Source of the DNA: Caldilineaceae bacterium
GTDB lineage: Bacteria; Chloroflexota; Anaerolineae; Caldilineales; Caldilineaceae
Direction: 5' to 3'
Assembly (NCBI GenBank): GCA_022842065.1
Contig: JALHQH010000075.1
Location: forward strand, 1-45,970
Length of the DNA stretch: 45,970 nt
Made by a program: the position numbers and the translations under genes. Below are positions 1 through 45,970 of this stretch, piece by piece. Positions within the stretch are counted from its first letter, which is position 1; each line of letters begins with the position of its first letter. Below the pieces are notes generated by a model. That model worked only from the letters and a program-made list of their open reading frames with translations, did not search any database and had not been told where the DNA came from.

Positions 1-106
1 AACAGCGAGAAGCCGCCTCAGCGGCTAGGATCGTTTTCTCAGCCGCTGAGGCGGCTTCTCGTTGTCAGGCCGGGATTTGAATCCCGTTGTAAGATAGTGC
101 AACAGT
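1..106. repeat. Partial copy of a palindromic dispersed repeat
   Basis: The left end is cut by the window edge. The core is an inverted repeat GAGAAGCCGCCTCAGCGGCT / AGCCGCTGAGGCGGCTTCTC, followed by a GGGATTTGAATCCC palindrome and a terminal GTAAGATAGTGCAACAGT. The same order of parts is found complete at 4175-4323, so this is a second copy of one repeat family, probably a miniature non-coding mobile element. No coding function is seen. Confidence 0.8.
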
Positions 107-110
107 ATCA

Positions 111-192
111 CAGGATGACAGGATGACCAGAAGACAGGATGATGGCGCGATTTCATCTGGTCATCTTGTCTTCTGGTCATCCTGTCATCCTG
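111..192. repeat. 32-bp inverted repeat upstream of ABC permease
   Basis: Two 32-base arms (111-142 and 161-192) built from the words CAGGATGAC and CAGAAGACAGG are reverse complements with one mismatch, separated by 18 bases. The right arm ends 45 bases before the permease start codon, so it could form a hairpin in the leader or be a simple dispersed repeat. A reading frame runs through it but has no ribosome binding site. Confidence 0.7.
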
Positions 193-237
193 TCCGGTCA
201 CAACGCTAATTTGAGAAGATTCCTTGAAAGGTTTGCT

Positions 238-1080
238 ATGACTACTCACCCCATCACCTGGCATTCCCAGTGGCGCGCGCTGATGGCGATCACCTGGAAG
301 AATTGGCTGCACTTTGTCCGCTATCCACTCAATGCGGTCTTTCGCATCGTGCAGCCGATCTTCTGGCTGACACCACTCTACTTTCTGGGCCAAAGTTTTG
401 CCATGGATGGCGATAATCCAGGCTTTGCCGCCTATACGGGTAGCAGCGACTATATGTCGTTTATCCTCGTCGGCTCAGTTTTATCGAGCTACATTGGCGC
501 GGTTTTTTGGGGGATGGGCTATGCCCTGAAAAATGAGATGGATCAAGGGGTATTAGAGAGCAACTGGTTGACACCCGTGCCGCGTTTTGCCTTCTTGGTC
601 GGGCAGACGGTGGCCGATCTTATCACGACGACAATTGTTAATATGGGTGTCTTAGGGATTGGCTGGTGGCTCTTCGGCTTTCGGATCACTGGGAATCTTT
701 GGCAAGCGCTAGGGGTCACGCTGCCCATGTTGCTGGCGCTCTATGGCTTTGGTTTTGGTTTTGCTGCCGTGGTGCTGCTCATGCGCGACGCCAACACGCT
801 GGTTGACGTCAGCGACTATCTGCTTGGCCTCTTCTCCGGCAGTCAATTCCCCGTGCAGGTCTTGCCCGCGTTGCTCTTGCCGGTGGCGCTGGCCCTACCG
901 CTTACTTATGGCTTTGATGCCATCCGCGGGCTGCTGCTCCAGAGCGAAACGCTCTTGCCGATTCCCTACGAAGTGTTGATTCTGCTGCTCTTTATGGTGA
1001 TCACCGTGCCGGCGGGTTATCTGATCTTCCGGCGTGTGGAGCGGCGGATTAAGCAGTTGGGGACATTGGGGATGCATTGA
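238..1080 (+). CDS. ABC-2 type transporter permease
   Basis: The 280-aa protein has about six hydrophobic segments and the look of the ABC-2 membrane family (DrrB/NodJ-like drug or polysaccharide exporters). It would form the membrane channel of an ABC exporter. The start chosen is the ATG at 238, preceded by GAAAGG at 226-231; an earlier in-frame ATG lies inside the inverted repeat and would add residues encoded by repeat DNA. No ATPase partner is visible, and it is probably encoded just upstream of the window. The gene is convergent with the RNA methyltransferase, and a perfect palindrome separates the two. The substrate cannot be told. Confidence 0.85.
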   Translation: MTTHPITWHSQWRALMAITWKNWLHFVRYPLNAVFRIVQPIFWLTPLYFLGQSFAMDGDNPGFAAYTGSSDYMSFILVGSVLSSYIGAVFWGMGYALKNEMDQGVLESNWLTPVPRFAFLVGQTVADLITTTIVNMGVLGIGWWLFGFRITGNLWQALGVTLPMLLALYGFGFGFAAVVLLMRDANTLVDVSDYLLGLFSGSQFPVQVLPALLLPVALALPLTYGFDAIRGLLLQSETLLPIPYEVLILLLFMVITVPAGYLIFRRVERRIKQLGTLGMH

Positions 1081-1085
1081 GGGGG

Positions 1086-1153
1086 GTGGATAGACGCGGA
1101 TTTAGGTGACGCGGATCGTACGATCCGCGTCACCTAAATCCGCGTCTATCCAC
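1086..1153. terminator. 68-bp perfect palindrome between convergent genes
   Basis: Bases 1086-1119 are the exact reverse complement of 1120-1153, so the arms are 34 bp with no loop bases. It lies 5 bp after the stop of the permease and includes the stop codon (1146-1148) of the facing methyltransferase. It can serve as a bidirectional terminator, but there is no clear T-run, and its words (ACGCGGATT, TAGACGCGGAT) resemble the palindromic repeats near 16500 and 36700. It may therefore be a mobile palindrome that happens to end transcription. Confidence 0.6.
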
Positions 1154-1592
1154 TGCCCTTCACCATCCGGTCATACATCACCAGTGAACCCGCCACTGCC
1201 ACATTATAACTGGCCGTGCGCACCGACGGAATGCTGATCACCTGGTGACAGCGGTCGCGGATCTCATTGGGCAACCCGCCATCCTCGGCACCCAGCACAT
1301 AAACGGCGCGGTCGGGGTGGACAAAACCGGGCAGCGAAGTGCCGCCCATCTCTATCCCCACCAGTTGACAACTATAGGCCGACGTTGCGGTCATCTCCCC
1401 AAAGGTATCATACCGAAAGAGCGGCACTTGCAGCCAGCTCTTAAAAACATCGTCGGACATGGGCTTGTAGCGCGTGCCGATGGTAAAGAGAAAAGCCGCG
1501 CCCAGCTGCCACGCGCTGCGCCACAGCATCCCCACATTCTCGGTCCGCTTGACTTGATAGACACCGATCCCGAAGTAGCCGGGTGATTGCAT
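1146..1592 (-). CDS. SpoU/TrmH-family RNA 2'-O-methyltransferase
   Basis: The 148-aa protein belongs to the SPOUT class that transfers methyl from S-adenosylmethionine to ribose 2'-OH of tRNA or rRNA. Visible family motifs are the N-terminal Arg-Thr-Glu-Asn-x-Gly-x-x-x-Arg block (motif 1), Leu-Gly-Ala-Glu-Asp-Gly-Gly-Leu (motif 2) and Ile-Pro-...-Ser-Tyr-Asn-Val-Ala-Val-Ala (motif 3). The size matches short stand-alone TrmL-like enzymes. The start at 1592 is chosen because the longer frame begins in the ACGCATCACG repeat; the upstream AGAAAG site is weak. The stop codon lies in a perfect palindrome. The target RNA is not known. Confidence 0.85.
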   Translation of the reverse strand: MQSPGYFGIGVYQVKRTENVGMLWRSAWQLGAAFLFTIGTRYKPMSDDVFKSWLQVPLFRYDTFGEMTATSAYSCQLVGIEMGGTSLPGFVHPDRAVYVLGAEDGGLPNEIRDRCHQVISIPSVRTASYNVAVAGSLVMYDRMVKGSG

Positions 1593-1611
1593 AGTTTGCT
1601 TTCTGTGAAAA

Positions 1612-1716
1612 CGTGATGCGTAAAACGTGATGCGTAAAACGTAAGAAGTGATGGGCAAGCAGTGAACAGGAATCGATGCCAGCTTTACGCATCACGTTTT
1701 ACGCATCACGTTTCAT
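1612..1716. repeat. GTGATGCGTAAAAC simple repeats in inverted arrangement
   Basis: Copies of GTGATGCGTAAAAC on one side (1612-1640) and the reverse-complement ACGCATCACGTTTT on the other (1685-1712) flank about 45 bases. They lie between the methyltransferase start and the aminotransferase stop. The same words recur in larger arrays at 21919-22064 and singly near 4350. No function is assigned. Confidence 0.6.
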
Positions 1717-1719
1717 GTT

Positions 1720-3057
1720 TTACCCCGTCACCGCGGCCACCGCTTCACCAACAATCTGGACAACCTGGTCCACCTCGTCGCCGTTGATGACGATGGGGGG
1801 GGCAAAGGCGAGGATGTCGCCAATGGCGCGGGTGAAGAGGCCACGTTCGACACAGGCTTTGCGTACCTTTTCGCCGATGCCGGCGGGGGCTTTGGTGGTG
1901 CGGTCGGCGACAAATTCGATAGCGCACATCAACCCCGACCCGCGCACATTGCCGATCACTTCAAACTCGGCTTCCAGCCCCTTGAGCCCTTCCAGCAATT
2001 GCTGACCACGGGCTGCGGCATTATCAACCAGCCCTTCGCCTTCGATAATGTCGAGATTGGCCAGCGCCACGGCACAGCAGGTGGGATGGCCAGAGTAGGT
2101 ATAGGCGTGCATCCAGCGCTCGTTGGCCGGCGCATTCATGATCACATCGCGGATCTGGTCGGAGATCTGGATGCCGCCCAGGGGCAGATAGCCGCTAGTA
2201 ATCCCCTTGGCAAAGGACATGATATCCGGCTGCACACCCCAGCGATTAAGGCCAAACCACTCGCCGGTGCGGCCAAAGCCGGTGATCACTTCGTCGGCGA
2301 TAAAGAGCACTTCGTATTGGTCACAAATCTCGCGGATGCGCCCGAAGTAGTCATCTTGTGGCACGATGACCCCACCGGCACCCTGCACTGGCTCGGCAAT
2401 AAAAGCGCCAACCGTCTCCGGCCCTTCACGCAGAATCGCCTCTTCGAGCAAGCGGGCAGCGGCCTGACCTTGGGTCTCACCGGCTTTGAGTTCATGGTCA
2501 AAGCGGTAGGGATAGGGCGAATCGATGTGCAGAAAGTTGGGCACGCGTGGCTCGAACATGGGCCAGTAGACACTGAGACCGGTCGCGCTCATGGCGGCCA
2601 GGGTAATACCGTGGTAACCAAAGCGGCGCGAGATTACCTTGATCTTGTCCGGCTTGCCCATGCGCTTCCAGTAGTGGCGCACGGTTTTGAACGCACTCTC
2701 GTTTGATTCAGCGCCGCCGGAGGTAAAAAAAGTGGTATTGAGCGAGGGGTAAGCAAAACCGGCCAACCGCTCGGCCAGTTGAATCGCCGGGATATTCGAA
2801 GAGCCGGCATAGCTGGAGCAGTAAGCCAGCGTTGACATCTGTGCGCTGGCCGCAGCGGCCAATTCGGTGCGGCCGTGGCCCACCAACACATTCCAGAGAC
2901 CGGCCAGGCCGTCGATCACTTCTTTACCTTCGGTCGTCCGCATCCAGACCCCATGGCCCGACTCGAAGATCAGCGGGTTTTCGTGAGCCGAAGGATGGTG
3001 CAGCGGATGGAGTAGATGCGCCTGGTCCTGTTCAAGCAGTTCAGTGTGGGAAAGCAT
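1720..3057 (-). CDS. Class III pyridoxal-phosphate aminotransferase
   Basis: The 445-aa protein is a full-length omega-aminotransferase-type enzyme (fold type I, class III), which moves an amino group from an amine or beta/omega-amino acid to a keto acid such as pyruvate. Visible are the cofactor-phosphate loop Ser-Gly-Gly-Ala-Glu-Ser near 113-118, the pyridine-binding Asp255 in IADEVITGFGRTG, and the Schiff-base Lys284 in SFAKGITSGYLPLGG. The start at 3057 has AGGAG nine bases upstream; a longer frame (to 3099) has no such site. It lies just downstream of the carbamoyl amidohydrolase on the same strand, so beta-alanine, a D-amino acid or a related amine are plausible substrates. This is inference from the neighbour. 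Confidence 0.88.
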   Translation of the reverse strand: MLSHTELLEQDQAHLLHPLHHPSAHENPLIFESGHGVWMRTTEGKEVIDGLAGLWNVLVGHGRTELAAAASAQMSTLAYCSSYAGSSNIPAIQLAERLAGFAYPSLNTTFFTSGGAESNESAFKTVRHYWKRMGKPDKIKVISRRFGYHGITLAAMSATGLSVYWPMFEPRVPNFLHIDSPYPYRFDHELKAGETQGQAAARLLEEAILREGPETVGAFIAEPVQGAGGVIVPQDDYFGRIREICDQYEVLFIADEVITGFGRTGEWFGLNRWGVQPDIMSFAKGITSGYLPLGGIQISDQIRDVIMNAPANERWMHAYTYSGHPTCCAVALANLDIIEGEGLVDNAAARGQQLLEGLKGLEAEFEVIGNVRGSGLMCAIEFVADRTTKAPAGIGEKVRKACVERGLFTRAIGDILAFAPPIVINGDEVDQVVQIVGEAVAAVTG

Positions 3058-3120
3058 GGGAATCTCCTGTGTAGTTGGTGCAAGGTTGCAGAGTTGCAAG
3101 GGTGCAGCGTTATGTAAACA

Positions 3121-3195
3121 AACATTGTTCGTCGGTCGTCAGTGGACAGTCGTCAGTTAGCAGTAGACAGTCGCCAGCGATCACTGTCCACTGCC
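3121..3195. repeat. Degenerate CAGT/GTCAGT simple repeat
   Basis: Short words of the GTCGTCAGT, GGACAGT and CACTGTCCACTG type fill the gap between the hydrolase stop and the aminotransferase start. The repeat starts directly at the 3' end of the hydrolase gene. Similar tracts follow the stops of the thiamine-diphosphate enzyme (5355-5400) and the PqqD-like gene (20041-20110). Confidence 0.6.
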
Positions 3196-4140
3196 CTACC
3201 CTAGCTCCGGTGGCACAATCGCCCCGGCTTGCTGGGTAATCAGCCCATAGTGTTCGATGCGGCGGTGGGCGGCAAAGTTAAAAATATTTTCTTTATAAAC
3301 CGTACAATGGTCGAGGTTGCACTTGGCGGTAACCAGTTCATCCTCGAGCGTCATCGCCATCGCCACAATCTCACCGGAGGGGGCGATGATACAGCTCTGG
3401 CCGATCTGTTTGACCCCTTCTTCTTCACCGGCTTTGGCCACACCGACCACCCAAGTGGCGTTTTGATAAGCGCCCGATTGCATGCACAGGTGATTATGAA
3501 AGTTGGCCAGGTGTTCGTTGCTGGGGATGGGCGGATAGTCGGAGGGGGTGTTGTAACCCAGCACAATCATCTCCACCCCTTGCAGGCCAAGCATGCGATA
3601 GGTCTCCGGCCAGCGGCGGTCATTACAAATGCACATCCCCATAATACCACCAAACGCGCGCCAGACTCGGAAACCAAGATTGCCCACATCAAAGTAGTGC
3701 TTTTCTAGATTCTGGAAGGGCTGATCCGGCTGCGGTTCGGACCAACCGGGCAGATGGATTTTGCGGTACTTGCCAATGATGTTACCCTGTTTGTCAACCA
3801 GAATTGCCGTGTTATAGCGCCGCTTGCGCCCTGCTTCCCAAGCCAGTTCGGCATAACCCAGGTGAAAGCCGATGCCCAGCCGTTTGGCTTCCTCAAAGAG
3901 GGGCAAGGTCTCTTTGCTCGGCATCTCCTTTTCAAAATAGGCGTCAATTTCCGCCTCATCGGTGACATACCAGTGCGGGAAGAAGGAACTGAGTGTACAC
4001 TCGGTAAAGGCGACCAGATCACAGCCGCGCCCGTGGGCCTCGCGCAGCAATTCGATCAGGCGTGCCACAATCTGGCTGCGACTTTCGGTGCGGTGAATCG
4101 GCCCAAACTGGGCCGCCCCCACTGTGACATTACGGGCCAT
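3196..4140 (-). CDS. N-carbamoyl-D-amino-acid hydrolase
   Basis: The 314-aa protein is a carbon-nitrogen hydrolase (nitrilase superfamily) that closely resembles Agrobacterium-type D-carbamoylase along its whole length, including GIGFHLGYAEL, KYRKIHLPG, ICNDRRWPET and the HIFNF-like C-terminal region. The catalytic triad Glu47, Lys127 and Cys172 is intact at the family's positions. The reaction is hydrolysis of an N-carbamoyl-D-amino acid to the D-amino acid, CO2 and ammonia, the last step of hydantoin use. An N-carbamoyl-beta-alanine or N-carbamoylputrescine substrate is an alternative. The ATG at 4140 follows AAAGGAG. The aminotransferase lies downstream on the same strand. No hydantoinase is in the window. 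Confidence 0.88.
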   Translation of the reverse strand: MARNVTVGAAQFGPIHRTESRSQIVARLIELLREAHGRGCDLVAFTECTLSSFFPHWYVTDEAEIDAYFEKEMPSKETLPLFEEAKRLGIGFHLGYAELAWEAGRKRRYNTAILVDKQGNIIGKYRKIHLPGWSEPQPDQPFQNLEKHYFDVGNLGFRVWRAFGGIMGMCICNDRRWPETYRMLGLQGVEMIVLGYNTPSDYPPIPSNEHLANFHNHLCMQSGAYQNATWVVGVAKAGEEEGVKQIGQSCIIAPSGEIVAMAMTLEDELVTAKCNLDHCTVYKENIFNFAAHRRIEHYGLITQQAGAIVPPELG

Positions 4141-4174
4141 AAGTGCTCCTTTGATGACGTAGAGATAAGGTGAT

Positions 4175-4323
4175 ACTGTTGCACTAACTTACGAAATGGG
4201 GTTAAAACCCCTTGCTAACACTGAGAAGCCGCCTCAGCGGCTGGTCAATATTTTGCTAGCCGCTGAGGCGGCTTCTCGCTGTCAGGGCGGGATTTGAATC
4301 CCGTTGTAAGTTAGTGCAACAGT
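4175..4323. repeat. Complete nested palindromic repeat (149 bp)
   Basis: The outer arms ACTGTTGCACTAACTTAC (4175-4192) and GTAAGTTAGTGCAACAGT (4306-4323) are exact reverse complements. Inside are the 20-bp arms GAGAAGCCGCCTCAGCGGCT and their complement, plus GGGGTTAAAACCCC and CGGGATTTGAATCCCG palindromes. The element matches the partial copy at 1-106, so it is a dispersed family with terminal inverted repeats and no gene, most like a MITE. It sits 34 bases upstream of the hydrolase start and may affect that promoter. Confidence 0.85.
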
Positions 4324-4569
4324 CTCATAAGGTAGGCTGGTCGGGTGATCGTAAAACGTGATGCGTAATTCGTAATACGCCTCAATTGACCCTAGCCAGA
4401 TAAAACGTTATCTCCACTTATAGCAGAAATAGGGGGGCGGGGCAAATGTGGGTGTCGCTGCAACTTTTCAGTCTGGTACACGTAATGTTTGGTGTAGTGA
4501 CTGTAAGCAGATCAGCGGGGCGTAGCGGATACAATCTGCGCCTGCGCTACCATATAAAAGGATTAGAAA
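4324..4569. other. Intergenic region, no gene seen
   Basis: Apart from a few ACGTGATGCGTAATTCGTAATACGC words near 4350-4380, nothing recognisable is seen. It must carry the promoter of the downstream membrane-protein gene, but no confident -35/-10 pair was found. Confidence 0.4.
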
Positions 4570-5151
4570 ATGAATCAGGAACAACCAAACAACGAAATGA
4601 ACAGTGGCATGGGCAGCGGCCCCCAGCAGTCAACCTGGGGTAGCGGCGGGCCGGAACAGAAGAGCGAGCGGACGCCGATTGAAGCAGCGGCCGAGAATGC
4701 ACGGGCGCAGGCCGGCCAGGCCGCCGAAGCCTTTCGTCGCGGCGAGTTTATGCATGAAACCACCGCCGATCCCGCGGCCAGCGCCGATGATCGGCTGATT
4801 GCCCTACTCGCCTATGTGACGCAGTTGGTGATGCCGCTGGTGATGCCGATCATTGTACTACTCAGCGAGAGCAGCAAACAGCGCCCCTTCCAGCGCTTCC
4901 ACGCCATCCAGAGCCTGGCGCTAACCGGCATCTTTATCTTCACCGGCGTGTTGATGGGCATGGCGACCATCGTCACCCAGATTATCCCGCCCTTGGGCAT
5001 GTTAGTCTTTGTCGTCGCCCTCTGCCTGACGCCGGTGATTTATGGCATGTATGCGATTGCACACCTTTATTATGGCTACCAGGCTTACCAGGGGCGGCGC
5101 TTTGCGATTCCAGGGTTGACGAACTTCCTGCGTGATCAGAAGTGGGTGTAG
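4570..5151 (+). CDS. Small multi-pass membrane protein (DUF4870/Tic20-like)
   Basis: The 193-aa protein has a hydrophilic, Gln/Asn/Gly/Ala-rich N-terminus of about 75 residues, then about three hydrophobic segments (roughly 78-95, 113-137 and 140-165) separated by the block SKQRPFQRFHAIQSLAL. That block is typical of DUF4870-type small membrane proteins, where a short basic segment with Phe-x-x-x-His-Ala links the helices. The biochemical role of the family is not established. The ATG at 4570 follows AAAGGA. It is transcribed alone, ahead of the tRNA gene. Confidence 0.75.
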   Translation: MNQEQPNNEMNSGMGSGPQQSTWGSGGPEQKSERTPIEAAAENARAQAGQAAEAFRRGEFMHETTADPAASADDRLIALLAYVTQLVMPLVMPIIVLLSESSKQRPFQRFHAIQSLALTGIFIFTGVLMGMATIVTQIIPPLGMLVFVVALCLTPVIYGMYAIAHLYYGYQAYQGRRFAIPGLTNFLRDQKWV

Positions 5152-5189
5152 GGATAAATAAAGTGAATGGATTTAAAGCCTAACCTGAT

Positions 5190-5218
5190 TTGACAGCCCT
5201 CGCCAACCATGTTATACT
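5190..5218 (+). promoter_or_regulatory. Sigma-70-type promoter of the initiator tRNA gene
   Basis: A consensus -35 box TTGACA (5190-5195) and a near-consensus -10 box TATACT (5213-5218) are separated by exactly 17 bases. Transcription would begin near 5225, a few bases before the tRNA at 5231. This is the clearest promoter in the window. Confidence 0.85.
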
Positions 5219-5230
5219 ACCTTTTGTTAA

Positions 5231-5302
<72 letters not shown>

Positions 5303-5311
5303 CTGTAAAAA

Positions 5312-5338
5312 ACGCCGACCAAATGGTCGGCGTTTTTT
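5312..5338 (+). terminator. Rho-independent terminator of the tRNA gene
   Basis: A 9-bp stem ACGCCGACC/GGTCGGCGT with loop AAAT (5312-5333) is followed by a run of T (5333-5339). It begins 10 bases after the tRNA. Confidence 0.9.
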
Positions 5339-5351
5339 TATTTTACGAATA

Positions 5352-5397
5352 CACGACTGACGACGGTTTTCAGTCGTCAGTCGTCAGCCGACAGTAA
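5352..5397. repeat. Short CGACTGACGACGG / GTCGTCAGTCGTCAG repeat
   Basis: Partly self-complementary CAGTCGTCAGTCGTCAGC words directly abut the stop codon of the thiamine-diphosphate enzyme. They may form a hairpin at the 3' end of that mRNA. They resemble the tracts at 3121-3195. Confidence 0.5.
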
Positions 5398-7035
5398 CTA
5401 CTTAAAGATCGAAATCGTCGTCTCCTTGGCGGTGATAAATTCCAGCAGGGCAGGCACGCCGGCTTGGGTCTGGGCAATGCCCCGTTGGATGGCGGGAATG
5501 ATCTGATCAGGCGTCGTCACCCGCTCGCCGTAGCCGCCAAAGGCTTTGGCCATGTCCGCATAGTTGCCAGAAATGTTGGTCGAGCCATACTTGGCCTGCG
5601 AGATCTGCATGATCGGGATCTCAATCGCCATCGAGAAGTTGTTGAGCAGGATCGAGAGGATCGGGATGCGCTCGCGTACCGCGGTCTCGAAGTCCATGCC
5701 CGTAAAGCCAATCGCCGCATCGCCCCAGACGTTGATGCAGAGTTTGTCCGGGTGGACCAGCTTGGCACCCATTGCCAACCCCAGCCCATAGCCCAATTGC
5801 GTGGTTTTGCCCCAACCAATGTAAGAGAGCGGTTGTGTCGCTTCCCAGAAGGGCGCCAGTTGATCGCGCGGGCTGCCGGCATCGTGGGTGATGATTGTGT
5901 TGGCGACGTCGACTGTGTGCATCAGATCCCAGATGACGCGATAGGGGGAAAGCGGGGTTTCGGCACTGGTCAGTTTGGGCATCCATTCTTGTAGCCAGGC
6001 CGCCTTGCCCTTGGCGATCTCGTCAACCAATGTGGCGCGGCGACCACGGCCATTGCCACCGGTCCGTTGGCGGATCGCCTTGTTGAGTGCTTGCAAGGTC
6101 AACTGCGCATCACCCAGCAGCGCGTGATCAACCGGCACATCTTTGTTGATGTCGGCGGGGTCGAGCGTGGCCTGGATGATCCGTTTGCCGGCGGGCACCT
6201 TGAAACCAAAGCTGGTAATCGTAAAGCTGTTGCCGATGCCAAAGATTGTGTCGGCATTTTGCAATGCATCCCACAGCGGACGGGGCATCGAACGGTTGCC
6301 CGCCCCCAGATAGAGTGGGTGATTCTCCGGGAAAGCGCTTTTGCCGCTGAGCGTGGTGGTCACGCCTGCTTCGAGCAACTCGGCCAACTCTTGCAATTCA
6401 GCCCAGGCCCCGGCGTAGTGGACTCCCTGGCCGGCGTAGATCAGCAATTTTTCCGCCTCCAACAACATGTCGGCGGCGCGGTCAACATCCACCGGATCGG
6501 GGCCGTAGCGCACATTGGTCGTTGGGGTATAGTGCCAACCGTCGGGCACTTCGGCCATCATCAAATCGGTGGGAATTTCAACCAGGGCCGGGCGTGGGCG
6601 ACCATTACGCACGGCACTAAAGGCGCGGCGCAACGAGGCGACCACCATCTCCGGCGTGAGAATTTGTTCGGACAGTTTGGTGACGGAACGGAAGGTGCGG
6701 GCTGAGCTGAAGTTGGGCTCGACATAACTTTGGTCACGCGGGTAGCCCATCGGCAGCACGACCAGCGGGGCCGATTCGCCATAGGCCTGGGCGACGCCGC
6801 CAAAGGCATTTTCGGCACCGGGGCCATGTTGCATGCCAAAGACCCCAATCTTTTTGCCGGAACTGAGCCGGCCAACTGCTTCGGCCATGTGCAGCCCAAC
6901 CCGCTCTTGGCGGACAATAATCGTGCGGATATCTTCCTGGGCCGCGGATTCGATCAGATGGTTGACCGGATAGGCAAAGAAATAGTCAACGCCCTCCGCT
7001 TTGAGGATCTTGGCGACAACGTCAGCGACTTTCAT
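5398..7035 (-). CDS. Thiamine-diphosphate-dependent enzyme (acetolactate synthase-like)
   Basis: The 545-aa protein has the three-domain layout of the pyruvate oxidase/acetolactate synthase superfamily: N-terminal Pyr domain with the cofactor-activating Glu in VRQERVGLHMAEA (about residue 44), a central domain, and a C-terminal PP domain with the diphosphate-Mg motif GDAAIGF...LLNNF. The canonical GDG is GDA here. Such enzymes decarboxylate a 2-keto acid and transfer or oxidise the two-carbon unit. No small regulatory subunit or branched-chain pathway gene is nearby, so a catabolic role is likely and true acetolactate synthase is uncertain. The ATG at 7035 follows AAAGGAG. The 3' end runs into a GTCGTCAGT repeat. 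Confidence 0.82.
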   Translation of the reverse strand: MKVADVVAKILKAEGVDYFFAYPVNHLIESAAQEDIRTIIVRQERVGLHMAEAVGRLSSGKKIGVFGMQHGPGAENAFGGVAQAYGESAPLVVLPMGYPRDQSYVEPNFSSARTFRSVTKLSEQILTPEMVVASLRRAFSAVRNGRPRPALVEIPTDLMMAEVPDGWHYTPTTNVRYGPDPVDVDRAADMLLEAEKLLIYAGQGVHYAGAWAELQELAELLEAGVTTTLSGKSAFPENHPLYLGAGNRSMPRPLWDALQNADTIFGIGNSFTITSFGFKVPAGKRIIQATLDPADINKDVPVDHALLGDAQLTLQALNKAIRQRTGGNGRGRRATLVDEIAKGKAAWLQEWMPKLTSAETPLSPYRVIWDLMHTVDVANTIITHDAGSPRDQLAPFWEATQPLSYIGWGKTTQLGYGLGLAMGAKLVHPDKLCINVWGDAAIGFTGMDFETAVRERIPILSILLNNFSMAIEIPIMQISQAKYGSTNISGNYADMAKAFGGYGERVTTPDQIIPAIQRGIAQTQAGVPALLEFITAKETTISIFK

Positions 7036-7198
7036 GGGTCTACTCCTTTAGGTTTAGGGTGGTGGGGCGGGAAGCTGGTGGGGGCATTAATGCGAGTGCA
7101 TTGTACTCGAAAATGGGTGGGGATGCACATTGGTTTTTTGCGGGGTAGCCAGGCGCATTAAGCACATAAAGTGCGCGGCATCCAGCACCCGCCCATCG

Positions 7199-7345
7199 CT
7201 ACCCTTGCTCCAGCCGGAAGGATGAAGGCGCTGTAACAAACGCCCGCCGTTCGACGATCAGGACTTCGCGACTGGCATCATGCAGCAGACGCGCAATCGT
7301 TGCCCCCGTATGACCGGAACCGACGACAAGATAATCGACTTGCAT
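7199..7345 (-). pseudogene. Truncated UDP-galactopyranose-mutase-like gene (N-terminal fragment)
   Basis: The 48 codons encode a typical FAD-binding N-terminus, YLVVGSGHTGATIARLL followed by REVLIVERR, which is the Rossmann dinucleotide fold (GxGxxG and the acidic end of beta-2) seen at the start of Glf-type UDP-galactopyranose mutases. The frame then ends at a TAG, and no continuation of the roughly 370-aa enzyme was found in the following sequence. A GGAGGAGG stretch lies about 12 bases before the ATG. It lies 52 bases after the ATP-grasp gene and is probably the decayed last gene of the glyco-operon. Another FAD-dependent oxidoreductase is possible. Confidence 0.6.
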
Positions 7346-7397
7346 ACGCTTTGGCTTCCTCCTCCACTTTCGCTACCCTAAAAATTGGGAACTGCAC

Positions 7398-8762
7398 TTA
7401 TGTTCTCCGTACTTGCATCCATAAGTCACTAATGGTTGCAAAGCGCGTCTGTGCCAATGGTGTGTGCTGGGGCTTTTGCACAGTTAACACATCCCAACCG
7501 GCATTGCCTTCGAGCAACAACGGCCCCGTGGCGACCAACGCTACATCCCACCCCAAAAAGACGTAACCGGGAAACTGTTGATGCGCCCGTTGCGCTAAGG
7601 CTACCGCCGCCGCCCAATCCGGCAAGCGCCGCCCCGTGATCGGCGCCCCGGTGACAGGATGCTGATCCACACCAGCACTGAGCGGGTGATAGCTGTAGGC
7701 GCGCCCCAACACACCCGTTGCCAGGTCAATGGCGCTGTTGAGGCCATGTGTGTTGATAATATTGGCGTGCCAGGCCATTTTGAAGGTAGCGGCAATCACC
7801 TCGATTGCGCCATCCAGCGTGCGACCGGTGACAATGCGCGCTGTTGCCAACGCACAAGGCGAGAGATCGGCAATCGCCGGGTGATTGTACAAGCGGGGTT
7901 GCACCAGATAGTCGCGCGTTTGGCTCATCTTTGCCAGCATTGCCAACAAAGCGGCCCAGGGGATTGGCTCTCCTTGCGGCTTCTGGTAGCGATCTGCATC
8001 CAGTCGCTGCCAAACGTTAGCCCCTTCACCACGCGCACCGGTGACGGGTTTGACAAAGAGATCGCCCGTGGCGGTGGCTTGCCAGATCACGTTTCCCCCT
8101 TTACACACGGCCCAAATCGGCACGGTCGGCAAGCCCTGTATCGCACAAAGGAACGCAAATTGTACTTTGTTATCAATCGCCGGGTGGCGGTGATGGCGGT
8201 TGAGATAGGGCAGCAGGCTACTGGCTTCATATTGATGGATATATTGATCCACCAGCGGTCGCTGCGCTGGGCGATAGAGTTCGTAGTGATAGTAGGCGAC
8301 GGGGGGCAAGCTGTGGCGGAAGGCCAGCCAAAGTTGCTCCAGCCCCTGTCGCCAGACCGGTTTGCCGGTGCGTTTGGCGATCACCGGGGCGTATTGGCGC
8401 AGGTTTTGCCCAATCAACCAACCCGCGCGCAACGGCCAGGTGATCGTCAGGGCCAGTGCCAACACCCAGCGTAAAAACGGCCAGCGGCCCCGGACTTGAT
8501 GATGGCTGGCCCATAGCCGTAACTGCTGCCCGGCATCGGGAACAGACCAGGGCGACCAGTGGATGTATAGCGGGCAGTAGTCACTGTCACCAAATTTTTG
8601 CCCAATTTTTTGCGCCAGCGTTGCCAAAGAACGGCGGCTTCTTTCCACCCTATCGTGCAAGGAGTGGAATCCCGTTCGGTTTGGTGACGATACCTGCCGC
8701 TTTGTGGCGATGGCCGGTGGTACGAGCGATGCAGCAGGGGGTGTTTTAGGTGGTATGGTCAT
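7398..8762 (-). CDS. Sugar-transfer-associated ATP-grasp protein
   Basis: The 454-aa protein carries the ATP-grasp fold of the family found next to sugar transferases. Visible signs are the ATP-binding Lys in FVKPVTGARGEG (about residue 240), an Arg-rich central part, and the C-terminal metal/ATP block GWDVALVATGPLLLEGNAGWDV (about 405-428). Family members are thought to ligate a carboxylate to an amine or hydroxyl during cell-surface sugar or small-molecule assembly; the substrate is unknown. The start at 8762 overlaps the end of the epimerase gene by 17 bases and has GGAGG nine bases upstream, so it is part of an operon with the two genes before it. Confidence 0.82.
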   Translation of the reverse strand: MTIPPKTPPAASLVPPAIATKRQVSSPNRTGFHSLHDRVERSRRSLATLAQKIGQKFGDSDYCPLYIHWSPWSVPDAGQQLRLWASHHQVRGRWPFLRWVLALALTITWPLRAGWLIGQNLRQYAPVIAKRTGKPVWRQGLEQLWLAFRHSLPPVAYYHYELYRPAQRPLVDQYIHQYEASSLLPYLNRHHRHPAIDNKVQFAFLCAIQGLPTVPIWAVCKGGNVIWQATATGDLFVKPVTGARGEGANVWQRLDADRYQKPQGEPIPWAALLAMLAKMSQTRDYLVQPRLYNHPAIADLSPCALATARIVTGRTLDGAIEVIAATFKMAWHANIINTHGLNSAIDLATGVLGRAYSYHPLSAGVDQHPVTGAPITGRRLPDWAAAVALAQRAHQQFPGYVFLGWDVALVATGPLLLEGNAGWDVLTVQKPQHTPLAQTRFATISDLWMQVRRT

Positions 8763-9723
8763 GGGTGGATGCCTCCACTTGTCGAAACCATTGTACGGTT
8801 TTTGCTATGCCGGCGCTAAAGGTGGTTTGCGGGGCAATACCGGCTGCGCGCAATTGCTGATTGCACCCAAGCCAAGCGGTTACATCGCCGGTCCGTTGGA
8901 CGCCAGAAAAGTACAGACGGGTTGGATCTTCCCCTAATTCTTGCAATACGCGCTGCCCTACCTCGGCAATGGTTATGCCTTGCCCAGCGCAGAGGTTGAA
9001 GAGTTGCCCAGTCGTTGGGCGCTCTTCCGCCAGCCGTAGCAGCATATAGGCAGCATCATCCACATAGGTGAAATCGCGTACTTCGGTGCCAGTGCCCCAG
9101 AGCGAAATCATACCTTGTGTCTTGGTTGCTTTTTGGCAAAGATCGTAGATCACCTGCTTCCGCTGATCTGGTCCATAAAGCGAAAAGAGCCGGGCAATCG
9201 TTAGCGAAAAGCCGTAGGCTTGCGCAAAGAGACGCGCATACCCTTCCGCTGCCAATTTGCTCATGCCATAGGGTGTGATCGGGTGGGTCGGCGCCGTTTC
9301 CGTAATCGGTAGTTGTGCTGGCTCGCCGTAGACGGCGGCACTGGACGCAAAAACCAAATGACCCCGAAAGCAAATGGTGCGCAATGCCTCCAGCAGGTGA
9401 ACTGTCGCCAGCAGATTGTGGGTAAAATCGACGGTGGGTGCTTGTAGTGAGCCGCTATTCTCTGCTCGACCGGCAAGATGAAAAACCGTATCAACCGGAC
9501 GATCGGCCAAGATTGACGGCAACCGGGGGTCAGCCAGATCCAAGATAAGAAAGGTAGGGGGTACCGCACTTTGTGGACAAGGGTGGGATTGGTGTGGCGG
9601 GGTGCGCCCCAATCCAATCACAAAAGCGCCTTGCTGTAGCAGGTGGCGACAAAGCACGCGGCCTAAAAAACCACCTGCGCCCGTAACAAGAACGCGTCGA
9701 CCGCCAATGGACCCTGCACTCAT
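8746..9723 (-). CDS. NAD-dependent sugar epimerase/dehydratase
   Basis: The 325-aa protein is an extended short-chain dehydrogenase of the nucleotide-sugar epimerase/dehydratase family. It shows the NAD-binding TGAGGFLG near residue 15, the catalytic Ser in ASSAAVYGEP and the Tyr-x-x-x-Lys pair in PYGMSKLAAEGYA, then the family's RLFSLYGPDQRKQVI and RDFTYVDDAA blocks. It probably makes or modifies a UDP- or dTDP-sugar in the cytoplasm. Its ATG overlaps the TGA of the upstream glycosyltransferase gene (9720-9723), indicating translational coupling. It may supply the donor sugar for that transferase. The exact product cannot be told. Confidence 0.87.
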   Translation of the reverse strand: MSAGSIGGRRVLVTGAGGFLGRVLCRHLLQQGAFVIGLGRTPPHQSHPCPQSAVPPTFLILDLADPRLPSILADRPVDTVFHLAGRAENSGSLQAPTVDFTHNLLATVHLLEALRTICFRGHLVFASSAAVYGEPAQLPITETAPTHPITPYGMSKLAAEGYARLFAQAYGFSLTIARLFSLYGPDQRKQVIYDLCQKATKTQGMISLWGTGTEVRDFTYVDDAAYMLLRLAEERPTTGQLFNLCAGQGITIAEVGQRVLQELGEDPTRLYFSGVQRTGDVTAWLGCNQQLRAAGIAPQTTFSAGIAKTVQWFRQVEASTHDHTT

Positions 9724-11399
9724 ACGGTTTCCTGCTTGTGAACAACCCGTTCCAGAAAATCAGTCAGGCCGATTATTGGCGCTGGATCAGCATAAAAGCG
9801 TGTTTTGTTAGCGGCCATCTGTTGGCGGATCGCACTGCGCAACGTCGCATCTTGCCCCAACTGGATGGCAAGGGACAGGTAGTGTTCCAGCGAATCGGCG
9901 ATGGTGGCGGTAACGCCCATCTGGCGCAAAATGCCAGCGCTGACATGGCCGCGCAAAAAGGCTCCCGGCAGAGTGATGATCGGCAGATCATAGGCCAGTG
10001 CTTCCAGCGTGGTGGTGGCCCCCCCTACCCCAATGCTGTCCAAAAAGAGATCGGCGAGTTGATTCAGCCGGTGATACGCGCCATCGCTGAGGCGTGGCAG
10101 CAGGACGACATGCCGGTTTTTGTCGATCCCCGCCGCAACAAAAGCGGTTGTCAGCCGTTGGGCAAAACGCTTGCTGGCCGGTTCGCTCACCGAACTCTGT
10201 AAGAAGACAAATTGGCAATCGATACCGGCGCGTTGCAATGCTTGGGCAATTTGCGGGTAGAGCGTGTCGTATTGTGGCAAATATTTAAAGAGCGCCTGTC
10301 CACAAAAATAGATGACTGCTGCGTTACGCAACCCCAATGTTTCTCTGGTGACCTCGGCGCTGGGGGTCAGCGGTAGTGGCGTGTAATATAGGGATGTGTT
10401 GGGCAGCCGCACCAGCCGCTCGCTGTAGTGTACAGCAGCAGCCGGTGGCTCGATCAGCTCACCGCTGAGAAAATAGTCGATGGTAGGTAGACCACTGGTG
10501 ACGTAATTGGCCCACGTTGTACATTGACAAGGCGCCAGGCGCAACGCTGCTAACTGTGTTGTCACTTTGCGCATGCTCACTTCCGGGTAGATGAGAATAT
10601 CCGGTTGATCTGCGCGGATCCACTGCACCCAGCTTGCGAGGGGATGTTGCCCTTCATAAAATTTACCGGCGCGGGTGGCGGTAAAGCTGGCACGCGCCTC
10701 GGCGGTTGCGTGATCCTGTGTTTTGGTGAGGGAGTACCCCAGCAAGGTAAACCGTTGGGGGTCCAGTTGGGTGATCCAACCTTTGATGACATCCTTCCAG
10801 ACCGAGTGTTGATAAAACAAGCCAGAGACAATGCCCAGGCGGATCGGTTGCCCAGCCGCGCGCAGCGCAGGGACAGGTTGTACTTGCCATTGCGGGTAAC
10901 AGGTCGTCATCACCTGGCTGATCAGGCGACCATAACAGGCCATCAGCGCCAGGTCATCGCCATCCTGATATTGCAGATAAAAGGGATTTACCTGCCCGAT
11001 CACCTCTGCCAGGGCTTGTAATTGCGCGATTGTCGCAGTGCGAACCTGCTCGACTAGCTCTTCCAACTGCTGGTGATACGTGTTCCGCGCCCGTGCCACT
11101 TCGGCGGTGCTGCGATAGATCATTGGTAATTGCAGCATGGCACGGTAAAAGTGCGCCACCAACGAGGTTGGGGCTTGCACTAACGCTTGTTCACAACAGG
11201 CCAGCGCCTGTTCTGTTTCGCCCAGTTCGCGGCAGGCCAGGGCCAGGGCAAAATAGCTCTCCAGGTGCGCTGGTTCGAGGGCAATGGCCTTTTGGTAAAA
11301 AGGAATGGCTAAGGCCGCCAGTTGTGGTGCTGGCGGCCTTTCCAGATAGTTTTGCGCCATTTGCCGATAGCTGGTGGCATCGGTTGTGGAGGTGGACAT
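9720..11399 (-). CDS. TPR-containing OGT-like glycosyltransferase (GT41 type)
   Basis: The 559-aa protein has N-terminal TPR repeats (about residues 30-110; pattern A-x-x-x-Y-x-x-A-L-x-x-x-P) and a C-terminal O-GlcNAc-transferase/SPINDLY-like catalytic region. Recognisable blocks are IRLGIVSGLF with a following His, a middle FLQSSV segment, the donor-site block LADLFLDSIGVGGATTTLEALAYDLPIITLPG, and the RGHVSAGILRQMGV motif. The family transfers a sugar from a nucleotide-sugar to Ser/Thr (or Asn) of a polypeptide. The start at 11399 has AAGGGAA just upstream. It follows the lasso precursor gene by 185 bases on the same strand and overlaps the epimerase by four bases. A peptide or protein acceptor is likely, and the lasso precursor is one candidate (inference). 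Confidence 0.82.
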   Translation of the reverse strand: MSTSTTDATSYRQMAQNYLERPPAPQLAALAIPFYQKAIALEPAHLESYFALALACRELGETEQALACCEQALVQAPTSLVAHFYRAMLQLPMIYRSTAEVARARNTYHQQLEELVEQVRTATIAQLQALAEVIGQVNPFYLQYQDGDDLALMACYGRLISQVMTTCYPQWQVQPVPALRAAGQPIRLGIVSGLFYQHSVWKDVIKGWITQLDPQRFTLLGYSLTKTQDHATAEARASFTATRAGKFYEGQHPLASWVQWIRADQPDILIYPEVSMRKVTTQLAALRLAPCQCTTWANYVTSGLPTIDYFLSGELIEPPAAAVHYSERLVRLPNTSLYYTPLPLTPSAEVTRETLGLRNAAVIYFCGQALFKYLPQYDTLYPQIAQALQRAGIDCQFVFLQSSVSEPASKRFAQRLTTAFVAAGIDKNRHVVLLPRLSDGAYHRLNQLADLFLDSIGVGGATTTLEALAYDLPIITLPGAFLRGHVSAGILRQMGVTATIADSLEHYLSLAIQLGQDATLRSAIRQQMAANKTRFYADPAPIIGLTDFLERVVHKQETV

Positions 11400-11459
11400 G
11401 ATTCCCTTGTGCAACAAGCGTGCCTTACATGCTAGTTTAGGCTATTCCGAAGCATTAAC

Positions 11460-11530
11460 TATACAGGTCGTGCTACGTGATTCGTGCTACGTCGCTGGTC
11501 AGATCACGAATCACGCAGTACGAATCAGCC
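11460..11530. repeat. CGTGCTACGTGATTCGTG simple repeats
   Basis: Direct and inverted copies of the words CGTGATTCGTGCTACG and ACGAATCACG lie between the precursor gene and the glycosyltransferase. They are relatives of the larger array at 21919-22064. Confidence 0.5.
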
Positions 11531-11535
11531 TTCTG

Positions 11536-11563
11536 GTATCGTTATTTTTACTGAACAGCCTTA
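11536..11563. repeat. 28-bp dispersed repeat, copy 1
   Basis: This 28-base sequence, starting GTATCGTTATTTTTACTG and ending AACAGCCTTA, is identical to 22114-22141. Here it lies 21 bases downstream of the stop codon of the lasso precursor gene. In both copies the GTGATGCGT-type simple repeats begin next to its left end. Confidence 0.85.
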
Positions 11564-11584
11564 GAGACAGCTATCGGTTACTTG

Positions 11585-11761
11585 CTAACTACCAGCAGTT
11601 GGCTTACAGGTGAACGATTCAGGGTTAGTCGGAGAGCTACCAGCTTGTGTCTGTTCGATATCCAAAATCGTGAGCTTGGGGGTATGCCAATGTTTAAGGC
11701 TGCGTTGCGCGTTGCTGGTATTGGTGACTGCTTCGGCGGCTAAGTTTGTCGGTTGGGTCAT
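11585..11761 (-). CDS. Lasso peptide precursor (predicted)
   Basis: The 58-aa peptide begins at an ATG with AAGGAG at the right distance (11768-11773 region) and starts 35 bases after the cyclase gene. Its leader ends in W-x-T-P-K-L-T-x-L-x(4)-T-Q, matching the lasso leader pattern aromatic-x(2)-P-x-L and the Thr at position -2 before the cleavage site. Cutting after Gln39 gives the 19-residue core AGSSPTNPESFTCKPTAGS, with an acidic residue (Glu48) exactly at core position 9, so an Ala1-Glu9 macrolactam ring and a 10-residue tail are predicted. The core ends in Ser, the residue phosphorylated in kinase-containing lasso pathways such as paeninodin. The single Cys is not explained. Function is inferred from the neighbouring protease, recognition element and cyclase. 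Confidence 0.82.
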   Translation of the reverse strand: MTQPTNLAAEAVTNTSNAQRSLKHWHTPKLTILDIEQTQAGSSPTNPESFTCKPTAGS

Positions 11762-11796
11762 AAAAAGCTCCTTACGGTGAATGGTGTTTACAAACA

Positions 11797-13707
11797 TTAC
11801 ATCAACTGTTGAATGGAAAAACATGTGAGCGCGTTTTGGATACCAGTCATCTGGCTCGGTTTCAGTTGTGTGATTTTTTTTCTCACCTCCTTTAAACTGG
11901 TCAATTGAATATAGTGCGCAAGACGTGGGGGATGCGGTTGCGCCAAGACCAGATCGAGCCACTGGGGGAATAGCTGGCGATAGGTCTGTTGCACAATGCC
12001 TACAGCGGCAGGGTCATTCTTGGGCGGGTTCCAGGGCATCGTTGTTGGTAGAATTCCTTGCCCCGCCCGCCGCAAGAGGGAGCGTGTCCGCCCGTGCAAA
12101 GAAAATTGCTCGGCTGGAATGCCGAGACAAAACTCAACAATACGGCGATCCAGCAACGGGTAGCGATAGACAAGCTGATGACGTGCGCCGTTGGTTGTCC
12201 AATCTTCCAAGCGGCGGGTCAAGTGACCATAGGCTAACCGCAAACGCTGGGTCGCATGGATCTGGGGCTGATTGCGAAAAGGTGGACTCTGCAATGCCGT
12301 CACGGCTGCTTGCTGACGGTGGGCAAAGGTTGGCTCGATATAACAATAGGGGTAGCGATTATCTGGTTTTCCGCCCATCAACCGCCGCCAAAGCGCTTCG
12401 GGCAAAAGCGGATAGCCGGCAAAGCGATAGAGTTGGAAACCCCACCGTTTGGCCTGGCGTAGCAGCGACACTGGCTCGCCACTATTATGAACCCGCTGCT
12501 CAATCTGGCGATAGAGTTGTCGCCAGTTGCCCTGCATCACCAGTTCCGCCAGATAATCGCTGGCATCAATCGAAACGACCTCATCGCCACCCCAGCCGGA
12601 AAGCAACACACGGAGATTGGCGGCTTGGGCTTGTTGCTGCACCTGTGCTTCGCGCCAGATCATCTCGGTGGGTTCGGTGGTGACATCGCGTTGCAGCACC
12701 GCCAATGCTTCGTTGACACCCGTGGTCAGATAGTGACAGGTCAACCCTTCCTGGGTACAGACCGCCGCCACCATGTGACGTTCATCGGTTACGGCCTGCT
12801 CGTCTGGCCTGATGGGTGGCGACCAGGAAAAAGTGGTCAAGGCTTTGTCGCGTTGGCGCAGGCTTTGGCTGGCCAACGCAGTTACGGTGGATGAATCTAA
12901 CCCACCGCTCAGGTGTGACCCTACAGCAAAGGGTGTGCGCAGGCGACAAGTCACCGCCTGTCGCAGCAAGTCGCGCAGGGCTTCCGCATAGGCTTCATCC
13001 GTGGCAAAGCGTACTTCCGCTGCCTCTGCTGGCGACCAATAACAGGCCAACTGCGTTCTCTCTGCCGTCACCGTGAGTGTGTGGGCAGGTGGCACTTTGA
13101 CAATGCCGTCCCAAAAGGTATAGCGTTTTTGGGCAGCGTAGGTCTGCTGTTGTAGATAAGCGGCTAACAACGGCTCATAAAGCTGCTTGGGGACAGACGG
13201 ATGTGCCAGCACACCTTTGATGTCGGAGGCAAAGATAAAGTGTTGGTTATTTTCATAATAGAGCAACGGTTTGTTGCCAAAAAGATCACGGGCGCAGAAG
13301 AGTTGCCGCTGCCGACCATCCCAAATGACAAAGGCAAAGTCACCGAGCAATTTTTCGACACAGGTCGCTCCCCATTTTTCATAGGCCAGCAAGATCAGCG
13401 TGCTATCAGGCATGGTGCTTTGTGCGGATGGCGGCACTGCCAGCAGGGCAAACAACTCGGCGCGGTTGTCCAGCCAGGCATCGGCGGTGATAACCAGATC
13501 GCGCCAATGCGGATGGGCAATGGGCAATTGTTCCGCTATGGATTCGGGGGTCGTGTGTAACATGCTATGCCCCAGGCCGACGGCGCCAGCGATCCACTGC
13601 CCATGACCATCCGGCCCCCAAACCGCCATCGCCGCCGCCAGAGGTGCGAGGCTTTGCGCGGTGATAGGTGCATCGTCTTTGTGAAAAATACCGTAGATCC
13701 CGCTCAT
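11797..13707 (-). CDS. lasC: Lasso peptide macrolactam synthetase (asparagine-synthetase-like cyclase)
   Basis: The 636-aa protein has an N-terminal class-II amidotransferase-like domain and a C-terminal asparagine-synthetase ATP-pyrophosphatase domain with SGGLDSS at about 267-273. The start Met-Ser-Gly-Ile-Tyr-Gly-Ile-Phe has Ser where true glutamine-using enzymes have the nucleophile Cys2, so it should not release ammonia. This is as expected for a lasso cyclase, which activates the side-chain carboxylate of the ring Glu/Asp as an AMP ester and lets the core N-terminus attack. The start at 13707 overlaps the TGA of the upstream B1 gene (ATGA), indicating coupling. A longer frame to 13815 lies inside that gene and is rejected. 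Ordinary AsnB is the alternative, made unlikely by Ser2 and context. Confidence 0.88.
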   Translation of the reverse strand: MSGIYGIFHKDDAPITAQSLAPLAAAMAVWGPDGHGQWIAGAVGLGHSMLHTTPESIAEQLPIAHPHWRDLVITADAWLDNRAELFALLAVPPSAQSTMPDSTLILLAYEKWGATCVEKLLGDFAFVIWDGRQRQLFCARDLFGNKPLLYYENNQHFIFASDIKGVLAHPSVPKQLYEPLLAAYLQQQTYAAQKRYTFWDGIVKVPPAHTLTVTAERTQLACYWSPAEAAEVRFATDEAYAEALRDLLRQAVTCRLRTPFAVGSHLSGGLDSSTVTALASQSLRQRDKALTTFSWSPPIRPDEQAVTDERHMVAAVCTQEGLTCHYLTTGVNEALAVLQRDVTTEPTEMIWREAQVQQQAQAANLRVLLSGWGGDEVVSIDASDYLAELVMQGNWRQLYRQIEQRVHNSGEPVSLLRQAKRWGFQLYRFAGYPLLPEALWRRLMGGKPDNRYPYCYIEPTFAHRQQAAVTALQSPPFRNQPQIHATQRLRLAYGHLTRRLEDWTTNGARHQLVYRYPLLDRRIVEFCLGIPAEQFSLHGRTRSLLRRAGQGILPTTMPWNPPKNDPAAVGIVQQTYRQLFPQWLDLVLAQPHPPRLAHYIQLTSLKEVRKKITQLKPSQMTGIQNALTCFSIQQLM

Positions 13708-13997
13708 GATTGGATGGTGACAAGCCCAGCATCGACCAACGCTTGCGCAAAGACGGCGACTTCCTGTTGACACGTTTCGGCATCGACCGCAAATTCTTGG
13801 CGTAGGGTTGCGCATAGATCAGCCAGGCTTTGTGGTTGCGCCAACAGCGCCCAAACGCGACTGCCCACCTCGTCCAACCCGTAGTAGTTGTTGCGGGTCA
13901 AACTCATCATCACTGTCTCATCCCCCATCTCTGCCGCCATGATATCCGCGTTGCGTTGTAGGCGTGTCGTTGGGGTTACATAGGTTGTCATTGTCAT
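13704..13997 (-). CDS. lasB1: PqqD-like RiPP recognition element (lasso B1)
   Basis: The 97-aa protein has the PqqD fold pattern: LxxNxDIxAxEMGDE, then a beta-hairpin and the block YYGLDEVGSRVWALL, followed by a three-helix half. Such proteins bind the leader peptide and hand it to the protease and cyclase. The ATG at 13997 follows AGGAGGT. It is translationally coupled to the cyclase gene. In two-part lasso systems this protein (B1) works with the separate cysteine protease B2, here encoded at the head of the operon. Confidence 0.9.
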   Translation of the reverse strand: MTMTTYVTPTTRLQRNADIMAAEMGDETVMMSLTRNNYYGLDEVGSRVWALLAQPQSLADLCATLRQEFAVDAETCQQEVAVFAQALVDAGLVTIQS

Positions 13998-14098
13998 ACT
14001 TACCTCCTGTTTTTACGGGTTAAACCGGGGCTAGAATCGTAAGTACGGTTTGTAACCGCGCCTATGATCTCAATCTGCTAGATTTGTGTTGAGCCTTT

Positions 14099-14971
14099 TT
14101 ATGCTTGAATTTCCCCGTTCTCGCTCAAATAGCCAAAGCGGCGCATCACCGCCCCGTGATCGTACACGATCCGTTGTACTTGTTCTGTCGTCAAGACAGT
14201 GCGCCAATCGCCACTTTGGCCTTTGCGGAAAAAAGAGGTGGCCGCCGCGGCTTTTTCTTTAAAGCCAGTTGTCTGTTCTTGTTGCTGCAACTTGGCAAAA
14301 GTGGCATGGTGCAAGGCGCGTTGCAAACGAATTTCCTCAACCGGTAAACCGGCAAAATGCAATGCTGCCCCAAAGGTGCCAACTGGGTCGCGCAGCATCT
14401 CCTCGTAGCGCATCAAGTGCAGGGCTAGATCGGGTTCAGTCAACCAACTTTGCACATGCGCGCTCCAACTGCGCAAAGTTTGTGGCAATTGAATGGGCAA
14501 ACGTTGCCGCTGCTCACCTGTCCGTGCTTGTGGGTTGCCCATCCAATCAATCGTTTGATCGATCGCTTGGTGATTATGGTGCGCATAGGAGACGACTACA
14601 TCCAATGGGTTGCGGATCAGATAGATTGCCCCTTTTGTGGCTGTTTTAGAAAGTAACGGGATGCCTTGTGGGGTGTAGGTAAAGGCATCGTGAACTTTCA
14701 TAAAGATCGGTTCAGCGTTCGCCGCCGTGGTTTCGGCAACCAGTTGTTCATACAGCATTGGGCGGAACGCTTCGATCTCGGCTGGTGTCAGGTCAGACGC
14801 TTCCACCCCAAGTACATCATCAAAAAGCAGCCGATCACAGGCGAGCGGTGTGCGTTCTAAGGCGTTGATGTTGGCCGGCTGCGGGTTGTTGCGCAGATAG
14901 TTGGTCAATACAATGCGTAACCAAGTATTGCCCGATTTGGGATAGGAGGCCAGCCAGATGATCTTGCCCAT
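14099..14971 (-). CDS. PAPS-dependent sulfotransferase
   Basis: The 290-aa protein is a cytosolic-type sulfotransferase. Near its start is the 5'-phosphosulfate loop SYPKSGNTWLR (about 8-18), and the 3'-phosphate-binding block IRNPLDVVVSYAHH lies in the middle; a C-terminal FRKGQSGDWR matches the family's RKGxxGDWK co-substrate motif. It moves a sulfo group from PAPS to a hydroxyl or amine of a small molecule or peptide. The start at 14971 is five bases after the kinase stop; a longer frame (to 15028) overlaps the kinase gene. As an inner gene of a lasso operon, its likely acceptor is the lasso peptide or its precursor (inference). A 102-base gap to the B1 gene downstream shows no other gene. 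Confidence 0.88.
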   Translation of the reverse strand: MGKIIWLASYPKSGNTWLRIVLTNYLRNNPQPANINALERTPLACDRLLFDDVLGVEASDLTPAEIEAFRPMLYEQLVAETTAANAEPIFMKVHDAFTYTPQGIPLLSKTATKGAIYLIRNPLDVVVSYAHHNHQAIDQTIDWMGNPQARTGEQRQRLPIQLPQTLRSWSAHVQSWLTEPDLALHLMRYEEMLRDPVGTFGAALHFAGLPVEEIRLQRALHHATFAKLQQQEQTTGFKEKAAAATSFFRKGQSGDWRTVLTTEQVQRIVYDHGAVMRRFGYLSENGEIQA

Positions 14972-14976
14972 GATGG

Positions 14977-15885
14977 CTACTCTCTCTCCCAATCGGCGGC
15001 TAGGCGTTGGGTCAATTCTTCCAAGCAAAAAACAGCCGCTGGACGGGTAACGCGCGCTACGCGTACTTGTTTGGCAATCTGTGTCAGTTGTTGAAAATGT
15101 TGCTGGCGCATCCCCAGCCCAGCTAAGAAGCGTTGGCGATAGGTATGCGCCACCAGTGTCTCCATTTTTTGCAAGTGCGCCAATGGCTCAATCTGCCAGT
15201 GATTCAGGTTGCTGGGAGTAAGCAGATAGACGGCGTGCAGAGGCAGCGGCGTTGGATCAAAATCACCCTGTAGGGAGAGCGCATACTTTTCCAATTCAGG
15301 ACGCACCCGGCGGGTGGCGACTGCGGTTAATGCCAACTTCTCGGTGGCGTCTGCCCACAACTTCAGGTGAGCCAAGCCTGGGTACACCAAGGCTTGTTGG
15401 GTTGCGACATCATAGATAAGCGAGCAAACATCATCGGCCAAGACGCGGTAGCCCCGCTGGTGAAGGGCTGCCGCTAGCGTCGATTTGCCCACCCCTGATG
15501 GCCCCGTAAAGACAACGGCGCCACGCTCGGTCTCTACGGCACTGCCATGCAAGATGACCTGGCCGCGTTGATGTAAGAGCGCGCCGAGGACAGACCCGAG
15601 CAAAAAGAGGCGGATGGTCTCTTCAGCGCTATCTGCGGCCGGTTCAACCGTAATCTGCTTGCCATCCTGCACCCAAAAACGGGCAACCTGGTCAAGCTTG
15701 AGCAAGAACTGATTGGGTTTGGCTTGGTAAAGGACGCTCTGTTTGGCTGGGTTTTCCAGTGCGGTTGGCGTTGGCCCCAGACGAATGCAGAGATCGGGGC
15801 CATGTCCATTCGGTTCGACTGGTGCAAGTTCGGGACAACACAAGTCGGAAGTTATATATAAACCATGAGCGAAATAGTGATACAT
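14977..15885 (-). CDS. HprK-like kinase of the lasso operon
   Basis: The 302-aa protein resembles the C-terminal kinase part of HPr kinase. It has ILHGSAV (His113), the P-loop GPSGVGKS (about 128-135) and the second metal/nucleotide site VLADDVCSL (about 148-156), but no HPr-binding N-terminal domain. Kinases of this type in paeninodin-like clusters phosphorylate the C-terminal Ser of the precursor. The neighbouring precursor here does end in Ser, which fits. The start at 15885 lies 17 bases after the B2 stop. The family context is established knowledge; activity on this precursor is inferred. Confidence 0.85.
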   Translation of the reverse strand: MYHYFAHGLYITSDLCCPELAPVEPNGHGPDLCIRLGPTPTALENPAKQSVLYQAKPNQFLLKLDQVARFWVQDGKQITVEPAADSAEETIRLFLLGSVLGALLHQRGQVILHGSAVETERGAVVFTGPSGVGKSTLAAALHQRGYRVLADDVCSLIYDVATQQALVYPGLAHLKLWADATEKLALTAVATRRVRPELEKYALSLQGDFDPTPLPLHAVYLLTPSNLNHWQIEPLAHLQKMETLVAHTYRQRFLAGLGMRQQHFQQLTQIAKQVRVARVTRPAAVFCLEELTQRLAADWERE

Positions 15886-15902
15886 CAGGTTGATCCAAGC
15901 GT

Positions 15903-16364
15903 TTATGGGTTTGCACGAAAGCGGGCAACCACAGCATACCTTTCCAGTTGACCGTCGCCGGTCACAATACAACCATTACTGCGTAACCAGGCATGAGCAA
16001 CCAACCCATTGTCTGCTTCCTTCATCACGCCTAAGTAAAGCATGCTCACGATTCGGCGGCGCCGTAACATGATCTGGCCAGCCAAAGCTTGGGCCAAACA
16101 ATTGCTTCGCCAGGGCGTGCGGCGGCTGATCACGCGAATGGCCCAAGTCACTTGTTGAATTTCGCCTTGTTGAATTTCACTAAGGTTCGTTGGTGGTGGC
16201 GACAGCTCAATCATGGTTGGGTGTTGCCCTAAAGCGGCCATGATCCGCCGCAATGGCAGCGTCAAGACGGCCGCCCGCGCCAGCCCAAGCCAGAGGCTTG
16301 CTTCAAGGAGTAGCCAATGCCTTCGGTTAGATAAAATGAGACAACGAGTAAATCGCAAACGCAT
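15903..16364 (-). CDS. lasB2: Lasso leader peptidase (transglutaminase-like, B2)
   Basis: The 153-aa protein matches the cysteine protease of lasso pathways (McjB C-terminal part). It shows SNCLAQALAG with nucleophile Cys89, LVAHAWLRSN with His124, and GDGQ with Asp137, forming the expected Cys-His-Asp triad, preceded by a hydrophobic N-terminal stretch (about 17-45). It cuts the leader after the Thr-x step and frees the core N-terminus for ring closure. The ATG at 16364 has GAGG 11 bases upstream; a GTG at 16388 in frame would add eight residues and cannot be excluded. It is the first gene of the operon. Confidence 0.88.
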   Translation of the reverse strand: MRLRFTRCLILSNRRHWLLLEASLWLGLARAAVLTLPLRRIMAALGQHPTMIELSPPPTNLSEIQQGEIQQVTWAIRVISRRTPWRSNCLAQALAGQIMLRRRRIVSMLYLGVMKEADNGLVAHAWLRSNGCIVTGDGQLERYAVVARFRANP

Positions 16365-16422
16365 AGGATGTTTAACCTCGCTTAGCACTTTACCACCGCT
16401 GGCCAGCAGAAGCTGGCGGTAG

Positions 16423-16533
16423 GGATCTTCCCATCAGGTAACATGCCTTGGCGGCACCAATAACGATGAAAATAGAACGCGGATTTTCCAGATTTTATCC
16501 GCTTTTATCAGCCTAATCCGCGTTCTATTTTCA
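16423..16533 (-). repeat. Dispersed palindromic element, copy A (upstream of lasso operon)
   Basis: Read on the minus strand, it has TGAAAATAGAACGCGGATT and its complement as 19-base arms (16467-16533), followed by about 46 bases starting CATCGTTATTGGTGCCG and ending CCTGATGGGAAGAT. The same parts in the same order occur at 36659-36776. The element ends about 60 bases upstream of the first gene of the lasso operon, so it lies in the promoter or leader region. A further hairpin GCCAGCTTCTGCTGGC (16400-16415) follows it. Confidence 0.75.
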
Positions 16534-17253
16534 GAACAGGTTGGTCATTAAGTTACGTGGCGTAACAAGCGGTCTAGCGCTTTAGGCGACGACACGCATC
16601 GCTGCTGAGCGCCAAAGAACCATATTGAATGCAGTGGAGTAGTGCGGCTAGTTTGGGCGGAGTAGTTGAGCAAGGCAGCAGGGTGATTGGATCTTTGCTT
16701 ATAAGTAGGGACAACGGCGTAGCACAACCAACAGAAATGTGATTTATGCTCTAATTCGTAAGGATTTATTACATATACGACCACGTTATTTACATAAAAC
16801 AACATTTAACCTACGATATCCTAACACAAAATCCCAGATTGTCAAGCGGCAGTGGGCTAATTTAGCGTGACGATATCGTGAACAAATAAACTCTACACTA
16901 TTCTGCCATAACACGGCGTCGGCATGAGCAATGGCAAGAACAAGAAATGCTAGCCCTTGCCTGTATCATGCTGCTGTCGCCGGCCCACCAACCAACTACC
17001 CCAACATGCAGTTGACCGGCACATTGGCGCGCAAGCGGGTGGCGCAAGCAGGAATCGTCGATCTATGGATCGTCACCCGCTGGTATCAGTGCCAAAGCTT
17101 GTTGCAAATAGGGGAATGCCGCGGCTGGTACACCCTGATTACGTTGATTAATCCCAGGCGGTTAAGACAAAGGAGCTGATCATCGCACGTTTGTGCAACA
17201 AGCCTAGAGCCGATACAATAACAACCCGTGGACCAAGCGAAGGAGGTTACACG
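16534..17253. other. Long intergenic region, no gene seen
   Basis: This stretch separates the divergent lasso operon and the GNAT remnant. Short open frames exist on both strands, but none has a good ribosome binding site or family resemblance. AT content rises around 16740-16900. No RNA gene or repeat was recognised apart from copy A of the palindromic element at its left side. Confidence 0.5.
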
Positions 17254-17826
17254 ATGGCGGTCCCGATCATTACAACCGCACGTCTTTTCATCCGCCACTT
17301 CCAGCCTGCCGATCTGGACGGCTTTGCTGCGCTCTGTGCCGATCCAGCGGTGTTGCGCTATGTGGGGGATGGGGCCACGCTGTCGCGCAGCGAGGTCGAA
17401 CGCTGAATCGCGGTCTGTCAGCAAAAGTATGCTGACCGTGGTTATGGGACTTCGTCCGTCTTTGAGAAGCAGAATGGTCGCTTTATCGGTTATTGTGGCG
17501 TCGTGCGCGCCCCTGGTAACGACTTTGATGAGCTGATCTATGTTTATCATGTTGACACCTGGGGTAAGGGCTATGCGACCGAAGCCAACGGCGCCATGCT
17601 CGCCTATGTCTTTGCCCATTCTACCCTCGAACGCATCTACGCCACCATCCATGTCGATAATCAGCCGTCGATTCATGTGGCGCAGAAAATCGGCATGCAC
17701 TTTGACCATTAGGAAATTGACGAAGATGGCACAGCGGTTACCTTCTATGTGGTCGAGCGCCCCAGCATTGCACAGGCAGGCCCCCAAGGGGTAGCCGCAG
17801 ATCCTAATGGGGTCACCAACGCCTGA
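17254..17826 (+). pseudogene. GNAT acetyltransferase pseudogene with two in-frame stops
   Basis: Read through, the frame gives about 190 residues of a RimJ/RimL-type N-acetyltransferase: ITTARLFIRHFQPADLDG at the start, RFIGYCGVV in the middle, and the acetyl-CoA-binding WGKGYATEANGAML with a closing VAQKIGMHFDH. A TGA (17404-17406) and a TAG (17710-17712) interrupt the one frame, and the final stop is at 17824-17826. The ATG at 17254 still has a strong AAGGAGGT site. The TGA stands where W would fit, but TGA is a normal stop elsewhere in the window, so decay (or sequencing error) is likelier than recoding. Confidence 0.82.
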
Positions 17827-17881
17827 CGGGGTTACCACTTTGTACAGAGATCTGACGATCCCTGTGCAGCGCCTGCGGCGT

Positions 17882-18871
17882 CTATTGGTCACCGACTGCC
17901 ACTCGTTGGCCCGTTTCAAATGATTCAATCGCAGCCATCGCCAACTGTAAGGCGCGTCGGCCGGCCTTGGCGTGGACCGGCGGTGGTGCCCCCTGTTTAA
18001 AAGCAGCCAACAGGTCATCGATATAGCGATCAAAGGTGTGGTGAAATTCGCGATCCCGGTCGTTGAAGTAACCGGCCTGCCAGACTTCGGCAGTCTCGTT
18101 GCCACGTGCCTGGAAGCTGTAGCGGCGCACGGTATCTTCGACGAGCACGCGCCCCGTTGAGCCGTTGATCTCGAGCAGATGGGTGTCCTGGTAGGCATAA
18201 GATGAGTCATAGCTGCCCAGCAAACTGCCGACCGCACCATTGGCAAAGTGCAGGGCGAGGACCAGCGTGCGGTAGCCGCCGCCGGTCTTGTCGGTCATCT
18301 GCGCCATCACCGAGGCGATGGGACCACAGAGAAATTCGAGTTGATCAAAGGCGTGACATTGCGTCTCGATCAGGTTGGCGTGGGGATGATCGCTGCGGCC
18401 TTCGCCGCCAAAGCGCCAACTGGCAAAGAGTGGATCACCCAAGCGACCACTGGTGATCGCCTCGTGAGCAAGTTGGATCGGCTTGGCATAGCGGTGGTTA
18501 AAGTTGATCGCAAAAAAGAGGTTACGTTGGGCCGCCGCCGCCAATAGCTGATCGGCCTGGGCCAAATCAAAGACCAGCGGTTTTTCGACCAAGAGGGGGT
18601 AACCGGCCTCAATCACCGCCATGGTGGCGGCAAAGTGGCCCTGATTGGGCAGGCAGAGGCTGACGAGATCGGGCCGCTCACGGTCGAGCATCTCGCCGAT
18701 ATCGACATAGCTGCGCACGCCATATTCGGCGGCACGGGCCGCGGTTTTTTCCGCGGTACGGCCAGCGATGGCACAGAACGCAACATCAGGTCGTTGGGCA
18801 AAGATGCGCGCATGTTGACGGCCCCAGCCACCGGCCCCGACCAAGGCAATTTTTAGGCGTGGCGTGCTCAT
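17882..18871 (-). CDS. Gfo/Idh/MocA-family oxidoreductase
   Basis: The 329-aa protein has an N-terminal NAD(P)-binding Rossmann fold (IALVGAGGWGRQHA near residue 8) and the family's catalytic EKP motif in LLVEKPLVFD (about 95-100), followed by the C-terminal substrate domain with NFNHRY. Such enzymes oxidise or reduce sugars, inositols and related polyols. The start at 18871 overlaps the stop of the upstream dehydrogenase gene (ATGA at 18868-18871), so the two are translated together and probably act on the same compound. The substrate is not known. Confidence 0.87.
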   Translation of the reverse strand: MSTPRLKIALVGAGGWGRQHARIFAQRPDVAFCAIAGRTAEKTAARAAEYGVRSYVDIGEMLDRERPDLVSLCLPNQGHFAATMAVIEAGYPLLVEKPLVFDLAQADQLLAAAAQRNLFFAINFNHRYAKPIQLAHEAITSGRLGDPLFASWRFGGEGRSDHPHANLIETQCHAFDQLEFLCGPIASVMAQMTDKTGGGYRTLVLALHFANGAVGSLLGSYDSSYAYQDTHLLEINGSTGRVLVEDTVRRYSFQARGNETAEVWQAGYFNDRDREFHHTFDRYIDDLLAAFKQGAPPPVHAKAGRRALQLAMAAIESFETGQRVAVGDQ

Positions 18872-19905
18872 TGTTCGATCACCACCTTGCCGGTTTCCCC
18901 TTGCCAAAAGCGCGTAAAGGCCTCCTGCAAGTCAGCCACCCCAAAGCGGTGGGTGATGATCTGGCGCAGATAGGGCAGGTGGGCATGCAGCCGTGCCAGA
19001 TTGGCAGGCAATTCGTTGAAGCAGAAATATTCGCTACCCAGAATCGCCCGCTCCGTCGCAATCAAGTCGGGCGAAACCGTCAGCTTGAGCCCTTCGCCGT
19101 GGCCGATACAGACGAGTACCCCGCGTTTGTCCAGCGCATCGAGCGCATTGCGACGCGCAACTTCTTTGCCGCTAGTATCGAAAGCCAGATCAACCGCGGG
19201 TAAGCCGTGGGTTTGTAGGCCGCTCGCCAAGTTGCCGTCCTGGAGATTGATCGGTTGCCCGCCTAACTGCTCGGCTAAGCGTAGCCGCCAGGGAGCGACA
19301 TCGGCAATCACAACGGGGAAATCGAAACCGAGCATAATTTTCGCCATTGCCAACACGCCCAGCCCAATCGGCCCGGCGCCCATCACCAGCAACGATTGAG
19401 GATCAATGTGGATGCGTTTGGCGCGGTCGATGGCATGGGCGGTGGTCCCCATCACGTCGAGCAGCAGCGTCGCTTCGGTGAGCGGAAGATCGGCCCCAAC
19501 CGGGAGGAAAATCGTTTCGTGGATCAGGCTGTATGGCCCATAGCCGCCATCGCGGTTAAAACCCATATCGCCCCGTTTTTGTAGACACTGATTGGTCAGG
19601 CCCAGGCGGCAGTTACGACAGTCGCCACAGAAATCCATCAGAAAGACTACACCTGGGGTGCCGAGGGGGGTGGTCGTTGCGCCGCCTGCCGCCATAACAA
19701 TCCCCGCCGCTTCGTGGCCGGGCGTCACATCGGTACCGTTAAAAAATTGACCCCGTTCCGAGCCGCAAAGCGCATTGGCTTTGACTTCGATCAGCAATTG
19801 CCCAGGGCCAGGGGTTGGCACCGGTTTATCGATAAAGTTGATGATGCCGCCACCGCTGAAATGGGGTACGCGCATGGTCGTTGGCAGGGTGTAGGGTTGC
19901 GACAC
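18868..19905 (-). CDS. Zinc-dependent alcohol/sugar dehydrogenase (MDR family)
   Basis: The 345-aa protein belongs to the medium-chain dehydrogenases. The catalytic zinc ligands are seen in NALCGSERGQF and PGHEAAG, the structural zinc site in the four-Cys cluster DFCGDCRNCRLGLTNQC, and the cofactor fold in LVMGAGPIGLG. It resembles threonine or sorbitol dehydrogenases rather than a classic ethanol dehydrogenase. The start is set at a GTG (19905) because GGAGGA lies just before it; a later ATG at 19875 has no such site. It forms a two-gene operon with the Gfo/Idh/MocA gene. Confidence 0.82.
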   Translation of the reverse strand: MSQPYTLPTTMRVPHFSGGGIINFIDKPVPTPGPGQLLIEVKANALCGSERGQFFNGTDVTPGHEAAGIVMAAGGATTTPLGTPGVVFLMDFCGDCRNCRLGLTNQCLQKRGDMGFNRDGGYGPYSLIHETIFLPVGADLPLTEATLLLDVMGTTAHAIDRAKRIHIDPQSLLVMGAGPIGLGVLAMAKIMLGFDFPVVIADVAPWRLRLAEQLGGQPINLQDGNLASGLQTHGLPAVDLAFDTSGKEVARRNALDALDKRGVLVCIGHGEGLKLTVSPDLIATERAILGSEYFCFNELPANLARLHAHLPYLRQIITHRFGVADLQEAFTRFWQGETGKVVIEQ

Positions 19906-20036
19906 AGATCCTCCACACAATGATAGAGATGGGTAATGGTTGTGCTTAACTCTATGCCAGGGTGGTCAGCTTGTCAAACGCGCTGGGCAGGGGTAGGAGA
20001 GTAGGTCTGTGGGCAGTAGGTCTGTGATCCAGTTTG

Positions 20037-20118
20037 TATTCACTGTTCACTGTCTCACTGTCTCACTGTCTCACTGTCTCACTGTCTCACTGTCCACTGT
20101 CCACTGTCTCACTGTCCT
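20037..20118. repeat. 8-bp CACTGTCT tandem repeat
   Basis: About nine units of CACTGTCT (with CACTGTCC variants) run head to tail. The array overlaps the 3' end of the PqqD-like gene: its last codons and its TGA stop (20109-20111) are made of repeat sequence. This suggests slippage-driven growth into the gene end. Confidence 0.85.
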
Positions 20119-20384
20119 ACTAACTTCTCCGCGCGCAATTCATGCACCAAGGTGGCGACCGCTGCTTCGGCTTCCCCCTGACTTAGCGCATAGTAGGCAG
20201 CTAAACGCTGGCCAATTTCAGCCAAGCTCTGCTGCGCTTGAATCCCCTGCCAAATCTGTGCGCCACTCTCATTCAGGGTGTAATAGCGGCTGGTTTGCAG
20301 ATGCAACAGGACGATACCTTCATCAGGCAACTGGCTGGTGAGCACGTCCGGATGGGGTGCGAGTTGGGTATCGCTGGTAAACAT
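20109..20384 (-). CDS. PqqD-like RiPP recognition element of the satellite cassette
   Basis: The 91-aa protein shows the PqqD pattern: a hairpin with EGIVLLHLQTSRYYTLNESGAQIWQGI, then a three-helix C-terminal half. It is close in type to the B1 protein of the lasso operon. The ATG at 20384 has AAAGGAT upstream and lies 21 bases after the kinase remnant, so it belongs to the cassette precursor-kinase-recognition element. It would bind the leader of the 66-aa precursor at 21703-21903. The last few codons are encoded by a tandem repeat. Confidence 0.85.
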   Translation of the reverse strand: MFTSDTQLAPHPDVLTSQLPDEGIVLLHLQTSRYYTLNESGAQIWQGIQAQQSLAEIGQRLAAYYALSQGEAEAAVATLVHELRAEKLVGQ

Positions 20385-20405
20385 GATTTGATCCTTTGTA
20401 TTATA

Positions 20406-21411
20406 TTACGCCGTTGCCGGCGTCGCCAGCAGCAGTCGACTGACCGCCGCGGGGTCGTGAAAGACATCGCTCCCGGCGTCAAATTGGTAGCCGCGACACT
20501 GGGTGACCAGCGTCTGATAGAGGGTCAGCAAGGTCGGCAGCGCGGTCGGCTCGACGAGTAGCCAACTGTGCTGCTGCCCGACCAGGCGGGTGAACGATTG
20601 CATAGCCGTCAGCGGGGTCAACGTGCTCTGGGCGGCCGGCGCAATCTGCGGAAAGAGGATCAGGTAGGGCCGACAGGTGGATTGATAGCGCTGGGGGTAG
20701 AGCGGATCGAGATCGACCAGCGTCTTCCAGCGATTCAACGCCACCCCTGTCGTCCAGGCCGGGGCCAGCCAGGGCCCACTGCGCCGCGGTTTCGACCGTG
20801 CAGGCAAAACCACGGCGGACGGCATGGGCCATCACCCCGGCGGCGGTTGGTTGGAGCAACACATTGTCATCGGAAAGATAGTGCCAGCCCGCGGCGATCA
20901 GGCTCATGGTCAGGGTCGTCTTGCCCGCGCCACAATCGCCCACCAGCAACAGCCCGCCCGCTGGTCCAGGGGTAGGCGGGATGAGGGCGTTGGCGTGGAG
21001 CAGGTGACAATCCACCGTGCGGCTCAACAGGAAAAAGAGCCGCTGCCAAAAGTCGCGCTGCACAACCAGTGCCTGCGCCCAGAAATCATCGGCCAGATAG
21101 CCGGCGGCGGCCCCGTGCGTCACCGCCAGCCGGCTCTGCCCCAGCCCCAGATCGAAACCGGTGCTGGTCGGCCAAATCATCGCAGGACCAAAGTAGACCA
21201 CCCCCGGTTGATTGGCGAGCAAGGCCGGCGGCGCGGTTGGCGTTGCCGCCAGGTTGACCGTCAGCGTGGCACCGCTCTCGGCAGTGGGTATAGGCGTGGG
21301 CGGCAGCCGAAAGAGCTGGGCCCAGTGGGCGGCCAGCCGTTGTTGGACCAACCCGTTGGCACATTGCACCCGCAGCATGAGTGGCCCAAACGCATAACAT
21401 TGTTCGTGCAT
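20406..21411 (-). pseudogene. HprK-like kinase, frameshifted
   Basis: Read with one frame change, the product is about 335 residues. The N-terminal part (21411 to about 20765) holds HLLHANALIPP, the P-loop GDCGAGKTT and the HYLSDDNVLL site; the C-terminal part (about 20765 to 20406) continues in the next frame with NRWKTLVDLDPLYPQR. Removing one base from the four-base G run at 20761-20764 would join the two frames smoothly. It is therefore either a recent pseudogene or a sequencing error. It is a second kinase of the type found in phosphorylating lasso clusters. The start is the ATG at 21411, with AAGGA about ten bases upstream. Confidence 0.8.
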
Positions 21412-21465
21412 CGTGCACATTTCCTTGATCGTGCTTTGACATGCGTACGTAGGTGTACGAATACC

Positions 21466-21705
21466 GTGTTACCGAAATTTTGCTGGATAAAAGCTGCGTT
21501 CGTCCCAGCGGGGCGGTTGACCTTATAGATAACACAACTAAACGTGGCACAATTGTGTACTGTGCATCCCCTGATGCACAGACCGCTTTGTGTCAACTCT
21601 ATTTGTTTTGTCTATTAGGACCAAGAAAATCATGATATTTCCCGCCTCAGGTCAACCGTCCCGCTGGGACGAAAAACCCAGCAAAATTGCCGTCACACTG
21701 TACTA
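21466..21705. repeat. MITE-like inverted-repeat element, copy 1
   Basis: The arms 21475-21522 and 21650-21688 are reverse complements built around CCAGCAAAATT and GTCCCAGCGGGGCGGTTGACC, with about 127 bases between; inside is a hairpin TGTGCATC/GATGCACA. The right end ACACTGTACTA matches the ends of elements at 25095 and 33762. It lies between the satellite precursor gene and the kinase. Read on the minus strand, the terminal TAGTACAGTGT contributes the TAG stop of the precursor. Confidence 0.75.
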
Positions 21706-21903
21706 GCCGCCGAATGAGTCATCCGGCTCAAAACTACTGCCAAAGTCTTGGGTTAACCCAGCCACCGTGCCATGCGGGGTCAGCTTTGGGGGGACGTAGC
21801 GGGGGGGCGGTGGCTGTGGTGGCTGTGGTGGCTGTGGTGGCCGGGGGGCCGCGGGTAGTGTGGCGGGCAGGGCGGTTGGCGTTGGTTTCGTCGAGTAATT
21901 CAT
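21703..21903 (-). CDS. Lasso-like RiPP precursor of the satellite cassette (predicted)
   Basis: The 66-aa peptide starts at an ATG with AAGGAG upstream (minus strand, near 21912-21917). The N-terminal part is Pro/Gln-rich, followed by the lasso leader pattern Y-V-P-P-K-L-T-x-x-G-x(4)-L-T-Q. Cutting after Gln52 gives the 14-residue core [14 protein letters not shown], with Asp at core position 9 (Glu at 7 is an alternative ring residue). The core of the other precursor likewise has GSS early and Pro8 followed by an acid at 9. A kinase remnant and a PqqD-like gene follow on the same strand, but no cyclase or protease does. The TAG stop lies at the end of a MITE-like element. Confidence 0.72.
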
Positions 21904-21918
21904 TGTCTGTAGCTCCTT

Positions 21919-22064
21919 TTCGTGATGCGTGATGTGTGAAACGTGATGCGTGATACGTGATGCGTGATACGTGATGCGTGATGCGTGATACGTGATGCGT
22001 GATACGTGAAACGTGATGCGTGATACGTGAAACGTGATGCGTGATACGTGAAACGTGATGCGTG
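21919..22064. repeat. GTGATGCGTGATACGTGAAAC tandem array
   Basis: About 145 bases are made of 10-base words GTGATGCGTG, GTGATACGTG and GTGAAACGTG in a semi-regular order. It occupies the region directly upstream of the satellite precursor's ribosome binding site. On the minus strand it stays open and would encode repeated Arg-Ile-Thr-(Phe/Tyr)-His-(Val/Ala)-Ser, which is not considered real protein. Confidence 0.9.
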
Positions 22065-22113
22065 AACTACCCGGTGGCACAACATGTAGCACGCAACACG
22101 CAGCACGCTTCCC

Positions 22114-22141
22114 GTATCGTTATTTTTACTGAACAGCCTTA
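22114..22141. repeat. 28-bp dispersed repeat, copy 2
   Basis: Identical to 11536-11563. Here it overlaps the TAA stop codon (22139-22141) of the large secreted protein gene. Read on the minus strand it starts at that TAA. Confidence 0.85.
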
Positions 22142-24685
22142 CTGTTGCACCATTGGCAGGAAGAACTGGAAGTTCGCCGCCGCTTCGTCGGGATTCAACG
22201 TTACCTCGAAGGTGGCGATTTCGACCAACTGCGCCTGATCGATGGCCGTGGGCATGGCAGTGGCGGCAGCGGTCACCGCTGCGTAGCCAAAGACAGTAAA
22301 GCGAACCGTATAGGCCGTATTACTCGTCAAGCCCAGGACGAATTGGGGCTGGAAGGTCGCGCCCGCCGCCACCGTTTGCCCGGCGGCCACCACGGTCCCC
22401 ACCTGGCCGGGGCTGGGGGTACCGTTGCGGACATAGACATGGTTGCTGAGCGTATTGATGCGATAGTGTCCAATTGTCAACGGGCCACTGTGGGTGTTAC
22501 GCATTGTAAAGGTGACGGTACAGTCGCGCACGTAACCGCCCGTGCCCGCCGCACAACTTTGTGCGGCACTGCCCACCGGCGTCAACTGCGTGGTCGGCAG
22601 CAGCCGTTCGCTCCCGGTCCCCTGGATGGTAAAGCTGTAGCTTCCTTCATCGGCGGCGTTGTTGGCAATCGTCACTGTCGCCGTGTATGTACCCACGGCG
22701 CTGGGGTCGAAGGTGAGCACAAAGGTCGTGCTGCCACCCGCCGCTACACTGCCAGCCGGCGGCGTTGTGACCGTGAAGTGACCCGCATTCGCCCCACTCA
22801 GCGCCACGAGGGGCGAACCGCTGAGGCTGAGGACCGCGGTCCCCGTGTTGTTGATCGTGAAGGTGCGCACCAGGGTGCCGCTGCTCGCAGCCACGCTGCC
22901 AAAGTCGGTATGATCCGCCGTGGCCGGGGTGCTGTTGCCATTGGCAATGGTGATGCCGTTCCCTTGCACATCGATTTCCGGGCGGTCCGCACACAGCACG
23001 CCGCTGGCAGTGCTGCCCGGTGCAATCCAGTTAGAACTGGTGCCGCTGAGAGCAAAATTCGTCAGTGTGCCATTGTTGCCATTGCCGCTGCCGTCGGTCA
23101 GGGCGGTCACACTACTGTTATCCGCTGCCGCCACCCCCTGGTTGAAGTTGTAGCGGGCGACCAAGCCACCCGGCGTGCTGCTTAGTTCACAGGTCCGATC
23201 CGTCGTGATCTCGCTCGCCGACTTGGCGCGATTCCAGAGGCGCACTTCATCCATCCGCCCCTTGAAGATGCGGGACAGATTGCCCTGATCAAGCCCAAGC
23301 TCGATGGTGCTCGCAAATGGCCTAACCCCGTGCGCGGCAGTATTGGTATAAGCCACCCCATTGAGGTAAAGCGTGGCCCGCGTCGGTTCCACCACCAGCG
23401 CCACATGCGACCATTGAGTGGTGGGAACGATCAATCCAGAGCTGACCTCCCAGTAGCTACCACCCCACATGTAGGCCAGTTCATTGCCGGGCCGCAGCAA
23501 GAGGCCGCTGGGCGCGCCGTTATCCCGTGCGACGATCAGGCCCGTCCAATCGGGCTGGCCGCCGTTCGGGTAGATCCACGCCTCGAAGGTGACGGTGTTG
23601 CTGTTGAGGTTGAGCGCCGGCAGCGCAACATAGTCATTCGACCCGTCAAAATCCAGGGCCGCACCGGGGGTGACGGTCACAGCCCGTTCAAAGGCGCCAA
23701 TGTCGTCGGCGCTGCCTTGGGGGCGGGTGACGCCCCGTTGGTCAGTGTCCAAGCCACTATCACCGGCGGCATCAAGCGCCGGGCTGCCGGCGACCAGGGC
23801 ATGGGTCAAAGCGCCGTCGTTGTTGGTCAGGGTGGTGTTAAGGATGCTCGCCAGCGCCGTGGGCGTTGTGCCGTTGCTGGTGGCGGTAATGTCGCTGGCG
23901 CCGGGGGTGAAGCCACTAAACGCTTGGGCATTGGTTTTGCTGCTTTCGCCAAAGAGGTTGGCGTTGTTGGCCGTAATGGTACCATTTTGTCGGTAGATCT
24001 CTGCCCCACTCGTGGCTGTGTTGCCGCTGATGAGGCTGCGGTTCAGGGTTGCTGTCCCCAAGTTGTAGAGCCCGCCCCCTTGTCCGCCGCCGTTATTGCC
24101 GGTAACGGTGCTGCTGTTCAGGCTGAATGTACCAGCGTTGGTAATGGTGCTTCCGCTATTGCCACTGAGCGTGCTGTTATTGATCGTCAGTGTGCCCTCG
24201 TTGGTGATGGCACCGCCGGTGCCACCGGTCAACGTTACTCGATTGAGTGTGAGGTTGCCGCTTGCGGCAACGTATAGATGGCGGAAATTGGGGATGCCCC
24301 CAGCGGTACTGCGGGCAATGGTATGCCCCTCTCCCTCGATCGTAATGACGCTGGTAATCGTTGGCAAACCATTAGGTCCGGTGTTAAAGATCGTACCATT
24401 ATTGACGGCCGTCAGCGTCACGTCGGCGGTGAGGGTGATGGTGTCGGCGCCGCTGCCGGCCGGGCAGCCGTTGGTGGCCGTGTCCGTATTGGCGGCGGTG
24501 ATAGCGTTGATAAGGGTACAGGTCGTACCATCCGCCGTAATGGTGGCAGCATAAGCCGGCCGGGCCAGGAAAAAGCCGGCACCGATGAGCAGCAACAATA
24601 GGGCGAGGGTGCGGTAGATTCGCCTACCTGTCACCGCCGCGATCGGTCGCCGGTGGCGACGCACAGAAATGAACTTAGGTTGCAT
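22139..24685 (-). CDS. Large secreted multidomain protein (parallel-beta repeats, LamG, choice-of-anchor)
   Basis: The 848-aa protein has a signal peptide (basic start, then [15 protein letters not shown], cut near Ala-Tyr-Ala46). Residues about 47-330 are Asn/Thr/Gly-rich repeats ([15 protein letters not shown] type) as in right-handed beta-helix or choice-of-anchor-Q proteins. About 335-545 is a concanavalin/LamG-like domain ([16 protein letters not shown] ... FEAWIYP ... [16 protein letters not shown]). About 560-690 is an immunoglobulin-like choice-of-anchor-D domain ([11 protein letters not shown]). The C-terminal part is unassigned. It is probably an extracellular or surface protein that binds sugars or matrix. 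The start at 24685 has AAAGGAG; a longer frame to 24829 lacks one. Confidence 0.8.
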
Positions 24686-25094
24686 TGGCAGTAAACTCCT
24701 TTGGGACTGATGTAAAAATAACAAAGATTGCGCAGAATGCCTGATGGGATAACGCAACGGTAACACGGCCGGTCGGCGGCCAAGCGCGGCGACGCAGCCA
24801 CGCAGTGCACGCACGACGGCTGGGGACACGATAGTTTTGTGCTGTGGTGAGCAGAGTCGCTACATCGGGGGCATGGAACCTGGCGGAATGATGTAGCCAA
24901 AGGATACATACAGCAAAAAATGTAGTGAGAACCTAACGTTTCGTAGGCCCATCAATAAAGTAACATAAATTAATTTTTTGTCAACAAGCTGACGATTTCC
25001 GTAGCGTGACCATAGCGTGATCAATTCAAGGCAACGTCGTAATGTTTTCGTAAACCACATCGTAAGGATTGTGGTACAGAGTCCACAGGGCGAT
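24686..25094. other. Intergenic region, no gene seen
   Basis: The stretch upstream of the secreted protein gene is relatively AT-rich toward 24940-25070. It must hold its promoter, but no convincing -35/-10 pair or RNA gene was recognised. Short open frames lack ribosome binding sites. Confidence 0.4.
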
Positions 25095-25261
25095 TAAGTA
25101 CAGTGTAAATTAAATTTTCACAGGGTTTGCCCTGGGTGGCGGCAACACGGTCTTCCTGGAAGGGGTCACGCGCACGTTGCGCACAGGCCAATGGCTTGAC
25201 CCCTTCCAGGAAGACTGCGCCCCCAGCAAAATTTCGGTTTACTTACTTTACACTGTACTTA
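25095..25261. repeat. MITE-like inverted-repeat element, copy 2
   Basis: The ends are TAAGTACAGTGTAAATTAA (25095-25113) and the imperfect complement ending TTTACACTGTACTTA (25247-25261). Inside, 19-base perfect arms (25150-25168 and 25197-25215; GTCTTCCTGGAAGGGGTCA) form a second hairpin. Ends and a CAGCAAAATTTCGG block are shared with copies at 21466 and 33762. It starts eight bases after the stop codon of the SARP regulator. Confidence 0.85.
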
Positions 25262-25268
25262 GGACCAA

Positions 25269-28200
25269 TTAAACGGCCGGCAGGGGCGGTGCAACCACCA
25301 GTTGCGCCAATGCTCGATTGACCGGCACGTTGGTAAGAAAGGTCTCACGCAGGAGTGGATCATCGATCTGGGCAAGTTGGGCTTGGACGAGCGCCCAGGC
25401 CTGATCGAGCACCGCTTGGGCGCGCGGGTCCTGGTTGGCTGCGAGAATCTGGTAGGCGAGTAAGAGGAGTTCTTGCGGACGTTGCGCCGGCGTGAAGGTG
25501 CTGTCGCCAAAGTGTGTCAGCACCTCTTCCACGGCAGCAAGCGCGGCCAGGCTTTCGCCTTGTGCCAGGTCAAGGGCGGCCAGGTAGGCTTGCACGGGCA
25601 ACCATTCGGTTACCAGCTTTGTCTCCTGGCTCAAGGGTAAGGCCGTTTGATAGGCTGTACGGGCGGCAGACCACTCACCCGCCGCCCGGTGCAGATGGCC
25701 CAGCGTCACCAGCGCCTCGCGTTGGATGACATATAGATGGGCGACAGGCGCAGCAAGTGCGCGCCGGCAGTACTGTTCAGCGGCCGCGGTATCACCCAAT
25801 TCGATGAAAAGCGCGCCAAGCATATTTAGGATTTGGGCGGCCATGACTTGGTCACCCAGCTTGATGTAGCCTTGGTGCGCCTGCTCCCAATGGTGCCGGG
25901 CGTTGGCATAATCCCCCAAGGTATAGGCCAACGCCCCCAGACATGCATTGGCAAAGACCACCGGATCCGCAAGGAGCAGCCGGTGCGCCTGTGGCAACAC
26001 CTGTTGAAAACAGGCGATGGCCTGCGTAAAGTGGCCGGCATCCCAATAGAAAGAGCCAAAATTACTAAGGACATTGATTAACAGCCGCGTAGAGCCAAGG
26101 GTTTGCGCCAATGCCAAGGCTTCCTCAAAATAGGTGCGCGCCGGTAGGTATTCATGCTGCATTTTTAGATTAATACCGAGCGAGGCCAGGTAAAGGATCT
26201 TCTCATATCGGTTACCTTGTTGTTGCACCAGCGGCAACGCCTGCAACAGTAGGCGTTATTGGCGTTGGTAGTCGCCCTGGAGCAACGCCACGATACTCAA
26301 TTCGTAATAACCACCCGCTTCCAGTGCGCCATCCCCTAACTGACGCCCCCACGCCACAAGTTCTTCCGCCAGGTGCTGTGCCTGTTCGGTCCGGCCCAAA
26401 GCAACGTTGAGCGTGCGCAGTTGCTGCCAAAGCAGATGACTAAGCAATGTTTGCGCAGATGTTCGCGCCGCTGACGGTGCCATGGCGCGCATGGGGAACG
26501 CATCCAGCAGCCGGCGGATGCGCGCCACGGCAGTCCCGAAGATGCGGTCCAGTTCGGGATAAAGCCCCATCAGTTGGTAAAATTCGGCCAGCCCGCGTAC
26601 GCCCTGTTGCAATAAGGGCACCTGATCGGCGGCTAACGCCCACGTCCAGGCCGCCTGCACATTCTCCCAGTCGCGCGTCACGGCTGTACGAAACTGTTCT
26701 TCTGTTGCATCATCGGGGTGCCAAGTCGCCAACAGGGCCATGAAATAGGCCGCATGGGCGGCGTGGACCTGCTCGGCTACGGCGACATCTTGCGCCAACT
26801 GTTCGCCGGCAAATTGGCGCACTAGATCGTGCATGGCGTAGCGGTCGGTGCCGCTCTGCTGCAACAGCGACTTATGGACCAATGCCTCTAGGATCGGCAG
26901 CGTGGCCGCCGCAATCGTTTGCGCCATCGCCAGGGTAAAGCCACCACGGAAGACAGCACAGCACGCCAATGTTTGCGCTTCTGCCCCCGTCAATAAGGCC
27001 CAACTCGTCTGGAAGACCGCGGCGGCGCTGCGTTGGCGCAGGGGCACATCGAGCAAGTGGCTAGTCAGCGTGCGGTAGTTGGTCTGGATGGCGGCCAGGA
27101 TTGCCGCAGGCGTCTGCTGATCCAACAAGGCAACCGCCAGTTCAATCGCCCAGGGCGAACCATCGACAAAGCGACAGAGTTGCCCGATCGTAGTCAAGTT
27201 GGCATGGTCCAGTGGCAAAACCACGCCGGCGCTCTCGGCCCGTTCTACAAAGAGTTGGACACTGGCATATTGGGTGAGCAGCTGATCCGCAGAGAGGTCG
27301 CCGGTCGCCTCCGGCGGGAGGCGCAGCCCTTCGATCACATAGACGAGTTGGCTTTGCAACGGCAGCCGATGGCGCGTGGTGATGAGCAAGCGCAACGCGC
27401 CAGCTTCGGTCAAGAGGGTTGGCAACCAGGCGGCCGCGGCTAGTAGCTGTTCAAAACTATCGAGAATGAGCAAGGCCACTTTCGTGCGCAAGAAATTCGC
27501 CACTTGGGTCGCCGGGGGCACAGTTCCCGCAAAGGGGATGCCCATGACTTGGCCAATGGCTGTCGCCAGCCGATCATACAACCATTCCGGGGGTTCGTCG
27601 GGTGCCGCCGGTGCCAATCCGCTCAGTTCGATCAGCCAGACGCCATCAGGGAAATGGGGCTGTAGATGCGCGCCCAGGGCAGATGCGAGACGGGTTTTCC
27701 CAATCCCACCCGGCCCCACCAGGCTCGTACAGCGATAGATCGTGTGCTGAAGATGGCGTTCCAGCCGCGTCAATTCAGTCGTGCGGCCAATCAAGGGCGT
27801 CAGCGGGATCGGCAGGTTGCCGCGCGCGGTGCTGCCGGCAGCGAGCAGCGCCTGGGCTTCCGCCAGATAGCCTGCCAAGCGCGCCCGTTGGGCAGCGAAC
27901 CAGGCGGTGAAGGGGGTGCTATCGATCTCAGCGAATCCATCCAGCAAAGGGGCGGTATACAGCGCGATCGCTTCTTGCAGCCGGGCACGACAAAGCGGAC
28001 AGTGGGATAGCGTACCATGATCATGATTGTAGCAGGCGTTGAGCAACTGCTCGAACGCATGGACATCACACCAGAAGATGGCTGGATCCCGACGGCAGCT
28101 AAGGTGGGTGCGGCTACCCTCGATAAGATCAAAGGGGGCCAGACACTCGCGCAGGTTAGCAAGGGTCTGGCGTAAATTGGCCTGCGCCGATTGCTCCGCA

Positions 28201-28415
28201 TAGCCGGACCAGAGCAGCTCACGAACGGTTGTCCGCAATAACGGTTGGGGGTGCGCCAACAAGAGATAAGCCAGCAGCGCCCGCGTTTTATTCGAGCGAA
28301 AACGGGTTACCACCTGACCATTGACGGTGAGCGTCAATGGTCCAAAGAGCGAAATTGCCACGCCAGCGCCCTGCCGACTGACGGCGTCATCGTGGGTAAA
28401 CGGCTGACCGATCAT
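25269..28415 (-). pseudogene. SARP-NB-ARC-TPR transcriptional regulator split by an in-frame stop
   Basis: One frame covers 28415-25269 and is broken by a single TAA at 26256-26258 (codon 720). Order of parts: SARP/OmpR-type winged-helix DNA-binding domain (about 21-115), bacterial transcriptional activation domain (about 116-195), NB-ARC ATPase with Walker A GPGGIGKT (234-241) and Walker B LLILDSFEQLL, and from about 560 a TPR region that continues past the stop to the C-terminus. The break lies inside a TPR (GDYQRQ, stop, RLLLQALPL), so the 3' half would not start on its own. The 719-aa product could still bind DNA and ATP. Decay, sequencing error or readthrough cannot be told apart from sequence alone. 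Confidence 0.82.
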
Positions 28416-28718
28416 AAACGGTTACATCACGTCCTTTGCTTCATCATTTTGATGAAATTCAATTATAGCAGTAGTAACGTTAGCTAACTGAAATCGGCAA
28501 CACATTTTTGTAAATATGTTAAATGATGGACCGCGCCAGGGCGAATAAAATCGTAATGCGCAACGGTATGGTAGTGCTGGGTAGGAATTGTGGCGCAGGG
28601 GGCGGGTGAGGAAAGGATGGTCGGCTTATCCAACACGCTTTACAGGTGGCTGGCGCACCAAGTACGAACTGCGCGGTTCGTGCAGTGACAGGCTTAAGAA
28701 AGCGCGCAGGGCGCGGGA
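28416..28718. other. Intergenic region, no gene seen
   Basis: Between the regulator start and the 3' end of the degenerate receiver gene, no reading frame, RNA or repeat was recognised. Confidence 0.4.
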
Positions 28719-29198
28719 TTAGGCTGGGCGCGCCGGGGGAAAACAGAACAGTTCAATCAGTTGGCGATAATTTGCCAGCTCGCGCTGCCGTGCTTCGTCC
28801 TGCACGGGCTCGTGTGTTGGCACAAAATACGCGGCGGTGATGGTCGGCAGCCAGAGCACCGGTTTGGCGGTTTCCCGACGCAGTTGGTGGTAATCTTGCC
28901 AAGCGCTGCTCGCGGGCGGGCAATGAAAGAGCACTAAGTCAACTGGCAGCACCTTGAGCAGGGCCTGCGCAGAAAAAACGTCAAGCGCCGCATAGATCGC
29001 GTACGTTTGCCGGCCAAGAAAATTGGCTAAGCGGGGAAACAGCTCAGCATCGGCAATCAGCAGAATGGTAGGCTGCCGCGCCGGTTGCTGGGCAAGCGGT
29101 TGCGACAAGAGACGGTGACCGATTACCGACGGCGCAGCTGCGCGCGGGGTGGTACATTGACAGCGCGGGTGCGCTGGTAGTTTCTGCGTACGCAACAT
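28719..29198 (-). CDS. Degenerate response-regulator receiver protein
   Basis: The 159-aa product has about 40 N-terminal residues of no clear type, then a CheY-like pattern: PTILLIADAELFPRLANFL (beta-1/alpha-1), a middle VDLVLFHCPPASSAWQDYHQL, and KPVLWLPTITAA. The phosphoacceptor Asp expected in the VDLVLxD position is replaced (FHCP), so it should not be phosphorylated. It may be a pseudo-receiver that binds other proteins, or a decaying gene. The ribosome binding site is weak. It lies divergent from the receiver-SARP regulator, so a link to that signalling system is possible. Confidence 0.55.
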   Translation of the reverse strand: MLRTQKLPAHPRCQCTTPRAAAPSVIGHRLLSQPLAQQPARQPTILLIADAELFPRLANFLGRQTYAIYAALDVFSAQALLKVLPVDLVLFHCPPASSAWQDYHQLRRETAKPVLWLPTITAAYFVPTHEPVQDEARQRELANYRQLIELFCFPPARPA

Positions 29199-29290
29199 GT
29201 AGACACTTTGCTTTCTCTATGAGCAGCGTAACAATGCCCGCGAGCATTGCTCAATGCCGGCTAGCGCTTGACATGGGGGACGGGGTGTAT

Positions 29291-29406
29291 CTCACTTTGG
29301 GGCGAGTTTCTGTTCCCACTCGTGTGCGTTGCACTGGTCAAGCGTTGTTTCGTCGACCAGATCGTGTACGACCAGTGCGACGCACACAGCTTGCCCCCAA
29401 ACTAAG
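29291..29406. repeat. Palindromic element between divergent genes
   Basis: The 18-base arms GTGTGCGTTGCACTGGTC (29322-29339) and GACCAGTGCGACGCACAC (29370-29387) differ at one position, and outer parts CACTTTGGGGCGAG / AGCTTGCCCCCAAACTAAG extend the inverted repeat. It lies in the shared upstream region of the degenerate receiver and the receiver-SARP regulator. It is either a mobile palindrome or an operator-like site; no second copy was seen in the window. Confidence 0.6.
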
Positions 29407-29522
29407 CTGCTCCCGGGGGGACGGCAGTGCTTGACAATGTAATATAACTTAACTAAAATAGCATAGGTTTCCTGAATATCAACTAGTGTTCCATTACAAA
29501 AATCATTACCATCTGGTCCAGA

Positions 29523-30509
29523 ATGAATTGCCCATTCAAATTACTGTTGATCGATGACTCGCCCGCTAACCTTACGCTGCTGATTGAATATCTTACGCAG
29601 GCCGACTTTCAGCTTTTTGTGGCAGAGAACGGCCCCAGCGCATTGGAACGGCTACAGTATGTACAGCCAGACTTGATCCTGCTCGATATCTTAATGCCAG
29701 GCATGAGCGGCTTTGCGGTCTGTAAAGCCATCAAAGCCAACCCGCGGACGTGCCATATTCCGGTTATTTTTCTCACCGCGCGTGATGAGACCGCAGATAA
29801 GCTCAAAGGCTTTGCCGTGGGCGGGGTCGATTACATCACCAAACCGTTGATCGCAGCCGAGGTGTTGGCGCGCGTGCGTACGCATCTGCAGATCGCGCAA
29901 TCTAATCAGCGCCTCTTCAACGAGAATTTGCGCCTGCAGCAGCAGTTAATTGGGCAGACAACCAAACCGCATCGGCAAGGCGATGGAGCACCTGAGCGTG
30001 CGACGGCGAACCCAGCACCCATGCTCCGGCTCCAGTTACTCGGCCCCTTTACGTTGTTGATTGGGGCCGAAGCGCGCACGGCCTTCCGCTCCGATGCCGT
30101 GCGCGCCCTATTGGCTTACTTGGTCCTCGAAGGGCAGACGCCACTTGATCGAGCCCAGTTGGCCTACTGGTTCTGGCCCACCTACCTCCCCCATACGCGC
30201 CTCAATAGCCTGCGGGTCGCGCTCCATAATCTGCGCCAACTCTTGCAGCCGTTGGATCACCTGCTGGTGGCCGATCGCAAAACGGTCCGTTTTTGGGCGG
30301 ATCCAGCGCAGGTTTGGTGTGACGTACTGGCACCTATGAGCAGCAATGCTGGACTTTTACGAGCGGATGAGCGCGAAAGTGAATTAGGGGTGAATCAGAT
30401 CTGGCACCGAGCGCAGTCAGGTTTTCTGCCGGAATTTGACCAGCTTGACAGCAGCTATTTTCAACAGTGGCGGCGGCAACGGCAGGCGGAGTACGCGGCA
30501 CGCGCCTAG
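29523..30509 (+). CDS. Response regulator with SARP-type DNA-binding domain
   Basis: The 328-aa protein joins a CheY-like receiver (about 6-125), with phosphoacceptor Asp55 in LILLDILMPGMSG, Thr in FLTARD and Lys in DYITKPL, to a Gln-rich linker helix and a SARP-type winged-helix domain (LRLQLLGPFTLLIG to VWCDV, about 168-270). The usual activation domain after it is short or missing. The gene is followed 19 bases later by the hybrid sensor kinase, and the two probably form a two-component pair. A receiver on a SARP domain is less common than on OmpR or LuxR domains. The targets are unknown. Confidence 0.85.
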   Translation: MNCPFKLLLIDDSPANLTLLIEYLTQADFQLFVAENGPSALERLQYVQPDLILLDILMPGMSGFAVCKAIKANPRTCHIPVIFLTARDETADKLKGFAVGGVDYITKPLIAAEVLARVRTHLQIAQSNQRLFNENLRLQQQLIGQTTKPHRQGDGAPERATANPAPMLRLQLLGPFTLLIGAEARTAFRSDAVRALLAYLVLEGQTPLDRAQLAYWFWPTYLPHTRLNSLRVALHNLRQLLQPLDHLLVADRKTVRFWADPAQVWCDVLAPMSSNAGLLRADERESELGVNQIWHRAQSGFLPEFDQLDSSYFQQWRRQRQAEYAARA

Positions 30510-30528
30510 GACAGTGTCAGGCTAAAAC

Positions 30529-33500
30529 ATGGGCACGCTCTATCTCAGTCAAGAAGCGCTGATGCTACTGGCACAGCTCTTTGTCATCGTCATCTACTTG
30601 CTCTACTTTATCAGCATACCAGCAAAATCGCAGCTAACCCGCCAGATTATGCACCTCAGCATTGCGTTAATTGGTGCGTTAGGGGCGATTAGTTATACCT
30701 TACTCTTGTCGCGCCCCCATCACCAATTAGAAATTGCCGAACTTTGGATGTTTCTGGCTGTCCTCTGCGGCATCCATTTCACCCTACAATTATTCTATAT
30801 TTATCCCAATGCAAGCTCCCCCTTGCCCCGTGAGTTACGCTGGTTTACCCGAATTTCGTATGGGGTGATCGGACTAACGCTCCTGGTCACGATTGGGCAA
30901 AGTGGTTGGGGGACAGCCGGTGACTTGGCGCAGCTCTCGCGGCTCGTCGGCGGTTTGACCATACTTTACATTATCACCGGACTCGCAATCTTAGCGCGCC
31001 GGCTACAGCACCAATCGCGCCACCCCCAGCTGCAAAGCGCTGCCGGCCCCTTGCCGAAAAATGGGTCCAACACGCTCGCCTTTATCGCAACGCTGGCGCT
31101 GGTTGCCGTGCCGATTGTGGGCAATCTGCTGCGTGGGATCTATCCACTCCCACCCTTCTTCGAGCACATTGATATCTTGGCCATCACCGGTGCGGTCTTT
31201 ATTGCTGGAATTGTGCTGATCAGCCACATTCCAGAACCGCTTACCGTGATGATGAAATTGATCGGTATTGCGCTGCTGGCCGTTGTGAGTATGTGGGCCA
31301 GCCTAATTTTGTTGTTAACCCCAGCCATTGATGGGGCTTATCGACCACCCCATTTGATCGAAAGCCGCCAGCACTTTCGCTTAACGCCCACCGCGCAGGG
31401 GGCCTACACGCTCACAGCATTGCCCTATCGGTTTGACGATCAGTGGGGCGAAGCACTCACCCTCGTTGATGAGCAAGCCGCGCTGCCCACTTTACCCTTT
31501 CCCTTCCCCTTTTATGGGCACAACTATCGACAACTTTTTGTCGCGGCCGATGGCTTTATCAGTCTGGGCGCGCCCCCCGCCTTTCGCGCCTTTAGTACCC
31601 ACCAACAACCAACGATTGCGCCGCTCTATACGAATTTGGAACCGGACCAAGGGGGTACCCTTTTTTACAAAGCCGACCGTAACCGCGTGACTGTCACCTG
31701 GCATACCATCCCCGAGGCGGTGACCGAGGCGCGCAATACCTTTCAAGTCCGGTTGCAGCCCAATGGCATGATTGACTTTGTCTATGCGACGATCCAACTG
31801 CGCAGGCCCGATAGCAGTGCGACGACGACAGGCCTCTGGCTGGTTGGCATCCTGCCTGGCAATGGCACCGACCTAAGCCAACAGGCGCGCTTTAGGCTGG
31901 GGACACAGCAAACCAGCGCGCCGGGAGGTGCGTTGATCGAGAACAGCTATCTAGATTTTCGGCGCTACCTGCATCAGCAAATGGGCCCGATTGCCATCGC
32001 CTTGTTTGGGGTGATGGTGGCGGTATTGATCGGCTTTCCCTTCTTTTTTCGTACCACCTTGATTTCACCGTTGCGCACGCTGTTAGAAGGGGTCCAAGCA
32101 GTCGAACGGGGCAATTGGGCCATTCGTTTGACGCCAACCTTCAACGATGAACTCGGGCGCGTCACCCATTCTTTCAATAACATGGTGCAATCGATTAACG
32201 CCAGCCAAGCCGAATTGCACGAATTGAATCTGACCCTGGAAGCGCGCGTCTTCACGCGCACCGCAGAACTGGCACAGGCCAAAGAAGCCGCCGAAGCCGC
32301 CAATCGCGCGAAAAGCCACTTTCTCGCCACCATGAGCCATGAGTTGCGGACGCCGCTCAACGCCATTCTCGGCTATGCCCATTTATTGCAGCAAGGGCGG
32401 GGCGCGGCGAAGGGTGCCCAGATTATTGAAGAAAGTGGGCAGCATCTGCTCACGCTGATCAACGATCTGCTGGACATTGCCAAGATCGAGGCGGGCAAAC
32501 TCGATTTACAACCAGGGTGGCTACCGCTACCGCGCTTTTTGCAGCAATTGCAGGAACTGATCCAAGTCCGCGCCGAGGCCAAAGGGCTAGCCTTGCACTA
32601 CGTCATCGATCCAGCCCTGCCCGCCGGCAGCTATGTGGATGAACGGCGGCTGCGCCAGATCCTGATTAACCTGCTGGATAATGCGATCAAGTTTACCGAA
32701 AGTGGTAGCGTCACGCTTGCGGTAGGGGGTGAACCGGTTACAATGGCACAAAGCCAGCAGCCGGCGGCCTACCATTTTCACTTTACCGTTACCGATACCG
32801 GGATTGGGATTGCCGCGGACAAATTGGAGTTGATCTTCAAGCCTTTTGAACAGGTATACGCAGCAGACCGGCAGGCAGCTGGCACAGGCTTGGGCCTGGC
32901 GATCAGCCGCCGGCTCGTCGAACTGATGGGGGGGCAGCTTGGGGTGACAAGTCGCCCCGGTGCGGGCAGCACCTTTACCTTTGATCTACGCCTGCCAATC
33001 CAGATGGCCCCGGCGCTGGTGGTCCCGCCACAGCAGATCTTGGGGATTAAAGGCCAGCCACCGACAGTTTTGATTGTAGATGACAATCACTATAACCGCT
33101 CACTTTTGGCTGACTTTCTGATCGGGCTCGGCGTTCCCGTCCTGGAGGCAGCGAATGGCGCTGCCTCCAGGCAAGTGGTACACGAACAAAGACCAGCCAT
33201 TGTGTTGGTTGATCTGTTGATGCCGGTGATGGATGGCTTTACCCTCATCCGCCACTTACGTGCCGATGCCACCTTACAAGGGCTAGTGTTGATTGCCATC
33301 TCCGCCGGCACCCTGGGCAATGAGGCCGCGCACAGCCTGCAAATGGGCGCAGATGCCTTTCTCAGCAAGCCCATCGAGTTCGCCCGCTTGGTCGAAACCC
33401 TAGAAGAGACGGCAAAGATCGAATGGCGTGTAGCACCGTTGAACCCGGTGGCACAAGTAACGCCAAGCACCACCTTAGCCGCAGCGACAGCAAAACTTGC

Positions 33501-33765
33501 GGGTGATCTCCCGGTCGATTTACCTGTCGATTTACCTGTCGATCAGCCGCAAATGTTGTTAGCGCTGGCCCAAAGCGGGGACATTATCGCGCTGCGGGCG
33601 GCGGTCCAGCGCCTGCGCCAGTCCGACAATACGGCTAGCCAACAGCTAGGGGCTGAGTTACAGGGCTTGGTCGAAAGCTTTCAAATTCAAAAACTTGTGC
33701 AGCGGCTAACCACGATCAGTGCCCAGACCCCATCGCCGGCAAGCAGGGAAAAGCAGGGCGTTTAG
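30529..33765 (+). CDS. Hybrid sensor histidine kinase with large sensor region
   Basis: The 1078-aa membrane protein has about seven N-terminal hydrophobic segments (to about 265), an extracytoplasmic beta-rich domain (about 270-480, with FPFPFYGHNYRQLFVAADGFISLG), a further membrane helix (about 488-510), HAMP and a coiled coil, then HisKA with His604 in TMSHELRTPLN. A GHKL ATPase follows, with NLLDNAIKFTESG, DTGIGI and TGLGLAI, then a receiver with Asp895 in VLVDLLMPVMDG and a C-terminal tail containing three DLPV repeats. It would autophosphorylate on His604 and pass phosphate to its own receiver and to the upstream regulator. The signal is unknown. The TAG stop is the first part of a MITE-like element. 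Confidence 0.88.
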   Translation: MGTLYLSQEALMLLAQLFVIVIYLLYFISIPAKSQLTRQIMHLSIALIGALGAISYTLLLSRPHHQLEIAELWMFLAVLCGIHFTLQLFYIYPNASSPLPRELRWFTRISYGVIGLTLLVTIGQSGWGTAGDLAQLSRLVGGLTILYIITGLAILARRLQHQSRHPQLQSAAGPLPKNGSNTLAFIATLALVAVPIVGNLLRGIYPLPPFFEHIDILAITGAVFIAGIVLISHIPEPLTVMMKLIGIALLAVVSMWASLILLLTPAIDGAYRPPHLIESRQHFRLTPTAQGAYTLTALPYRFDDQWGEALTLVDEQAALPTLPFPFPFYGHNYRQLFVAADGFISLGAPPAFRAFSTHQQPTIAPLYTNLEPDQGGTLFYKADRNRVTVTWHTIPEAVTEARNTFQVRLQPNGMIDFVYATIQLRRPDSSATTTGLWLVGILPGNGTDLSQQARFRLGTQQTSAPGGALIENSYLDFRRYLHQQMGPIAIALFGVMVAVLIGFPFFFRTTLISPLRTLLEGVQAVERGNWAIRLTPTFNDELGRVTHSFNNMVQSINASQAELHELNLTLEARVFTRTAELAQAKEAAEAANRAKSHFLATMSHELRTPLNAILGYAHLLQQGRGAAKGAQIIEESGQHLLTLINDLLDIAKIEAGKLDLQPGWLPLPRFLQQLQELIQVRAEAKGLALHYVIDPALPAGSYVDERRLRQILINLLDNAIKFTESGSVTLAVGGEPVTMAQSQQPAAYHFHFTVTDTGIGIAADKLELIFKPFEQVYAADRQAAGTGLGLAISRRLVELMGGQLGVTSRPGAGSTFTFDLRLPIQMAPALVVPPQQILGIKGQPPTVLIVDDNHYNRSLLADFLIGLGVPVLEAANGAASRQVVHEQRPAIVLVDLLMPVMDGFTLIRHLRADATLQGLVLIAISAGTLGNEAAHSLQMGADAFLSKPIEFARLVETLEETAKIEWRVAPLNPVAQVTPSTTLAAATAKLAGDLPVDLPVDLPVDQPQMLLALAQSGDIIALRAAVQRLRQSDNTASQQLGAELQGLVESFQIQKLVQRLTTISAQTPSPASREKQGV

Positions 33766-34037
33766 TACAGTGTAAATTAAACGTAACAACTAACCCCTCC
33801 CTAACCCTCCTCAGTTTAGGGAGGGAACCTGGGTCTCCCAGCTAGATCCCCTCCCTTAGCAGGGGAGCGGGTGCCCTTGGGGCGCGGGAGGGGTTAGTCG
33901 TTGCAATTAAACAATTTGAACTTTGCCCAGACGGGCACAGGGTGTGGCGCAGCAAGTTTTCCTGTTTCGGTTGAATTGGTCCCGCCACACCCTATGCCCC
34001 TACAGAAATTCGGGATTACTTAATTTACAGGGCGCTT
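33762..34037. repeat. MITE-like inverted-repeat element, copy 3
   Basis: The left end TTAGTACAGTGTAAATTAA matches copies 1 and 2; the right end ATTACTTAATTTACAG is a weaker complement. Inside are nested arms ACAACTAACCCCTCCC (33786-33801) / GGGAGGGGTTAGTCGT (33886-33901) and GGGCACAGGGTGTGGCG / CGCCACACCCTATGCCC. It fills the space between the convergent kinase and cupin genes, and the TAG in its left end is the stop of the kinase. It may terminate transcription from both sides. Confidence 0.78.
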
Positions 34038-34043
34038 AGCCGG

Positions 34044-34373
34044 CTACCACTTGTACTCCTCGCGCACCGGGCTGAAGACATCCAGCGCGCGCGCTGGTTG
34101 GTCACCCACTTTGACGCTGTGGACCACCCCGCCGGGGATGATAAAGATTTCGCCGGTCTTTACCACGCGCGTCTCATCGCCGATGGTGAACTCCAGCTCG
34201 CCCTCCAGCACCATACCGGCCTGCTCATGGGGATGGCTGTGGGGCGGCACAAAGCTGCCGGGGGCCAAATCAAGATAGGAAAAGAGCATTTGCTCACCCC
34301 AGAAAGTGCGCGATAGGGCGCCGGGGAAGAGCTCTTTGGGGGTACGGTCAGCGGGGTTGTAGAAGTAGGCCAT
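34044..34373 (-). CDS. Single-domain cupin protein
   Basis: The 109-aa protein is a one-domain cupin with both metal-binding motifs: PPHSHPHEQAGMVLEGELEF (His, His, Glu) and later GGVVHSV (His). Small cupins of this kind are metal-dependent isomerases, dioxygenases or binding proteins; the substrate cannot be predicted. The ATG at 34373 follows AAAGGAG. It lies 72 bases after the M20 deacylase gene on the same strand, and the two may be co-transcribed. Confidence 0.85.
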   Translation of the reverse strand: MAYFYNPADRTPKELFPGALSRTFWGEQMLFSYLDLAPGSFVPPHSHPHEQAGMVLEGELEFTIGDETRVVKTGEIFIIPGGVVHSVKVGDQPARALDVFSPVREEYKW

Positions 34374-34388
34374 GGGATGCTCCTTTGA

Positions 34389-34428
34389 TTGGGTGATGCG
34401 TGATTGGGTGATGCGTGATTGGGTGATC
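34389..34428. repeat. Short GTGATGCGTGATTGG tandem repeat
   Basis: Three units of about 15 bases (TTGGGTGATGCGTGA) lie between the deacylase and cupin genes. They belong to the GTGATGCGT word family. Confidence 0.7.
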
Positions 34429-34445
34429 TGCCAGCGCTGATTCGG

Positions 34446-35588
34446 TCACATGCACAAATCTTCGATCATCCGGGCGTAAATCCCCATGGCGTCGACCAAC
34501 TGTTGGACTTCCACCCATTCGCCAATCGTATGGGCTTGCGCGATGTTGCCTGGGCCGAGGATCACACATTCGGTATAGCGTTGATAGGATTCAGCCTCGG
34601 TGCCATAGGGCACAGTGATGGCCTTGGGGATGCCGGTGGCGCGGCAGGCGGCTTGGACCACCGCGGCATTGGCAGCCACATAAAAAGGCTGCATTACGCG
34701 GTGCTCGATTGCCAGATTGTATTTGCCCGCACTTGCTTCGATGAGGGCCAGCTGTTCGTCAAAGTGATCATTGGGCATGACGCGAATACTCAGGCGCGCC
34801 ACGGTTTTGGCCGCGGTCACATTCGTGCGACATTGGCCATCGTCGATGGTCAGGTTAAAGCCATTGGTGGGCGGGCTGAACTCGGCATTCTGAAAACGCG
34901 TGTCGGTCTTAAAGCGTTTTGCCAGCTCGGCCATTTCGGCCAGAAAGGGGGCAATCAGGAAATTTGCCGAGATACCCTGATCGGTGCTGCTGTGGGCCGC
35001 ACGGCCGGTGGCGATAACGGTGATCCCGGCCCCGCCTTTGTGGGCGTAGACCGGCTGCAACTCGGTCGGTTCGGCGATCACGGCATAGGTAGGCCAGTTG
35101 GCCTTGAAAGTAGCGGCATGTTCCTGTAGATAGTGCGCGCCGAGGTGGCCTTGCTCTTCGTCCGCAGCAATCGCAATGTAAATTGGCTTGCGCAGCGCAT
35201 TCACATCGACCGCGGCCGCCGCCAACATGGTCGCCGCGAGCGGCCCTTTCATGTCACAACTGCCGCGGCCATAAAGTTTACCCGCTTTAATCACCGGGTT
35301 CCACGGTTCCCACTCACGTGGGTCACCCGGGACCGTGTCGGAATGGGAAAAGAAGCCAAGCCCTCCGATGCCTTGCCCCTTCACGCCCACCAGATTCACC
35401 TTTTCGACCCCATTGACATCCAGATAGCTTAGGCGCTCGACGCGAAAGTGGCGTGCGGTCAACCAGGTCTGCAGAAAATCGCTAATAGCGGCGTTACTTT
35501 CAGTTGTCTCCGAGCGCATTGCGACCAATTCTTGGGTCAGGGTAACCACATCGTGCTCGGTTAATGTGTGGGTCAAGGCGTGCTCCAT
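34446..35588 (-). CDS. M20-family metallodeacylase (ArgE/DapE-like)
   Basis: The 380-aa protein is a two-zinc amidohydrolase of the acetylornithine deacetylase/succinyl-diaminopimelate desuccinylase family. The metal and catalytic residues are seen in FFSHSDTVPG (His, catalytic Asp), GRGSCDMKGPLA (bridging Asp), AADEEQGHLG (general-base Glu and metal Glu), AEPTEL and, near the end, AQAHTIGEWV (His). It removes an acyl group from an N-acyl amino acid or a similar compound. The start at 35588 has AAGGAG nine bases upstream. The exact substrate is open; no other arginine or lysine pathway gene is near. Confidence 0.87.
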   Translation of the reverse strand: MEHALTHTLTEHDVVTLTQELVAMRSETTESNAAISDFLQTWLTARHFRVERLSYLDVNGVEKVNLVGVKGQGIGGLGFFSHSDTVPGDPREWEPWNPVIKAGKLYGRGSCDMKGPLAATMLAAAAVDVNALRKPIYIAIAADEEQGHLGAHYLQEHAATFKANWPTYAVIAEPTELQPVYAHKGGAGITVIATGRAAHSSTDQGISANFLIAPFLAEMAELAKRFKTDTRFQNAEFSPPTNGFNLTIDDGQCRTNVTAAKTVARLSIRVMPNDHFDEQLALIEASAGKYNLAIEHRVMQPFYVAANAAVVQAACRATGIPKAITVPYGTEAESYQRYTECVILGPGNIAQAHTIGEWVEVQQLVDAMGIYARMIEDLCM

Positions 35589-35700
35589 GCTGATCGGCTC
35601 CTTCTTCGGTGGGCTAAATCGTTCCAGTGGATCTACCAGACCAAGTATAAAGCGAGCGCGTGATCTTAGCAACCAGCTATTAGGCAGAGCAGCAATTCTC

Positions 35701-35795
35701 AGCATGGAAACGTGTAGTGCGCATGGGGGGATGCGAACGGGCACACAGCGAATTGGGCTACGCCTCTGGGGATGCGCACTACACGTTTCCATGCT
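35701..35795. repeat. Inverted repeat with 24-bp perfect arms
   Basis: AGCATGGAAACGTGTAGTGC... (35701-35724) and its exact reverse complement (35772-35795) flank 47 bases. It lies in the space upstream of the deacylase start and downstream of the CBS gene. It is probably another mobile palindrome. Confidence 0.8.
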
Positions 35796-35809
35796 GATGA
35801 TGGCTTGGC

Positions 35810-35856
35810 GGTAAAAAGCAACTGGCCCGGTTGGTGGAGATACCAACCGGGCCAGT
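35810..35856 (-). terminator. Rho-independent terminator of the CBS gene
   Basis: A perfect 15-bp stem ACTGGCCCGGTTGGT/ACCAACCGGGCCAGT with a six-base loop (35821-35856) is followed, in the direction of the CBS gene, by TGCTTTTTA. It begins about 40 bases after the CBS stop codon. Confidence 0.85.
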
Positions 35857-35897
35857 GCCAAAGAGAGAGAGAGCAGGAAAGAAGCAATTGGAGCAAA

Positions 35898-36329
35898 TCA
35901 AGCAAGCAACAAACTAGGGACTTCTTCGAGCTGGTCGGATAAGCAGGCTAAACAATCAGAGACTGTAATAATCCCGACGAGTTTGCTACCGTCAAGCACG
36001 GGCAGCGCCCCGATTTTGAGTCGCCGCAACAAAGTAGCGGCATCAGCAGCAGACGTATCAGGGGTTACTGTGGTTAGGTTGGCAGACATGAATTCACCCA
36101 CTTCAAACTGGCGCAACTCTGTATGATGGGTAAAATCCAGATCAGTTGTTGGGGCAGCCACGGCCAAACGAATATCCCGCTCGGTAATAATGCCAATCAA
36201 GCGATCGTCGTCTAAAACTGGCAGTTGGCGACAATTGATTTCTTTCATTAGCGTAACAGCAAATTCCAATGAAGTTTCGGAATGGACTGTACGTGGATTG
36301 GCAGTCATCAAATTTTTAACCAACAACAT
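35898..36329 (-). CDS. Tandem CBS-domain protein
   Basis: The 143-aa protein consists of two CBS domains: one from VKNLMTANPRTV to GIITERDIRLAV, the second from EFMSANLTTVTPDTS to GIITVSDCLACL. CBS pairs bind adenine nucleotides and sense energy or redox state; stand-alone ones regulate partner proteins that cannot be named here. The ATG at 36329 has a strong GGAGGA site. It is a single-gene unit with its own terminator. Confidence 0.9.
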   Translation of the reverse strand: MLLVKNLMTANPRTVHSETSLEFAVTLMKEINCRQLPVLDDDRLIGIITERDIRLAVAAPTTDLDFTHHTELRQFEVGEFMSANLTTVTPDTSAADAATLLRRLKIGALPVLDGSKLVGIITVSDCLACLSDQLEEVPSLLLA

Positions 36330-36658
36330 GACTTCCTCCTCCAGTACTACCGACCCCTGCGTGTTAAACCTGCGCTACTGTTCCAGCGCTTGCGCCCAGT
36401 ATACGCCCAAAGTGGTGGGTACTGTCCGGACAGCAGGGCAGGATTGATCCTGGTCAACTGGATAGGATTTTTCTGCACCGAGTCGTAAGGTACTGGGATC
36501 GCCGTAGCTACGTCAGACAACATTACATTTCTGCAATCTGCCGTCACGTTCTCGTTACGATAATGTAGGGTTTACCCTCTGGACATTTGTTATTTGTTTA
36601 CTATAATCATCAGATAGCTTTCTTTTTTGTAATTAATCCTATGTCATTAGTCTGCCCT

Positions 36659-36776
36659 GAAAATAGAACGCGGATTAGGCGGATAAACCCGATGAAACTC
36701 AGCGTAAATCAGCCAAATCCGTGTTCTATTTTCATCGTTATCGGTGCCGGTAGGACATGGGGCCTGATGGATAGAT
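36659..36776 (+). repeat. Dispersed palindromic element, copy B (upstream of second biosynthetic operon)
   Basis: TGAAAATAGAACGCGGATTAGGC and the complementary AATCCGTGTTCTATTTTCA form the palindromic part (36659-36734), followed by CATCGTTATCGGTGCCGG ... CCTGATGGATAGAT. This is the same order as copy A at 16423-16533, which is on the opposite strand. It ends about 170 bases upstream of the sugar transferase start. It is therefore oriented the same way relative to its operon as copy A is to the lasso operon. Confidence 0.75.
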
Positions 36777-36822
36777 ATAAAGAAAAGCCCAGTAGCACAG
36801 AATCAAAAAGTGAGTTTTCAAT

Positions 36823-36850
36823 TTAACTCACATCTAGTCCCTGTTATACT
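36823..36850 (+). promoter_or_regulatory. Possible promoter of the sugar-transferase operon
   Basis: A -10-like TATACT (36845-36850) is preceded by TTAACT (36823-36828; four of six -35 bases) with a 16-base spacer. The position about 100 bases before the first gene is reasonable. The -35 box is weak, so this is tentative. Confidence 0.35.
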
Positions 36851-36945
36851 TTGCACTGAATGAGCAGCAAAATGCTCATCAGCAGGCAAAATTCCGCTGT
36901 TCATTTCAATCGTAGTATAGTAACAAAAGGTAATTAAACAATCTT

Positions 36946-37590
36946 ATGCACCAAAGTCCACAACCCATCATTAAACGGGAGTGGAGCCGGTTACCTCATC
37001 CTCTCATTGCTACGGCTTATTTCTTCTGGCAGCGAACATTAGATATTACAGTAGCGCTACTCGGCCTCCTACTCCTGATTAGTATCAGCCCAATTATCTG
37101 GTTGGCCAATCAATTGTGTTCGCCTGGGCCACTCTTCTATCGCCAGGTACGATTAGGTATCGCACAGCAACCCTTCACCATGTTCAAATTACGGTCGATG
37201 ATTCAAACAGCAGAAAGTGACGGTGCACGCTGGACGGCAAAAAATGATAAGCGTGTCACCCGCATTGGCCAATATCTACGCAAAAGCCACCTAGACGAAT
37301 TACCCCAGTGTTGGAATATACTTAAAGGGGAGATGAGTTTGATTGGACCACGACCAGAACGCCCAGAATTCGTGGCCCTACTGCTCAAAGAGATTCCGCA
37401 TTACCAGCTACGCTATCGTGTAAAACCAGGACTTACGGGTTGGGCACAAGTCAACTATGGCTATGGCGATAGCGTTGAGGATGCGCGCATTAAATTGAAG
37501 TATGACCTTATGTATATTACCAACCAATCCTGGCAGTTGGATTTGACCATTTTACGGCGCACCTTTGCTGTCACCCTCAAAGGCAGGTAA
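36946..37590 (+). CDS. Undecaprenyl-phosphate sugar phosphotransferase
   Basis: The 214-aa protein belongs to the bacterial sugar transferase family (WcaJ/PglC type), which starts a surface glycan by moving a sugar-1-phosphate from a UDP-sugar to undecaprenyl phosphate at the inner membrane face. It has one hydrophobic segment (about 30-54), then [38 protein letters not shown] with the key acidic pair, [10 protein letters not shown] and the [11 protein letters not shown] block. It is the short form without the N-terminal membrane bundle. It opens the plus-strand operon. The AAAGG site is rather far (about 15 bases) from the ATG. Confidence 0.9.
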
Positions 37591-37645
37591 GGGGCTAGAC
37601 CCAACCCAGGCGCGATACGCCTATAGTAAGGAACGAACAGAGCTT

Positions 37646-38431
37646 TTGGCCAAACTTGAAATTCATCAACTGACCGTTGAATACCAGATGCAACGTAGTC
37701 AGCAGTGGTTGCCAGCCCTCGATCACATTGACTTGTGTATCGAGACCGGCGAATTTGTCGCCTTGATCGGCCCCAGCGGTTGCGGCAAAAGCACTTTACT
37801 CAATCTGATTGCCGGCTTATTGCCCATCACCAAAGGGCAAATGACGCTAGACCGCAAACCGCTCCAAGGCCCGGGCGCCGAGCGGGCCATGGTCTTTCAG
37901 AACCCAGCCCTCTTACCCTGGCGCACGGTGTTGGCCAATGTTACCTATGGCTTAGAATTGCAAGGCTGCCCCCAGCTCGCCGCACGCCAAAGGGCCCAAC
38001 GGTTGATCAAGCTGGTTGGCTTGCAGGGCTTTGAAGAAAGTTATCCCCGAGAATTGTCCGGCGGCATGCAGCAGCGGGTCAACCTGGCGCGGGCGCTGGC
38101 GGTTGAGCCGGCATTGTTGCTATTGGATGAACCGCTGGCAGCTTTGGATGCACAAACCAGGCTCGTCATGCAAGCCGAGTTACAACGCATCTGGCTGGAG
38201 ACACGCCACACCGCGCTTTATGTGACCCACCAGATCGATGAAGCGATCTTCCTGGCCGACAAGGTGGTGGTCATGACCCCGCGCCCAGGGCGGATCAAAG
38301 CGGTGCTCCCAGTCGATCTACCCCGGCCACGCACCTGGCAGAGCAAACAACAAGCACCATTTCGTGAACTGGAAGAGCGGATTTGGACCCTCTTGGCCAT
38401 TGAAAAGGCGCATCATGCTCAAACAGAATGA
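37646..38431 (+). CDS. ABC importer ATPase (SsuB/TauB/NitD-like)
   Basis: The 261-aa protein has Walker A GPSGCGKS, the Q-loop [11 protein letters not shown], signature LSGGMQQR, Walker [13 protein letters not shown] and a switch His in [12 protein letters not shown] and the length are typical of nitrate/sulfonate/taurine-type importers. The start is set at a TTG (37646), preceded by AAGGA, giving [13 protein letters not shown] as in the family; a TTG at 37565 would add 27 residues and overlap the sugar transferase. It is followed by its permease and binding protein. The nutrient is unknown; sulfonates or sulfate esters would fit the sulfotransferase in the operon, but this is speculation. 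Confidence 0.85.
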
Positions 38432-39260
38432 ACAGCTGTTACTCTTCACAAAGCGCGCCACCGCGGCACCAAGCGCGGCAACAAGCGCGATGTGGTTACG
38501 CACGTTTGCTCGGCGCCATGAGCAGACCTTCTTGGGCTGGGGAACTTTGCTCTGCTGCCTGCTGGTCTGGGAATTGTTACCCGCGCTGGGCCTCGTCAAG
38601 CCCTTATTTACGAGCTCCCCCAGCCGCATCTTTATAGCCGCGCGCTGGCTCTTTGCCCACGGCTTTTGGAATGATATTCAGGTTAGCGCGGTAGCGTTCA
38701 GCTATGGCTTTGGGCTATCACTGCTAATCGGTGTGCCCGTGGGGATGCTCATGGGTTGGTATCGGCGCATTCATGCCATGTTTAGCCCATTGGTCACGAC
38801 ACTGTATGTCATCCCACGCGTTGCCCTGCTGCCCATGCTGATTCTCTGGTTCGGCATTGGGATCGAGTCCAAAGTGGCGATCGTCTTTCTAGGGGGCGTT
38901 TTTGCCATCTTGCTCAATGTGATGGCCGGGATGCAAACGCTGGATGAACAGTTGGTGCGCTGTGCGCGTGCCTTTGGGGCCACGGATCGCCAACTATTTA
39001 TGACGGTGGCGTTGCCTAGTATATTACCCTTTCTGATCGCGGGGATGAAGTTGGCCGTTGGGCGCGCGCTGGTCGGCGTCTTGGTGGGCGAGTTAGTGGC
39101 TTCCACCGCTGGGGTGGGCCATATGATGGCCATCGCCGGGGCCACCTTTCAAACCGACAAGGTCTTTGTCGGCGTCATTTTGTTAGCCGCCGTGGGCTGG
39201 GCTTTAACCGCGCTTTTGCAACGACTTGAAGACCACCTGTCCCAATGGCGGCCCCAATAG
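38415..39260 (+). CDS. ABC importer permease (SsuC/TauC-like)
   Basis: The 281-aa protein has about six membrane helices and the binding-protein-dependent transport motif near [26 protein letters not shown] (EAA-type loop that contacts the ATPase). It pairs with the ATPase upstream, with which it overlaps by 17 bases, and with the lipoprotein downstream. The start at 38415 has AAAGGC close by. The TAG at its end is followed by CGACAACGTTGTCG, a short perfect palindrome. Confidence 0.88.
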
Positions 39261-39325
39261 TACGACAACGTTGTCGTAATAGAAGCGTTACAGGAAAATT
39301 CAAAATGACAAAACCAAGGATACGC

Positions 39326-40372
39326 ATGAACCGCAGCGGCTACCACTTGCGCTTACTACTACTGTTGGTGTTCCTATTGAGTGCTTGTCTACCAGTGAAA
39401 CCGACGGCAACAGCAGAGCACGATACCACCAACGCTGGGGCATTGACCGATCTGAACGTTTGTTACAGCTCCGCCAGCGCCACCCAATCGGTCATGATGT
39501 ATGCCTACGAAAAGGGCATCTTTCAACAATATGGGCTGGCCGTGAAGCTGATCTATATCGAAGGCGGCTCGACCGCAACCATGGCCCTGTTGACGGGCGA
39601 GGTGGATATTTGCCAGATTGCCGGCCCGGCGGTCATCAATAGCGTCGTGGCCGGGAGTGATCTGGTGCTGATCGGCGGCCTCTTTAACACCTATCTTTAC
39701 TCGCTGATGGTGCGGCCAGAGATTACCACCGCGGCCGATCTCAAAGGCAAAGCGCTGGCGATTAGCGACCCAGGTAGTTCGTCTGATGTTGCCATCCGTG
39801 CCGCGTTACAGTCGCTTGGCCTGAAAGCAGAGGCCGATGTTGCCTTGCTCTCGATTGGGGCACAAGGGGCACGGCTGGCGGCGATGGAGAGTGGGGCAGT
39901 CGTTGGGACGCTGGTCAGTGTGCCGGAAACGGCGGTTGCGCGCGCCGCCGGCTACTGGGAAATGGTGGACATGGCCGCGTTACAGACCCCCTATCAACAT
40001 ACGGCGTTGACCACCTCACGCACCTTTTTGCGCGAAAATCCAGCCATCGCCACGCAATTTCTCCAAGCCACCCTGGCCGCGATTGCCCAAATGAAACAAG
40101 ATCAGGCCGGGGTGACGGCAGTGCTGGCCCAATACTTGTTACTGGATCCAGAACAGGATGCGGCGGCGCTGGCCGAAGCATATACGAGTCTCATTGGCAA
40201 CTACCTACCACTGGTGCCTTATCCAACCCTGACTGGCATCCAGTTACAGTTGGATGAATTGGTCGCTGATAACCCCGCGGCGGCCTCGATCACGGCGGCG
40301 GATGTGGTCGACACCACCCTCTTGGCGGCGATCGAGGCGAGCGGCTTTTTAGCACAACTGGAGCAAAAATGA
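39326..40372 (+). CDS. ABC importer substrate-binding lipoprotein
   Basis: The 348-aa protein begins with a lipoprotein signal (MNRSGYHLRLLLLLVFLLSAC; lipobox LSAC, lipidated Cys about 21). The mature part has the NMT1/SsuA-like fold pattern (YAYEKGIFQQYGLAVKLIYIEGGSTATMALLTGEVDICQIAG ... AISDPGSSSDVAIRAAL). It captures the substrate outside the membrane and gives it to the permease. The start at 39326 has AAGGA five bases upstream; an earlier ATG at 39305 has a weaker site. The ATG of the next gene overlaps its TGA. Confidence 0.88.
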   Translation: MNRSGYHLRLLLLLVFLLSACLPVKPTATAEHDTTNAGALTDLNVCYSSASATQSVMMYAYEKGIFQQYGLAVKLIYIEGGSTATMALLTGEVDICQIAGPAVINSVVAGSDLVLIGGLFNTYLYSLMVRPEITTAADLKGKALAISDPGSSSDVAIRAALQSLGLKAEADVALLSIGAQGARLAAMESGAVVGTLVSVPETAVARAAGYWEMVDMAALQTPYQHTALTTSRTFLRENPAIATQFLQATLAAIAQMKQDQAGVTAVLAQYLLLDPEQDAAALAEAYTSLIGNYLPLVPYPTLTGIQLQLDELVADNPAAASITAADVVDTTLLAAIEASGFLAQLEQK

Positions 40373-43170
40373 GCGGGTTGCTGCCCTTTGCCGAAGCTGA
40401 AATTGAAACTTCGCTCATTGCCCGTTGGGATCGCGCTGTCGCGCATTTCCCCCAAGCGCTGGCGGTGACCACTGTTAGCGGCGAGCGCTTCACCTACCAA
40501 GCCATCGATCAAGCCGCCAATCGATTGGCCCATGCCCTGCTTGCGGAACTGGGGCCTACTAATGAGCCAGTCTTTCTCCTGCTCGGTCATGCGCCGGCCA
40601 TGATTATTGGCATCTTGGGTACCCTTAAAGCAAATAAGGCCTATGTCGCGCTTGACCCGACCCAACCCGTCGGGCAGCTCGAATTGCTCTGCGCCCAGAC
40701 AGCCGCCCGGCTCATGGTGACGGACCAAAACCAGCAGGCCATGGCCCAGGCGCTCGCAACGGTCAACGAACAGTGCTGGTTGATCGAATCATTGCCCACT
40801 ACCGACCAGGGCGCGCCGGACGTTACCATTGCGCCGGATGCAATCGCAGGGATCTTCTTTACTTCGGGGACGATCAATCAACCAAAGGGGGTGCCGCGCA
40901 GCCATCGCACGATTTTACATCGGATTTGGTTTGGCACCAGCCTGTGTCACTTTGGTCCTGGCCACCACATTTCCGGCATTCGCCAGTGTGGGTTGGGCGG
41001 TGGGGTGGCGGATCTCTTTAATGCCCTGTTGAATGGCGCCACCTACTGCCTCTATCCACTCCAGACCGATGGCTTACAGGGCTTATCCGCCTGGTTGCAG
41101 CACGAAAAGATCACCTATTTTCATCCCCCGATCATCTTGTTTCGCCAGTGGTTGGATACGCTGGCACCAGATGCCTGCTTTCCTCATCTGCGCCAAATTC
41201 TGCCATCGGGCCGCAAGAACAATGCTGATCTGGCGCGCCTGTGGCCCCATGTGTCCGCCAATTGCGTCGTTTTAACCAGTTACTCCGCAACCGAGACGAC
41301 TGAGATTACCTGCACAGTCTTGGATCGGTCTACCCCCACCGCAGAAGGGGTACTCCATGTTGGCCAGCCGTTGCCCGGCAAGACGGTTTTGGTACTAGAC
41401 GAAGCGGGCCAACCGGCGGCAACCGGCATGGTTGGCGAGATTGTAGTGCGCAGTCGTTACATCTCCAGCAGTTACTGGCGGCAACCAGAGTTGACGGCAG
41501 CACGCTTTCGGTTGGCAACCGATGGCAGCGACGAGATCTGTTACTACACGGGCGATTTAGGTCGCCGCCGGGCCGATGGGTTTGTGGAATTGGTCGGCCG
41601 CCGCGATTCACAGGTGAAGCTGCGCGGCTATCGCATTGTCCTCAGCGAGATCGAAGACGCGTTACAGGCGTTGCCCAGCGTCCAAACCGCGGTGGTCACG
41701 GCGGATGAAGAACGAGGGCTGTTGCAAGCCTATCTGGTGGCCGCCACCGAACCGCCCATGCCGCCGGCACAGATCCGCGCGGCGCTGGCAGAACGCTTTC
41801 CCGTTTACGCCTTGCCGACCCATCTAAGCTATCTACCGAGCTTGCCCTTGCTGCCGAGTGGGAAGGTCAATCGCCAAGCCTTACCGGCCCCAGCGCAGAG
41901 CCGCCCGTTGCTCCCAACCCCCTATCAAGGACCGCGGACAGCGCTTGAAAGCCAAGTAACCACTCTGTGGGAAGAGCTGTTACAACTCCAACCAATCGGC
42001 ATTGATGACAACTTCTTTGAACTAGGGGGCCATTCGCTGCTCGCCATGCGGCTAATGGTAAAAATTGAGCAGCAATTTGCCGCCCCGCCCACCCTCTCAG
42101 ACTTTTTCCGCCGCCCAACCATTGCCCACCTCGCGGCCTTGCTGACAGGGGAAACGGCTACCACAGCCATAATCGCGCCAGAGGAAGATCTGTTTGCACG
42201 GCTTGCCGCGACCTTACCACCAGCGCAGGTGGCGGCGGTCCGCACCATCTATACCCAAATCGGCCAGCCGGATCAGCCCCAGCAGTGGCGCAAAGCAAGC
42301 AGCTTGCGCTGGCACCGCCGGCGCAAAGCCCTGCATTATGCCGGCCAGTTGCTGCCGGCCCCACTGAGCTGGCAATTGCTGACGCAGATTGCGACGACCC
42401 CACGGCTCCGCAGCCGCTGCTTTGCCCGCGAAGAAGCATTGATCCGCCGCTTTTTGCAGACGATTGATACACCGCACCAGGATGAGCAAACCGTTGCGCG
42501 CGCGCTGCTCTGTGGCCTGGTTCATCATTATGGGATCAAACTGCGGGCGACAAACGATCCCGCCCAAGTCAAGCAGTCGTTGGCTGGTGCCGCCGCGCGG
42601 GAGCAACGGGGACGCTTATTCGTGCGCAGCCACGAAGCGCTGGCCGACCATTTTGACGCGCTAGGGATCGCCAGCTACCGCGTGGGGCAGATTCAAAATC
42701 ACATTCCCAAGTTTCAATTTGATGATGCGATTGTGGAAAATGCCCTCTATACCCACCAGTTAAATACCGCACGCCAGGTATTGCAACAGGGCGGCACGGT
42801 CAATATCAGCGCCGATGGCATCCAGGGCTATAGCGCCGGGCTGGTGCTGGATTTCCATCAACGCCGCCGCCCTTTCTGGCCGAGTTTTGCCGAGTTGGCC
42901 GTGATGACCGGTGCCCAGGTTCACATGATCAAGACGACATTATCCCGCACAAACGCGGGCGCGCTGACAGCACCGGTCCGCATCCAGGTTAGCGCGCCTC
43001 TTGATAGTGGCAATGAGCAGCAAGCTTATGCGGCCCGCGTAGAGCGCTTAGTGCTGCAATATGTAGACGGCCTGCGGCAGATGTGGGCCGAGACCCCGTG
43101 GCTTGTGCCCTGGTATCAGATGAAACAGCACTTAGCCTATCCAGCGAGCAAGGTAGATCCAGGCAGATAA
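40369..43170 (+). CDS. Adenylation-carrier protein-LpxL-like acyltransferase fusion
   Basis: The 933-aa protein has three parts. Residues about 10-515 are an AMP-forming adenylation domain: FFTSGTINQPKGV (A3), YSATETTE (A5), YYTGDLGRR (A7), QVKLRGYRIVLSEIE (A8) and LPSGKVNRQAL (A10). The Asp that binds the amino group in amino-acid-activating domains aligns to a Gly (about 210, in GLGGGVADLFNALL), so a non-alpha-amino acid is likely. Residues about 535-600 are a carrier domain with phosphopantetheine Ser556 in FFELGGHSLLAMR. Residues about 620-933 resemble LpxL/HtrB acyltransferases, with His755-x4-Asp760 and the C-terminal ETPWLVPWY block. It probably loads an acid on its carrier and transfers it to a membrane-bound acceptor. 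ATGA overlap with the upstream gene shows coupling. Confidence 0.8.
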   Translation: MSGLLPFAEAEIETSLIARWDRAVAHFPQALAVTTVSGERFTYQAIDQAANRLAHALLAELGPTNEPVFLLLGHAPAMIIGILGTLKANKAYVALDPTQPVGQLELLCAQTAARLMVTDQNQQAMAQALATVNEQCWLIESLPTTDQGAPDVTIAPDAIAGIFFTSGTINQPKGVPRSHRTILHRIWFGTSLCHFGPGHHISGIRQCGLGGGVADLFNALLNGATYCLYPLQTDGLQGLSAWLQHEKITYFHPPIILFRQWLDTLAPDACFPHLRQILPSGRKNNADLARLWPHVSANCVVLTSYSATETTEITCTVLDRSTPTAEGVLHVGQPLPGKTVLVLDEAGQPAATGMVGEIVVRSRYISSSYWRQPELTAARFRLATDGSDEICYYTGDLGRRRADGFVELVGRRDSQVKLRGYRIVLSEIEDALQALPSVQTAVVTADEERGLLQAYLVAATEPPMPPAQIRAALAERFPVYALPTHLSYLPSLPLLPSGKVNRQALPAPAQSRPLLPTPYQGPRTALESQVTTLWEELLQLQPIGIDDNFFELGGHSLLAMRLMVKIEQQFAAPPTLSDFFRRPTIAHLAALLTGETATTAIIAPEEDLFARLAATLPPAQVAAVRTIYTQIGQPDQPQQWRKASSLRWHRRRKALHYAGQLLPAPLSWQLLTQIATTPRLRSRCFAREEALIRRFLQTIDTPHQDEQTVARALLCGLVHHYGIKLRATNDPAQVKQSLAGAAAREQRGRLFVRSHEALADHFDALGIASYRVGQIQNHIPKFQFDDAIVENALYTHQLNTARQVLQQGGTVNISADGIQGYSAGLVLDFHQRRRPFWPSFAELAVMTGAQVHMIKTTLSRTNAGALTAPVRIQVSAPLDSGNEQQAYAARVERLVLQYVDGLRQMWAETPWLVPWYQMKQHLAYPASKVDPGR

Positions 43171-43171
43171 A

Positions 43172-44971
43172 ATGCAACCAAATTTAGCGGTCTACCGCCA
43201 AGTATTTAGCTTAGTGCGCCCCTACCCGACCCTGCTGATGGCATTGGTGGTTGCAACGTTACTCAGTACACTGGCCGAAGGGTTGGGCCTGAGCTTGATT
43301 CTGCCGTTATTGGACACCAACGTCATCACCAACAACTTTTTACAGGATATACCACTGCTGGGCGCGGTGAGTCAATGGACGGCCCAGCTAACCTTGGCCG
43401 AGCGGGTACGCTGGACTGCGGTAGCATTGGTCATTATGATGCTCTTACGCAGCTTTTTTGCCCTGACAACACACCTCTTGGCCATGCGCCTGCAACTTAC
43501 CGTGGAGCGGGATTTGGAAAGGGCGGTCTTGCAGCAACTGCACGACTTGCAGCTTGGCTTTATTAATGGGCTGAAAATGGGCGATCTGGTGACTTTTCTC
43601 AGCCACCATGTGCGGCAGTGTGGACGGTTACTCCAAAGTTTTAATAACGGTCTGGCCAATGGGTTTACACTGTTAATCTATGTCGTGTTGGCGCTGCTCA
43701 TTTCGTGGCCATTGACGTTGCTGGCGTTGGGGCTGGTGTTGATCTTGGCAGTGGTAGCCAAACGGGGATTTGCGACGCGGATCAAAGCGGCGGGGAAAGC
43801 CGAAATCAGGGCCATGCGCGAGCTACGGACACTGACGGTGGAGAGCCTTACCGGGTTGAAGCTAATTCACCTTTTTGGCTGTGAACCCTGGAACCTGGCC
43901 CGCCTGGAAGCCAAGCTAGCAAACTATCAACAGGCAGCCTATGCCAGTCAGCGGCAGCTCCACTTATCCCGCCACAGTGTGCTCTTATTGGCCGTCTTCC
44001 TGTTAAGTGGCCTGTTAATCAGCAGTACCTTTCTCCTGGGCGATGGGTTAGGGGCGTGGCTGGGCCGCATTACCCTATTACTGGTCATCGCCTTTCGGTT
44101 GATCGGCCCCATCGCAGCACTCAGTTTGTTGAACTCGCAAATCATCAATCTGACCCCGACCCTCCAGGGGGTGTTCGACTTTCTGAACCGTGCCGATAAA
44201 CCCTATCTACACAATGGCACACAGCACTTTACAAGCTTGCAACAGGGCATACGGCTGGAAAATATCACCTTTTGTTATGCGCCAGCGGAAGCAGAAGTAT
44301 TAAAAAATGTCTCGTTTGTCATCCCCAAGGGGCAGCTGACCGCAGTAGTTGGCCCTTCTGGTGCGGGGAAATCGTCACTGGTCAATCTACTGGCGCGCCT
44401 GTACGACCCTACCCTGGGGCAGCTTTACATTGATGGTGTTGATCTGCGTCTGCTCGACATTACCAGTTGGCGCACCCAAATTGCCGTTGTTAGTCAGGAT
44501 ATCTTTATCTTTCACGACACAGTGCGCGCCAATCTGCAATTTGCCCGCCAAAACGCAACCGAGGCCGAAATTATTGCCGCAGCCCAATTGGCGCAAGCCC
44601 ACAACTTTATTATGGCATTACCCGACCAGTATGACACAATACTTGGCGACCGGGGCGTTCGGCTTTCCGGTGGGCAACAGCAGCGGATCGCCATTGCGCG
44701 CGCAATCTTGGCCGATCCGCAATTGCTGATCTTTGATGAAGCCACCAGTGCGCTCGACAGCGAAACCGAGCAAGCGCTACAGCAAGCGATTGAACAGTAT
44801 GGCCACACCCGGACCCTGCTCGTCATCGCCCATCGCCTCTCGACGATTAGAAAGGCCGATAATATCGTAGTTCTGGATGGCGGCCGGGTGGTAGAGCAGG
44901 GCTCCCATGCCAAATTGCTGGCAACGGCTGGTCACTATCGACGGCTGGTCGAAGCACAGAATTGCCCCTGA
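43172..44971 (+). CDS. ABC exporter (MsbA-like, TMD-NBD fusion)
   Basis: The 599-aa protein has a membrane part of about six helices (1-320) and a nucleotide-binding part (340-599) with VVGPSGAGKSS, VVSQDIFIFHDTV (Q-loop), RLSGGQQQRIAIARA, LLIFDEATSALDS and the switch His in VIAHRLSTI. It works as a homodimer to export lipids, lipopeptides or peptides. It starts two bases after the acyltransferase fusion stop, so it likely exports that product. It could also serve as the missing exporter for the lasso peptide at 11585-16364, though nothing in the sequence shows this. Confidence 0.9.
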   Translation: MQPNLAVYRQVFSLVRPYPTLLMALVVATLLSTLAEGLGLSLILPLLDTNVITNNFLQDIPLLGAVSQWTAQLTLAERVRWTAVALVIMMLLRSFFALTTHLLAMRLQLTVERDLERAVLQQLHDLQLGFINGLKMGDLVTFLSHHVRQCGRLLQSFNNGLANGFTLLIYVVLALLISWPLTLLALGLVLILAVVAKRGFATRIKAAGKAEIRAMRELRTLTVESLTGLKLIHLFGCEPWNLARLEAKLANYQQAAYASQRQLHLSRHSVLLLAVFLLSGLLISSTFLLGDGLGAWLGRITLLLVIAFRLIGPIAALSLLNSQIINLTPTLQGVFDFLNRADKPYLHNGTQHFTSLQQGIRLENITFCYAPAEAEVLKNVSFVIPKGQLTAVVGPSGAGKSSLVNLLARLYDPTLGQLYIDGVDLRLLDITSWRTQIAVVSQDIFIFHDTVRANLQFARQNATEAEIIAAAQLAQAHNFIMALPDQYDTILGDRGVRLSGGQQQRIAIARAILADPQLLIFDEATSALDSETEQALQQAIEQYGHTRTLLVIAHRLSTIRKADNIVVLDGGRVVEQGSHAKLLATAGHYRRLVEAQNCP

Positions 44972-45032
44972 CCCTTAAGGCAGCTTATCCATTCTGGATC
45001 GGGCCATTGTTGATTACGTTAGGTTATTGAAC

Positions 45033-45872
45033 ATGGTAGAATCTATCCAAAACCAGCTCTTTCTGGTGGGCTGTCCTCGTTCCGGCACAACCTTGCTACA
45101 AAGTATGGTGGCAACGCACAGCCAAATTGCCTCCTTTCCCGAGAGCCATTTTTTGCTCGCCACCAGCCGCACCTGGCGCGGGCGTTTGCTGCACAAGGCA
45201 GGGTTAGTTTCGCCGGAGATGCGCCGACGCCTGCGCCAGTTTCTGACCGAAATCGGCCACCCCGAGTTGATGCCCACCACGGCCTATCGGCTGCGCCCTT
45301 TCATCAAAACATTTGCCGCTCTCTTGGATCAGTTGGCATTGGCACAGGGTAAAACGCGCTGGCTCGAAAAAACCCCAGGCCATCTCTACTATATCCACGA
45401 CTTTGAGCAGGCATTGCCGGACGCACGCTTTATTCATCTGATCCGCAATGGGGCCGATGTCGTAGCTTCCCTCTATGAAGTGACCAATCGCTATCCCAAA
45501 CAGTGGGGCAGGGGTTATACCATTGAACAGTGTGTCGCCAACTGGAACCACAGTGTAGCGCTGAGCCTCTATCACTGTGCCAAGCCGAATCATTTGTGCG
45601 TCACCTATGAACAGTTGGTCGCGGACCCAGCCGCGACCCTGGGCACCATTTGCCAGTTTATTGATGTCCCTTGGGAAGCCGCAATGCTCGATCACTATGC
45701 CCAAAGCGCCGACAGCCTGATTCTGACCCATGAAGCGTGGAAGAAAAAGACCAAGCAACAGATCACTCATGAAAAATTATATAAGTTTCACCAGATTTTT
45801 ACCCAAGCACAACAGGCTGAAGTCCTGGTTAAATTAAATCGCACCTATGAAACAATACCTTCGCCAAAATGA
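45033..45872 (+). CDS. Sulfotransferase (second copy)
   Basis: The 279-aa protein has the PAPS-binding LVGCPRSGTTLLQSM loop (about 9-23) and the RFIHLIRNGADVVASL 3'-phosphate block, typical of the sulfotransferase family 3 and related to carbohydrate/lipid sulfotransferases. It differs from the lasso-operon sulfotransferase, which has the PKSGNTW form. It starts 61 bases after the ABC exporter and ends the operon. It likely sulfates the lipid, glycan or acylated product made by the operon. A TTG at 45027 is an alternative start. Confidence 0.85.
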   Translation: MVESIQNQLFLVGCPRSGTTLLQSMVATHSQIASFPESHFLLATSRTWRGRLLHKAGLVSPEMRRRLRQFLTEIGHPELMPTTAYRLRPFIKTFAALLDQLALAQGKTRWLEKTPGHLYYIHDFEQALPDARFIHLIRNGADVVASLYEVTNRYPKQWGRGYTIEQCVANWNHSVALSLYHCAKPNHLCVTYEQLVADPAATLGTICQFIDVPWEAAMLDHYAQSADSLILTHEAWKKKTKQQITHEKLYKFHQIFTQAQQAEVLVKLNRTYETIPSPK

Positions 45873-45947
45873 GGCAGAAAAGGAGCTTTCGAGTAAGATA
45901 GGTTTTCAACTCTCACATTGGAAATCTAGCAAACAGGAAAGCTCCAG

Positions 45948-45970
45948 ATGGATATTATCACGCTACTGAC
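45948..45970 (+). CDS. Start of a gene cut by the window edge, possibly a transposase
   Basis: Only eight codons (Met-Asp-Ile-Ile-Thr-Leu-Leu-Thr) are visible, with AGGAAAG upstream. The start and the GGAGCTTTC / GAAAGCTCC inverted words around it (45888-45896 and 45936-45944) recall the left end of insertion sequences whose transposase begins in this way. This is a weak call. Confidence 0.3.

What the first reader, a model, noticed from the sequence alone, without database searches (positions are those of the whole stretch)
11585..16364. Lasso peptide cluster with both a kinase and a sulfotransferase
The operon has all parts of a lasso pathway (B2 protease with Cys89-His124-Asp137, PqqD-like B1, cyclase lacking Cys2, precursor) plus an HprK-like kinase and a PAPS sulfotransferase in between, all within a few bases of each other. 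Phosphorylated lasso peptides are known (paeninodin type). A sulfotransferase inside the operon points to a sulfated or doubly modified lasso peptide. No exporter lies in the operon, and the precursor gene is last instead of first.
Basis: partly seen in the sequence, partly recalled or inferred. Interest (0 to 1): 0.85.

Follow-up and report, generated by a model that had tools for sequence, protein, structure and literature searches.

The report
Lasso operon with kinase and sulfotransferase
This is a bacterial operon for a small knotted (lasso) peptide that also carries a phosphate-adding and a sulfate-adding enzyme; the same two enzymes stand side by side in lasso operons of distantly related bacteria, so the product is probably a lasso peptide bearing both groups, though nobody is known to have isolated one.

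Summary
Minus-strand operon B2-K-ST-B1-C-A (16364-11585) encodes a lasso protease, HprK-like kinase, PAPS-type sulfotransferase, RRE (PqqD-like) protein, lasso cyclase and a 58-aa precursor with WxxP leader, Thr(-2) and core AGSSPTNPE-SFTCKPTAGS. A kinase-alignment scan of genomes gave 72 loci; with the window, 33 of 73 have the sulfotransferase directly downstream of the kinase (eight phyla by title), one more beside a second kinase, 39 lack it. In reverse, 25 of 25 sulfotransferase loci at E<=2e-40 have the kinase next to it, 2 of 10 weaker ones do. Kinase and sulfotransferase co-vary most tightly of ten gene pairs. Precursors end in Ser in 42 of 45 cases, background 11%, as expected for C-terminal Ser phosphorylation. 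The sulfate acceptor is unknown; a second Ser/Thr/Tyr is likeliest, evidence weak. The pairing was noticed in 2014 and a sulfotransferase in 2016, role open; my searches found no sulfated lasso peptide. New here: a kinase-sulfotransferase cassette conserved across phyla, sometimes without a cyclase nearby. The product is inferred, not shown.

The parts
15903..16364 (-). B2 leader peptidase (transglutaminase-like cysteine protease), C89-H124-D137
   Evidence: NCBIfam NF033537 99.8 bits vs cut-off 33; Pfam PF13471; residues
14977..15885 (-). K, HprK-like peptide kinase
   Evidence: HprK-related models, all under their cut-offs; H113, G128, K134, S135, D151, D152 at the same spacing as residues tested in BsfK (PMC10368454, passage); H113, K134, S135, D151, D152 invariant in 27 sequences
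14099..14971 (-). ST, PAPS-dependent sulfotransferase
   Evidence: Pfam PF00685 104 bits; YPKSGNTW, KVH, R-S and RKG motifs (roles recalled); model pLDDT 93.8, Foldseek best hits are cytosolic sulfotransferases
13704..13997 (-). B1, discrete RRE (PqqD-like)
   Evidence: Pfam PF05402 68.8 bits; NF033536 77 bits, cut-off 80; AGGAGG upstream
11797..13707 (-). C, lasso isopeptide cyclase, no Cys2
   Evidence: NF033535 489 bits, cut-off 525; next asparagine synthase 212
11585..11761 (-). A, precursor peptide, 58 aa
   Evidence: PadeA_fam 20.8 bits, cut-off 27; leader profile from relatives 8e-06 (the window's own leader was among its seeds, and the ORF was taken from an upstream ATG)
11645..11761 (-). 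leader, 39 aa, WHTPKL motif and Thr at -2
   Evidence: WxxP and Thr(-2) shared with relatives
11588..11644 (-). core AGSSPTNPESFTCKPTAGS; predicted ring Ala1-Glu9, C-terminal Ser19
   Evidence: position of Thr(-2) and Glu; inference; relatives

Best explanation
The operon makes a 19-residue lasso peptide without an internal disulfide. B1 binds the WxxP leader and hands the precursor to the tailoring and processing enzymes. [quoted passage not shown] ST, made from the next gene 5 nt downstream, transfers sulfate from PAPS to a second hydroxyl (Ser/Thr of ring or loop) of the same leader-bound peptide. B2 then removes the leader after Gln(-1) and C closes Ala1 onto Glu9 around the tail. Shown by sequence: all genes, the expected active-site residues, conserved K-ST adjacency, C-terminal Ser conservation. 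Inferred from characterised relatives: order of steps and C-terminal Ser phosphorylation. Pure inference: that ST acts on the peptide, and where.
For: Complete lasso set and precursor. ST directly downstream of K (same strand, open frames within 200 nt) in 33 of 73 loci, beside a second K in 1 more; 31 of the 33 carry at least one of B1, B2, C. Reverse search: K next to ST in 25 of 25 loci with E<=2e-40, of which 17 were not brought in through the kinase. K-ST distance correlation 0.85 in 16 loci, the other nine pairs 0.46-0.65. The rest of the cluster is reshuffled around a fixed K-ST order. C-terminal Ser in 42 of 45 precursors picked by leader alone, background 393 of 3559. Characterised kinases of this kind phosphorylate the C-terminal Ser of the linear precursor (PMC8498205, PMC9266682, passages) or Ser3 (BsfK). 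ST fold and motifs are those of a PAPS sulfotransferase.
Against: No product known. 39 of 73 kinase loci have no ST. The second hydroxyl has no fixed position; the test that precursors of ST loci always hold another Ser/Thr/Tyr (31 of 31 vs 11 of 14 without ST) is weak: Fisher p 0.026 per precursor, 0.067 per locus, hydroxyl share not different (p 0.12 and 0.10), 4 independent pairs of which about 2 in favour and 0 against, not significant. Some ST loci have precursors not ending in Ser (one of four in L006, L037, L101, two in L102, L114). Some K-ST pairs lie without a cyclase in the DNA read.
Confidence: 0.6

Rival explanations
1. ST does not use a second side chain but modifies what K made: sulfate goes onto the phosphoserine, or onto a group attached to that phosphate. 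This would explain the strict K-ST pairing.
For: The only near-universal hydroxyl in these cores is the C-terminal Ser. In pseudomycoidin a second enzyme builds on the phosphate (hexoses; PMC9266682, passage). K and ST are nearly always adjacent when ST is of this type, and co-vary.
Against: A sulfate-phosphate anhydride would be labile and I know of no such sulfotransferase (recalled). The family whose representative is nucleotidyltransferase PF14907 occurs near only 13 of 34 ST loci and no such domain was hit in the 35 window ORFs scanned, so a sugar added by it is not needed. The three parsed precursors without any other hydroxyl are all in loci without ST.
Confidence: 0.15
2. K phosphorylates an internal Ser (Ser3 of the core, as BsfK and LppK do), and ST works elsewhere.
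For: The window core has Ser3; BsfK and LppK both use core Ser3 (PMC10368454, PMC13381572, passages).
Against: Position 3 varies in the relatives while the C-terminal Ser is kept in 42 of 45. BsfA itself ends in Asp.
Confidence: 0.12
3. ST is a passenger or acts on another molecule (for example a surface sugar), and the product is only a phosphorylated lasso peptide of the paeninodin kind.
For: Sulfotransferases of this superfamily are very common (6718 hits at E<=0.001 among 7999 scored candidates); the window has a second one of another Pfam type at 45027-45872; some K-ST pairs have no cyclase near; 39 of 73 kinase loci do without ST.
Against: Adjacency and order kept across phyla and highest co-variation with K; ST lies between lasso genes, 5 nt after K.
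Confidence: 0.13

Closest known systems
Paeninodin gene cluster (Paenibacillus dendritiformis) and other C-terminally phosphorylated lasso peptides
   Same: B1, B2, cyclase and HprK-like kinase, WxxP leader, C-terminal Ser
   Different: No sulfotransferase is named for paeninodin itself in the passages read; precursor, B1 and C score below the curated cut-offs; no exporter in the operon here; paeninodins were called restricted to Bacillota (PMC13381572, passage)
Lasso clusters with HPr kinase and/or sulfotransferase noted in anaerobes (2014) and Firmicutes (2016)
   Same: Kinase and sulfotransferase genes in lasso clusters (PMC4289311, passage; PMC8498205 citing Zhu 2016, passage)
   Different: In the 2016 case the sulfotransferase was described at the start of the cluster; role left open in both; here it follows the kinase, and the pair recurs in many phyla
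Pseudomycoidin cluster
   Same: Kinase plus a second tailoring enzyme
   Different: Second enzyme is a nucleotidyltransferase homologue linked to hexoses on the phosphoserine (PMC9266682, passage), not a sulfotransferase
Linear polyphosphorylated peptides (LPP)
   Same: RRE plus HprK-like kinase; the K-ST-PqqD sets without a cyclase nearby in small cyanobacterial genomes resemble this
   Different: The LPP paper has no word beginning 'sulfo'; LPPs use a signal-peptidase-like protease
TEG12 and cytosolic sulfotransferases (SULT)
   Same: Fold and PAPS motifs; TEG12, solved with teicoplanin aglycone, is the best PDB hit by sequence
   Different: 23% identity or so in the structural alignment; TEG12 acts on a finished nonribosomal aglycone

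Membership tests
Lasso peptide biosynthetic cluster | B2 leader peptidase of the lasso type with Cys-His-Asp | tested here: met
   NF033537 99.8 bits, cut-off 33; residues
Lasso peptide biosynthetic cluster | Asparagine-synthetase-like cyclase of the lasso type without Cys2 | tested here: inconclusive
   Best model is the lasso cyclase (489 bits), under its cut-off of 525; residue 2 is Ser
Lasso peptide biosynthetic cluster | RRE (PqqD-like) protein | tested here: met
   PF05402 68.8 bits, cut-off 23.4; the lasso-specific NF033536 is at 77, cut-off 80
Lasso peptide biosynthetic cluster | Precursor with Y/WxxP leader, Thr(-2), Asp/Glu at core 7-9 | tested here: met
Lasso peptide biosynthetic cluster | Threaded macrolactam product | not testable with these tools
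   needs expression and MS/NMR
Paeninodin family (NCBIfam PadeA_fam) | Precursor above curated cut-off | tested here: not met
   20.8 bits, cut-off 27; I therefore call it paeninodin-like, not a member
Paeninodin-like phosphorylated lasso peptides | HprK-like kinase with H, P-loop K/S and DD residues | tested here: met
   residues, spacing as in BsfK; but Hpr_kinase_C at 31.5 is just under its Pfam cut-off of 33.3
Paeninodin-like phosphorylated lasso peptides | C-terminal Ser | tested here: met
   window; 42 of 45 precursors in the set
Paeninodin-like phosphorylated lasso peptides | Phosphorylation of that Ser | not testable with these tools
   no biochemistry
PAPS-dependent sulfotransferase (PF00685) | Domain above cut-off with PAPS motifs and catalytic His | tested here: met
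   104 bits, cut-off 22; motifs (roles recalled); fold
PAPS-dependent sulfotransferase (PF00685) | Peptide acceptor | not testable with these tools
   only context evidence

The most novel reading that the evidence does not exclude
Kinase and sulfotransferase form one portable cassette that writes phosphate and sulfate onto the same leader-bound ribosomal peptide. Lasso clusters in at least eight phyla use it, and small cyanobacterial genomes carry the cassette beside an RRE-like gene without a lasso cyclase in the DNA read. This would define an unrecognised class of phospho-sulfo ribosomal peptides, lasso and linear.
Probability: 0.35. Interest if true: 0.75.

Novelty: new variant of a known kind. 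Interest (0 to 1): 0.56.

Why it matters
My searches listed no report of a sulfated lasso peptide (the 2022 review of lasso modifications, PMC9266682, has no word beginning 'sulf'). A cassette kept across eight or nine phyla suggests that the double modification is useful, and it is directly testable: two enzymes, one 58-residue substrate, and an accurate-mass signature that tells phosphate from sulfate by 9.5 mDa. It also extends the WxxP, kinase-bearing lasso type, called restricted to Bacillota in a 2026 paper (PMC13381572, passage), to other phyla, and gives a lead to a possible linear counterpart.

Tried and rejected
Rejected: C as an ordinary asparagine synthetase. Tyrosine as the general sulfate acceptor: 24 of 31 parsed precursors of ST loci hold no Tyr, the window none. 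A sugar added by a nucleotidyltransferase as the needed acceptor: that family lies near only 13 of 34 ST loci. Ser3 as the general kinase site. Promoters and terminators: not clearly above shuffles (4 vs 3.9; 10 vs 7.4, sd 2.9); the stretch after A folds somewhat better than shuffles (z -2.4, 4 of 200 as well), undecided. A hydroxyl test for the acceptor was only suggestive. The own genome is not held, so other lasso genes or an exporter elsewhere could not be sought.

Limits: locus HMMs for B1, B2 and C were bootstrapped from the window proteins, so remote forms may be missed. K-ST adjacency was counted on stop-to-stop frames (same strand, gap under 200 nt); it was read by eye from the HMM tables. 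The first precursor profile used seeds chosen to end in Ser; one search repeated it with leader-only seeds without that condition, and only that count is used for the C-terminal Ser. One search used the hits with E under 0.01: one was dropped for lack of a motif, and 4 of 35 of ST loci and 2 of 16 of the others found no ring; its scoring slightly favours nine-residue rings. The kinase tree is a quick one with 24 open branches; ST presence changes at least 16 times on it against 23.8 in shuffles. The genome searches drew 400, 292, 297 and 296 genomes from the phyla of L007, L003, L027 and L024 (E cut-off 1e-15 in the first, 1e-10 in the others).
Full report
What is there. The minus-strand operon reads B2 (15903-16364), K (14977-15885), ST (14099-14971), B1 (13704-13997), C (11797-13707), A (11585-11761). 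Gaps are 17, 5, 101, -4 and 35 nt. Family models place B2 firmly in the lasso family (99.8 bits, cut-off 33); the cyclase fits the lasso cyclase model best (489, cut-off 525; asparagine synthase 212, cut-off 267); B1 is 77 against 80 for the nearest lasso PqqD model and clearly PqqD in Pfam; the precursor fits the paeninodin model at 20.8 against 27. So it is a lasso cluster, paeninodin-like, but outside the curated paeninodin family.

Precursor. MTQPTNLAAEAVTNTSNAQRSLKHWHTPKLTILDIEQTQ | AGSSPTNPESFTCKPTAGS. The leader has WxxP and Thr(-2); Ala1 and Glu9 would make a nine-residue ring; the last residue is Ser. One Cys (13), so no internal disulfide.

Kinase. H113, G128, K134, S135, D151, D152 have the same spacing as H148, G163, K169, S170, D186, D187 of BsfK, whose replacement impaired solubility or activity (PMC10368454, passages). 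H113, K134, S135, D151 and D152 are invariant in 27 aligned sequences. Similarity to HPr kinase proper is limited to the stretch around the P-loop and is under the curated cut-offs.

Sulfotransferase. Sulfotransfer_1, 104 bits. The PAPS loop (YPKSGNTW 10-17), KVH (92-94), R120 to S128 and RKG (249-251) are present (roles recalled). The AlphaFold model (pLDDT 93.8) matches cytosolic sulfotransferases and TEG12 in Foldseek (TM about 0.6-0.67); TEG12 is also the best PDB hit by sequence.

Do kinase and sulfotransferase co-occur? Forward: a scan of genome contigs with a kinase alignment gave 72 loci. With profiles for the five families, 33 of 73 loci (window included) have ST directly after K on the same strand; one more (L040) has ST beside a second K; 39 have none, 37 of them with over 1 kb of DNA downstream. 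At least one of B1, B2, C lies near K in 31 of the 33 and in 34 of the 39. By record title the 32 loci outside the window fall in eight phyla: Chloroflexota 8, Bacteroidota 7, Pseudomonadota 6, Acidobacteriota 5, Cyanobacteriota 2, Verrucomicrobiota 2, Hydrogenedentota 1, Thermodesulfobacteriota 1; L040 (Walliibacteriota) would make nine. The other genes are shuffled around a fixed K-ST order, for example K-ST-B1-C-B2 (L004), B2-K-ST-B1-C (window), C-K-ST-B1-B2 (L002).

Reverse: the window ST was sought in 7 genomes chosen through the kinase and in 400, 292, 297 and 296 genomes of four phyla. Of 35 distinct ST loci, 27 have K next to ST, one of them (L091) only a kinase fragment. With E<=2e-40 it is 25 of 25; of the 10 weaker ones, L084 (cut by a contig end, 62% identity) and L093 have K, and L090 and L117-L123 do not, six of these eight being three tandem pairs of another sulfotransferase type at 30-33% identity. 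Of the 25, seven (L073-L079) come from the chosen genomes and L082 appears to be the L002 contig (same length); the other 17 were not brought in through the kinase, though L086, L091 and L092 are near-identical copies in one genome. Wider DNA was read for 16 places. A cyclase was found for 9 of the 17. Seven of the others (L085-L089, L091, L092, cyanobacteria of 2.1-2.9 Mb judged by phylum and size) have only a PqqD-like gene on the other strand, and one (L097) has none of B1, B2, C in 18 kb. Independently, 14 contig lengths over 4 kb are shared between the 120 best ST and 120 best K hits of the large protein search, the window's own left out (my comparison by eye), which suggests the same contigs.

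Co-variation. In 16 ST loci that hold all five genes, pairwise distances of K and ST correlate at 0.85; the other nine gene pairs at 0.46-0.65. In 29 loci K-ST is 0.76.

Precursors. With a leader-only profile, 45 precursors were found in 29 loci; 42 end in Ser (32 of 33 in ST loci, 10 of 12 in others), against 393 of 3559 small reading frames searched. WxxP is found in 30 of 31 parsed precursors of ST loci and 8 of 14 of the others, although paeninodins were described as restricted to Bacillota (PMC13381572, passages). Exceptions in ST loci: one of four in L006, L037, L101, two in L102, L114, which do not end in Ser. So the C-terminal Ser is the best kinase target, but not in every relative.

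Where does the sulfate go? No second hydroxyl has a fixed place. All 31 parsed precursors of ST loci hold another Ser/Thr/Tyr; 3 of 14 in loci without ST hold none (L034, L036, L054). Two of those three have ST-bearing sisters in the kinase tree (L034 with L059, support 94; L054 with L064 and L072, 99). This points to an internal hydroxyl, but weakly: Fisher p 0.026 per precursor, 0.067 per locus, no clear difference in hydroxyl share (p 0.12 and 0.10), 4 independent pairs of which about 2 in favour and 0 against. Ser3, Ser4, Thr6, Ser10, Thr12 and Thr16 are the candidates in the window.

Mechanism. Known kinases of this kind act on the linear precursor and not on the threaded peptide (PMC8498205, PMC9266682, passages), and B1 speeds phosphorylation in bsf. 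I infer the same for ST: B1-bound linear precursor, phosphate on Ser19, sulfate on a second hydroxyl, then leader removal and ring closure. The two charged groups may keep the tail threaded or aid export; this is a guess.

Prior art. PMC4289311 (2014; one passage) reports an HPr kinase and a sulfotransferase in some lasso clusters of anaerobes, role unclear. PMC8498205 (2021; passages) says that the 2016 paeninodin study saw a sulfotransferase gene at the start of some Firmicutes clusters; that paper itself is not held. PMC9266682 (2022 review of lasso modifications; passages) has no word beginning 'sulf'. The searches (lists, some capped at 15) listed no paper that I recognised as reporting a sulfated lasso peptide; I opened eight papers and read passages only (of PMC13381572 also the abstract), and most subscription papers are not held. 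So the gene pairing is not new, the product would be, and I found no account of the cross-phylum K-ST cassette in what I could search.

Verdict. Observation confirmed; interpretation supported as a prediction. A new variant of a known kind (phosphorylated lasso peptides), of moderate to good interest because it is conserved, unexplained and easy to test.

Noticed in passing
window 20109-21903 (-): A second RiPP-like set: small ORF (21703-21903) with a YVPPKL...GLTQ leader-like motif, an HprK-like ORF (20479-21420) and a PqqD-like gene (20109-20384). No B2 or cyclase profile hit lies beside it. By eye the kinase reading seems to change frame near 20.75 kb (described only).
   Followed up: partly
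L103-L108 (small cyanobacterial genomes): Kinase-sulfotransferase pairs at about 35% identity beside a PqqD-like gene on the other strand, with no cyclase or B2 profile hit within the 18-20 kb read; several copies in one genome (G595). Possibly linear phospho-sulfo peptides.
   Followed up: partly
L109: Two lasso-type precursors (WQTP or LQAP leader, both ending PAS) about 6 kb from a K-ST pair; between them ORFs that look by eye like an ABC transporter and a nucleotidyltransferase (no family search), and kinase fragments; no cyclase hit in the stretch read.
   Followed up: partly
window 45027-45872 (+): A second sulfotransferase of another Pfam type (Sulfotransfer_3, 126 bits) after an ABC transporter (43172-44971) and an AMP-binding/PP-binding protein (40369-43170).
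   Followed up: no
window 9720-11417 (-): TPR plus glycosyltransferase family 41 protein on the same strand, 167 nt after the precursor gene (start codon uncertain). Whether it recurs beside relatives was not tested by itself; a peptide glycosyltransferase would fit the theme.
   Followed up: no
window 7398-8762 (-): Sugar-transfer associated ATP-grasp protein next to an NAD-dependent epimerase (8746-9723).
   Followed up: no
L001 7946-8821: Four different precursor genes in a row in one kinase-sulfotransferase lasso cluster; L006, L020, L026 and L027 also hold several.
   Followed up: no
window 21900-22100 (-): Run of short repeats (variants of cacgcatcacgtatcacg) upstream of the second RiPP-like ORF.
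   Followed up: no
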